A stretch of 64,000 nt of DNA from Haliclystus octoradiatus (Eukaryota > Cnidaria > Staurozoa > Stauromedusae > Haliclystidae): contig OU744451.1 of the NCBI GenBank assembly GCA_916610825.1, positions 5,297,345-5,361,344 of the forward strand, in the 5' to 3' direction. The position numbers were made by a program, and so were the translations under genes. Below, one piece after another: positions 1 through 64,000 of this stretch. The notes under the pieces are model-generated. The model saw only the letters and a list, made by a program, of their open reading frames with translations. It did no database searches and had not been told where the DNA came from. Each line of letters opens with the position of its first letter. Within the stretch, counting starts at the first letter, position 1.

Positions 1-2
1 CA

Positions 3-434
3 ACTGGTTATGTGATTAATGATCAGGTGATGCTTAGAAAAGTTTGGTCTAAAGCTGGTATATCTAGAAAATTATTACCAAAGTACGTTGGCCCTTACCG
101 TGTTGTGGAAGTGCGTCGACCGGATTATGTGATTTCAATCAATGGTAAACATTGTCAAGTTTATGGGTGTAATCTCAAAAGGTTTGTATCAACTGGTGAT
201 GATGCTGATGTTGACAATGATTCATATGATCCACTGATGATTCTGGAACCACCCTCTGATGTCCAACAACCTGATGTTGTCCATGGTGATGATGAGCCGA
301 TCGCTGAGGCTGAAGCAAACCAAGATGGCGATCCAGACGATGAAGACAGTTCAGATGAAGAAGACGATCCCTTAGCCTTTGTTATTGGCGCATCAAGTCG
401 TGGTAGAATATGTAAGAAAAGATTATTGGTATAA
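3..434 (+). CDS. Ty3/Gypsy element Y, integrase C-terminal tail (5' end off window)
   Basis: This is the last 143 codons of a Ty3/Gypsy pol polyprotein whose beginning lies before the window. The same sequence is the end of the integrase at 44,280-45,098, so the identification rests on that longer copy. The first about 65 residues resemble the small beta-barrel C-terminal domain of retroelement integrases (KYVGPYRVVEV, then GCNLKRF). The rest is a very acidic tail with runs of Asp and Glu. It differs from the second copy at a handful of codons. The frame is open and ends with TAA. Its presence at the left edge implies another array unit upstream. Confidence 0.8.
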   Translation, partial: TGYVINDQVMLRKVWSKAGISRKLLPKYVGPYRVVEVRRPDYVISINGKHCQVYGCNLKRFVSTGDDADVDNDSYDPLMILEPPSDVQQPDVVHGDDEPIAEAEANQDGDPDDEDSSDEEDDPLAFVIGASSRGRICKKRLLV

Positions 435-1617
435 TAACTCTTTCACATATTGAATATTGCTAGTTTAATGATATAGTTCACGATAAATCGATTACGAATA
501 AAATTTGATATTAAATGTTGTAGCTTTAAGAAAAATTTTGAGTGGAGGTATGTGAGGATTAGCCTCTCATTCATTATGTAGCCTCTTTTATATGCATATT
601 AAGTAGATAGCGGAGCCCATAAATAGGTCCGCTAATTGTGTTAAAGTACTTCAGTATAGGTTTACCCAGTTGAGTGGAAGTCAGTTATTATATAGTTTCA
701 AGTTACGAAATATGCGTGGTTATTGAGTTATAATATCCATAGATCCTAATACTTGGAGGGCTGTATCTAAATAAATATTCAATATATTTTAACCTAGTCA
801 TTCTAGCTCACTTCGAACATTCTGAGAGCTATATCTAATGATATCTAGTTAGTTAACTTTGTTTACATCCACTCAAGCTATCACGTTCATTATAATCACG
901 CCGTTAAAGACAACCTTTCATACATCCACTGCCGCGCTAAGTATCACGTTTAAAATCTTAACTCAGTTAGAATTGTACGCTTCTCATTATCCACACAATT
1001 TATTACGTTTAATAAAATTAACGCCATTAAAATACGACTTTTCATTAATATGCAACATTTTTTAAACCACCCAACACGCCATCCCATACGTTTATTTTCA
1101 CCACGCCATTAAAATACAACTTTCCTTAATTCCACGCAACTCGTGGAATGCGGAAAATTTTTATTTATAATCTAAGCAAACGACTTTCGGATAACAATAG
1201 GAAGTTTACATAGTGTTATAAATCACTAAAGCGTGAAATGCATACCAAGCATTCCTTTACTAGCATGGAAATAGCCACTCCGTTCCTAATATGAATTTTC
1301 GTTTATAGCATTCGTAGCTAGATTCGTAGCATGACTTTCCGTTTGATATTGTTCCTTCTTGGATCAGTGTACAAGACGCGTGGTGACAAAATTTAAAATT
1401 TCAGGGATTTTTGTGCTAAGTAAATAATAGTTGTTTAACTCGTTTTTGACAAAATATAATTATAACTATATTCACAGAAATTAACAGTAACAATAGTTGT
1501 CTAAACCTATAATAATTAGTTAAAAATATTTGAAATTGTAGCGTTACTTTGTATTCATTTTGATTTTATTAATCTATTATTTCACAGTATTTATATTACG
1601 CGCTTGCTAACGTGCGA
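435..1617 (+). other. Element Y polypurine tract, LTR start and flanking non-coding DNA
   Basis: About 115 bases after the pol stop there is a purine-rich tract (around 540-549) followed by TGTGAGGATTAGCC at 551, the likely start of the Y 3' LTR. A TATA-like CATAAATA near 620 sits between AGCGGA and TCCGCT, consistent with an LTR promoter. The right end of the LTR cannot be set because no 5' LTR of Y is in the window. Between 880 and 1,140 the phrase CGCCATTAAAATAC recurs two or three times in diverged form. No convincing coding region is seen; the one open frame here has no protein-like composition. Confidence 0.5.
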
Positions 1618-1691
1618 TTGAACGCAAGTTCTGAATTTGCGTTAAAGCCCAATTTGCGTTCAAACGAATATTCGTTTATACGAATATTCGT
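1618..1691. repeat. Cluster of short palindromes
   Basis: Two palindromes built on ACGAATATTCGT stand side by side (1,663-1,676 and 1,680-1,691). They are preceded by TTGAACGCAA and its inverted partner TTGCGTTCAA, and by two direct copies of AATTTGCGTT. The cluster is about 1.3 kb upstream of the secreted-protein gene. An identical cluster lies near 46,282-46,355 in unit 3. Unit 2 lacks this region because of the junction at 22,599. It may be a binding site for a dimeric factor or part of a retroelement LTR; the sequence alone does not decide. Confidence 0.6.
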
Positions 1692-2116
1692 TCAACTTCA
1701 CACGCGTCCATTAATCTACCAATCACATATAGACTTATGAACACCTATTTTCATATCACGTGACCTGTCAATCATAGATAATATATAAGCTAATGTCCCA
1801 ATTCATCTATCGGTAGTTTTAACAGTAGTTATCATTAATTATCTTATTAAATCACATATTCTCATCATTATATTTGTCCTTATTGAATCGTTATAGTTAT
1901 GTCGTAACGAACGCAAAATTAAATTCTATACACTTCGTTACAGAAACACCCCTAATTTCAATGGTAGATATTCTTGTGTTTGTTGTTTTTGAATCTGCTG
2001 AAATATTGTTCAGAACAAAATTGAAATCAATCAATCACACCAAAGAATCAGCTAATTGCTCGAATTTAAGTGAAGTTGGACTTTCTTGCCAGATTATAAA
2101 ACGCGAACATGAAAAC

Positions 2117-2900
2117 TTGTCTCTTGATGCATTTTTTTTTATCTCCATTGCGATTTTTAATCATTAGAACTTTTCATGCTATTTTAACTGTTGGAGCAGT
2201 AGAAACAGGTTGGGTTTCTTACAGGAAAACAAATTATAAATCGTCCACGTGTATGAAAACTGATTGCTATAGCTGTTATTTTCAAGCTTTTGACAATAGA
2301 AAACATATCGTGTTACCATGGATATCGGTTTTTGCATGGAACGTATCAACGAAATTTATTTGTACGATATTGTTATCACTCAACGATAAAATCGCAAATA
2401 TGACACTATATCAATTTGTCTCTTGATGCATATTTTTTATCTCCATGACGATTTTCAATCATTAGGGTATATCAACATATCAAGCTTTGTTGGAACAGTC
2501 GAAACAGATTGGGTTTCTTACAGGATAATAAATTATAAATCGTCCACAAGTTTGAAAACTGGTTGCTATAGCTGTTATTTTCTGAATGCAGCTGAATTAT
2601 ATATCATCCACATCTATGAAAACTAGCTGGTTGCTCTATAGTGCTTTCTCACATCGGCCATGTTGCTGTTGGATAATAATAAATCAAGTTTTTACGGTCT
2701 TTTTAAAAACGCCACAAGGGTTATCAAATTTTCTTTAAATAACCCTAGAGCTGAATTATAAATTGTTCACAAATATGAAACCTGTTAAACTTTTGACAAT
2801 AGAAACACATTGTGGTATCCATGGATATCGGTTTTTGCATTGAACGTAACAATGAAATTTATTTGTACGATATAGTTGTCATTCAACGATTAAGACAGAA
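2117..2900 (+). repeat. Diverged direct repeats upstream of the secreted-protein gene
   Basis: Three related blocks are arrayed head to tail. Block 1 (about 2,117-2,417) and block 2 (about 2,418-2,640) both start TGTCTCTTGATGCAT and share the runs TTGGGTTTCTTACAGGA and AAATTATAAATCGTCCAC. Block 3 (about 2,750-2,900) matches the second half of block 1: 2,319-2,388 and 2,820-2,890 agree at most positions, both containing CATGGATATCGGTTTTTGCAT. The open frames across these blocks (1,874-2,626) are probably incidental. The blocks reach into the sequence just before the gene's first likely ATG. Confidence 0.7.
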
Positions 2901-2949
2901 TACATCGACTGAGAAGGTGCTCAATTCGTTTAACTCAAATATCCTAAAA

Positions 2950-4077
2950 ATGAAGCCACCTTTATTTTTAATTTTTATTCTTACATGTTTGTTTTTTATT
3001 AATTTCCTTATCAAAAATGGAGAAACAGCATGTGGATCATTAAATAACGACAATAACCTTCAGACTACCGGCGAATTCACTGATACAACTGCAGGAAATA
3101 TTTTTATCGCTCAACCATCTTTGACCTACTCCAACACAACATTATCAAGGTGTACCATGATATTTGTAGCAAATGTTGGAATGTTATCAATGAATGTTAT
3201 TGGTGAAAGTCCCTCAAATGTGACATGTCAGATCTTTCAACAGAAGGCATGCACAAATAACATGCTCCAAATCAACAGTTGTTCAACTTATCATGAAAAA
3301 ACTAGTAAGTATATAATATATATACAAATCAAATTGTTTTATGCTCAATTTCTCAATTTGTAGCTTATAGGTTGTCTAGGCAATAGTTAATATAGCCAGT
3401 CTTGCAAAATGAATAATAAGAAGAAAGAAAAATCATGGAGAGGTATAAAACAATTAAAAAAGTCATATAGTGTACCTGAACAGTCGGAACTTAATTCGGG
3501 AAAAGCGTAATGATATCACACAATATAAGTATAACACAGCATCATGATTGTGACATGAATAAACCCGACGTTAGTTGAACTGTTGACAATGACGCGAACT
3601 GCAAATTATAGATAATCAAATATGCTGTCTTGATAACTTCATTAATCAAATATTCTTTTAATAGATCGTTATTTGATTGGTGTCATGGTTGTTGGTTCGA
3701 GAGATGACATGCCTGCAAATTTCGTTTTCCAACAGCCTTCTGGAATGTACAGAGTAAGGCTCGATCATGTCAGTGGAGGATTAGTATGTATGGTTAACAT
3801 TTTATCACCTTTTGGATGTTTCTGGAATGGTGGAGGTCGTGCAAATTCAATTTTACTAACAGAAGGTCATCGTGGAGTGATTATTATTAATTATTTCAAG
3901 TTCTCAGAGTTTGAGGGCATCGATGGATTGACAACATCGTTTGTTGCTACTTGTGAATGCTTTCATTTGATTCAAGGTGCAAACTATTCATTCTGGTATA
4001 GACCAGACTATCACGATCATTTTGAGTCAGACAATTCCGGTCAAACTTCATTTCGTATGTTGGTTGAACTTTGCTAG
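2950..4077 (+). CDS. Secreted cysteine-containing protein, copy 1 (two exons)
   Basis: I do not recognise the family. Exon 1 (2,950-3,304) starts at an ATG followed by a typical signal peptide (MKPPLFLIFILTCLFFINF), with likely cleavage near GETA-C. The exon ends at ACTA|GTAAGTAT, a near-consensus donor. The intron (3,305-3,664) ends TTCTTTTAATAG. Exon 2 (3,665-4,077) continues in phase, giving about 255 residues. The mature part has about ten cysteines and three N-glycosylation sequons (NTT, NVT, NYS), as expected for an extracellular protein. No membrane segment follows the signal and there is no known enzyme motif. The frame is open a further 46 codons upstream to an ATG at 2,821, but that lies in repeat DNA and would bury the signal peptide, so 2,950 is preferred. 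All three copies keep both splice sites and the frame. Confidence 0.65.
3305..3664 (+). other. Predicted intron of the secreted-protein gene, copy 1
   Basis: The intron has a GTAAGTAT donor and an acceptor ending TTTTAATAG, is 360 bp long and lies in phase 1. Splicing joins the two open exons without a stop. Equivalent introns are at 23,366-23,727 and 47,969-48,330, with small sequence differences that do not touch the splice sites. Clustered differences between copies near 3,508-3,590 are confined to the intron. Confidence 0.65.
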
Positions 4078-4658
4078 AATTAAGAATAACTCATTAATCT
4101 TAAGAACACGAGATAGCAAGAAGATCTCATTAACTCTATCACTGCTGAAGCTATAATATAACTATTTATTTGGGGTTTATTAAGTCACGTTATCTAAGCA
4201 ATTTTTATAATCTATTTATTGACATTATTATAATTTATTATAAATTTACAGACAGGAAGATTTATTACTACACAATATACAATTGACTATACACCATAAG
4301 CTATACACAATTACTTGAAATAACTACAGACAGGAAGACTTTAATACAATCGTTTATAACACAATAAGCTTATTACAGTATATTGAAAATGAAATACGGA
4401 AACTCAATGGGACTAACGGGAAAATAATGAATACGTTATTTACTAACTTAAGGAATACGATAATAATAAAATAACAACCGCTCATGTAGTAGGGCACTGC
4501 ATCGACGACGATAAAACATTTTCCGATGACGATGCGGTAAATCTTTTTGACCCGATCCCCGCTTCATGGTCCAGTAGGTTATAAGTGGAAGCATGCTTTC
4601 CTTAATTTACTTGTCAGTTTTAGCAAATAAAATACAATACATAAAATACATACAATAC
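4078..4658. other. Non-coding spacer with a 263-bp presence/absence segment
   Basis: No gene is seen. The segment 4,299-4,561 is present in units 1 and 3 (48,965-49,227) and absent from unit 2, where CACCATA joins directly to CTTCATAGTCC at about 24,360. The segment ends in GATCCCCGCTTCAT (4,554-4,567), an exact 14-bp inverted match to ATGAAGCGGGGATC at 5,183-5,196, so the kinase fragment between is flanked by inverted repeats. The repeat GACAGGAAGA occurs at about 4,251 and 4,328. Confidence 0.7.
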
Positions 4659-4917
4659 AATATTAAACGTGCCAATGTATTGCTAAGCGACGATAAATTG
4701 AATATTAAATTAACAGATTTTGGAATATTGAGACGATTAAAACATTCTTGTACGAAGGCTACCTCACATTTGTCCAAAGGAACTGTACCTTGGATGGCAC
4801 CAGAACAAATATTCCCTCATTCAGCAGGTGAATGTTATTGGTTCAAAGCAGATGTATGGAGTTTTGGTTGCACTGTTTCTGAAATGCTAACTGAAAATGT
4901 ACATTGGCACGAACTTT
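4659..4917 (+). pseudogene. Orphan kinase C-lobe fragment, copy 1
   Basis: About 86 codons match the kinase of the downstream ankyrin-kinase gene, from the catalytic loop (NIKRANVLL) through DFG and GTVPWMAPE to HWHEL. No N-lobe precedes it and the last about 55 residues of the C-lobe are missing. Outside the matched block the frame runs into AT-rich sequence that resembles no kinase. It is therefore a truncated duplicate, not a functional domain. The match is diverged (for example RRLKHSC for KRIKHSC, EQIFPHSAG for EVMFPECAN), so the duplication is older than the tandem units, all three of which carry it (24,459-24,717; 49,325-49,583). An exon of an unrecognised spliced gene is possible but unsupported. 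Confidence 0.75.
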
Positions 4918-5043
4918 ACCAGTGCTTTTATATTAAGATCTTAATTTATTTTCTTTTTGACTTTTGTTTTTAAACAGGTGGAACATTGATAACAGCTGTA
5001 AATATGTTTTTACGTAGCTGATCTATTTAACCTGTATAAAAAT

Positions 5044-5045
<2 letters not shown>

Positions 5046-5091
<46 letters not shown>
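5046..5091. repeat. (ATT)n microsatellite
   Basis: A pure trinucleotide run of about 46 bp. The same run is about 25 bp in unit 2 (24,846-24,870) and about 46 bp in unit 3 (49,712-49,757). Confidence 0.95.
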
Positions 5092-5092
<1 letters not shown>

Positions 5093-5182
5093 AGTTGTAC
5101 AACTTTATGAGTTAAAAGATTTTATGTGGATCTGACTAAAGTCATAATTGGAAGAAGGTCCTGGAGTCCATCCTAAATTTCT

Positions 5183-6826
5183 ATGAAGCGGGGATCATGT
5201 TAGGTGTCTCTCGTCTCTTGCGTTTTTTACTTAACTTTTCTCTCAGTTGTGGCCTCTTGTTGGTCAGACTGCGTCAAGTGCTATTTTCTGTCATTTTTGA
5301 TCCAAAATATCGCGCGAAAGCTTGAGAACATTAATATCGCTGTTGACAGGGATTGTTATTCATTCAAAGCTTGAATTAATTTGTATATCGGTTAATCAGA
5401 TATCTTTACTATTCTTTGGTATTATGGATGTGCCTTGCTGTTTACTTCAAGAATTGTTTAGGCTATTTTGTTGTACATTGAGATGAATTATCATTTACCG
5501 TTATTTATGTAAAAGCTTTAAACATTCTATACCGTAACCGTGTGTGTGTGTGTGTATTTTATTTTAATTCGTAAGCCAACATGGGCAGTATTGCTCGTTT
5601 ACATTGGGACTAATAAGATATAATTAACTAAATCTACTATGTAATAACAGTAAGAAGTTAATAACAGTAACTAGGAAAGATATTTAAAAACAAATGGAGT
5701 AGTAAGCAGCGTTTTGTCAGCGTGCTGCTTTGACCCAGTCGAGGCTTTAAATGAATTTGGTTATACTTCGACTAAAGAATTTGTAATTATTCAAATTTTT
5801 CAATTTGTTGGGAGAAATGTTCAAAGAGATGTATATAGCAATCAATCAGTTCATTTTTTTTAAAAATTATTTAAGGGATAATCATTGTGGGTTTTAACTA
5901 GCTCTAATGTCCTGCGTTCAGCATCAGACTAGAAGACCTCGCATAATTGAATACTTTCTTTTCCAACATTCATGCATTTGCAAAGTTTAGTACTGTACTA
6001 ATGTTTGGTATCACCCTGTTAGTTTTAATGATTTATTATCGTAATGTTTATTGTTTTCGTTTGTATTTGTATTTGTGTTTCGCACGTCGCTGGGACGTCG
6101 CTCTTGGTCTATCTTCCTACTAAAACATTTGTGTGTGTGTAATCAATTTGACGATTTGTGAAATAAATAGCTCAAGGTTCATCCATTATAACACCAAAGA
6201 ATACGGAATATATCTAATATACAGATATACAAATTATTTTAAACTTCAAGTGAATAACAATTACTTCTTGGGGGGTAACTCCAGCTCTCCAGGGAAAGGC
6301 GGGTGCCACTTTCGAAAAAGGTGAAGTACCCAAAAAGTTCCAAAAATTCTGTTGATACTACCCAAAAAATTCGAAAAATAGAAAGTTCAAAAGGTTCCAG
6401 CAGATTGATTGATTTTAAGAAAATACACCAAATGTTGGAAAAAAGTTTCAAAAATTCTTGAAAAAGTCAAAAATAGGATAACCAAAAGTCAAAAATAGGA
6501 TAACCAAAAGTCAAAAATAGGATAACCAAAAGTTCTAAAATTCGAAATCTCATACGCAAAAAGTTTTTCTCTGCCGGAATATGGAGCTAAAAAAGTGGCA
6601 TGTCCCCGTACAGCCGTCATATGGGAGTTGCCCTCCGGGAATCACTGTGACCCTGTCAACAAGCACGATACTCATTGCAATGTTACAATCAAACTTTAGC
6701 GCGATATTTTGGAACAAATATGACAGAAAATAGCACGTGATGTATTCTGACCAATCAGTAGCCACGAAGAGCACAAAAGACCGACCAAATGACCAACGGA
6801 ATTACTTTTGGCATGATCCATTTCAT
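5183..6826. mobile_element. Candidate non-autonomous inverted-repeat (foldback/MITE-like) element, copy 1
   Basis: The left arm (about 5,183-5,350) and right arm (about 6,651-6,826) are diverged inverted repeats. Shared stretches, reading the right arm in reverse complement, include GAAGCGGGGATCATG, TTGGTCAG, GTGCTATTTTCTGTCAT, CCAAAATATCGCGC and GTTGACAGGG. The outer match is clearer in units 2 and 3, where the right end reads CATGATCCCCTTCA. The interior has no transposase-like frame; it holds a TG run near 5,540, AT-rich DNA and a 22-bp minisatellite. Transposase family and target duplication are not determinable. Copies are at about 24,962-26,582 and 49,849-51,465, all in the same unit position, so they arose by unit duplication rather than separate insertions. 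Confidence 0.45.
6462..6531. repeat. 22-bp minisatellite, three copies
   Basis: The unit AAAAGTCAAAAATAGGATAACC is repeated three times in tandem here but only twice at the equivalent places in unit 2 (about 26,239-26,285) and unit 3 (about 51,121-51,168). This is one of the few indels separating the nearly identical units 1 and 3. Confidence 0.9.
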
Positions 6827-6937
6827 TGTATGCAATCGAATGAGTCGAACGGACGGTAGCCTGCTGGCAGACTCACTGTTTATCAAATTTACATTTTGAC
6901 AGTGAGCCTGCGATCAGGCTAAACAGACGGATGGTGA

Positions 6938-7010
6938 GAAATTTTAATAGTTTTAATAATTTTAATAGTTTTAATAATTTTAATAATTTTAATAATTTTA
7001 ATAGTTAATT
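6938..7010. repeat. TTTTAATAR tandem repeat
   Basis: Seven or eight imperfect copies of a TTTTAATAG/TTTTAATAA word. It is present in all three units (about 26,696-26,760 and 51,576-51,645). No coding role is seen. From here to 7,644 the DNA is AT-rich, with one 82-codon open frame (7,360-7,608) that is discussed at the unit 2 equivalent. Confidence 0.8.
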
Positions 7011-7644
7011 TTTAATTTTAATTGTAATGAGATTTTCATGTTTGGATTATGGCTGGAATACTATCCGCAGGCGCAATAGTCAGAATACTTTCCGGTTGCA
7101 ATTCTGAGAATTTTATCCATGTTGATTTGAAATAGTCGATTGTTTTAAATCGAAAATACCAAGAATTTATAAACAACAAGGATATCAGAAACCTTCAGTG
7201 CAAATGCTATATACAAAAACTATATATAATTCATTCAAAAGATTGTTTTGATTTAATTGCCAGCTGAACTTTTCACGTTTGATAACATGAGGATGTAAAG
7301 AGTTTTTAATAATATCAAAGTCAGGTTCAATTTACCTATTTTTAGAAAAAATTTCATGGTTGGCTGGCCTCTGGCAGCGTTCGACGTTTGAATACGACAA
7401 ATTCAAACTAACAAAGTCAACAAAATTGGATCGTTTACTCGGACCTTGTATATCGTTATCAAGATATTTTAAAATGGGTATTTATGTACATTACATATTG
7501 ATTGCAGGTTTGAAGCAAAGAAAAGAAAACAACGTACATATTTGTTGTAGCGGACAAGTACTTGTTTCTGGCCAACATCCTTCGATCAGTAGGTATACTG
7601 CTCATTGAACAAGGAACTGACTTGGTTGGATGCTTAGTATATTA

Positions 7645-7988
7645 TGTTGTGGATCCAACAACGGATAACGAGAACATTGTTGACAATTTAAATATAAGTA
7701 ATTTAAGTAAGTTAACAAGAATTGGACGGAAGTCGTCGCCACCCAAGCGATTTGGTTTCACTGTATAGTTTCTTAGAATCATTTAGAGTTTCTTGGAATT
7801 ATGTAACTTCCTAACGGATGTGCTCGTATAGCATAGTTTTGTTGACTTTTGTGTTAAAGATATTTAGAAATGTAGTCGTTTAAGATTCAAATGGTCTTGA
7901 ATTATTATTGATTATGATGATTGGATTTATGTGAAATGAATGACTCCATGCATGGTGTTTTTGGATTTAGGAGCGTAGCTCACAATAT
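7645..7988 (+). repeat. BEL/Pao 5' LTR, copy 1
   Basis: It starts TGTTGTGGATCC directly after host sequence and ends near GCGTAGCTCACAATAT. It differs from the 3' LTR by small substitutions and indels, for example CTCCATGCATGG against CTCTATGG and TGATTATGATG against TGATATATATGATG. These differences mean the insertion is not brand new. An upstream host frame (7,562-7,768) reads through into this LTR by chance. Confidence 0.9.
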
Positions 7989-8190
7989 TATTTGAATCCC
8001 TGGCTATACTGATGTATATTATTGATGTTATTTTGCTTATTTGGAAAGCCCTCTTGGTGGATTTAGATTGATGTACAATCGTACGTACTGCAGATTGTGA
8101 TTGATGTTCTGATTGAACAACACAATACTGACGTTGAACATTGTACAATAGCATTTAGCTTGAATTGATTTATTGAAATAATTTGCTAAT

Positions 8191-9192
8191 ATGCCACCCA
8201 TAATCGAAAGAAATTTGAAACAACTGAAATTAGAAGAGTTGAAAGCAGCATGTATTGAACTTGGTTTATCTGATGCTGGTACAAGGGCAGAACTAATTAA
8301 GCGTATAGAAGAAGCTCAACCTTCTGATGAAAGTGACAATGATGATGCAATTGATGAAACTGATGCAATTAATGCCAGTAATAGCGTAGCTACAAATCCT
8401 GAAACGTCATCGATGATGCAAATGATGATGCAAATGATGCAGCAACAGCAGCAAGAAAATGCAAAACGTGAAGATAGATTGCAGCAAGAAAGTGCTAGAT
8501 TGCAGCAAGAAAATGCAAGACGTCAAGAGAGACTGTTAAAAGCTATTAGTGAACTTTCACCTGGTAATGCGTTATCTGAGAGACAAAGATCATCTAGCCC
8601 TCTCAGCCTAGACAGTACTGTCGGAGAAGATCCCAAATTAATCGTCGACCGTTTCAATTGGCTCTTTGATGATCTGAAGAAGAAAATAGAAAGAGTCAGC
8701 TTTGGATTAAAAGGCAAAGGGAACCACGTGGCATTAAAAGAAGGGATTAAGTCGTTGGAACGATCCGAAGAAAAGATAAATGGTTTAATTGGCGATAAAC
8801 GAATATATTTGGATGCCACTGAGATAAAACGTATCATTGATCAACACGCTAACTTAAGTGAAATTGTGTTTGAACATAGAAAAGAAGTGTCAAAAATATG
8901 TCAAGAAGAAGAAGAAGAGAAGAGAGCAGGTGGCCTACCAAATGGTATTCTACCCCCTGAATTCCACGGAGACATTAATCATTTCCCTTATTGGTGGGAA
9001 TCATTTGATGCGGTGGTGCATAGTAACCCAAAGGTGTCCCCTTCTTACAAGTATCGGTATCTTAGACAATCATTGAAGGGTACGGCTTCTAGATGTCTAG
9101 ATGGATTTTCTTCTTTAGTTGAAACGTATAATGCTGCATCGGAACATGTAAAACACGTTATGGACAGCCTAGGCAGATTGTCAGGTCTATAG
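8191..9192 (+). CDS. gag: BEL/Pao Gag N-terminal and central region, copy 1
   Basis: The frame of 333 residues starts at an ATG about 200 bases after the 5' LTR. Residues about 8-40 form a SAP-type helix-turn-helix (LKLEELKAACIELGL...RAELIKRIEEA), a DNA/RNA-binding fold. An acidic linker, a Met/Gln-rich coiled-coil stretch (about 75-120) and a helical region follow. Residues about 250-330 (LPPEFHGDINHFPYWWESFD...KYRYLRQSL) match the conserved Pao Gag domain (DUF1759 type). The product would form the capsid-like particle. The frame ends prematurely in TAG at 9,190-9,192, and the rest of Gag is found in another frame from 9,192, so there is a frameshift near the junction. Confidence 0.85.
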   Translation: MPPIIERNLKQLKLEELKAACIELGLSDAGTRAELIKRIEEAQPSDESDNDDAIDETDAINASNSVATNPETSSMMQMMMQMMQQQQQENAKREDRLQQESARLQQENARRQERLLKAISELSPGNALSERQRSSSPLSLDSTVGEDPKLIVDRFNWLFDDLKKKIERVSFGLKGKGNHVALKEGIKSLERSEEKINGLIGDKRIYLDATEIKRIIDQHANLSEIVFEHRKEVSKICQEEEEEKRAGGLPNGILPPEFHGDINHFPYWWESFDAVVHSNPKVSPSYKYRYLRQSLKGTASRCLDGFSSLVETYNAASEHVKHVMDSLGRLSGL

Positions 9193-12100
9193 TGAAGTCC
9201 ATTATTGATGTACAACAATTATCAATTAGCTCGGATTCCAAGCAATTGAGGACGAACTTTGATTTAATTTCAGGGAAAATGCATTTATTAGAATCATACG
9301 CAGATAAGATTGACAACCCTTTACATGCATTAATAATTCCCATACTGGAATCAAAGCTGCCAGCTGATTTGAAGACAGAATGGGAAAAGGAAATAATCAC
9401 AAAGTATGAAGATAAAGAATTCCCAACTTGGAAAAGATTTTGTGATTGGTTTTCAAGAGAGGTACGTTCAAGATAAACGGTTGACTGGAACCAAGAGAAA
9501 GCTGTAAAAAGAGTTATTAGACAACCACCTGACGATCAAAAAGATGCAAAGGTATTTTCTGCTCAAGCACTTACAACGGAAACAAGTCGAAATAGAGGAG
9601 GTGCAAGATCAAAATGTATTTATTGTGAGATGACTAATCATGATTTGGAAAATTGTTTTCTATTTGCAAAATTAGATATAAAGGACAAGTGGTATTTTAC
9701 TAAAGCAAAAGGATTGTGCTACTTATGTTTAGCTCCTCATCATAGATGGATGGAATGTACTAGAAAGACAAAATGCACAACAAATGATTGTGGTAAATCT
9801 CATCATGAATTGCTACATTTTGATAGTCGACCTGTAGAGTCGGAACGTGTTATCCAAGCAAATACTTCTAAAAGTCGTTGTTTATCTACTAAAGGAAGAA
9901 CTGTATTTACGTCAAAGATTATGCCATCTGCAGTTGCATTAATGACCAATGGAGGAAAATCATCTAAAGTTAGAGTAGCATTTGATTCAATGTGTAAAGA
10001 GACATTTGTTACAGAAAAAGCAGCTAGGAGAATCGAATTAGATATATGCAAAACAGAGTTAATTAAAATTACAGGATTTGATGAGAGAGTGTCTCATTTA
10101 AAAACTGGTCGTGTTGACTTTGGGCTTTCTCCTGTGAATAATTCTAGTATAAAAGTTCATATCAATGCTATTGTTAAACCTGGAAAAATTTGTGCTCCAC
10201 TAGATACTGTTGAGATTGATTTGGAACGTTGTACTCACTTAATGAATATCTGTATTGCAGATGAATTGCCCCATAACGAATGTGAAGTGGATGTTTTAAT
10301 TGGTATCGATTTCTTTTTGCAATTAGTATGTGGGGAAATAATACGCCATCCAACTGATGATTCTCTACCTGGAGCATTGCGAACTATATTTGGTTACGTA
10401 TTAATTGGCTCAAATCCCTTTGTTGGGAAGAAATCAAAATCATCGTGTTTATTTGTAGATTGTAAACCGCATACCAAACTAGAGAAAGAGGTGGAAAATT
10501 TTTGGAATCTCGAAGCAATAGGAATTAAGGACACTAATAAACAGTATACTTTAGACGAACGAACAGCTGTTTCAATATTTGAGAAATCTATTCGTTACGA
10601 CAATAGTCATTATTCTGTATCGTTACCATTTCGAGATGATGGACATATACCATGTAATAATTATCAAAATGCAAGGAAACAACTATTGTCAATTGAAAGG
10701 CGTCTGGAGAAAGATAAAGAAAAAAAGGAAGCGTATCGAAATTGTATGAACGATTATGATCGATTGGGATTTGCTCGTCCAGTGACTTCAGAAGAGAAGG
10801 AGAGGTTTGACAAAGGATCTCAATATTTCGTACCACATCATCCGGTTGAGAAACTTGATAGTTTGACAACTAAAACTAGAGTAGTTTTCAATGCAAGTGC
10901 AAAAGATATCAATGGCATTTCTTTGAATGATTGTTTGTTATCTGGTCCAGTATTACAGCCAGATTAGATAGAAGTGCTTTTAAGATTTCGATTTCATGAG
11001 ATTGCATTAATGGGAGATATTAAGAAGATGTTCTGCCAGACATCGATAAACCCTGAACATTATCAATTTCAGCAATATCTTTGGCAAGATTGTGATCTCA
11101 CCCGTGATCCTATTCGTTACGTAATGACAAGCTTGACGTTTGGAGTAAAACCTTCACCATACTTAGCAATTAGCTCTTTACTTCACCATGCTGCAAAAGA
11201 TGAGATCAAAGAATGCTTCCCACTGGCAAGTGTAGCAGCTACTCAAGATATTTATGTGGATGATTATTGTGGAGGAGGTAAATCTGTAGAACAAGTTACC
11301 AAATTACTATTTGAACTCATTGACATGTGCGATCTTGGTGGTTGGGAAATGACAAAGTTTATATCAAATTCCAAACAAATTATGGAAGCTATTCCGGTAG
11401 AGAAACGATTAACAAGCTTGATGGTTGATTTTGATTATAATGTAGATGACACTACGAAAGCACTTGGTATTGGATGGGATGTTCAGGAAGATCATTTTTT
11501 TATTTCGTTTAAATCCATTCATTACGAATGTAACCATTAATGTTACAAAACGAACAATCTTAAAGAAGGTATGTCAGATTTTTGATGTATTTGGATTTTT
11601 TGCACCTTTTATTATTCGTGCAAAAATTATGGTTCAATCATTATGGAAAATGGAATCGACATGGGATGAAGCACTGGACGGAGAGATTGTTGATATGTTT
11701 CATCAATGGGAGGAGGAGCTGCTTAGTTTGAATGATATTCGTATACCTAGATTTGTTATATGTGATGAAAAATACAAATCAATAGAGCTACATGCATTCG
11801 CGGATGCTTCGGAAAAGGCATATGGGGCTACAATTTATATACGCAGTGAAGATTTGAATGGACATTGAAACAGAAATCGTTACCTCGTTTGGAGCTGCTT
11901 GCAGTACACTGTGCTGCAGATTTAGTTAATTATGTTTGTGATGCATTGATCATTGTATTTACGTCTATTGAACTTTGGTCGGATTCTGAAATTGCATTAA
12001 ATTGGTTGAAAAAGCCAAGTACACATTGGAAAACATTTGTGGCTAACCGTGTACAAGAAGTCCATGATTTAGTTGGTAACAAGCATTGGCATCATGTGAA

Positions 12101-13744
12101 GAGTTGCGACAACCCTGCTGATTTTCTATCGCGTGGCATGGAAGTATCAAGCTTAAAGAATAGTAAATTGTACTGGCATGGCCCTGAATGGCTTGAGTTA
12201 TCAAAGGAACATTGGCCTTGCTATGTGATTGAAACTATTTTACCAGACGTTGAAATTGAAGCAAAAACAAAATGTCATACAGTTGTACCATTCGTAGAAT
12301 CTGAGCATTTATTTAACAATTTTGAGCGTTATGATAAATTGGTTCGTATTATTGGTCATATCTTGAAATGGAGGAAGATTGTCCCAAGAAATGTTGATGG
12401 AAAATTGACTATTGAAGATCTAAATGTGAGTGAATTACATTTACTGCGGTGTGTCCAACAGGCTCATTTCCCTTCCGAATACAAACTATTGCAAGATGGT
12501 AACCAGTTAAATGGCGATTGAGAAATTCTCTTCTTCCAGAGGAGACTAAACATCAGATTATTTTACCAAGTAATAATATCATCGTTGATAAACTCATTAT
12601 GATGTATCATCTTAAAGGGCATCATTCACCTATTGAGACTACTTTGTGTAATATTCGCACAAAATGTTGGATTATACATGGCAGAAGGCAGGTTATCAAG
12701 ACAATCCATCGATGTCTAATATGTAAACATTCAAGTACATCATCGTTGGAACAGAAAATGGGAGATTTACCAACACTAAGAGTTCAGCCTGCTCCTGCAT
12801 TTTCGAAAGTTGGTTTGGACTTTACAGGCCCATTATACATACGAACTGGGACAGTTGTTACTAAATGTTACATTTGCATATTCACCTGTGCTCTCAGCCG
12901 GATGATCCATTTAGAATTAACAAATAATATGGAAACAGAGGAATTTCTTGCTGCCTTTCGTCGGATGACAAATAGAAGAGGACTTTTATGTGATTTAGTA
13001 GTTAGTGATGATGCAAAAACCTTTCAAAAAGCATCACGTGTGGTCAGTAACATGAAATTTGAAGCAGATCTCTGGAAAAACCTTGATTCCACTTTAATTG
13101 AACGATTTTGTTTGAGTCACGGTATTAAATGGGAATTTATTACTGAACGTAGCCCCTTTCGTGGCGGATTTTGGGAACGGTTAAATCGTTCGTTAAAGAC
13201 ACCTCTGAGAAAGGTTCTTTCAAAGGCTCTATTGAACTATTGTGAAATGTATACTGTTTTAACCGATATTGAATCAGCAGTGAATCAGAGGCCATTGACG
13301 TGTCAAAGTACCGATTGTAGAGATGTTTTATCAATTACCCCTGCTCATTTGGCTTTGGGACGATCGCTTGGGACCCTTCCAGAACATCTTAATAAAGATG
13401 TTACTCTTTCAAAGAGATATAAGTATTTGCAGACGTTACTTACTCATTTTTGGAAAAGATGGTCTGTGGAATACTTACCAAATCTACAACGTCGAAGTAA
13501 ATGGCAAAAGAAAACGCCGGAGTTGGAAGTCAATGATGTTTGTTTAATTTCAGAGGATAACACACGACGCTCTACGTGGCCTATGGGTCGGTTTCAACAA
13601 GTAATACGTGGAAATGAGGGTTTAATCAGAACAGTACGACTGCAGACATCAAAGGGGGAACTGAATCGACCAGTTCAGAAATTGCACCTATTTGAAAAAT
13701 TCTTACCATCCAATGACTTGAGAGTAACCTCTCAAGGGGGGGAT
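9192..13744 (+). pseudogene. pol: BEL/Pao Gag C-terminus and Pol, copy 1 (interrupted)
   Basis: The Gag C-terminus (9,192-9,476) ends in an in-frame TAA at 9,474. The same frame resumes with zinc knuckles (CIYCEMTNHDLENC from about 9,615, then CYLCLAPHH) and a retropepsin-like domain in which the usual D-S/T-G reads DSM (AFDSMCKETFV). The reverse transcriptase begins before an in-frame TAG (10,965-10,967) and continues at 10,974-11,540 with YVDD. A frameshift leads to the connection/RNase H segment (11,541-11,868, HAFADASEKAYGA). After another shift RNase H ends (11,865-12,521, LWSDSEIALNW). The integrase follows in a third frame (12,518-13,816): H-H-C-C zinc finger, VGLDFTGP core and the Pao C-terminal domain. 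The last frame runs on into the 3' LTR. Confidence 0.85.
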
Positions 13745-13746
13745 GA

Positions 13747-14093
13747 TGCTGTGGATCCAACAACGGATAACGAGAACATTGTTGATAATTTAAATATAAG
13801 TAATTTAATTAAGTAAGTTAACAAGAATTGGACGGAAGTCGTCGCCACCCAAACGATTTGGTTTCACTGTATAGTTTCTTAGAATCATTTAGAGTTTCTT
13901 GGAAATATGTAACTTCCTAATGGATGTGCTCGTATAGCATAGTTTTGTTGACTTTTGTGTTAAAGATATTTAGAAATGTAGTCGTTTAAGATTCAAATGG
14001 TCTTGAATTATTATTGATATATATGATGATTGGATTTATGTGAAATGAATGACTCTATGGTGTTTTTGGATTTAGGAGCGTAGCTCACAATAT
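13747..14093 (+). repeat. BEL/Pao 3' LTR, copy 1
   Basis: A direct repeat of the 5' LTR, starting TGCTGTGGATCC after a run of G and ending near TAGCTCACAATAT. Host sequence resumes with TATTATATATACAAATG, exactly as in the empty site of unit 2. Confidence 0.9.
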
Positions 14094-14216
14094 ATTATAT
14101 ATACAAATGAATCTATGTCTGCATAATACCGATCTTGTTGAAGAAAAGATTATACTGTCTTGTCTGTCATAAGATTATTAATCGATCAACAAAATCTTGA
14201 ATAAATCAGAAACATT

Positions 14217-17200
14217 ATGAATGCGACTGACGACGAAAAATTGAATCGTTTGAATTTTGCAGTATGTTCAGGCAGAAAGGATATTGTTGAGTTGTTATTG
14301 CAAAATGAAGTCGATTACTCTAATAAATCAGTTGCATACCTCAGTAATATTAGCTGCACAAGCAGGACATGCAGATGTTGTTAAACTCATTTTAAATTTT
14401 CTGAAAAAGGATGAAGATATTAAAGCTGTTCTCGATGAAAAAGATGACAATGGAAGAACGTTGTTTCATGATATAGCAATGAGAGGTTTATCATCTGTTG
14501 TGGAAGTAATTATTGATTGTATACACAAAATGCAAGATTCTGAATACACAACTTTTATGATGAATGTAACTGATAATAAAAAACTCACTCCTTTACATTG
14601 GCTGCATGCGATGGTATGAAAGATACTGTTGAGCTACTGTTAAATAATAATGCTGACACTCATGCCACAGATATTCAATTGCATACACCAATACGATTTG
14701 CTGCAATTGGTGGGCATGCAGATGTTGTAAAACTCATTTTAAATTTTCTGAAAAAGGATGAAGATTTTAAAGCTGTTCTCGATGAAAAAGATGACAATGG
14801 AGTAACACTGCTTCATTATGTAGCACTGCGAGGTTTATCATCTGTTATGGAAATAATTATTAATCGTATACACACAATGCAAGATTCTGAATACACATCT
14901 TTTGTGATGAATGTAACTGATAATAAAAAACTTTCTCCCTTACATTTGGCTGCATACCATGGTATGAAAGATACTGTTGAGCTACTGTTAAATAATAATG
15001 CTGACACTCATGCCACAGATATTCAATTGCATACACCAATACGATTAGCTGCAAAAGTTGGGCATGCAGATGTTGTAAAACTCATTTTAAATTTTCTGAA
15101 AAAGAATGAAAATATTAAAGCTGTTCTCGATGCAAAAGATGACAATGGAAGAACACTGCTTCATTATGTAGCACTGAGAGGTTTATCATCTGTTATGGAA
15201 ATGATAATTAATCGTATACACACAATGCAAGATTCTGAATACACATCTTTTGTGATGAATGTAACTGATAATAAAAAACTTTCTCCCTTACATTTGGCTG
15301 CATACCATGGTATGAAAGATACTGTTGAGCTACTGTTAAATAATAATGCTGATATTCATGCCACAGATATTAATTTGCGTACACCAATACAAATTGCTGC
15401 AAGAAAAGGGCATGCAGATGTTGTAAAACTCATTTTAATTTTTCTGAAAAATGATGAAGATATTAAAGCTGTTCTCGATGAAACAGATGCCATTGGAAGA
15501 ACATTGTTTCATGATGTAGCAATGAGAGGTTTATCATCTGTTGTGGAAGTAATTATTGATTGTATACACAAAATGCAAGATTCTGAATAGGAAACCTTTA
15601 TGATGAATTTCACTGATAATAAAAAACATACTCCATTACATTTGGCTGCAAGGAATGGTATGATAGATATTGTTGAGCTACTGTTAAATAATAAAGCTGA
15701 TATTTCTGCTTCAGATGATCACTTGCGTACACCAATACAATTTGCTGCAATAGCAGGGCATGCAGATGTTTTGCAGCTATTTTTTAATTTTCTGACAAAA
15801 AAAGAAGAAGCAAAAGATGTCATCAATGTTGCTGATTTTCTGGGATGTACAATCCTTCACTTTGCAGCAATTAAAGAATCTTTGCCTATCATTAATGTGG
15901 TGATTGATCGAATAAAGAGGATGGGAGTTCGTAACTATACCACATTAATTATAAATGCGACTATGTATGATCAATGTTCCCCATTGCATATTGGGTCGAA
16001 GAATGGAAATTTAAAGATTGTGTCTTTTCTAATTGAAAATGGTGCTAGAGTTAACGATGTTAACATCAATGGTTGTACACCGTTACATTATGCTGCACAT
16101 TTTGGGAATTCTGATGTTGTAGTTGAACTATTACAGAGATATTCTGACTATGTACCTGATAATGAAAACAATACACCATTAATACATGCTACGATTGGAG
16201 GACATTTAGCAATCGTTAAAATACTTATTAAATCTCTATATAATGATGATAAAGTTAAACACGATTGTATTATCGAAGACTTAGAGAAAGCAAAAGAGTT
16301 AGCAGTGAGAGATAGTCACAAGTTTATTGCAGATGAAGTTATTTATTGGATTGTGAAATTCAAAACAGAACAAAATGACAATTGCTCCACTGCCACTGCT
16401 GTAATGAACAGTAGGTCCGACAAGGTGATGCTAGACATTGCAAACGGTTGGGAGAATGTAAGATTACTTGGAAGTGGAAGATTCGAAAATGTAAACCTTG
16501 GTCGTACTTGTAATTCAAAATTAGATATTGCAGTTAAAATTATTGATTTAGAGATGCAGAGCACATTATTTGAAGAGGAACTGACTTGTTTGTATGCAGC
16601 AACTGAATTGCTAAAGTCACTTAATAATAAACGAATTACTAAACTATATGACGTGGAACAGAGTTCTAAATATCCTTACATCTTTATCGAATACATTGCT
16701 GCAGGTTCTATGCAGGATTATGTCAAAGAGAATGGCAGGATATTGTCTGAAATCATAATACCTAATTATTCTGCGCAGATGCTCGAAGGTATGATGTACT
16801 TGCACGACGAAGAGGTTATGCATTGTAATATTAAAAGTGCCAATGTATTGCTAAGTGACGATAAACTGAATATTAAATTAACAGATTTTGGAATATTGAA
16901 ACGAATAAAACATTCTTGTATGAAGGCTACCTCACACTTGTCCAAAGGAACTGTACCTTGGATGGCACCAGAAGTAATGTTCCCTGAGTGTGCAAATGAA
17001 TGTTATGGGTTCTGAGCAGATGCATGGAGTTTTGGTTGCACTGTTTATGAAATGCTAACTGCAAATGTACCTTGGCATGAACTTGCAGTTGCTCAACTTA
17101 TGTTTAAACTTGGATTCGGTATCAACACACCAGAGATACAAGATGACATATCAGATTCATTGAAAGAATTTATTCAAAACGCTTTGACCTATGATTCAGT

Positions 17201-17267
17201 GTATCGTCTGTCTGCAGAGGAACTGTCATATCATCCATTTGTAGAGGAGCATATTCAACCATTTTGA
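14217..17267 (+). pseudogene. Ankyrin-repeat MAP3K-like kinase, copy 1 (disrupted)
   Basis: Ankyrin repeats run from about 14,250 to 16,260, built from a 348-bp (116-residue) higher-order repeat; GGTATGAAAG marks begin near 14,613, 14,961, 15,309 and 15,657. After a linker, a kinase domain (about 16,455-17,255) shows GSGRFENV, AVKII (Lys at 16,536), MHCNIKSANVLL, DFG (16,884) and WMAPE, and ends YRLSAEELSYHPF, like STE11/MAP3K kinases. The catalytic-loop Asp is Asn (16,827) and the third Gly-loop glycine is Glu, so activity is doubtful. Breaks: an extra A near 14,327 relative to unit 2, a missing T near 14,597, TAG at 15,588-15,590 and TGA at 17,013-17,015. The BEL element lies just upstream of the first ATG (14,217) and separates this region from any 5' exons. 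Predicted ancestral product: cytoplasmic ankyrin-kinase scaffold. Confidence 0.85.
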
Positions 17268-19267
17268 AAGGAGAATTCAATAATATAAAAATTTACCATG
17301 TCAAAATCAAAATCACATGTTGCAGTTGAAATGATTGGAATCGAAAGTTCAAGTATTTAGTGGATTTTAATGAAATTATGTAAATTATCTTTTCATCTTT
17401 TCTTTATCTTATCTTTTTATCTTAAAATGATGAGCATTTCAACTTTATGTTTTTCTGGGAAGGCAACAGCAAGACTTGCTTTAGCATCGCTGATAAATTA
17501 ATTGCATTTGGTTAAGATATGAGTTTGTTTTCATTATGTATGCTATATTTGACTTTTTTACTTTGAGAAGATAAAGTTGCCAAATCTTAATTAATTACAA
17601 TTAGACTGATGATAGGTGGTTCAAATATTTGTGTTTTTGAATAATGTTAAAATGGCACTCTATTGGCTCAAGTTTAGTCTCATGCCTATCCTAAATCAAA
17701 TCAACAGCTGTAGTATTTGATACTGAAGGATTAATTTGCAAGTAACACACTGAAAGTTTTAAGAAATAGTCTTTCACTCTAAGTATTTGAAAAATTGCTA
17801 CTTTTACGTAATCAATATTAACCCTGCAAACAGCCAGTTAGCGTCCATAAACTGTTTTCACAGGGATTGTATCCTTCTGAATTATGAATTTTGCCTATTT
17901 AATGACATACGATTTGTTACACTTGCGCAGCCACAATAATTTTAATGTGGAAACTGTTCAATGTCACCCCTACGTTTTTGTAAATACTCTGAATATTTTC
18001 TCAACCACAGTTACCAAGAAGTAATGTGGAATTTTATTCAGCGCACAACATATTATTATTATTGATTGACTGTAGGCAACTTGATAACGGTAATATCTAA
18101 TATTGTAGTTAAGTAGGCTACAAGTATAAAAATCCATACTTGATTAGCATTATGTATTAAATTATTCTGGTTACATAAATTTAATAACAGTTTTCAGTAT
18201 ATGTTAATATCATTCAGATTAAAATCACTTTGTTGTCATATTTAAAAATTATTTCTTGATACATATCATTAAATTTGCGTTAGGGGTTGAACCACTGTCA
18301 ATTAATGTCGTTGATTTTATTTCATAAATTTTACTTGGAAATGATGTCCTCAAAACATAGTTTGCTGAAAGTTCTCCTCTGTAAATAAAAAAACAAAACA
18401 AACATGATTAATACTAGCAGTTCCAATCAAACGTTTTTGTTGAGTTCATGAACTGTTCAATAACTTCACAAACTGTTCAAGAAACGTCGAATGATTTTGT
18501 CATCTTCGGATAAGTGAAATTACCGCTTCTTTGCAGCCTAGCATTGAACCTTATAAATTAATTTCTGGTCAAATCCTTGTTAATCAATTTCGGAGTAGTG
18601 CAATGTCGGATAAATGCAATAAAAATCGCTGGCAATTTTGATTTGCACTTAAAGCGGATTACACTGTATCATCAAAACTTTTATGTATGTGTGTGGTAAT
18701 TTATAGTTATATACTCATTCCACCCGCTACAAGCTGTTGGCCAGCTCTTGAACATTCTTTTGCAAAAAGTAAAAATCAAGAGTTCATATAGAATATTCTT
18801 GAACTGTCACATTGTTCAGTTCCATTATGCACTTTTTGATGATTTAGTTCATCAACCATCACTTTGTATTGTGATTGGTAATCAACTCGAGAAATTTTAC
18901 ATGAAATCGTCTGTGAAAATGGTGTAGTGACAAGTAATTTGGATGGTATCGCCCTACCGAAGGCATTCGTACCACTCCTCTATTTCTAGAGGAGTTGCTC
19001 TTTTTGCTGAGTGCAATGATTTTAAATACTCTTTAAAGATCTCAGCCAGGACACTGCAGATCAATTTCAACATATCTCATAGCAGATAGGTCTGGATCGT
19101 CAATGCCCAACGATGTGCCGCAGCTACTCACAATGCAATTCAATCTGGACCATTCCATCTTCCATCCTTAGATGGTACTCTTTTGATGTTTTGATAAACT
19201 CAAGGCTGGGTTAACCTTGAAGATTGTGATAAACATTTATGGAGGAAACAGAAAATGGAATTTCTTC
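17268..19267. other. 3' flank of the ankyrin-kinase, unit 1
   Basis: No gene is seen in 2 kb. It contains scattered copies of GTTCATGAAC-type words (18,440-18,480) and a compact hairpin. Equivalent DNA is at 37,759-40,265 and 61,906-63,905. Unit 2 differs by a replaced stretch (about 37,880-38,055) and an extra block of about 365 bp (about 39,400-39,772). A polyadenylation site for the gene probably lies here, but no clear signal stands out. Confidence 0.6.
18975..18994. other. Short perfect hairpin CTCCTCTA-TTTC-TAGAGGAG
   Basis: An 8-bp perfect stem with a 4-base loop, followed by a T-rich stretch. It is conserved in units 2 (about 39,975) and 3 (about 63,613). The role is unknown; it may be an RNA 3'-end structure or a chance palindrome within a repeat. 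Confidence 0.4.
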
Positions 19268-19732
19268 TGACAGTGTAAATCAATTAGTGAGAAAAAAACC
19301 AAAACGCATTCACCTTTCATACACATTCAAACACCACTCTCTATAGTAATCACTCATATAGCGTCTAAAATTGTATATTTTTTTATTGAATTAACCCTAA
19401 TATATAGAGATCAACTGCATACAGTCATGGATTGTATTATAAGGCGTGCAATCTCACGCGCACGCCTAAACACTTAGAAAATTGCACGCCAAAATGTATT
19501 ATGTATGATTGAGACCAGAAAGACTAACATTAAACTGTGACCAACATAATTTATAAATCTACTACAACGGTTTTCCAATGTTATAAGTCATAGATGAGTC
19601 AGTTATATTTTTTATATCTATTCAAGATGGCTACTCCCACCCAAGTCTGATAACATAGACTGCCATGAGGCAGCCTCTTATTCATTATAAGTTAATGAGG
19701 CTAAGCAAGATGACAGAGTCTACATCATAACA
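19268..19732 (-). repeat. Presumed 3' LTR of element X, copy 1
   Basis: The start at 19,732 follows a polypurine tract on the minus strand. The LTR contains a perfect 10-bp inverted repeat, GGCGTGCAAT (19,443-19,452) with ATTGCACGCC (19,481-19,490). The distal end is uncertain because no second LTR is available. At the proposed end, units 1 and 3 have six bases (TCTTCT region) that unit 2 lacks. Confidence 0.45.
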
Positions 19733-19920
19733 TCTCCCCTTCCAACGATTATAGATTAATTTCTAGTTTTCATGTATCGAGAAGGTTTATCAGCTGCATG
19801 CCGATCTGGTCGTCTGGCTTCGCAAGATGAGCCTGAGCTTCTGCTGCTGTCTTGGTGATCATCTTCTGGCCTTTTGTCCACATCAGATGGTAGGCTCTGA
19901 GCACACGTTTGTGGGTAACA

Positions 19921-20713
19921 CTATATGCTGCTTTTGTCAGGGTTTAAATGCGTCCTCGTACGACGTAAGATCTGACGAGATTCTGTTTCAATCAAATACG
20001 ATTCTGGTGCTTCTGCATGGCGAATGACTGTTACTGGTAGCCATTGCTTGACATGTCTATGTCGAACTGATTGCCCTGTCCACAGTATGTCTGATCGTCT
20101 TTTTGATCTTTGGCAGTACCACGCTGCAGTTCCTTGACGTTTTGCCAATAATTTTCTTACATCTTTAGCTTCCCACTGTTGCGGTTATAGTTGGGGGGGG
20201 GGGGGGGTGACGAAATTTAGTTCGCTTCTCATATTTATTCCTTGTAGCAATACTGCCGGGGAGGGGAGGCCATCACCAAGTGGTGTATTTCTCCGTTCGA
20301 CTGTGGGTAAACAGGACTTGAGTAATCTGTGCAACCTTTTTGTCTCTGCAGTATGTTCTGAGCTCTTGACTGCCAAATTGTGGTCCATTGTCATTTATCA
20401 ATTGTTCTGGTATGCCATAATCGAAGAACATCTTATTCAGTGCTGATATGACATCATTTGTTTTGGTTTGGTTTAATTGAGCAACGCATGTCCATTTGGA
20501 ATAGAGTTCTACTGCCAGTAGGTAGTGTTTTGCATCTAATTCAAAGAGATCTGTGGACACGGTTTGAAAGGAGTATTCAGGAATCGGGTATGGATGAAGA
20601 TTTTCTTTAGCATTTGCATTTCTGTGTTGTTGGCATATTCCACAAGTTTCTACAGTGTCCTTGATCTGGGCTGCGTAACCGGGCCAATATAACGCAGACT
20701 TTGCTCTTTCCAA
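19921..20713 (-). pseudogene. Element X integrase, copy 1
   Basis: The minus frame 20,713-20,273 shows the zinc-binding tail (TCGICQQH), the integrase core start (STDLFELDAKHYLLAVE) and the second acidic motif region (NDNGPQFGS). It then ends prematurely, missing the glutamate segment in frame. The frame 20,148-19,921 has the integrase C-terminal signature (LPVTVIRHAEAPESYLIET, RRTRTHLNP). The pieces are separated by frame breaks, so no integrase could be made. Confidence 0.8.
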
Positions 20714-21066
20714 GCATTTCCAATTCCCATGTGACCATTGTGGATTTGCGTCAATGCTGACTGAATCATAGGTGTTGGTACCACGAGTTGCTCATTTCTG
20801 AAAAGTAGCTTATTGAAGACACATAAGTTGTCCTTCTCTACATCACATATACGGATGATTTCTGCATCCGTGTCATCCTTTATAAAGTGTCTTCGACTTC
20901 CCTCGACATTGCGTCTGCTAAAACGTGATCTTTTCCAGGTACATATTGTAGCTCTATGTCATATCGGAGGCATTTCAAGCGCATCCCATCCGTGCGAGTC
21001 GTGGGGAAATTTCTGAGATTGCTTTGCTTATTATTCCCAGAAGCGGCTCATGATCAGTGTGAACAG

Positions 21067-21462
21067 TCACTGGTTGGCCAAATATAACCCATATTGGACT
21101 GCCAGCATCTCTTTTTCAATTGGAGCATACCTTGTCTGAGTAGAATTCAGCGTGTATGAAGCATATTCAATTGGTCTGTTGCCTTGCAATAGCACCGCTC
21201 CTATTCCATGGCTTGAGGCGTCTACTGCGACAGTTATTGCCGCATTTACGTCGTACAATTGAAGTGCTAGAGCACATGTTATCAGCTCTTTAATTTCTGC
21301 CAATGCTTTTGTGTGATTCTCGTCCCAAAGGAATATGCTGTCTTCTTTCAATATGTCTCGTAGTGTTAAGGATTTCTCAGAAAAGTGTGGACAAAACTTT
21401 GACACATATGTCACCATGCCAAGAATGCGTTTTAGATCCTCTTTGTTTTTTGGCTGCGGCAT
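21067..21462 (-). pseudogene. Element X connection/RNase H fragment, copy 1
   Basis: 131 residues on minus: the thumb/connection (KNKEDLKRILGMVTYVSKF) and the start of RNase H (ITVAVDASSHGIGAVLLQ, PIEKEMLAVQYGL), typical of Ty3/Gypsy pol. Homology extends a few codons upstream toward 21,500, where it meets element Y. Confidence 0.8.
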
Positions 21463-21501
21463 ATTACAAATGGCTTCAACACGTTTCGAATCAATTGATG
21501 A

Positions 21502-22599
21502 TTGACAATTGCGTATGTCCGATTAAATAATGTCACTATTACTGATCCTTACCCAATTCCTGATATGAGACATATTGTTCAAAAGCTATCAAGAAGGTCT
21601 ATTTTTAGTGCACTGGATTTACGTCATGGATATTGGCACATCCCCATGGCAACACGTGATATAGAGAAAACAGCGTTTACAGTCGGTAATCATCATCTTG
21701 AATGGGTAACAATGCCAATGGGTATGAAAAATTCAGCAAAGACTATACAACGCAAATTGGATGAAGTTGTAAATAAGGTAATCACAAGGACAGGACGCCA
21801 GAATTGTATTAGGTATATTGATGATCTATTTATAGCTAGTAACAATGATGAGGAACATTACAATTATTTGAAAAATATATTAGATGTATTAGGAGAAGAA
21901 AATTTATATTTAAATCCACAAAAATGTCAATGGCAACAAACACAAATTGAGGAACTAGGACATGTTGTTAGTAGTGGGAAGGTATTAATGAAAGAATCGT
22001 ACACAAATGAAATCGATGAATTTATCACATCCCCAAGGCAACACGTGATATAGAGAAAACAGCGTTTACAGTCGGTAATCATCATCTTGAATGGGTAACA
22101 ATGCCAATGGGTATGAAAAATTCAGCAAAGACTATACAACGCAAATTGGATGAAGTTGTAAATAAGATACACCCAAGAATGTTAAACAATTGAAACAATT
22201 TCTGGAATTTATTGGTTTCTATGCCTCCTTTGTTCCACATTATGCTATTATTGCTAAGCCCCTTTCAGATAAATTACAGAAGGGCATAGAATGGTGTTGA
22301 TCAGATGAAAATACAAAAGTATTTGAACAGTTAAAATTACATATTAGAAATGCACCAAGTAAGTGTAATGTTGATTTAACTTCTCCTATTGAAATGACAA
22401 CAGATGCAAGTAATGAAGTTTATGGTATTGCACTTGAACAAAATGGTCAACCAATTGAATTTGCATCAGGTAAATGGTCAGCCACACAACAGAAATGGAG
22501 TACTACAAAAAAGGAGTTAAGAGCTGACGTTGAAGGTGTTAAAACGTTTCGCCATTACTTATTAGGAGCACCATCTGTTATATGGTATACTGATCATGA
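21502..22599 (+). pseudogene. Ty3/Gypsy element Y, RT to start of RNase H, copy 1 (truncated both ends)
   Basis: The homology begins inside the reverse transcriptase (YVRLNNVTITDPYPIPD), with the catalytic LDLRHGYWHIPM and YIDD. It continues to LNPQKCQW...GHVVSSGKV, breaks, and resumes at RNase H (TTDASNEVYGIALEQNG...VIWYTDHE; 22,394-22,599). Positions 22,026-22,166 are a second copy of 21,637-21,777, inserted inside pol. At 22,599 the element stops and host spacer begins, so the rest of RNase H, integrase and LTR found at 43,496-45,215 are missing here. Confidence 0.85.
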
Positions 22600-23010
22600 A
22601 TCGTCCACATGTTTGACAACTGGTTGCTATAGCTGTTATTTTCTGAATGCAGCTGAATTATATATCATCCACATCTATGAAAACTAGCTGGTTGCTCTAT
22701 AGTGCTTTCTCACATCGGCCATGTTGCTGTTGGATAATAATAAATCAAGTTTTTACGGTCTTTTTAAAAACGCCACAAGGGTTATCAATTTTTCTTTAAA
22801 TAACCCTAGAGCTGAATTATAAATCGTTCACAAATATGAAACCTGTTAAACTTTTGACAATAGAAACACATTGTGGTATCCATGGATATCGGTTCTTGCA
22901 TTGAACGTAACAATGAAATTTATTTGTACGATATAGTTGTCATTCAACGATTAAGACAGAATACATCGACTGAGAAGGTGCTCAATTCGTTTAACTCAAA
23001 TATCCTAAAA
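22600..23010. other. Shortened upstream region of secreted gene copy 2
   Basis: It corresponds to about 2,540-2,949 of unit 1 and 47,204-47,613 of unit 3. Only part of block 2 and block 3 of the upstream repeats remains. Everything further upstream (blocks 1 and 2 start, palindromes, Y LTR) is lost through the junction at 22,599/22,600. If promoter elements lie beyond 400 bp, this copy may be silent. Confidence 0.7.
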
Positions 23011-24140
23011 ATGAAGCCACCTTTATTTTTAATTTTTATTCTTACATGTTTGTTTTTTATTAATTTCCTTATCAAAAATGGAGAAACAGCATGTGGATCA
23101 TTAAATAACGACAATAACCTTCAGACTACCGGCGAATTCACTGATACAACTGCAGGAAATATTTTTATCGCTCAACCATCTTTGACCTACTCCAACACAA
23201 CATTATCAAGGTGTACCATGATATTTGTAGCAAATGTTGGAATGTTATCAATGAATGTTATTGGTGAAAGTCCCTCAAATGTGACATGTCAGATCTTTCA
23301 ACAGAAGGCATGCACAAATAACATGCTCCAAATCAACAGTTGTTCAACTTATCATGAAAAAACTAGTAAGTATATAATATATATACAAATCAAATTGTTT
23401 TATGCTCAATTTCTCAATTTGTAGCTTATAGATTGTCTAGGCAATAGTTAATATAGCCAGTCTTGCAAAATGAATAATAAGAAGAAAGAAAAATCATGGA
23501 GAGGTATAAAACAATTAAAAAAGTCATATAGTGTACCTGAACAGTCGGAACTTAATTCGGGAAAAGCGTATTGATATCACACCATATAAGTATAACACAG
23601 CATCATGATTGTGACATGAATAAACTATAAAGAATAGTTGAACTGTTGACAATGACGCGAACTGCAAATTATAGATAATCAAATATGCTGTCTTGATAAC
23701 TTCATTAATCAAATATTCTTTTAATAGATCGTTATTTGATTGGTGTCATGGTTGTTGGTTCGAGAGATGACATGCCTGCAAATTTCGTTTTCCAACAGCC
23801 TTCTGGAATGTACAGAGTAAGGCTCGATCATGTCAGTGGAGGATTAGTATGTATGGTTAACATTTTATCACCTTTTGGATGTTTCTGGAATGGTGGAGGT
23901 CGTGCAAATTCAATTTTACTAACAGAAGGTCATCGTGGAGTGATTATTATTAATTATTTCAAGTTCTCAGAGTTTGAGGGCATCGATGGATTGACAACAT
24001 CGTTTGTTGCTACTTGTGAATGCTTTCATTTGATTCAAGGTGCAAACTATTCATTCTGGTATAGACCAGACTATCACGATCATTTTGAGTCAGACAATTC
24101 CGGTCTAACTTCATTTCGTATGTTGGTTGAACTTTGCTAG
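23011..24140 (+). CDS. Secreted cysteine-containing protein, copy 2 (two exons)
   Basis: The gene structure is the same as copy 1: exon 1 23,011-23,365, intron 23,366-23,727, exon 2 23,728-24,140. The signal peptide, about ten cysteines and sequons are kept. Exon 2 has one clear replacement (Gln to Leu near the C-terminus, TCTAACTTC at about 24,106). The intron has its own difference near 23,620, where units 1 and 3 read CCCGACGTT. With two other copies almost unchanged, either the duplications are recent or conversion/selection keeps the copies alike. Confidence 0.65.
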
Positions 24141-24458
24141 AATTAAGAATAACTCATTAATCTTAAGAACACGAGATAGCAAGAAGATCTCATTAACTCT
24201 ATCACTGCTGAAGCTATAATATAACTATTTATTTGGGGTTTATTAAGTCACGTTATCTAAGCAATTTTTATAATCTATTTATTGACATTATTATAATTTA
24301 TTATAAATTTACAGACAGGAAGATTTATTACTACACAATATACAATTGACTATACACCATACTTCATAGTCCAGTGGGTTATAAGTGGAAGCATGCTTTC
24401 CTTAATTTACTTGTCAGTTTTAGCAAATAAAATACAATACATAAAATACATACAATAC

Positions 24459-24717
24459 AATATTAAACGTGCCAATGTATTGCTAAGCGACGATAAATTG
24501 AATATTAAATTAACAGATTTTGGAATATTGAGACGATTAAAACATTCTTGTACGAAGGCTACCTCACATTTGTCCAAAGGAACTGTACCTTGGATGGCAC
24601 CAGAACAAATATTCCCTCATTCAGCAGGTGTATCTTATTGGTTCAAAGCAGATGTATGGAGTTTTGGTTGCACTGTTTCTGAAATGCTAACTGAAAATGT
24701 ACATTGGCACGAACTTT
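24459..24717 (+). pseudogene. Orphan kinase C-lobe fragment, copy 2
   Basis: The truncated block is the same as in unit 1 (NIKRANVLL to HWHEL), with one local change (GVSYWF for GECYWF near 24,630). It has no N-lobe and no C-terminal helices. The upstream 263-bp segment of the other units is absent here. Confidence 0.75.
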
Positions 24718-24961
24718 ACCAGTGCTTTTATATTAAGATCTTAATTTATTTTCTTTTTGACTTTTGTTTTTAAACAGGTGGAACATTGATAACAGCTGTA
24801 AATATGTTTTTACGTAGCTGATCTTTTTAACCTGTATAAAAATTCATTATTATTATTATTATTATTATTACAGTTGTTCAACTTTATGAGTTAAAAAATT
24901 TTATGTGGACCTGACTAAAGTCATAATTGGAAGAAGGTCCTGGAGTCCATCCTAAATTTCT

Positions 24962-26582
24962 ATGAAGCGGGGATCATGCTAGGTGTCTCTCGTCTCTTGC
25001 GTTTTTTACTTAACTTTTCTCTCAGTTGTGGCCTCTTGTTGGTCAGACTGCGTCAAGTGCTATTTTCTGTCATTTTTGATCCAAAATATCGCGCGAAAGC
25101 TTGAGAACATTAATATCGCTGTTGACAGGGATTGTTATTCATTCAAAGCTTGAATTAATTTGTATATCGGTTAATCGGATATCTTTACTATTCTTTGGTA
25201 TTATGGATGAGCCTTGCTGTTTACTTCAAGAATTGTTTAGGCTATTTTGTTGTACATTGAGACGAATTATCATTTACCGTTATTTATGTAAAGGCTTTAA
25301 ACATTCTATACCGTAACCGTGTGTGTGTGTGTGTATTTTATTTTAATTCGTAAGCCAACATGGGCAGTATTGCTCGTTTACATTGGGACTAAGAAGATAT
25401 AATTAACTAAATCTACTATGTAATAACAGTAAGACGTTAATAACAGTAACTAGGAAAGATATTTAAAAACAAATGGAGTAGTAAGCAGCGTTTTGTCAGC
25501 GTGCTGCTTTGACCAAGCCGAGGCTTTAGATGAATTTGGTTATACTTCGACTAAAGAATTTGTAATTATTCAAATTTTTCAATTTGTTGGGAGAAATGTT
25601 CAAAGAAATGTATATAGCAATCAATCAGTTCATTTTTTTTTAGTTATTTAAGGGATAATCATTGTGGGTTTTAACTAGCTCTAATTTCCTGCGTTCAGCA
25701 TCAGACTAGAAGACCTCGCATAATTGAATACTTTCTTTTCCAACATTCATGCATTTGCAAAGATTAGTACTGTACTAATGTTTGGTATCACCCTGTTAGT
25801 TTTAATGATTTATTATCGTAATGTTTATTGTTTTCGTTTGTATTTGTATTTGTGTTTCGCACGTCGCTGGGACGTCGCTCTTGGTCTATCTTCCTACTAA
25901 AACATTTGTGTGTGTGTAATCAATTTGACGATTTGTGAAATAAATAGCTCAAGGTTCATCCATTATAATACCAAAGAATACGGAATATATCTAATATACA
26001 GATATACAAATTATTTTAAACTTCAAGTGAATAACAATTACTTCTTGGGGGGTAACTCCAGCTCTCCAGGGAAAGGCGGGTGCCACTTTCAAAAAAGGTG
26101 AAGTACCCAAAAAGTTCCAAAAATTCTGTTGATACTACCCAAAAAATTCGAAAAATATAAAGTTCAAAAGGTTCCAGCAGATTGATTGATTTTAAGAAAA
26201 TACACCAAATGTTGGAAAAAAGTTTCAAAAATTCTTGAAAAAGTCAAAAATAGGATAACCAAAAGTCAAAAATAGGATAACCAAAAGTTCTAAAATTCGA
26301 AATCTCATACGCAAAAAGTTTTTCTCTGCCAGAATATGGAGCTAAAAAAGTGGCATGTCCCCGTACAGCCGTCATATGGGAGTTGCCCTCCGGGAATCAC
26401 TGTGACCCTGTCAACAAGCACGATACTCATTGCAATGTTACAATCAAACTTTAGCGCGATATTTTGGAACAAATATGACAGAAAATAGCACGTGATGTAT
26501 TGTGACCAATCAGTAGCCACGAAGAGCACAAAAGACCGACCGAATGACCAACGGAATTACTTTTGGCATGATCCCCTTCATT
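24962..26582. mobile_element. Candidate inverted-repeat element, copy 2
   Basis: Equivalent of 5,183-6,826. The outer arms are better preserved here (left TATGAAGCGGGGATCATG, right CATGATCCCCTTCA). The interior minisatellite has two copies. No transposase is seen. Confidence 0.45.
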
Positions 26583-27268
26583 GTATGCAATCGAATGAGT
26601 CGAACGGACGGTAGCCTGCTGGCAGACTCACTGTTTATCAAATTTACATTTTGACAGTGAGCCTGCGAGCAGGCTAAACAGACGGATGGTGAGAAATTTT
26701 AATAGTTTTAATAATTTTAATAGTTTTAATAATTTTAATAATTTTAATAATTTTAATAGTTAATTTTTAATTTTAATTGTAATGAGATTTTCATGTTTGG
26801 ATTATGGCTGGAATACTATACGCAGGCGCAATAGTCAGAATACTTTCCGGTTGCATTTCTGAGAATTTTATCCATGTTGATTTGAAATAGTCGATTGTTT
26901 TAAAACGAAAATACCAAGAATTTATAAACAACAAGGATATCAGAAACCTTCAGTGCAAATGCTATATACAAAAAAACTATATATAATTCATTCAAACGAT
27001 TGTTTTGATTTAATTGCCAGCTGAACTTTTCACGTTTGATAACATGAGGATGTAAAGAGTTTTTAATAATATCAAAGTCAGGTTCAATTTACTTGTTTTT
27101 AGAAAAAATTTCATGGTTGGCTGGCCTCTGGCAGCGTTCGACGTTTGAATACGACAAAGTCAAACTAACAAAGTCAACAAACTTGGATCGTTTACTCGGA
27201 CCTTGTATATTATCGTTATCAAGATATTTTAAAATGGGTATTTATGTACATTACATATTGATTGCAGG

Positions 27269-27412
27269 TTTGAAGCAAAGAAAACAACGTACATATTTGT
27301 TGTAGCGGACAAGTACTTGTTTCTGGCCAACATCCTTCGATCAGTAGGTATACTGCTCATTGAACAAGGAACTGACTTGGTTGGATGCTTAGTATATTAT
27401 ATATACAAATGA
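27269..27412 (+). other. Possible 5' coding exon of the ankyrin-kinase, unit 2
   Basis: After ATTGATTGCAG (acceptor-like) there is an open frame of 47 codons with protein-like composition (VVADKYLFLANILRSVGIL) ending in TGA at 27,410. In units 1 and 3 the same stretch carries five extra bases (AAAGA region near 7,523 and 52,161) that break the frame, and the BEL element is inserted in it at 7,645 and 52,283. It could be a relic of an N-terminal exon. Against this, no in-frame link to the ankyrin frame at 27,462 is evident. Confidence 0.25.
27393..27400. other. Empty BEL/Pao insertion site
   Basis: The uninterrupted sequence TTAGTATATTATATATACAA here is the pre-integration form of the site occupied by the BEL element in units 1 and 3. 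Confidence 0.9.
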
Positions 27413-27461
27413 ATCTATGTCTGCATAATACCGATCTTGTTGAAGAAAAGATTATACTGTC

Positions 27462-29690
27462 TTGTCTGTCATAAGATTATTAATCGATCAACAAAATCTT
27501 GAATACATCAGAAACATTATGAATGCAAGTGATGATGAAAAAATGAATCGTTTGAATTTTGCAGTATGTTCAGGCAGAAAGGATATTGTTGAGTTATTAT
27601 TGCAAAATGAAGTCGATTATGCTAATAATCAGTTGCATACCTCAGTAATATTAGCTGCACAAGCAGGACATGCAGATGTTGTAAAACTCATTTTAAATTT
27701 TCTGAAAAAGGATGAAGATATTAAAGCTGTTCTCGATGAAAAAGATGACAATGGAAGAACATTGTTTCATGATGTAGCAATGAGAGGTTTATCATCTGTT
27801 GTGGAAGTAATTATTGATTGTATACACAAAATGCAAGATTCTGAATACACAACTTTTATGATGAATGTAACTGATAATAAAAAACTTACTCCCTTACATT
27901 GGCTGCATGCGATGGTATGAAAGATACTGTTGAGCTACTGTTAAATAATAATGCTGACACTCATGCCACAGATATTCAATTGCATACACCAATACGATTT
28001 GCTGCAGTTGGTGGGCATGCAGATGTTGTAAAACTCATTTTAAATTTTCTGAAAAAGGATGAAGATTTTAAAGCTGTTCTCGATGAAAAAGATGACAATG
28101 GAGTAACACTGCTTCATTATGTAGCACTGAGAGGTTTATCATCTGTTATGGAAATAATTATTAATCGTATACACACAATGCAAGATTCTGATTACACAAC
28201 CTTTATGATGAATGTCGCTGATAATAAAAAACATACTCTATTACATTTGGCTGCATGGACTGGCATGTAATATACTGTTGAGCTACTGTTAAATAATAAT
28301 GCTGATATTAATGCCACAGATATTTATTTGCATACACCAATACGATTAGCTGCAAAAGGTGGGCATGCAGATGTTATAAAACTCATTTTCAATTTTCTGA
28401 AAAAGAATGAAAATATTAAATCTGTTCTCGATGAAAACGATGACAAGGGAAGAACATTGTTTCATGATGTAGCACTGAGAGGTTTATCATCTGTTATGGA
28501 AGTAATTATTAATCGTATACACACAATGCAAGATTCTGAATACACAACCTTTATGATGAATGCCGTTGATAATGAAAAACATACTCCATTACATTTGGCT
28601 GCATATGCCATGGTATGATAGATATTGTTGAGCTACTGTTAAATAATAAAGCTGATATTTCTGCTTCAGATGATCACTTGCGTACACCAATACAATTTGC
28701 TGCAGTTGGTGGGCATGCAGATGTTTTGCAGCTATTTTTTAATTTTCTGACAAAAGAAGAAGAAGCAAAAGATGTCATCAATGTTGCTGATTTTCTGGGA
28801 TGTACAATCCTTCACCTTGCAGCAATTAAAGAATCGTTGCCTATCATGAATGTGGTGATTGATCGAATAAAGAGGATGGGAGATCGTAACTATACCACAT
28901 TTTTTATAAATGCGACTATGTATGATCAATGTTCCCCATTGCATATTGCGTCGAAGAATGGAAATTTAAAGATTGTGTCTTTGCTAATTGAAAATGGTGC
29001 TCGAGTTAACGATGTTAACATCAATGGTTGTACACCGTTACATTATGCTGCACATTTTGGGAATTCTGATGTTGTAGTTGAACTATTACAGAGATATTCT
29101 GACTATGTACCTGATAATGAAAACAATACACCATTAATACATGCTACGATTGGAGGACATTTAGCAATCGTTAAAATACTTATTAAATCTCTATATAATG
29201 ATGATAAAGTTAAACACGATTGTATTATCGAAGACTTAGAGAAAGCAAAAGGGTTAGCAGTGAGAGATAATCGCAAATTTATTGCAGATGAAGTTATTTA
29301 TTGGATTGTGAAATTCAAACCAGAACAAAATGACAAATAGCTTCCACTACCACTGTTGCAATGAAAAGTAGGTCCGACAAGGTGATGCTAGACATTGTAA
29401 ATGGTTGGGAGAATGTAAGATTACTTGGAAGTGGAAGATTCGAAAATGTAAACCTTGGTCGTACTTGTAATTCAAAATTAGATATTGCAGTTAAAATTAT
29501 TGATTTAGAGATGTAGAGCATATTATCTGACTTGTTTGTATGCAGCATCTGAATTGCTAAAGTCACTTAATAATAAACGAATTACTAAACTATATGACGT
29601 GGAACAGAGTGCTAAATATACATACATCTTTATCGAATATATGGCTGCAGGTTTTATGCATATTAGCTAATTATTCTTCTCAGATGCTTG
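27462..29690 (+). pseudogene. Ankyrin-kinase, copy 2, ankyrin part and kinase N-lobe (disrupted)
   Basis: The frame is open from 27,444, with the first in-frame ATG at 27,519. Ankyrin higher-order repeats of about 348 bp begin near 27,570, 27,914, 28,262 and 28,613, one fewer than in units 1 and 3. Breaks: the shared missing T near 27,899, TAA at 28,268-28,270 (GGCATGTAATA), extra bases near 28,607, and TAG at 29,338-29,340 with a local frame change. In the kinase N-lobe (GSGRFENV retained) there is a further TAG at 29,514-29,516, where units 1 and 3 have CAG. About 48 bases between the hinge region and LANYS/NYSAQM are deleted near 29,660. Homology stops at GCTTGAAGGTA (about 29,696). The single A insertion of units 1 and 3 near 14,327 is absent, so the N-terminal ankyrin frame is better here. 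Confidence 0.85.
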
Positions 29691-29696
29691 AAGGTA

Positions 29697-30863
29697 GTAC
29701 TATTCCAAATAGAGCATCTTACAATTATTTGTCCTTTCTCAATCTTGCTTGTTCAAATAAAAATTGAAACTTATAAGAAGAAATAACGAAGACTTTGATC
29801 TATGAAACAAGTTCTGACATTCATGGATGTAATGTACAATTACATTATATATACAGTTACTATCATTTACGTTAGATATATAGATACAATTCCAATTTAA
29901 TTATTACTCAAGGTAGACAGAATAACAAGCGATTTAAGAGACATAACATTGCACGTCTTTTATTCCTTGTAAAGTACTTGTATTTAAAGTAGAACTGTAT
30001 AACATTTGTAAATCTAGTAAACTATATGATGCTGTTTCATTACTGTATGCTTCTTTTATTGTAAGATAGCGTTTCAAAGAGCTTCAATTCAAAACGTTTC
30101 CACTGTCGAACTTTATGAATGTTAATATATGCCGTCATAATCCATAGCCTTTCTCCTAACAAGGAAGCGAATTACAAATTAATTACCTACATTTGCACAT
30201 CATGTATGTGTGTGATCGATATAAAAGATCGACTTCAAAACTTTACCTGATGTTGTATTTATTTCTGTAGTTGATTCTATCGTGTTTTGGGGGTGGAATT
30301 TCTCTTACATTGATTTTGAACTTCTCCTGCAATTCTTCTAAACTTGTAATGTTTTGTAACAAATGATCTAAAGGACGACAAAACGATAAACATAAACCTA
30401 ATATTGTTTGCTCATGTTGGATGTCATTGATTCAGTAATTCATAATATTCTGCGTTATGTAAATATTTGTAATTGACAATAACAACACTTGACCTGTGAA
30501 TCTCGTGACTATGAATACTTGACAAACGTTCCTTTCATATCATATATATAGCCGTAGAAGTGCTAATGATGAAAATCAATACACACATTTCAGCTTACGG
30601 AGGTACGGTCCTCTATAATCTCTTAAAAAACTCTGTACTTCAAAGCTACAAGCGCTTACCTTTAAACTGAACAATCCAATGAATTACACATTTTGGTTTC
30701 ACTTTACATTTTGCATAAAAACAAGAAATTCAAAGTATCGATTAATAAAATGTCACGAATTGGTTGGATTCATTAAACAAGGCAAGCAATAATAAAGTAA
30801 ATTAAAATATAAAATATTCCCAAAGGCTCTATCCAATTTAATAATTAATATATCATACCTTAT
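29697..30863. other. Unit 2-specific non-coding DNA inside the kinase gene
   Basis: AT-rich DNA with no equivalent in units 1 and 3 and no convincing open frame. It begins GGTAGTACTATT directly after the broken kinase homology, so a GT donor and an ancestral intron are conceivable. It could equally be flank brought in with the Z element. No repeats or RNA genes were recognised. Confidence 0.5.
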
Positions 30864-31104
30864 TGTAGTAAAGTAGTAGTAGAATCAATAAATCAAGAAA
30901 CAAAATAAGAATATAATTTCCAAATTTTAATAACTTTAATAAACAACAAATATATATTTCAAATAATTATCATCACTTCTCAACTCTCTCTTCTTTTACT
31001 CTACACTTCTTCCTGTTTTTACTTTTTCTTCCATCGCTTTTACAAATACAATATTATAATACAACAAAGAAAATTTTTATCAACAATAGACCTATTGAGG
31101 CACA
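30864..31104 (-). repeat. Presumed 3' LTR of element Z
   Basis: On minus it starts TGTGCC immediately after a G-rich polypurine tract and ends near CTACTACTTTACTACA. The length of about 241 bp is inferred from one copy only. Confidence 0.5.
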
Positions 31105-31229
31105 TTCCCCCCAGATCTCTAGATCTTACAAACTTTATAATACTTAATAACAAACGCAATTTTACGTAACATCATAATCAGCATGCCAAATCGGAGATCG
31201 ACGATCACGAACCGGTCGACTTACACAAT

Positions 31230-33842
31230 CTAATTGTTCATTAACTGGCTGCAAAATATCCACATCCTGATCATTATTAATAACATTAATAAAAGTTCGT
31301 CTTCATCGGAAGAATAACTATTATTATTTCTAATTGTACTATTCATCTCATCACAATCAGAATTACTTAAAATATCATCCAAAACTCTTCTACGGCGAAT
31401 ATGTTCTACGTGCCGCAAAGATAAAACATCGTTACATTTCACTCGATCCTTTTGCGGCGTTAATTGGAGTTCAACAACAGCTGGAAGCCAAGATCTTGTA
31501 CATGATACAATGGCAGACGGCTCCACCCAAATAGCATCCCCAGGTTGAAATTCGTGAACAAACGCCTCATCCTGCTGATCCACATTTGACTCAATAAATT
31601 TTAAACGTGGTATGTAATTAAATATTTTACAAACAGGTGGCGTTGCATCTTCACTAGATGGGGTATTATTGTACCAATACACTGCTTCGTAAACTGTTCC
31701 ACCACATCTTGAAGCATAACTTTTAATCGTTCGATGATGTCGTTCTATTATTCCATTTCCCTGTGGTCGATACACTGCTCGAGAATATAAAATAACATTC
31801 CATTCTTTGCAAAATAATTGAATTTTCTTACATTTAAATGTAGAAAAATTATCCCACAAAATCTCATCCGGTGGGCCTCGCTCATTAAAGATATTAGATA
31901 ATTGCTTTAATAGTTCATCTTCCCCTTCGTTAACAATTTTTCTCCAAATGGAATAACGCGAAGGCCCACAATCAATAATGGACAAATATTTGCCATTTCT
32001 AAATGTGTAACATCGATAGCCAATCTAATTAGTATCTACGCTCAACCCTCCAGGTTCCCATCGAACAGATGACGGATCAATTGATTGACATTGGTCACAA
32101 GAATCAATAACTAATTTAACATCTTTATTAGATACAATCAAACCTGCCTTTTTTGCCAACCATTTTGTTCTTTTCATTCCTCCATGCATTAATTGATGAA
32201 TACTTGTAAGATCTTTTGGAGAAGAAGAATCAACTACGGTAGAACATATTACTCGATCACCAACTAACCATTTTGATGGTACTCTTGTTAAAGAGTCAGC
32301 CCGATTCTCTTCAGACCGTACCAATATTACATTTAATTTCAATTGATACTCGTTAATAATTACACAAATCAAATCCAACCGCCGTCTTATAAGTAATTCG
32401 CTACACGCCTTCGTCCGTAAACGTCTTTTTGATTGTATAGCATCACTTACCCAGCGATACACCGCTGTAGAATCAGTCATAATATCAAACGTATTTAATT
32501 CCCACGTAACTGCCAAATTAAGTCCTTTAATGAATGCATCTAACTCTGCTAGATTGATATGACTAGATAAATCTTTCCGTAACCAGGACGCATCTTCAAT
32601 AATTTCATTATTAATTTCAATAGCGACTCCAGAAGCAAGGGAGCTAGCATCACACCATAATCGACATGTATTATTTGATTTATCTACATTCCATCGTCCT
32701 GCCGATGGATCTTTCTTTTCAAATTTACATAAAATATCTTTTAATCTGTCAATAACTATTAAAGGTGAAGAATCATCCCATTCACATTTGTTCGTGCAGC
32801 GTTTTAAATAGCTACAGTAAACCCGCAACCAATCACAAACAGGGTATATGCCAACTAATTGTCCACAAAGAGAATACAACTCCCTTTTAGTAATAATATT
32901 TATATCGATACAGTCCAAATTCAATGAATTACTACGTTTCCAATATAAATTATCTCCAAATTTTTGAACATTTATTCCTAAGACTCTAACTGGATTATTT
33001 ATTGAAATTTTCTCAACAGGCTTAGCCAATAAACCAAAACGCAATAAATGTTCTCGAACTTTCTCAGCTTTTACTAGTGATTCATCAACCATTATATCAT
33101 CTATATAGGAATCACATGCATTATTTATATCTGGATCCATAGATAAAACTTTGCGTAGAATTGATGACATTATTAAGGGAGCAACGTGTCCGAAACCCAT
33201 TCTCGTAAGGCACCATCGTTGCCCTTTAAAAATTATTGTCTGATATGGCCATAAACTATTATCAACATTAAGTTGCAAATACGCGTCCTTTAAATCTATA
33301 ATAGCACAATCAATCGACTTTTGTCTCCATTCTCTTAACTTTGATAAACATACATCACTGGCTCCAGAATATAAATCTACGCTTTGGTTCAATTCTCGAA
33401 AATCTAAAATCGGACGCACCTTGTTTTTATGTTCTTGGACTACAGCAAACATAGGAATAAGTGCTTTCGGTGGTCCTAACATGTCTTCATCATAAGGTAT
33501 CAAATATTTTTTATCAATCCATTCATTTATTTTTATTTCAAAGGATTGTTCAACCTCATTTCTCATTTTGTATTGAGCATCAATTACATTTTTCATAAAA
33601 TTAGGTGGTATTCCATCACACCATTTCCATTTTACAGTCCAGATTTTACCATCAAATATTGCAAAATAATTATCATCATTTAAATCAATCATCGGTACTT
33701 TATTTATTATGTCATTATCATTTTCACTATGTCTGATTGGATTACTAGAAACAGCCACAGGTACATTATCAAGTTCACAACCCAATGAAAACTTACCAAA
33801 TGGAGACACAACTAATCCACCAAATATCTCAATGGAATCCAT
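31230..33842 (-). pseudogene. Element Z pol: RT, RNase H, integrase (one in-frame stop)
   Basis: The frame starts near a GGLVVSPFGK region at the truncated 5' end. RT motifs: VRPILDFRELNQ, IDLKDAYLQL, TRMGFG and YIDDIMV. RNase H: LWCDASSLASGVA, INLAELDAFIKGL, MTDSTAVYRWV and ENRADSLTRVP. A CDQCQ zinc-binding end follows, then TAG at 32,025-32,027 and, in the same frame, the integrase: SIIDCGPSRY, WDNFSTF, PQGNGIIERHHRT. Apart from that stop, the 2.6-kb coding region is open, so Z is younger or less damaged than X, Y and BEL. The frame for the last 40 residues (after 31,320) becomes Asn/acidic-rich. Confidence 0.85.
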
Positions 33843-35284
33843 ACCAAGTATACAATACTTTTATCGCAGTAATAGAAACTCACACAGGAGCAAACGACGT
33901 AATTTCAATAGAAGGGTACCGAATATTTAGAAACGACAGAAATACAGAAGGAGGGGGAGTGTTAATAGCAGTTAAAAATAAATACAAAAATACAACAATG
34001 GAAGTCACCAGATCTAATAACGACATGGAAAGTTTGTGGATTGAAATTGGAACCATCACAACATATAAAATAGGAGTAACATACTTTCCAAAGGGAGACA
34101 CGGTAAAGAAGGCAGCTATCAAGGCCATGTATGAAGTACTGAGAGAGGAGGTTATCAAAGGACAAAGCAAAGGAGAAAAAGTAATGCTGATGGTAGATTT
34201 TAATTGCAAAGTTGGTGAAATAATTAATGGAAATCATAAAGACATAACAAAGGGTGGAACTCTCTTAACAAAGTTAATGAGAGACACTGGAATGAAAATG
34301 GCCAACAGCTGGAGTAAATGCCAGGAAGGATGGACAAGAGTAGAAAGAGAATCTCATTCTGTGTTAGATTACGTATTTATTGACCAACAAGAAATTGGAA
34401 ATTTAAAATCAATTTTAATAGATGAAGAAAAATTATATACCCCATATAGAGTTCTTAAGATTGACGGAGAAGTGCTAACAAGATATAGTGACCACAGAGC
34501 GATACTGATAGACTTTCAAGGAAAAATTGATACAAACCAAACTGAAAAGGTGATACGAAAAACATTCTCACAAAGAGGTTATCAAAAGTTCAAAATGCTA
34601 TTACAAAAAAGGAAAATATCAGCAATATTTGACCGACCTGAAAAAACCTCAGTACTGTTTGTTGAATGGACAAAACATGTTATGGAAATTATGGAAAAAT
34701 GTGAAACTGCAAAAAAACAAAAGCAAATATGTACTACACAGCAACGATTGCTAATGGCTGCTAAACGAAATGTAAAATTACAATACAGAAGTATTACTAA
34801 CTCAGCACTAATAAAAAAAAGACAACAACTAATAACTAATCATATTTATGAGGAAGAAAGTAGGATTCAATCGCAAATATTTATAAAAATAGTCAACTTG
34901 CTGCAAAGTAGAGGGGAGGAAATGAAAGGAAGAAAATTCTGGGAATTTTGCAGACGGATGAAGGCAACAAAAGAAGAACCACCTACAGCCATAATAGACT
35001 CGAACGGCAACAGACAAGAAGACACGTTATGCATATTTCAAGTATATCAAAGATTTTACCAGAATTTGTTTAGCAGAGACCAACCAACATTGAGAAGTGA
35101 GCTGGACACTGAAAATAGCGTCAATGAAAAACTGACGAGTATAATAACGAAAGGCGAAGAACAAACACCACTGATATATACTACAGAAGAAGTGAGAAGT
35201 ACTGTAAATAGACTTAGACTTGAAAAACTTCAGATAGTGAAGGCTGGCGAAATGAAATGGTTATGCAAGGTGGACCAGAAATGA
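33843..35284 (+). CDS. LINE endonuclease region (AP endonuclease-like), partial
   Basis: About 480 codons from this element. Exonuclease-endonuclease-phosphatase motifs are visible: AVIETHTG near the start, EGGGVLIAV, MVDFNCKVG (the GDFN position), LDYVFID and YSDHRAI with the catalytic His. The enzyme would nick target DNA to prime reverse transcription. A Lys-rich helical linker follows, and the start of RT homology (TTEEVRSTVNRLRLEKL) ends in a stop. The frame is also open upstream to 33,785, but that part is antisense element Z. Confidence 0.8.
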
Positions 35285-37041
35285 TAATCTCACTAACAAA
35301 ACTATTTAATAAATTATCAGTGGAAAATACTATACCATCCCAATGGGATGCTATGGAAATAAAACCAATACATAAGAACAAAGGTCCAAATCAGAAATGA
35401 AAAATAGACGAGGTTTGTTTTTAACAAGCATACTAAGCAAGATATACAAAAAAGTATAATGGAAAAAACAAAAGATGGCGTTGAGTTTACCTGTTATCAA
35501 AACGGAGGAAGAAGAAATCGATCAATAAAAGATAATTGGTTAGCTCTGATGATTATACTAAATAATAACAAAAGAATGAACAAGAATACATATATAGTAT
35601 TTGCAGCTGCAGAAAAGTGTTTTGATAGGCTGTGGCTAGAAGACTGCCTAGTAGACCTTCATGGTGCTGGTATGCGGTCAGGAGAGGTTACTACTATTAA
35701 GAATCTCAATCGGGAAGCAAATATCATCATCCGCACACAGCACGGACCAACGTCGAACATAAAAGTGCAGGACATCGTTAAACAAGGCACTGTGTATGGT
35801 CCACAACTATGATGCTGGTAGAATAAACAGTATCGGCCTTACTTCCAGTACAATGGTATCTCCTAGTTTCTCAATCAATGCACTAATCTATTTGGATGAT
35901 ATTGCTGCTGCAGGTACAAAGCAAATGATTGAAAATGTTGGAGTAAATTTGCGATTAATGGAGAAAAAAAAGAAATTCACCTTCAATATTGATAAGACAA
36001 AGTATATAATATTAAAAACGGGAAGGAAAAAAGAGGAAAATGCAGATATACAATTAACAAGAGGAACAGTAAGTCGAGCATTTGAGTACAAGTACCTTGG
36101 TAATTGGTTAACTAGCAATGGAACACCAGAAAAGCGAATAGAACAGATTGAATTCAGTATTAATGGAATTATAAAGGAATTGAGAAGAATAGGAAACGAA
36201 AGAAGTCCTGGAAAGTATAGCACAAAAGCGCAATATCATGTACGAAAACATAGTAATTACGACTATGATATTTAACCTGGATGTGTGGAATTTGAGAAAA
36301 TGTAACATTAAGAGATTGGAGAGGGTGCAGGGAAGAGCATTAAGAAGGACTTTAACATTAAAAGATAGTATACCTTATTGGGGCATTCTCAATGAAACTG
36401 GCATTTGGCCAATTGAGATGCATATCATTTACCAACGTTTGATATTATTCCACACGTTGCAAACATTAGACGAGGAAAGACTACGGACACAGATTCTGAA
36501 AGAACAAATTAAAGAAGATAGAGAGGACAGTTGGTACGGTGAAACAAAGCGAATAGCAAAAGAAATTGTAATTAACGAAACATGCCCAAGTCAGATGAAT
36601 AAGCAAGAATGGAAAAGAGTTGTCAAGGAGAAGATCCAGGGAAATGTGGAAAGAGCTAGTATAGTGATGGAGGCAAAAATGAAAAAATTACGACACCAGA
36701 AGGAACAACATTACCAAATGCAAGACTATTTAAAAGCAGTTGGTGTAAGCGAGGCAAGTGAGCTGTTGCACTTGCGATTGGAAATGTATGATATAGGAAG
36801 CAATTTTGGGAAAAATAGAGTGTGCCATTGTGGTCAAGAAGATATAGAAACGATAGCACACATAATTAAATGTACTGTTATAAAAAAGATGATTAATGGT
36901 ACCAACGCTAGTGAACATATTATTGTAATCGAGGACATTGAAAGGGCGGAACTGTTTGGCCTTCGAAAAGCAAACACGTGGTTAAAAACGGGCGTTGAAG
37001 TAAGAGAAACATTAACTAAAAGAAAATATCAAGTATTGTAA
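35285..37041 (+). pseudogene. LINE reverse transcriptase and C-terminal domain (interrupted)
   Basis: RT pieces lie in shifting frames. 35,285-35,455 has IPSQWDAMEIKPIHKN followed by stops. 35,459-35,812 has AAAEKCFDRLWLEDCL and DIVKQGTVYGPQL. 35,796-36,275 has ALIYLDDIAAAG (YxDD), then the FEYKYLGNWLTS thumb region. The last frame (36,238-37,041) is intact and carries a CHC...H...C zinc-knuckle-like motif (RVCHCGQEDIETIAHIIKC), a common C-terminal feature of LINE ORF2. Several frameshifts exclude function. Confidence 0.8.
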
Positions 37042-37249
37042 AAAAAAAAATTATTGTAAATAAATATTGTAAATAAATATTAATTAAACTTTACAATGTA
37101 TAAACAACAAAAAAATGTAAATTCGCCTTGCACTCAGTTGATGATGTGTTTGCCATAGTATGGCAAAGGGGGCAAGTGATATTACAATTACAATTACAAT
37201 AACACGACTTCTACTCATATTTACGCGATTTAACGTTCATAGTGGGATA

Positions 37250-37758
37250 ATAGCTGATTATTCTGCGCAGATGCTTGAAGGTATTATTTATTTGCACAAT
37301 GAAGAGGTTATGCATTGTAATATTAAAATACCAATGCATTGCTAATTCACGATAAACTGAATATTAAATTAACAGATTTTGGAATATTGAAACGAATAAA
37401 ACATTCTTGTATGAAGGCTACCTCACATTTGTCCAAAGGAACTGTACCTTGGATGGCACCAGAAGTAATGTTCCCTGATTGTGCAAATGAATGTTATGGG
37501 TTCAAAGCAGATGCATGGAGTTTTGGTTGCACTGTTTATGAAATGCTAACTGCGAATGTACCTTGGCATGAACTTACAGTTGCTCAACTTATGTTTAAAC
37601 TTGGATTCGGTATCAACACACCAGAGATACAAGATGACGTATCAGATTCATTGAAAGAATTTATTCAAAACGCTTTGACCTATGATTCAGTGTATCGTCT
37701 GTCTGCAGAGGAACTGTCATATCATCCATTTGTAGAGGATCATATTCAACCATTTTGA
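37250..37758 (+). pseudogene. Ankyrin-kinase, copy 2, kinase C-lobe
   Basis: Homology resumes at TAGCTGATTATTCTGCGCAGATGC, a stretch also present, in diverged form, at the left break (about 29,664-29,696). The catalytic loop reads HCNIK and is followed by small deletions and a stop (about 37,344). From 37,339 the C-lobe is fully open: DFG, GTVPWMAPE, FKADAWSFGC (where units 1 and 3 have a TGA), to the normal C-terminus. This unit therefore has the best C-lobe but no connected N-lobe. Confidence 0.85.
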
Positions 37759-40265
37759 AAGGAGAATACAATAATATAAAAATTTACCATGTCAAAATCA
37801 AAATCACATGTTGCCGTTGAAATGATTGGAATCGAAAGTTCAAGTATTTAGTGGATTTTAATGAAATTATGTAAATTATCTTCTAAAAATGAATTTATTA
37901 TTCTAACTTGTTGTTCGCCATAGTTTTTGCGGCTTCTGTTTTGATTTGAATGATTTTAGAATGATTGCTCAGTTGCCGTTTTAAAAGGCGCCATTGCAAC
38001 AGTTTCACTTTCATAATTGATTTGATATAATAATTTTGTATATACTGTATTCCCTTTTGATGAGCATTTCAACCTTATGTTTTTCTGGGAAGGCAACAGC
38101 AAGACTTGCTTTAGCATCGCTGATAAATTAATTGCATTTTGTTAAGATATGAGTTTGTTTTCATTATGTATGCTATATTTGACTTTTTTACTTTGAGAAG
38201 ATAAAGTTGCCAAATCTTAATTAATCACAATTACACTAATGATAGGTGGTTCAAATATTTATGTTTTTGAATAATGTTAAAATGGCACTCTATTGGCTCA
38301 AGTTTAGTCTCATGCATATCCTAAATCAAATCAACAGCTGTAGTATTTGATACTGACGGATTAATTTGCAAGTAACACACTGAAAGTTTTAAGAAATAGT
38401 CTTTTCGCTCTAAGTATTTGAAAAATTGCTACTTTTACGTAATCAATATTAACCCTGCAAACATCCAGTTAGCGTCCATAAACTGTTTTCACAGGGATTT
38501 TATCCTTCTGAATTATGAATTTTGCCTATTTAATGACATACGATTTGTTACACTTGCGCAGCCACAATAATTTTAATGTGAAAACTGTTCAAAGTCGCCC
38601 CTAAGTTTTTATAAATACTCTGAATATTTTCTCAACCACAGTTATACCAAGAAGTAATGTAGAATTTTATTCAGCGCACAACATATTATTATTATTGATT
38701 GACTGTAGGCAACTTGATAACGGTAATATCTGATATTGTAGTTAAGTAGGCTACAAGTATAAAAATATATACTTGATTAGCATTATGTATTAAATTATTC
38801 TGGTTGCATAAATTTAATAACAGTTTTCAGTATATGTTAATATCATTCAGATTAAAATCACTTTGTTGTCATATTTAAAAATTATTTCTTGATACATATC
38901 ATTAAATTTGCGTTAGGGGTTGAACCACTGTCAATTAATGTCGTTGATTTTATTTCATAAATTTTACTTGGAAATGATGTCCTCAAAACATAGTTTGCTG
39001 AAAGTTCTCCTCTGTAAATAAAAAAACAAAACAAACATGATTAATACTAGCAGTTCCAATCAAACGTTTTTGTTGAGTTCATGAACTGTTCAATAACTTC
39101 ACAAACTGTTCAAGAAACGTCGAATGATTTTGTCATCTTCGGATAAGTGAAATTACCGCTTCTTTGCAGCCTAGCATTGAACCTTATAAATTAACTTCTG
39201 GTCAAATCCTTGTTAATCAATTTCGGAGTAGTGCAATGTCGGATAAATGCAATAAAAATCGCTGGCAATTTTGATTTGCACTTAAAGCGGATTACACTGT
39301 ATCATCAAAACTTTTATGTATGTGTGTGGTAATTTATAGTTATATACTCATTCCACCCGCTACAAGCTGTTGGCAAGCTCTTGAACATTCCTTTGCAAAA
39401 AGCAGTTCAGGAGTTTATATGCAGTTCATGACCGTTAAATGGCTCCAATTTTCATGAACTGTTCATGGGCGGTTCTTGGACCTTCACGGATAGTTCATGA
39501 ATAGTTCATGAACAGTTCATGAAAATTGGGGACCATTTAACGTTCATGAACTGTTCATGAGTTCATTAATTGATCATGAAGTAATAACATGTTCAGGGTT
39601 ATTTTCTTACCTGTGTTGATTTAAGTAGAAGTAAACATCTTCAATTGTATCAGAGTACTTCATTTTAAGGAGATAAATCTAGATGCAAGAAAACAAAACT
39701 AAAACTTTGTCAGAATATATCCATTTTTAAATTCTGAATTCTGAGCTAAGGAATTCAAGAACTGTAACTAAAGCAAAAATCAAGAGTTCATATAGAATAT
39801 TCATGAACTGTCACATTGTTCAGTTCCATTATGCACTTTTTGATGATTTAGTTCATCAACCATCACTTTGTATTGTGATTGGTAATCAACTCGAGAAATT
39901 TTACATGAAATTGTCTGTGAAAATGGTGTATTGACAAGTAATTTGGATGGTATCGCCCTACCGAAGGTATTCGTACCACTCCTCTATTTCTAGAGGAGTT
40001 GCTCTTCTTACTGAGTGCAATGATTTTAAATACTCTTTAAAGATCTCAGCCAGGACACTGCAGATCAATTTCAACATATCTCATAGCAGATAGGTCTGGA
40101 TCGTCAATGCCCAACGATGTGCCGCAGCTACTCACAATGCAATTCAATCTGGACCATTCCATCTTCCATCCTTAGATGGTACTCTTTTGATGTTTTGATA
40201 AACTCAAGGCTGGGTTAACCTTGAAGATTGTGATAAACATTTATGGAGGAAACAGAAAATGGAAT
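37759..40265. other. 3' flank of ankyrin-kinase, unit 2
   Basis: Equivalent of 17,268-19,267, with two unit-specific stretches: about 37,880-38,055 (replaces a short TCTTTATCTT-rich tract) and about 39,400-39,772 (extra block described separately). No gene is seen. Confidence 0.6.
39400..39772. repeat. Extra block with GTTCATGAAC palindromes and long hairpin
   Basis: About 365 bp present only in unit 2, between CAAAAAG and AAAAATCAAG. Arms 39,433-39,467 and 39,507-39,542 are inverted repeats (about 35 bp, loop about 39 nt), starting CGTTAAATGG and including the self-complementary decamer-type word TTCATGAACTGTTCATG. At least six further TTCATGA words lie within it. It could be a small foldback/MITE insertion, or the ancestral state lost in units 1 and 3. 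Confidence 0.7.
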
Positions 40266-42498
40266 TGACAGTGTAAATCAATTAGTGAGAAAAAAACCAA
40301 AACGCATTCACCTTTCATACACATTCAAACACTACTCTCTATAGTAATCACTCATATAGCGTCTAAAATTGTATATTTTTTTATTGAATTAACCCTAATA
40401 TATAGAGATCAACTGCATACAGTCATGGATTGTATTATAAGGCGTGCAATCTCACGCGCACGCCTAAACACTTAGAAAATTGCACGCCAAAATGTATTAT
40501 GTATGATTGAGACCAGAAAGACTAACATTAAACTGTGACCAACATAATTTATAAATCTACTACAACGGTTTTCCAATGTTATAAGTCATAGATGAGTCAG
40601 TTATATTTTTTATATCTATTCAAGATGGCTACTCCCACCCAAGTCTGATAACATAGACTGCCATGAGGCAGCCTCTTATTCATTATAAGTTAATGAGGCT
40701 AAGCAAGATGACAGAGTCTACATCATAACATCTCCCCTTCCAACGATTATAGATTAATTTCTAGTTTACATGTATCGAGAGGGTTTATCAGCTGCATGCC
40801 GATCTGGTCGTCTGGCTTCGCAAGATGAGCCTGAGCTTCTGCTGCTGTCTTGGTGATCATCTTCTGGCCTTTTGTCCACATCAGATGGTAGGCTCTGAGC
40901 ACACGTTTGTGGGTAACACTATATGCTGCTTTTGTCAGGGTTTAAATGTGTCCTCGTACGACGTAAGATCTGACGAGATTCTGTTTCAATCAAATACGAT
41001 TCTGGTGTTTCTGCATGGCGAATGACTGTTACTGGTAGCCATTGCTTGACATGTCTATGTCGAACTGATTGCCCTGTCCACAGTATGTCTGATCGTCTTT
41101 TTGATCTTTGGCAGTACCACGCTGCACATCCTTGACGTTTTGCCAATAATTTTCTGACATCTTTAGCTTCCCACTGTTGCGGTTATAGTTGGGGGGGGGG
41201 TGACGAAATGTAGTTCGCATCTCATATTTATTCCTTGTAGCAATACTGCCGGGGAGGGGAGGCCATCACCAAGTGGTGTATTTCTCCGTTCGACTGTGGG
41301 TAAACAGGACTTGAGTAATCTGTGCAACCTTTTTGTCCCTGCAGTATGTTCTGAGCTCTTGACTGCCAAATTGTGGTCCATTGTCATTTATCAATTGTTC
41401 TGGTATGCCATAATCGAAGAACATCTTAATCAGTGCTGATATGACATCATTTGTTTTGGTTTGGTTTAATTGAGCAACGCATGTCCATTTGGAATAGAGT
41501 TCTACTGCCAGTAGGTAGTGTTTTGCATCTAATTCAAAGAGATCTGTGGACACGGTTTGAAAGGGGTATTCAGGAATCGGGTATGGATGAAGATTTTCTT
41601 TAGCATTTGCATTTCTGTGTTGTTGGCATATTCCACAAGTTTCTACAGTGTCCTTGATCTGGGCTGCGTAACCGGGCCAATATAACGCAGACTTTGCTCT
41701 TTCCAAGCATTTCCAATTCCCATGTGACCATTGTGGATTTGCGTCAATGCTGACTGAATCATAGGTGTTGGTACCACGAGTTGCTCATTTCTGAAAAGTA
41801 GCTTATTGAAGACACATAAGTTGTCCTTCTCTACATCACATATACGGATGATTTCTGCATCCGTGTCATCCTTTATAAAGTGTCTTCGACTTCCCTCGAC
41901 ACTGCGTCTGCTAAAACGTGATCTTTTCCAGGTACATATTGTAGCTCTATGTCATATCGGAGGCATTTCAAGCGCATCCCATCCGTGCGAGTCGTGGGGA
42001 AATTTCTGAGATTGCTTTGTTTATTATTCCCAGAAGCGGCTCATGATCAGTGTGAACAGTCACTGGTTGGCTAAATATAACCCATATTGGACTGCCAGCA
42101 TCTCTTTTTCAATTGGAGCATACCTTGTCTGAGTAGAATTCAGCGTGTATGAAGCATATTCAATTGATCTGTTGCCTTGCAATAGCACCGCTCCTATTCC
42201 ATGGCTTGAGGCGTCTACTGCGACAGTTATTGCCGCATTTACGTCGTACAATTGAAGTGTTAGAGCACATGTTATCAGCTCTTTAATTTCTGTCAATGCT
42301 TTTGTGTGATTCTCGTCCCAAAGGAATATGCTGTCTTCTTTCAATATGTCTCGTAGTTTTAAGGATTTCTCAGAAAAGTGTGGACAAAACTTTGACACAT
42401 ATGTCACCATGCCAAGAATGCGTTTTAGATCCTCTTTGTTCTTTGGCTGCGGTATATTACAAATGGCTTCAACACGTTTCGAATCAATTGATGATTGA
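40266..42498 (-). mobile_element. Ty3/Gypsy element X, minus strand, copy 2
   Basis: Equivalent to 19,268-21,500 with the same truncation and the same junction to Y. RNase H 42,410-42,060, integrase 41,706-41,266, integrase C-terminus 41,146-40,919, LTR start 40,730. The G run is about 10 here (41,191-41,200), against about 15 in copy 1. A few substitutions distinguish the copies (for example the 42,462 ATG of copy 1 is changed to ATA). Confidence 0.8.
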
Positions 42499-45098
42499 CA
42501 ATTGCGTATGTCCGATTAAATAATGTCACTATTACTGATCCTTACCCAATTCCTGATATGAGACATATAGTTCAAAAGCTATCAAGAAGGTCTATTTTTA
42601 GTGCACTGGATTTACGTCATGGATATTGGCACATCCCCATGGCAACACGTGATATAGAGAAAACAGCGTTTACAGTCGGTAATCATCATCTTGAATTTGT
42701 ATGAAAAATTCAGCAAAGACTATGAAACGCAAATTGGATGAAGTTGTAAATAAGGTAATCACAAGGACAGGACGCCAGAATTGTATTAGGTATATTGATG
42801 ATCTATTTATAGCTAGTAACAATGATGAGGAACATTACAATGATTTGAAAAATATGTTAGATGTATTAGGAGAAGAAAATTTATATTTAAATCCACAAAA
42901 ATGTCAATGGCAACAAACACAAATTGAGGCACTATGACATGTTGTTAGTAGTGGGAAGGTATTAATGAAAGAATCGTACACAAATGAAATCGATGAATGT
43001 ATCACATCCCCAAGGCAACACGTGATATAGAGAAAACAGCGTTTACAGTCGGTAATCCCAAGATACACCCAAGAATGTTAAACAATTAAAACAATTTCTG
43101 GGATTTATTGGTTTTTATACCTCCTTTGTTCCACATTATGCTATTATTGCTAAGCCACTTTCAGATAAATTACAGAAGGGCATAGAATGGTGTTGATCAG
43201 ATGAAAATACAAAAGTATTTGAACAGTTAAAATTACATATTAGAAATGCACCAAGTAAGTGTAATGTTGATTTAACTTCTCCTATTGAAATGACAACAGA
43301 TGCAAGTAATGAAGGTTATGGTATTGCACTTGAACAAAATGGTCAACCAATTGAATTTGCATCAGGTAAATGGTCAGCCACACAACAGAAATGGAGTACT
43401 ACAAAAAAGGAGTTAAGAGCTGACGTTGAAGGTGTTAAAAAATTTCGCCATTACTTATTAGGAGCACCATCGGTTATATGGTATACTGATCATGAGGCCC
43501 TAAAAAATATACATCCAGATAATTTTGATGCAACGTTGTACCGATGATGGCAGAAGTTAATACCGTATAATATGGAGATTACACACAAAGCAGGTTCGCA
43601 AATACCTCAGGCTGATGCCTTAAATCGTAAACCAATTAGACGATTAGTCAGTGACGCATGGAAAGTAGCTATAAGTGATGATACTGCCATTCAATGGGCA
43701 TTTAAGAAAGTACAAGGTCTAAATGTTCATACTCCAAAATCTAATGATGAATTAAGATATGCTGCATTAGTTGATAAACTGTGTATAAATGATGCAAATC
43801 TGATGTTTGATGATAAATTGGTTGTTCCTAGTTCTATTCGACAGGAAATTATTGAGAAATGTCATGCTGGACACTGTGGAACAAAACGCACGTCTACAAG
43901 AGTCAAAGAGATGTACTGGTGGCCTGGCTGGCAGAAAGATACAAAAGCATATGTAGAAAATTGTGTACATTGTGCACAAGCCAAAACTTCACACGTGGGC
44001 AATAAAGAAGGTATGTCCACAGTTCCTGTATTTGGATAGCCCTTTGCACAATGGGCTATTGATGTTCTTGGACCATTATCTGAAGCCAACAAAGGGAACA
44101 AATTAATTTTAGTATGTACTGATTTATTTACTAAATGGGTGGAACTGTTTCCAATTCCTAATCAACAAGCAACGACTATTGCGAATTGTTTGATGAATGT
44201 TATTTGTCGATTTTCTATCCCTCATGAATTATTATCGGATCAGGGTACTAATTTTTAGAGTCTACTTATCAAAGAATTATTGAAGGTGTTGAAAGTTACA
44301 CAATTACGTACCACTCCACATCATCCCCAAGGAAATGGGCAATGTGAGAGATTTAATTCCACTATGATGGGTATGGTTAGAGCATTATTATTAGAAAAAC
44401 CAATGGACTGGGATAATTGTTTAGCTGTTGTAGCATATACATATCGTACCACCCAACATGATGTCACTGGTTATTCACCTTTTCAGTTAGTGTATGGTCG
44501 TAACCCCTCTAGTCCTGAGATTGATGATTATGTTGTGTCTAATAATGTTAATGAAAGTTATGCTAGTCGTCAATCAGGTCTCATACAACAAGCTCGAGAA
44601 TGGCGGTCAAAAGCTTTGGAAAATATCAAGCATTCACAGGAAAATCGAGTCTCAAACCCGACATCAACTGGTTATGTGATTAATGATCAGGTGATGCTTA
44701 GAAAAGTTTGGTCTAAAGCTGGTATATCTAGAAAATTATTACCAAAGTACGTTGGCCCTTACCGTGTTGTGGAAGTGCGTCGACCGGATTATGTGATTTC
44801 AATCAATGGTAAACATTGTCAAATTCATGGGTGTAATCTCAAAAGGTTTGTATCAACTGGTGATAATGCTGATGTTGACAATGATTCATATGATCCACTG
44901 ATGATTCTGGAACCACCCTCTGATGTCCAACAGCCTGATGTTGTCCATGGTGATGATGAGCCGATCGCTGAGGCTGAAGCAAACCAAGATGGCGATCCAG
45001 ACGATGAAGACAGTTCAGATGAAGAAGACGATCCCTTAGCCTTTGTTATAGGCGCATCAAGTCGTGGTAGAATATATAAGAAAAGATTATTGGTATAA
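42495..45098 (+). pseudogene. Ty3/Gypsy element Y, RT to integrase, copy 2
   Basis: The most complete Y copy. RT (42,495-42,937) has LDLRHGYWHIPM and YIDD but an 18-bp deletion near 42,697. A 44-bp remnant of the internal duplication seen in unit 1 is at 43,013-43,056. RNase H (43,290-43,547: MTTDASNEGYGIALEQNG) ends in a stop. The zinc-binding domain (43,572-44,039: HAGHCGTKRTST...CVHCAQAK) ends in TAG at 44,037. The integrase core (WAIDVLGPL, LLSDQGTNF) is followed by a further TAG near 44,258. The rest (44,280-45,098) has HHPQGNGQCERFN and the acidic tail. Several stops exclude function; gag and protease are absent. Confidence 0.85.
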
Positions 45099-47613
45099 TA
45101 ACTCTTTCACATATTGAATATTGCTAGTTTAATGATATAGTTCACGATAAATCTATTACGAATAAAATTTGATATTAAATCTTGTAGGTTTAAGAAAAAT
45201 TTTGAGTGGAGGTATGTAAGGATTAGCCTCTCATTCATTATGTAGCCTCTTTTATATGCATATTAAGTAGATAGCGGAGCCTATAAATAGGTCCGCTAAT
45301 TGTGTTAAAGTACTTCAGTATAGGTTTACCCAGTTGAGTGGAAGTCAGTTATTATATAGTTTCAAGTTACGAAATATGCGTGGTTATTGAGTTATAATAT
45401 CCATAGATCCTAATACTTGGAGGGCTGTATCTAAATAAATATTCAATATATTTTAACCTAGTCATTCTAGCTCACTTCGAACATTCTGAGAGCTATATCT
45501 AATGATATCTAGTTAGTTAACTTTGTTTACATCCACTCAAGCTATCACGTTCATTATAATCACGCCGTTAAAGACAACCTTTCATACATCCACTGCCGCG
45601 CTAAGTATCACGTTTAAAATCTTAACTCAGTTAGAATTGTACGCTTCTCATTATCCACACAATTTATTACGTTTAATAAAATTAACGCCATTAAAATACG
45701 ACTTTTCATTAATATGCAACATTTTTTAAACCACCCAACACGCCATCCCATACGTTTATTTTCACCACGCCATTAAAATACAACTTTCCTTAATTCCACG
45801 CAACTCGTGGAATGCGGAAAATTTTTATTTATAATCTAAGCAAACGACTTTCGGATAACAATAGGAAGTTTACATAGTGTTATAAATCACTAAAGCGTGA
45901 AATGCATACCAAGCATTCCTTTACTAGCATGGAAATAGCCACTCCGTTCCTAATATGAATTTTCGTTTATAGCATTCGTAGCTAGATTCGTAGCATGACT
46001 TTCCGTTTGATATTGTTCCTTCTTGGATCAGTGTACAAGACGCGTGGTGACGAAATTTAAAATTTCAGGGATTTTTGTGCTAAGTAAATAATAGTTGTTT
46101 AACTCGTTTTTGACAAAATATAATTATAACTATATTCACAGAAATTAACAGTAACAATAGTTGTCTAAACCTATAATAATTAGTTAAAAATATTTGAAAT
46201 TGTAGCGTTACTTTGTATTCATTTTGATTTTATTAATCTATTATTTCACAGTATTTATATTACGCGCTTGCTAACGTGCGATTGAACGCAAGTTCTGAAT
46301 TTGCGTTAAAGCCCAATTTGCGTTCAAACGAATATTCGTTTATACGAATATTCGTTCAACTTCACACGCGTCCATTAATCTACCAATCACATATAGACTT
46401 ATGAACACCTATTTTCATATCACGTGACCTGTCAATCATAGATAATATATAAGCTAATGTCCCAATTCATCTATCGGTAGTTTTAACAGTAGTTATCATT
46501 AATTATCTTATTAAATCACATATTCTCATCATTATATTTGTCCTTATTGAATCGTTATAGTTATGTCGTAACGAACGCAAAATTAAATTCTATACACTTC
46601 GTTACAGAAACACCCCTAATTTCAATGGTAGATATTCTTGTGTTTGTTGTTTTTGAATCTGCTGAAATATTGTTCAGAACAAAATTGAAATCAATCAATC
46701 ACACCAAAGAATCAGCTAATTGCTCGAATTTAAGTGAAGTTGGACTTTCTTGCCAGATTATAAAACGCGAACATGAAAACTTGTCTCTTGATGCATTTTT
46801 TTTTATCTCCATTGCGATTTTTAATCATTAGAACTTTTCATGCTATTTTAACTGTTGGAGCAGTAGAAACAGGTTGGGTTTCTTACAGGAAAACAAATTA
46901 TAAATCGTCCACGTGTATGAAAACTGATTGCTATAGCTGTTATTTTCAAGCTTTTGACAATAGAAAACATATCGTGTTACCATGGATATCGGTTTTTGCA
47001 TGGAACGTATCAACGAAATTTATTTGTACGATATTGTTATCACTCAACGATAAAATCGCAAATATGACACTATATCAATTTGTCTCTTGATGCATATTTT
47101 TTATCTCCATGACGATTTTCAATCATTAGGGTATATCAACATATCAAGCTTTGTTGGAACAGTCGAAACAGATTGGGTTTCTTACAGGATAATAAATTAT
47201 AAATCGTCCACATGTTTGAAAACTGGTTGCTATAGCTGTTATTTTCTGAATGCAGCTGAATTATATATCATCCACATCTATGAAAACTAGCTGGTTGCTC
47301 TATAGTGCTTTCTCACATCGGCCATGTTGCTGTTGGATAATAATAAATCAAGTTTTTACGGTCTTTTTAAAAACGCCACAAGGGTTATCAAATTTTCTTT
47401 AAATAACCCTAGAGCTGAATTATAAATTGTTCACAAATATGAAACCTGTTAAACTTTTGACAATAGAAACACATTGTGGTATCCATGGATATCGGTTTTT
47501 GCATTGAACGTAACAATGAAATTTATTTGTACGATATAGTTGTCATTCAACGATTAAGACAGAATACATCGACTGAGAAGGTGCTCAATTCGTTTAACTC
47601 AAATATCCTAAAA
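45099..47613. other. Y LTR start, spacer and upstream repeats of unit 3
   Basis: Equivalent to 435-2,949. Polypurine tract then LTR start TGTAAGGATTAGCC at 45,215; palindrome cluster about 46,282-46,355; direct-repeat blocks about 46,781-47,564. No host gene is seen. Confidence 0.6.
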
Positions 47614-48743
47614 ATGAAGCCACCTTTATTTTTAATTTTTATTCTTACATGTTTGTTTTTTATTAATTTCCTTATCAAAAATGGAGAAACAGCATGTGGA
47701 TCATTAAATAACGACAATAACCTTCAGACTACCGGCGAATTCACTGATACAACTGCAGGAAATATTTTTATCGCTCAACCATCTTTGACCTACTCCAACA
47801 CAACATTATCAAGGTGTACCATGATATTTGTAGCAAATGTTGGAATGTTATCAATGAATGTTATTGGTGAAAGTCCCTCAAATGTGACATGTCAGATCTT
47901 TCAACAGAAGGCATGCACAAATAACATGCTCCAAATCAACAGTTGTTCAACTTATCATGAAAAAACTAGTAAGTATATAATATATATACAAATCAAATTG
48001 TTTTATGCTCAATTTCTCAATTTGTAGCTTATATAGGTTGTCTAGGCAATAGTTAATATAGCCAGTCTTGCAAAATGAATAATAAGAAGAAAGAAAAATC
48101 ATGGAGAGGTATAAAACAATTAAAAAAGTCATATAGTGTACCTGAACAGTCGGAACTTAATTCGGGAAAAGCGTATTGATATCACACCATATAAGTATAA
48201 CACAGCATCATGATTGTGACATGAATAAACCCGACGTTAGTTGAACTGTTGACAATGACGCGAACTGCAAATTATAGATAATCAAATATGCTGTCTTGAT
48301 AACTTCATTAATCAAATATTCTTTTAATAGATCGTTATTTGATTGGTGTCATGGTTGTTGGTTCGAGAGATGACATGCCTGCAAATTTCGTTTTCCAACA
48401 GCCTTCTGGAATGTACAGAGTAAGGCTCGATCATGTCAGTGGAGGATTAGTATGTATGGTTAACATTTTATCACCTTTTGGATGTTTCTGGAATGGTGGA
48501 GGTCGTGCAAATTCAATTTTACTAACAGAAGGTCATCGTGGAGTGATTATTATTAATTATTTCAAGTTCTCAGAGTTTGAGGGCATCGATGGATTGACAA
48601 CATCGTTTGTTGCTACTTGTGAATGCTTTCATTTGATTCAAGGTGCAAACTATTCATTCTGGTATAGACCAGACTATCACGATCATTTTGAGTCAGACAA
48701 TTCCGGTCAAACTTCATTTCGTATGTTGGTTGAACTTTGCTAG
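47614..48743 (+). CDS. Secreted cysteine-containing protein, copy 3 (two exons)
   Basis: Exon 1 47,614-47,968, intron 47,969-48,330, exon 2 48,331-48,743. I see no difference in predicted protein from copy 1; the intron is two bases longer (TATATAGG for TATAGG near 48,031). The full upstream region is present, unlike copy 2. Product features are as in copy 1: signal peptide, about ten cysteines, three sequons, no recognised domain. Confidence 0.65.
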
Positions 48744-49324
48744 AATTAAGAATAACTCATTAATCTTAAGAACACGAGATAGCAAGAAGATCTCATTAAC
48801 TCTATCACTGCTGAAGCTATAATATAACTATTTATTTGGGGTTTATTAAGTCACGTTATCTAAGCAATTTTTATAATCTATTTATTGACATTATTATAAT
48901 TTATTATAAATTTACAGACAGGAAGATTTATTACTACACAATATACAATTGACTATACACCATAAGCTATACACAATTACTTGAAATAACTACAGACAGG
49001 AAGACTTTAATACAATCGTTTATAACACAATAAGCTTATTACAGTATATTGAAAATGAAATACGGAAACTCAATGGGACTAACGGGAAAATAATGAATAC
49101 GTTATTTACTAACTTAAGGAATACGATAATAATAAAATAACAACCGCTCATGTAGTAGGGCACTGCATCGACGACGATAAAACATTTTCCGATGACGATG
49201 CGGTAAATCTTTTTGACCCGATCCCCGCTTCATGGTCCAGTAGGTTATAAGTGGAAGCATGCTTTCCTTAATTTACTTGTCAGTTTTAGCAAATAAAATA
49301 CAATACATAAAATACATACAATAC

Positions 49325-49583
49325 AATATTAAACGTGCCAATGTATTGCTAAGCGACGATAAATTGAATATTAAATTAACAGATTTTGGAATATTGAGAC
49401 GATTAAAACATTCTTGTACGAAGGCTACCTCACATTTGTCCAAAGGAACTGTACCTTGGATGGCACCAGAACAAATATTCCCTCATTCAGCAGGTGAATG
49501 TTATTGGTTCAAAGCAGATGTATGGAGTTTTGGTTGCACTGTTTCTGAAATGCTAACTGAAAATGTACATTGGCACGAACTTT
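49325..49583 (+). pseudogene. Orphan kinase C-lobe fragment, copy 3
   Basis: Identical by eye to the fragment at 4,659-4,917: NIKRANVLL through DFG and WMAPE to HWHEL, with no N-lobe and no C-terminal end. Preceded by the 263-bp segment ending GATCCCCGCTTCAT. Confidence 0.75.
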
Positions 49584-49709
49584 ACCAGTGCTTTTATATT
49601 AAGATCTTAATTTATTTTCTTTTTGACTTTTGTTTTTAAACAGGTGGAACATTGATAACAGCTGTAAATATGTTTTTACGTAGCTGATCTATTTAACCTG
49701 TATAAAAAT

Positions 49710-49758
<49 letters not shown>

Positions 49759-49848
49759 AGTTGTTCAACTTTATGAGTTAAAAGATTTTATGTGGATCTG
49801 ACTAAAGTCATAATTGGAAGAAGGTCCTGGAGTCCATCCTAAATTTCT

Positions 49849-51465
49849 ATGAAGCGGGGATCATGTTAGGTGTCTCTCGTCTCTTGCGTTTTTTACTTAA
49901 CTTTTCTCTCAGTTGTGGCCTCTTGTTGGTCAGACTGCGTCAAGTGCTATTTTCTGTCATTTTTGATCCAAAATATCGCGCGAAAGCTTGAGAACATTAA
50001 TATCGCTGTTGACAGGGATTGTTATTCATTCAAAGCTTGAATTAATTTGTATATCGGTTAATCAGATATCTTTACTATTCTTTGGTATTATGGATGTGCC
50101 TTGCTGTTTACTTCAAGAATTGTTTAGGCTATTTTGTTGTACATTGAGATGAATTATCATTTACCGTTATTTATGTAAAAGCTTTAAACATTCTATACCG
50201 TAACCGTGTGTGTGTGTGTGTATTTTATTTTAATTCGTAAGCCAACATGGGCAGTATTGCTCGTTTACATTGGGACTAATAAGATATAATTAACTAAATC
50301 TACTATGTAATAACAGTAAGAAGTTAATAACAGTAACTAGGAAAGATATTTAAAAACAAATGGAGTAGTAAGCAGCGTTTTGTCAGCGTGCTGCTTTGAC
50401 CCAGTCGAGGCTTTAAATGAATTTGGTTATACTTCGACTAAAGAATTTGTAATTATTCAAATTTTTCAATTTGTTGGGAGAAATGTTCAAAGAGATGTAT
50501 ATAGCAATCAATCAGTTCATTTTTTTTAAAAATTATTTAAGGGATAATCATTGTGGGTTTTAACTAGCTCTAATGTCCTGCGTTCAGCATCAGACTAGAA
50601 GACCTCGCATAATTGAATACTTTCTTTTCCAACATTCATGCATTTGCAAAGATTAGTACTGTACTAATGTTTGGTATCACCCTGTTAGTTTTAATGATTT
50701 ATTATCGTAATGTTTATTGTTTTCGTTTGTATTTGTGTTTCGCACGTCGCTGGGACGTCGCTCTTGGTCTATCTTCCTACTAAAACATTTGTGTGTGTGT
50801 AATCAATTTGACGATTTGTGAAATAAATAGCTCAAGGTTCATCCATTATAACACCAAAGAATACGGAATATATCTAATATACAGATATACAAATTATTTT
50901 AAACTTCAAGTGAATAACAATTACTTCTTGGGGGGTAACTCCAGCTCTCCAGGGAAAGGCGGGTGCCACTTTCGAAAAAGGTGAAGTACCCAAAAAGTTC
51001 CAAAAATTCTGTTGATACTACCCAAAAAATTCGAAAAATAGAAAGTTCAAAAGGTTCCAGCAGATTGATTGATTTTAAGAAAATACACCAAATGTTGGAA
51101 AAAAGTTTCAAAAATTCTTGAAAAAGTCAAAAATAGGATAACCAAAAGTCAAAAATAGGATAACCAAAAGTTCTAAAATTCGAAATCTCATACGCAAAAA
51201 GTTTTTCTCTGCCGGAATATGGAGCTAAAAAAGTGGCATGTCCCCGTACAGCCGTCATATGGGAGTTGCCCTCCGGGAATCACTGTGACCCTGTCAACAA
51301 GCACGATACTCATTGCAATGTTACAATCAAACTTTAGCGCGATATATTGGAACAAATATGACAGAAAATAGCACGTGATGTATTCTGACCAATCAGTAGC
51401 CACGAAGAGCACAAAAGACCGACCAAATGACCAACGGAATTACTTTTGGCATGATCCCCTTCATT
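49849..51465. mobile_element. Candidate inverted-repeat element, copy 3
   Basis: Equivalent of 5,183-6,826; the right arm ends CATGATCCCCTTCA as in unit 2, so the unit 1 form (CATGATCCATTTCA) is derived. No coding capacity. Confidence 0.45.
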
Positions 51466-52828
51466 GTATGCAATCGAATGAGTCGAACGGACGGTAGCCT
51501 GCTGGCAGACTCACTGTTTATCAAATTTACATTTTGACAGTGAGCCTGCGATCAGGCTAAACAGACGGATGGTGAGAAATTTTAATAGTTTTAATAATTT
51601 TAATAGTTTTAATAATTTTAATAATTTTAATAATTTTAATAGTTAATTTTTAATTTTAATTGTAATGAGATTTTCATGTTTGGATTATGGCTGGAATACT
51701 ATCCGCAGGCGCAATAGTCAGAATACTTTCCGGTTGCAATTCTGAGAATTTTATCCATGTTGATTTGAAATAGTCGATTGTTTTAAATCGAAAATACCAA
51801 GAATTTATAAACAACAAGGATATCAGAAACCTTCAGTGCAAATGCTATATACAAAAACTATATATAATTCATTCAAAAGATTGTTTTGATTTAATTGCCA
51901 GCTGAACTTTTCACGTTTGATAACATGAGGATGTAAAGAGTTTTTAATAATATCAAAGTCAGGTTCAATTTACCTATTTTTAGAAAAAATTTCATGGTTG
52001 GCTGGCCTCTGGCAGCGTTCGACGTTTGAATACGACAAATTCAAACTAACAAAGTCAACAAAATTGGATCGTTTACTCGGACCTTGTATATCGTTATCAA
52101 GATATTTTAAAATGGGTATTTATGTACATTACATATTGATTGCAGGTTTGAAGCAAAGAAAAGAAAACAACGTACATATTTGTTGTAGCGGACAAGTACT
52201 TGTTTCTGGCCAACATCCTTCGATCAGTAGGTATACTGCTCATTGAACAAGGAACTGACTTGGTTGGATGCTTAGTATATTATGTTGTGGATCCAACAAC
52301 GGATAACGAGAACATTGTTGACAATTTAAATATAAGTAATTTAAGTAAGTTAACAAGAATTGGACGGAAGTCGTCGCCACCCAAGCGATTTGGTTTCACT
52401 GTATAGTTTCTTAGAATCATTTAGAGTTTCTTGGAATTATGTAACTTCCTAACGGATGTGCTCGTATAGCATAGTTTTGTTGACTTTTGTGTTAAAGATA
52501 TTTAGAAATGTAGTCGTTTAAGATTCAAATGGTCTTGAATTATTATTGATTATGATGATTGGATTTATGTGAAATGAATGACTCCATGCATGGTGTTTTT
52601 GGATTTAGGAGCGTAGCTCACAATATTATTTGAATCCCTGGCTATACTGATGTATATTATTGATGTTATTTTGCTTATTTGGAAAGCCCTCTTGGTGGAT
52701 TTAGATTGATGTACAATCGTACGTACTGCAGATTGTGATTGATGTTCTGATTGAACAACACAATACTGACGTTGAACATTGTACAATAGCATTTAGCTTG
52801 AATTGATTTATTGAAATAATTTGCTAAT

Positions 52829-53830
52829 ATGCCACCCATAATCGAAAGAAATTTGAAACAACTGAAATTAGAAGAGTTGAAAGCAGCATGTATTGAACTT
52901 GGTTTATCTGATGCTGGTACAAGGGCAGAACTAATTAAGCGTATAGAAGAAGCTCAACCTTCTGATGAAAGTGACAATGATGATGCAATTGATGAAACTG
53001 ATGCAATTAATGCCAGTAATAGCGTAGCTACAAATCCTGAAACGTCATCGATGATGCAAATGATGATGCAAATGATGCAGCAACAGCAGCAAGAAAATGC
53101 AAAACGTGAAGATAGATTGCAGCAAGAAAGTGCTAGATTGCAGCAAGAAAATGCAATACGTCAAGAGAGACTGTTAAAAGCTATTAGTGAACTTTCACCT
53201 GGTAATGCGTTATCTGAGAGACAAAGATCATCTAGCCCTCTCAGCCTAGACAGTACTGTCGGAGAAGATCCCAAATTAATCGTCGACCGTTTCAATTGGC
53301 TCTTTGATGATCTGAAGAAGAAAATAGAAAGAGTCAGCTTTGGATTAAAAGGCAAAGGGAACCACGTGGCATTAAAAGAAGGGATTAAGTCGTTGGAACG
53401 ATCCGAAGAAAAGATAAATGGTTTAATTGGCGATAAACGAATATATTTGGATGCCACTGAGATAAAACGTATCATTGATCAACACGCTAACTTAAGTGAA
53501 ATTGTGTTTGAACATAGAAAAGAAGTGTCAAAAATATGTCAAGAAGAAGAAGAAGAGAAGAGAGCAGGTGGCCTACCAAATGGTATTCTACCCCCTGAAT
53601 TCCACGGAGACATTAATCATTTCCCTTGTTGGTGGGAATCATTTGATGCGGTGGTGCATAGTAACCCAAAGGTGTCCCCTTCTTACAAGTATCGGTATCT
53701 TAGACAATCATTGAAGGGTACGGCTTCTAGATGTCTAGATGGATTTTCTTCTTTAGTTGAAACGTACAATGCTGCATCGGAACATGTAAAACACGTTATG
53801 GACAGCCTAGGCAGATTGTCAGGTCTATAG
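52829..53830 (+). CDS. gag: BEL/Pao Gag N-terminal and central region, copy 2
   Basis: 333 residues, differing from copy 1 at two visible codons (Arg to Ile near 53,156; Tyr to Cys at about 53,628 in the FPYWWESF motif). SAP-like N-terminus, Gln/Met coiled coil and DUF1759-type domain are as in copy 1, with the same premature TAG. Confidence 0.85.
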   Translation: MPPIIERNLKQLKLEELKAACIELGLSDAGTRAELIKRIEEAQPSDESDNDDAIDETDAINASNSVATNPETSSMMQMMMQMMQQQQQENAKREDRLQQESARLQQENAIRQERLLKAISELSPGNALSERQRSSSPLSLDSTVGEDPKLIVDRFNWLFDDLKKKIERVSFGLKGKGNHVALKEGIKSLERSEEKINGLIGDKRIYLDATEIKRIIDQHANLSEIVFEHRKEVSKICQEEEEEKRAGGLPNGILPPEFHGDINHFPCWWESFDAVVHSNPKVSPSYKYRYLRQSLKGTASRCLDGFSSLVETYNAASEHVKHVMDSLGRLSGL

Positions 53831-56800
53831 TGAAGTCCATTATTGATGTACAACAATTATCAATTAGCTCGGATTCCAAGCAATTGAGGACGAACTTTGA
53901 TTTAATTTCAGGGAAAATGCATTTATTAGAATCATACGCAGATAAGATTGACAACCCTTTACATGCATTAATAATTCCCATACTGGAATCAAAGCTGCCA
54001 GCTGATTTGAAGACAGAATGGGAAAAGGAAATAATCACAAAGTATGAAGATAAAGAATTCCCAACTTGGAAAAGATTTTGTGATTGGTTTTCAAGAGAGG
54101 TACGTTCAAGATAAACGGTTGACTGGAACCAAGAGAAAGCTGTAAAAAGAGTTATTAGACAACCACCTGACGATCAAAAAGATGCAAAGGTATTTTCTGC
54201 TCAAGCACTTACAACGGAAACAAGTCGAAATAGAGGAGGTGCAAGATCAAAATGTATTTATTGTGAGATGACTAATCATGATTTGGAAAATTGTTTTCTA
54301 TTTGCAAAATTAGATATAAAGGACAAGTGGTATTTTACTAAAGCAAAAGGATTGTGCTACTTATGTTTAGCTCCTCATCATAGATGGATGGAATGTACTA
54401 GAAAGACAAAATGCACAACAAATGATTGTGGTAAATCTCATCATGAATTGCTACATTTTGATAGTCGACCTGTAGAGTCGGAACGTGTTATCCAAGCAAA
54501 TACTTCTAAAAGTCGTTGTTTATCTACTAAAGGAAGAACTGTATTTACGTCAAAGATTATGCCATCTGCAGTTGCATTAATGACCAATGGAGGAAAATCA
54601 TCTAAAGTTAGAGTAGCATTTGATTCAATGTGTAAAGAGACATTTGTTACAGAAAAAGCAGCTAGGAGAATCGAATTAGATATATGCAAAACAGAGTTAA
54701 TTAAAATTACAGGATTTGATGAGAGAGTGTCTCATTTAAAAACTGGTCGTGTTGACTTTGGGCTTTCTCCTGTGAATAATTCTAGTATAAAAGTTCATAT
54801 CAATGCTATTGTTAAACCTGGAAAAATTTGTGCTCCTCTAGATACTGTTGAGATTGATTTGGAACGTTGTACTCACTTAATGAATATCTGTATTGCAGAT
54901 GAATTGCCCCATAACGAATGTGAAGTGGATGTTTTAATTGGTATCGATTTCTTTTTGCAATTAGTATGTGGGGAAATAATACGCCATCCAACTGATGATT
55001 CTCTACCTTGAGCATTGCGAACTATATTTGGTTACGTATTAATTGGCTCAAATCCCTTTGTTGGGAAGAAATCAAAATCATCGTGTTTATTTGTAGATTG
55101 TAAACCGCATACCAAACTAGAGAAAGAGGTGGAAAATTTTTGGAATCTCGAAGCAATAGGAATTAAGGACACTAATAAACAGTATACTTTAGACGAACGA
55201 ACAGCTGTTTCAATATTTGAGAAATCTATTCGTTACGACAATAGTCATTATTCTGTATCGTTACCATTTCGAGATGATGGACATATACCATGTAATAATT
55301 ATCAAAATGCAAGGAAACAACTATTGTCAATTGAAAGGCGTCTGGAGAAAGATAAAGAAAAAAAGGAAGCGTATCGAAATTGTATGAACGATTATGATCG
55401 ATTGGGATTTGCTCGTCCAGTGACTTCAGAAGAGAAGGAGAGGTTTGACAAAGGATCTCAATATTTCGTACCACATCATCCGGTTGAGAAACTTGATAGT
55501 TTGACAACTAAAACTAGAGTAGTTTTCAATGCAAGTGCAAAAGATATCAATGGCATTTCTTTGAATGATTGTTTGTTATCTGGTCCAGTATTACAGCCAG
55601 ATTAGATAGAAGTGCTTTTAAGATTTCGATTTCATGAGATTGCATTAATGGGAGATATTAAGAAGATGTTCTGCCAGACATCGATAAACCCTGAACATTA
55701 TCAATTTCAGCAATATCTTTGGCAAGATTGTGATCTCACCCGTGATCCTATTCGTTACGTAATGACAAGCTTGACGTTTGGAGTAAAACCTTCACCATAC
55801 TTAGCAATTAGCTCTTTACTTCACCATGCTGCAAAAGATGAGATCAAAGAATGCTTCCCACTGGCAAGTGTAGCAGCTACTCAAGATATTTATGTGGATG
55901 ATTATTGTGGAGGAGGTAAATCTGTAGAACAAGTTACCAAATTACTATTTGAACTCATTGACATGTGCGATCTTGGTGGTTGGGAAATGACAAAGTTTAT
56001 ATCAAATTCCAAACAAATTATGGAAGCTATTCCGGTAGAGAAACGATTAACAAGCTTGATGGTTGATTTTGATTATAATGTAGATGACACTACGAAAGCA
56101 CTTGGTATTGGATGGGATGTTCAGGAAGATCATTTTTTTATTTCGTTTAAATCCATTCATTACGAATGTAACCATTAATGTTACAAAACGAACAATCTTA
56201 AAGAAGGTATGTCAGATTGTTGATGTATTTAGATTTTTTGCACCATTTATAATTCGTGCAAAAAGTATGGTTCAGTCATTATGGAAAATGGAATCTCCTT
56301 GGGATGAATCACTGGATGGAGAGATTGTGGATACGTTTCATCAATGGGAGGAGGAACTGCTTAGTTTGAATGATATTCGCATACCTAGATTTGTTATATG
56401 TGATGAAAAATACAAATCAATAGAGCTACATGCATTCGCGGATGCTTCGGAAAAGGCATATGGGGCTACAATTTATATACGCAGTGAAGATTTGAATGGA
56501 CATTGAAACAGAAATCGTTACCTCGTTTGGAGCTGCTTGCAGTACACTGTGCTGCAGATTTAGTTAATTATGTTTGTGATGCATTGATCATTGTATTTAC
56601 GTCTATTGAACTTTGGTCGGATTCTGAAATTGCATTAAATTGGTTGAAAAAGCCAAGTACACATTGGAAAACATTTGTGGCTAACCGTGTACAAGAAGTC
56701 CATGATTTAGTTGGTAACAAGCATTGGCATCATGTGAAGAGTTGCGACAACCCTGCTGATTTTCTATCGCGTGGCATGGAAGTATCAAGCTTAAAGAATA

Positions 56801-58382
56801 GTAAATTGTACTGGCATGGCCCTGAATGGCTTGAGTTATCAAAGGAACATTGGCCTTGCTATGTGATTGAAACTATTTTACCAGACGTTGAAATTGAAGC
56901 AAAAACAAAATGTCATACAGTTGTACCATTCGTAGAATCTGAGCATTTATTTAACAATTTTGAGCGTTATGATAAATTGGTTCGTATTATTGGTCATATC
57001 TTGAAATGGAGGAAGATTGTCCCAAGAAATGTTGATGGAAAATTGACTATTGAAGATCTAAATGTGAGTGAATTACATTTACTGCGGTGTGTCCAACAGG
57101 CTCATTTCCCTTCCGAATACAAACTATTGCAAGATGGTAACCAGTTAAATGGCGATTGAGAAATTCTCTTCTTCCAGAGGAGACTAAACATCAGATTATT
57201 TTACCAAGTAATAATATCATCGTTGATAAACTCATTATGATGTATCATCTTAAAGGGCATCATTCACCTATTGAGACTACTTTGTGTAATATTCGCACAA
57301 AATGTTGGATTATACATGGCAGAAGGCAGGTTATCAAGACAATCCATCGATGTCTAATATGTAAACATTCAAGTACATCATCGTTGGAACAGAAAATGGG
57401 AGATTTACCAACACTAAGAGTTCAGCCTGCTCCTGCATTTTCGAAAGTTGGTTTGGACTTTACAGGCCCATGATACATACGAACTGGGACAGTTGTTACT
57501 AAATGTTACATTTGCATATTCACCTGTGCTCTCAGCCGGATGATCCATTTAGAATTAACAAATAATATGGAAACAGAGGAATTTCTTGCTGCCTTTCGTC
57601 GGATGACAAATAGAAGAGGACTTTTATGTGATTTAGTAGTTAGTGATGATGCAAAAACCTTTCAAAAAGCATCACGTGTGGTCAGTAACATGAAATTTGA
57701 AGCAGATCTCTGGAAAAACCTTGATTCCACTTTAATTGAACGATTTTGTTTGAGTCACGGTATTAAATGGGAATTTATTACTGAACGTAGCCCCTTTCGT
57801 GGCGGATTTTGGGAACGGTTAAATCGTTCGTTAAAGACACCTCTGAGAAAGGTTCTTTCAAAGGCTCTATTGAACTATTGTGAAATGTATACTGTTTTAA
57901 CCGATATTGAATCAGCAGTGAATCAGAGGCCATTGACGTGTCAAAGTACCGATTGTAGAGATGTTTTATCAATTACCCCTGCTCATTTGGCTTTGGGACG
58001 ATCGCTTGGGACCCTTCCAGAACATCTTAATAAAGATGTTACTCTTTCAAAGAGATATAAGTATTTGCAGACGTTACTTACTCATTTTTGGAAAAGATGG
58101 TCTGTGGAATACTTACCAAATCTACAACGTCGAAGTAAATGGCAAAAGAAAACGCCGGAGTTGGAAGTCAATGATGTTTGTTTAATTTCAGAGGATAACA
58201 CACGACGCTCTACGTGGCCTATGGGTCGGTTTCAACAAGTAATACGTGGAAATGAGGGTTTAATCAGAACAGTACGACTGCAGACATCAAAGGGGGAACT
58301 GAATCGACCAGTTCAGAAATTGCACCTATTTGAAAAATTCTTACCATCCAATGACTTGAGAGTAACCTCTCAAGGGGGGGAT
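53830..58382 (+). pseudogene. pol: BEL/Pao Gag C-terminus and Pol, copy 2 (interrupted)
   Basis: Same domain order and shared breaks as copy 1 (TAA at 54,112; TAG at 55,603; frameshifts near 56,170, 56,500 and 57,156), plus two private stops, one before the RT and one inside the integrase core after VGLDFTGP. The connection segment 56,219-56,380 differs strongly from copy 1, including Phe to Val and Gly to Arg in a normally conserved FD..G motif (IVDVFRFF for IFDVFGFF). Confidence 0.85.
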
Positions 58383-58854
58383 GATGCTGTGGATCCAACA
58401 ACGGATAACGAGAACATTGTTGATAATTTAAATATAAGTAATTTAATTAAGTAAGTTAACAAGAATTGGACGGAAGTCGTCGCCACCCAAACGATTTGGT
58501 TTCACTGTATAGTTTCTTAGAATCATTTAGAGTTTCTTGGAATTATGTAACTTCCTAATGGATGTGCTCGTATAGCATAGTTTTGTTGACTTTTGTGTTA
58601 AAGATATTTAGAAATGTAGTCGTTTAAGATTCAAATGGTCTTGAATTATTATTGATATATCTGATGATTGGATTTATGTGAAATGAATGACTCTATGGTG
58701 TTTTTGGATTTAGGAGCGTAGCTCACAATATATTATATATACAAATGAATCTATGTCTGCATAATACCGATCTTGTTGAAGAAAAGATTATACTGTCTTG
58801 TCTGTCATAAGATTATTAATCGATCAACAAAATCTTGAATAAATCAGAAACATT

Positions 58855-61800
58855 ATGAATGCGACTGACGACGAAAAATTGAATCGTTTGAATTTTGCAG
58901 TATGTTCAGGCAGAAAGGATATTGTTGAGTTGTTATTGCAAAATGAAGTCGATTACTCTAATAAATCAGTTGCATACCTCAGTAATATTAGCTGCACAAG
59001 CAGGACATGCAGATGTTGTTAAACTCATTTTAAATTTTCTGAAAAAGGATGAAGATATTAAAGCTGTTCTCGATGAAAAAGATGACAATGGAAGAACGTT
59101 GTTTCATGATATAGCAATGAGAGGTTTATCATCTGTTGTGGAAGTAATTATTGATTGTATACACAAAATGCAAGATTCTGAATACACAACTTTTATGATG
59201 AATGTAACTGATAATAAAAAACTCACTCCTTTACATTGGCTGCATGCGATGGTATGAAAGATACTGTTGAGCTACTGTTAAATAATAATGCTGACACTCA
59301 TGCCACAGATATTCAATTGCATACACCAATACGATTTGCTGCAATTGGTGGGCATGCAGATGTTGTAAAACTCATTTTAAATTTTCTGAAAAAGGATGAA
59401 GATTTTAAAGCTGTTCTCGATGAAAAAGATGACAATGGAGTAACACTGCTTCATTATGTAGCACTGAGAGGTTTATCATCTGTTATGGAAATAATTATTA
59501 ATCGTATACACACAATGCAAGATTCTGAATACACATCTTTTGTGATGAATGTAACTGATAATAAAAAGCTTTCTCCCTTACATTTGGCTGCATACCATGG
59601 TATGAAAGATACTGTTGAGCTACTGTTAAATAATAATGCTGACACTCATGCCACAGATATTCAATTGCATACACCAATACGATTAGCTGCAAAAGTTGGG
59701 CATGCAGATGTTGTAAAACTCATTTTAAATTTTCTGAAAAAGAATGAAAATATTAAAGCTGTTCTCGATGCAAAAGATGACAATGGAAGAACACTGCTTC
59801 ATTATGTAGCACTGAGAGGTTTATCATCTGTTATGGAAATGATAATTAATCGTATACACACAATGCAAGATTCTGAATACACATCTTTTGTGATGAATGT
59901 AACTGATAATAAAAAACTTTCTCCCTTACATTTGGCTGCATACCATGGTATGAAAGATACTGTTGAGCTACTGTTAAATAATAATGCTGATATTCATGCC
60001 ACAGATATTAATTTGCGTACACCAATACAAATTGCTGCAAGAAAAGGGCATGCAGATGTTGTAAAACTCATTTTAATTTTTCTGAAAAATGATGAAGATA
60101 TTAAAGCTGTTCTCGATGAAACAGATGCCATTGGAAGAACATTGTTTCATGATGTAGCAATGAGAGGTTTATCATCTGTTGTGGAAGTAATTATTGATTG
60201 TATACACAAAATGCAAGATTCTGAATAGGAAACCTTTATGATGAATTTCACTGATAATAAAAAACATACTCCATTACATTTGGCTGCAAGGAATGGTATG
60301 ATAGATATTGTTGAGCTACTGTTAAATAATAAAGCTGATATTTCTGCTTCAGATGATCACTTGCGTACACCAATACAATTTGCTGCAATAGCAGGGCATG
60401 CAGATGTTTTGCAGCTATTTTTTAAGTTTCTGACAAAAGAAGAAGAAGCAAAAGATGTCATCAATGTTGCTGATTTTCTGGGATGTACAATCCTTCACCT
60501 TGCAGCAATTAAAGAATCTTTGCCTATCATTAATGTGGTGATTGATCGAATAAAGAGGATGGGAGTTCGTAACTATACCACATTAATTATAAATGCGACT
60601 ATGTATGATCAATGTTCCCCATTGCATATTGGGTCGAAGAATGGAAATTTAAAGATTGTGTCTTTTCTAATTGAAAATGGTGCTAGAGTTAACGATGTTA
60701 ACATCAATGGTTGTACACCGTTACATTATGCTGCACATTTTGGGAATTCTGATGTTGTAGTTGAACTATTACAGAGATATTCTGACTATGTACCTGATAA
60801 TGAAAACAATACACCATTAATACATGCTACGATTGGAGGACATTTAGCAATCGTTAAAATACTTATTAAATCTCTATATAATGATGATAAAGTTAAACAC
60901 GATTGTATTATCGAAGACTTAGAGAAAGCAAAAGAGTTAGCAGTGAGAGATAGTCACAAGTTTATTGCAGATGAAGTTATTTATTGGATTGTGAAATTCA
61001 AAACAGAACAAAATGACAATTGCTCCACTGCCACTGCTGTAATGAACAGTAGGTCCGACAAGGTGATGCTAGACATTGCAAACGGTTGGGAGAATGTAAG
61101 ATTACTTGGAAGTGGAAGATTCGAAAATGTAAACCTTGGTCGTACTTGTAATTCAAAATTAGATATTGCAGTTAAAATTATTGATTTAGAGATGCAGAGC
61201 ACATTATTTGAAGAGGAACTGACTTGTTTGTATGCAGCAACTGAATTGCTAAAGTCACTTAATAATAAACGAATTACTAAACTATATGACGTGGAACAGA
61301 GTTCTAAATATCCTTACATCTTTATCGAATACATTGCTGCAGGTTCTATGCAGGATTATGTCAAAGAGAATGGCAGGATATTGTCTGAAATCATAATACC
61401 TAATTATTCTGCGCAGATGCTCGAAGGTATGATGTACTTGCACGACGAAGAGGTTATGCATTGTAATATTAAAAGTGCCAATGTATTGCTAAGTGACGAT
61501 AAACTGAATATTAAATTAACAGATTTTGGAATATTGAAACGAATAAAACATTCTTGTATGAAGGCTACCTCACACTTGTCCAAAGGAACTGTACCTTGGA
61601 TGGCACCAGAAGTAATGTTCCCTGAGTGTGCAAATGAATGTTATGGGTTCTGAGCAGATGCATGGAGTTTTGGTTGCACTGTTTATGAAATGCTAACTGC
61701 AAATGTACCTTGGCATGAACTTGCAGTTGCTCAACTTATGTTTAAACTTGGATTCGGTATCAACACACCAGAGATACAAGATGACATATCAGATTCATTG

Positions 61801-61905
61801 AAAGAATTTATTCAAAACGCTTTGACCTATGATTCAGTGTATCGTCTGTCTGCAGAGGAACTGTCATATCATCCATTTGTAGAGGAGCATATTCAACCAT
61901 TTTGA
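58855..61905 (+). pseudogene. Ankyrin-repeat MAP3K-like kinase, copy 3 (disrupted)
   Basis: Same structure as copy 1: five 348-bp ankyrin blocks, linker, kinase with GSGRFENV, AVKII, HCNIK, DFG, APE. The same frameshifts (near 58,965 and 59,235), TAG (60,226-60,228) and TGA (61,651-61,653) are present. Small differences from copy 1 (for example Lys for Asn near 60,425, Glu for Lys in FLTKEEE) match unit 2 in part, hinting at exchange between units. Confidence 0.85.
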
Positions 61906-64000
61906 AAGGAGAATTCAATAATATAAAAATTTACCATGTCAAAATCAAAATCACATGTTGCAGTTGAAATGATTGGAATCGAAAGTTCAAGTATTTAGTG
62001 GATTTTAATGAAATTATGTAAATTATCTTTTCATCTTTTCTTTATCTTATCTTTTTATCTTAAAATGATGAGCATTTCAACCTTATGTTTTTCTGGGAAG
62101 GCAACAGCAAGACTTGCTTTAGCATCGCTGATAAATTAATTGCATTTGGTTAAGATATGAGTTTGTTTTCATTATGTATGCTATATTTGACTTTTTTACT
62201 TTGAGAAGATAAAGTTGCCAAATCTTAATTAATTACAATTAGACTGATGATAGGTGGTTCAAATATTTGTGTTTTTGAATAATGTTAAAATGGCACTCTA
62301 TTGGCTCAAGTTTAGTCTCATGCCTATCCTAAATCAAATCAACAGCTGTAGTATTTGATACTGAAGGATTAATTTGCAAGTAACACACTGAAAGTTTTAA
62401 GAAATAGTCTTTCACTCTAAGTATTTGAAAAATTGCTACTTTTACGTAATCAATATTAACCCTGCAAACAGCCAGTTAGCGTCCATAAACTGTTTTCACA
62501 GGGATTGTATCCTTCTGAATTATGAATTTTGCCTATTTAATGACATACGATTTGTTACACTTGCGCAGCCACAATAATTTTAATGTGGAAACTGTTCAAT
62601 GTCACCCCTACGTTTTTGTAAATACTCTGAATATTTTCTCAACCACAGTTACCAAGAAGTAATGTGGAATTTTATTCAGCGCACAACATATTATTATTAT
62701 TGATTGAATGTAGGCAACTTGATAACGGTAATATCTAATATTGTAGTTAAGTAGGCTACAAGTATAAAAATCCATACTTGATTAGCATTATGTATTAAAT
62801 TATTCTGGTTACATAAATTTAATAACAGTTTTCAGTATATGTTAATATCATTCAGATTAAAATCACTTTGTTGTCATATTTAAAAATTATTTCTTGATAC
62901 ATATCATTAAATTTGCGTTAGGGGTTGAACCACTGTCAATTAATGTCGTTGATTTTATTTCATAAATTTTACTTGGAAATGATGTCCTCAAAACATAGTT
63001 TGCTGAAAGTTCTCCTCTGTAAATAAAAAAACAAAACAAACATGATTAATACTAGCAGTTCCAATCAAACGTTTTTGTTGAGTTCATGAACTGTTCAATA
63101 ACTTCACAAACTGTTCAAGAAACGTCGAATGATTTTGTCATCTTCGGATAAGTGAAATTACCGCTTCTTTGCAGCCTAGCATTGAACCTTATAAATTAAT
63201 TTCTGGTCAAATCCTTGTTAATCAATTTCGGAGTAGTGCAATGTCGGATAAATGCAATAAAAATCGCTGGCAATTTTGATTTGCACTTAAAGCGGATTAC
63301 ACTGTATCATCAAAACTTTTATGTATGTGTGTGGTAATTTATAGTTATATACTCATTCCACCCGCTACAAGCTGTTGGCCAGCTCTTGAACATTCTTTTG
63401 CAAAAAGTAAAAATCAAGAGTTCATATAGAATATTCTTGAACTGTCACATTGTTCAGTTCCATTATGCACTTTTTGATGATTTAGTTCATCAACCATCAC
63501 TTTGTATTGTGATTGGTAATCAACTCGAGAAATTTTACATGAAATCGTCTGTGAAAATGGTGTAGTGACAAGTAATTTGGATGGTATCGCCCTACCGAAG
63601 GCATTCGTACCACTCCTCTATTTCTAGAGGAGTTGCTCTTTTTGCTGAGTGCAATGATTTTAAATACTCTTTAAAGATCTCAGCCAGGACACTGCAGATC
63701 AATTTCAACATATCTCATAGCAGATAGGTCTGGATCGTCAATGCCCAACGATGTGCCGCAGCTACTCACAATGCAATTCAATCTGGACCATTCCATCTTC
63801 CATCCTTAGATGGTACTCTTTTGATGTTTTGATAAACTCAAGGCTGGGTTAACCTTGAAGATTGTGATAAACATTTATGGAGGAAACAGAAAATGGAATT
63901 TCTTCTGACAGTGTAAATCAATTAGTGAGAAAAAAACCAAAACGCATTCACCTTTCATACACATTCAAACACCACTCTCTATAGTAATCACTCATATAGC
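61906..64000. other. 3' flank of ankyrin-kinase, unit 3, entering element X LTR
   Basis: Equivalent to 17,268-19,362. The last about 95 bases (from about 63,906) correspond to the distal end of the element X LTR, so a third X/Y composite probably follows beyond the window. No gene is seen. Confidence 0.7.

Follow-up and report, generated by a model that had tools for sequence, protein, structure and literature searches.

Introduction

The Drosophila element roo is a long terminal repeat (LTR) element of the BEL type. Gene conversion of LTRs has been proposed as one reading of the identical LTRs of roo in D. ananassae, in a paper that also cites ectopic recombination between roo copies (PMC3087523). 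Unlike the case reported here, no donor and tract are identified in the portion of that paper on which we draw. In plant LTR retrotransposons, a survey with GENECONV found, in the sections considered here, which deal mainly with LTRs, that converted regions are most often of 100-1000 bp and that conversion within one element is more frequent than between elements (PMC7251063). For Alu SINEs, the part of the literature used here reports cases of old copies replacing young ones, with a similarity optimum of 89-100% (PMC8230782).

Here we describe a short tract in a BEL/Pao element of the stalked jellyfish Haliclystus octoradiatus that was very probably acquired by interlocus (ectopic, intrachromosomal) gene conversion from another BEL copy, named L021, after the segment bearing the insertion had been copied into a tandem array. 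As in the plant elements, a tract passed between elements, and its length lies inside the range given above; unlike what those sections describe, it is an internal pol tract and the two elements belong to different subfamilies (PMC7251063). As in the Alu work, to the extent that this source covers it, the direction is read from subfamily states, and the copies involved are around 91% alike, whereas Alus are short primate SINEs and here the recipient is a BEL/Pao element inside a tandem array (PMC8230782). A literature search based on titles and the opening parts of abstracts, with partial coverage, did not find a BEL/Pao conversion tract with a named donor.

Materials and Methods

The window is the whole stretch of 64,000 nucleotides that was analysed (C7:5297345-5361344), and the genome searched comprises 261.9 Mb in 33 contigs. 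Sites are numbered as in the window, for unit 1 of the array. The survey of the array beyond the window took in 120 kb more of the contig, in 12 of 14 stretches. The genome search for BEL copies gave at least 39 matches, 30 of them with loci extracted and nine without. The conversion scan covered 27 copies (unit 1 of the window, L001, L003, L004 and L005-L027) over 9,882-13,440, leaving aside L002 (which is unit 1), the truncated or split L028, L029 and L030, and the nine matches without loci. Of the 351 possible pairs 348 were tested, the remaining 3 being too alike or too short. The flank trees had 26 rows, with one of the 27 copies omitted as too gappy. Counts for the young subfamily refer to 13 rows that correspond to 12 copies, given that L029 and L030 are two loci of one interrupted element; L028 is excluded from them. 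The Pfam query was a piece of 330 bases, whose match covers profile positions 1-94 of 162.

Results

A single BEL/Pao insertion copied with a tandem array

Alignment of window positions 1-19,362 with 44,665-64,000 gave 99.6% identity, these being two units of a tandem array (units 1 and 2). When a piece of the element was used as query in a genome search, the same BEL insertion was located in four array units (C7:5308725, 5353363, 5381720 and 5405063), and the array, as seen with the added contig sequence, also has a unit that lacks BEL, situated between units 1 and 2 (around 22,600-44,664 of the window), and one partial further unit. As shown in Table 1, the element has two LTRs, a short TATTA-like target-site duplication and a corresponding empty site, and it carries a Pao-type pol with a Peptidase_A17 region. 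The LTR pairs of the four units align over 359 columns with 95.0-95.3% identity, with 6 mismatches and 5 gap openings in unit 1 (95.0%) and 5 mismatches and 6 gap openings in unit 2. The empty site was recognized because 24,362-27,400 matches 4,562-7,645 and 27,393-28,763 matches 14,091-15,460. The empty site in the BEL-free unit, together with the TA-rich duplication flanking the element, shows that the element inserted once and was copied along with the array, as proposed by an earlier reading made from the sequence only, according to which both window copies share one insertion.

Other features of the array were also observed. A deletion of around 42 bp at about 11,862 is common to all four array BEL copies and absent from most other copies examined, and it marks the single origin of the array copies. 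A tandem repeat with a period of around 347 bp, whose copies are 86-89% alike, adjoins the BEL insertion (14,328-16,714 and 58,966-61,352). Unit 3 has an insertion of around 4.6 kb at the position equivalent to about 3,789 (C7 around 5,369,500), which units 1, 2 and 4 lack. An imperfect palindrome, with an 82% match to its own reverse complement, lies at 39,422-39,553.

Table 1. Coordinates, in the window, of the BEL/Pao insertion and of the probable conversion tract.
Feature	Position	Strand	Remarks
BEL/Pao LTR element, unit 1	7645-14,092	+	Ends placed by eye; LTR start TG at 7645
Target-site duplication TATTA, unit 1 element	7640-7644 and 14,093-14,097		TA-rich; 4-7 bp by ambiguity
Same BEL insertion, unit 2 (probable recipient)	52,283-58,730	+	Unit 1 coordinates carried over, offset 44,638
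Empty pre-insertion site, BEL-free unit between units 1 and 2	27,393-27,400	+	Read in the sequence
Unconverted sister sequence, unit 1	11,581-11,742	+	Start of the Peptidase_A17 region of BEL/Pao pol; haplotype as in units 3 and 4
Probable converted tract, minimum, unit 2	56,219-56,356	+	138 bp; 11,581-11,718 in unit 1 numbering
Probable converted tract, maximum, unit 2	56,180-56,395		216 bp; 11,542-11,757 in unit 1 numbering
Fifteenth island difference, T to C, private to unit 2	56,380 (11,742 in unit 1)	+	L021 and the 25 other copies compared have T

A divergence island in which unit 2 is the changed copy

The sequence-only reading had noted some 15 substitutions between 11,581-11,742 and 56,219-56,380, and about six in the rest of the internal BEL sequence. 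The alignment gives exactly 15 in this interval and six elsewhere (8519, 8990, 9129, 10199, 10371 and 12834), and the 3' LTR adds two further substitutions between units 1 and 2 (13905 and 14023). The two units are identical in the sequence adjoining the island, for 581 bp on its left and 558 bp on its right. Chance clustering is ruled out by random placement, since 21 changes distributed over 5,749 bp never gave more than 8 within any 162 bp in 200,000 trials, in comparison with the 15 seen; the union bound for 15 changes within 162 bp is around 1.6e-16.

Units 3 and 4 have the base of unit 1 at all 15 island sites, and the rows of the young BEL subfamily have it at 13 or 14 of them. At 11,718 the young-subfamily rows agree with unit 2; G is found there in units 1, 3 and 4 and is absent from all 23 scanned copies outside the array. 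Because the haplotype of unit 1 is also that of units 3 and 4 and of the young subfamily, unit 2 is the derived copy. The island is thus real, but the copy that changed is the one in unit 2 and not the interval of unit 1 to which the earlier reading had attached its mark. The other array units were also considered as donors, and they are ruled out, as units 1, 3 and 4 all have the ordinary haplotype.

L021 as the probable donor

The base of unit 2 was found at 14 of the 15 island sites in L021 (C7:5592885-5593487, plus strand), which lies around 239.5 kb downstream of unit 2 on the same contig and strand. Both are identical at 199 of 199 bases over 11,543-11,741, whereas outside the tract they differ at 148 of 1,659 bases on one side and at 135 of 1,686 on the other (around 8-9%), in such a way that a tract identical to that of a paralogous copy is enclosed by divergent flanks. 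Within the tract the other non-array copies show 9 to 23 differences from L021, so this is not merely a conserved stretch. A genome search with unit 2's own tract returned 33 matches: itself, L021 at 99%, and others of which none was above 95%. These results bear out the proposal of conversion from a BEL relative elsewhere in the genome, for which the genome was to be searched for a copy with the donor haplotype over exactly this interval, and the lack of any such copy would have counted against it; such a copy exists, and among the copies examined it is L021 only. A mutation hot spot is also rejected, given that 14 of 14 tract changes are the bases of this single copy.

A second, more diverged subfamily includes L021, whose flanks are around 91% like those of unit 1. 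At 11,581, 11,627, 11,659 and 11,691 unit 2 and L021 have states in common that appear in none of the other copies tabulated, and at 11,658, 11,661 and 11,696 their states are fixed in 11 of 11 rows of the subfamily of L021, which shows the tract to be native to L021. This copy has several insertions relative to unit 1 and lacks one base at 11,805, so that its frame is lost shortly after the tract. Its diverged subfamily and its frameshift point to a transfer from L021 to unit 2, the putative source being L021 or an unassembled twin, since a twin could have been missed among the nine matches without extracted loci and with match counts that are lower bounds.

The run test and the trees agree with this assignment. 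Only the pair of unit 2 and L021 was significant after Bonferroni correction (7.1e-4, among 348 pairs), with a run of 81 matching polymorphic columns over 11,543-11,741, a length reached in none of 20,000 column shuffles, where the longest run was 62. In the tract tree unit 2 and L021 are joined with a support of 99/98, and a single clade of the four array units is rejected by the tract data (p-AU 6.1e-8). The flank tree, by contrast with the tract, shows no difference among units 1-4 and places L021 outside the young subfamily, the branch of which is supported with 100/100.

Limits of the tract

The nearest L021-specific sites absent from unit 2 are 11,541 on the left and 11,758 on the right, so the left end of the tract lies between 11,542 and 11,581 and its right end between 11,718 and 11,757. 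The right end is less sure, as the base of unit 2 at 11,718 is that of every non-array copy; if this site is left out, 11,696 becomes the last diagnostic site and the tract has a minimum of 116 bp. Of the 162-bp interval with 15 differences marked in the earlier reading, 14 differences belong to the tract, and that at 11,742 did not come from the donor. The latter change is unit 2's own, and may be either an unrelated mutation or one made during repair. As at most this one private change lies within the possible range of the tract, the conversion would not date far back in comparison with the separation of the units. No second L021 tract was seen in unit 2 on the basis of its five other private internal changes (8990, 9129, 10199, 10371 and 12834), which are unlike L021.

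Coding effect of the tract

The tract is part of an open frame and is situated where the Peptidase_A17 region of pol begins. Unit 1 keeps the more typical Pao motif, as had been noticed from the sequence, with IFDVFGFF in comparison with IVDVFRFF in unit 2, and L021 also reads IVDVFRFF. Against the Pfam profile PF05380 (Peptidase_A17), unit 1 scored 92.8 bits (2.8e-26) and unit 2 80.9 bits (1.3e-22). It is unlikely that any function rides on this coding change.

Discussion

Interlocus gene conversion from L021 into unit 2 is thus, with high confidence, the reading that we favour. A segment with one BEL/Pao insertion would first have been copied into the tandem array, and afterwards a short tract of unit 2 would have been replaced by the matching stretch of L021 without crossover. 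The replacement could have taken place by homologous repair of a break in unit 2, through synthesis-dependent strand annealing or a similar process, with L021 itself, rather than an unassembled twin, as the presumed template. The exchange is non-reciprocal, as L021 keeps the states of its own subfamily and units 1, 3 and 4 keep the original ones, and there is no crossover, since identical sequence adjoins the island on both sides and the alignment of the units continues up to the last position of the window. Break repair from an ectopic template fits a tract that is short and lacks a crossover, flanks of around 91% similarity and a location on the same contig in the same orientation.

Near-identical repeats over kilobases are a setting in which consensus errors occur, and the four array copies are nearly identical over kilobases, so the tract might instead be an artefact of assembly or polishing, in which reads or consensus derived from L021 were placed into unit 2. 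We regard this, by argument, as quite improbable: reads with the ordinary haplotype would have come from the three other units, the reads of L021 would fit their own locus better on both flanks, which are around 8-9% unlike those of unit 2, and there is no evident reason for a short patch from the donor to prevail in unit 2 alone.

Still less probable is that the inserted element was already a mosaic with the tract of L021, produced for instance by template switching during reverse transcription, and that a copy of the young subfamily afterwards restored, by conversion, the ordinary haplotype in the ancestor of units 1, 3 and 4. Units 3 and 4 share the state at 8800, but the array is a mosaic, and the uncertain branching order of the units leaves some room for this reading. 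It needs two events in comparison with one, and besides these a later mutation to the G found at 11,718 in units 1, 3 and 4, and L021, the copy whose private states are found in unit 2, is frameshifted. Retroelement cDNA is known to recombine with genomic copies in the yeast Ty elements, and sequence alone cannot tell apart a cDNA or RNA of L021 from its chromosomal DNA as the template, but such a template is equally improbable, because L021 is diverged, interrupted by insertions and frameshifted beside the tract, which makes its expression doubtful, and because a donor on the same contig makes cDNA unnecessary.

Read as conversion from chromosomal L021, the tract of unit 2 is a clean instance of a known and well-documented process, ordinary interlocus gene conversion, and it leaves present knowledge of both gene conversion and BEL elements as it was. 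The example is unusually clean in that the recipient, three unconverted sister units, the empty site and the donor are all on one contig, so that the donor, the direction and the limits of the tract are open to direct reading. There is also a practical side, as dating by divergence of the copies in such arrays can be misled: of the 21 internal substitutions that separate units 1 and 2, 14 go back to this one event.

A broader reading, in which diverged and frameshifted BEL copies of this genome form a reservoir of sequence from which coding parts of young-subfamily copies are rewritten, and new variants arise by conversion between subfamilies and not by mutation or template switching alone, is improbable on present data. 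The conversion scan yielded one clear event and one borderline pair among 27 copies over 3.6 kb, and the rewriting between subfamilies is a single case, not yet a pattern. The borderline pair, L018 and L025 (both on C1, around 139 kb apart), has 114 matching polymorphic columns over 10,926-11,189 (0.067 after correction), a borderline sign of another conversion between BEL copies.

Other patchy differences in the array

A second cluster, with 11 substitutions between units 1 and 2, was observed at 159-618 (44,823-45,282 in unit 2). A search with this sequence returned 27 matches, of which 5 belong to the array and 22 lie elsewhere, and no outside conversion source was found among the 4 of these 22 that were compared. 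Some states of unit 1 are common to unit 4. One locus on C5 (L057) has the base of unit 1 at 5 of the 7 variable sites that it covers, so unit 1 may keep older states in this stretch. At 1,176-2,149, units 4 and 5 share 11 substitutions that set them apart from units 1-3; this patchiness would fit either an exchange between units or a duplication common to both. Relative to the other units covered, unit 3 and the BEL-free unit share five states at 21,267-21,460, and unit 2 and the BEL-free unit share four at 21,879-22,223, both of which are possible cases of exchange within the array.
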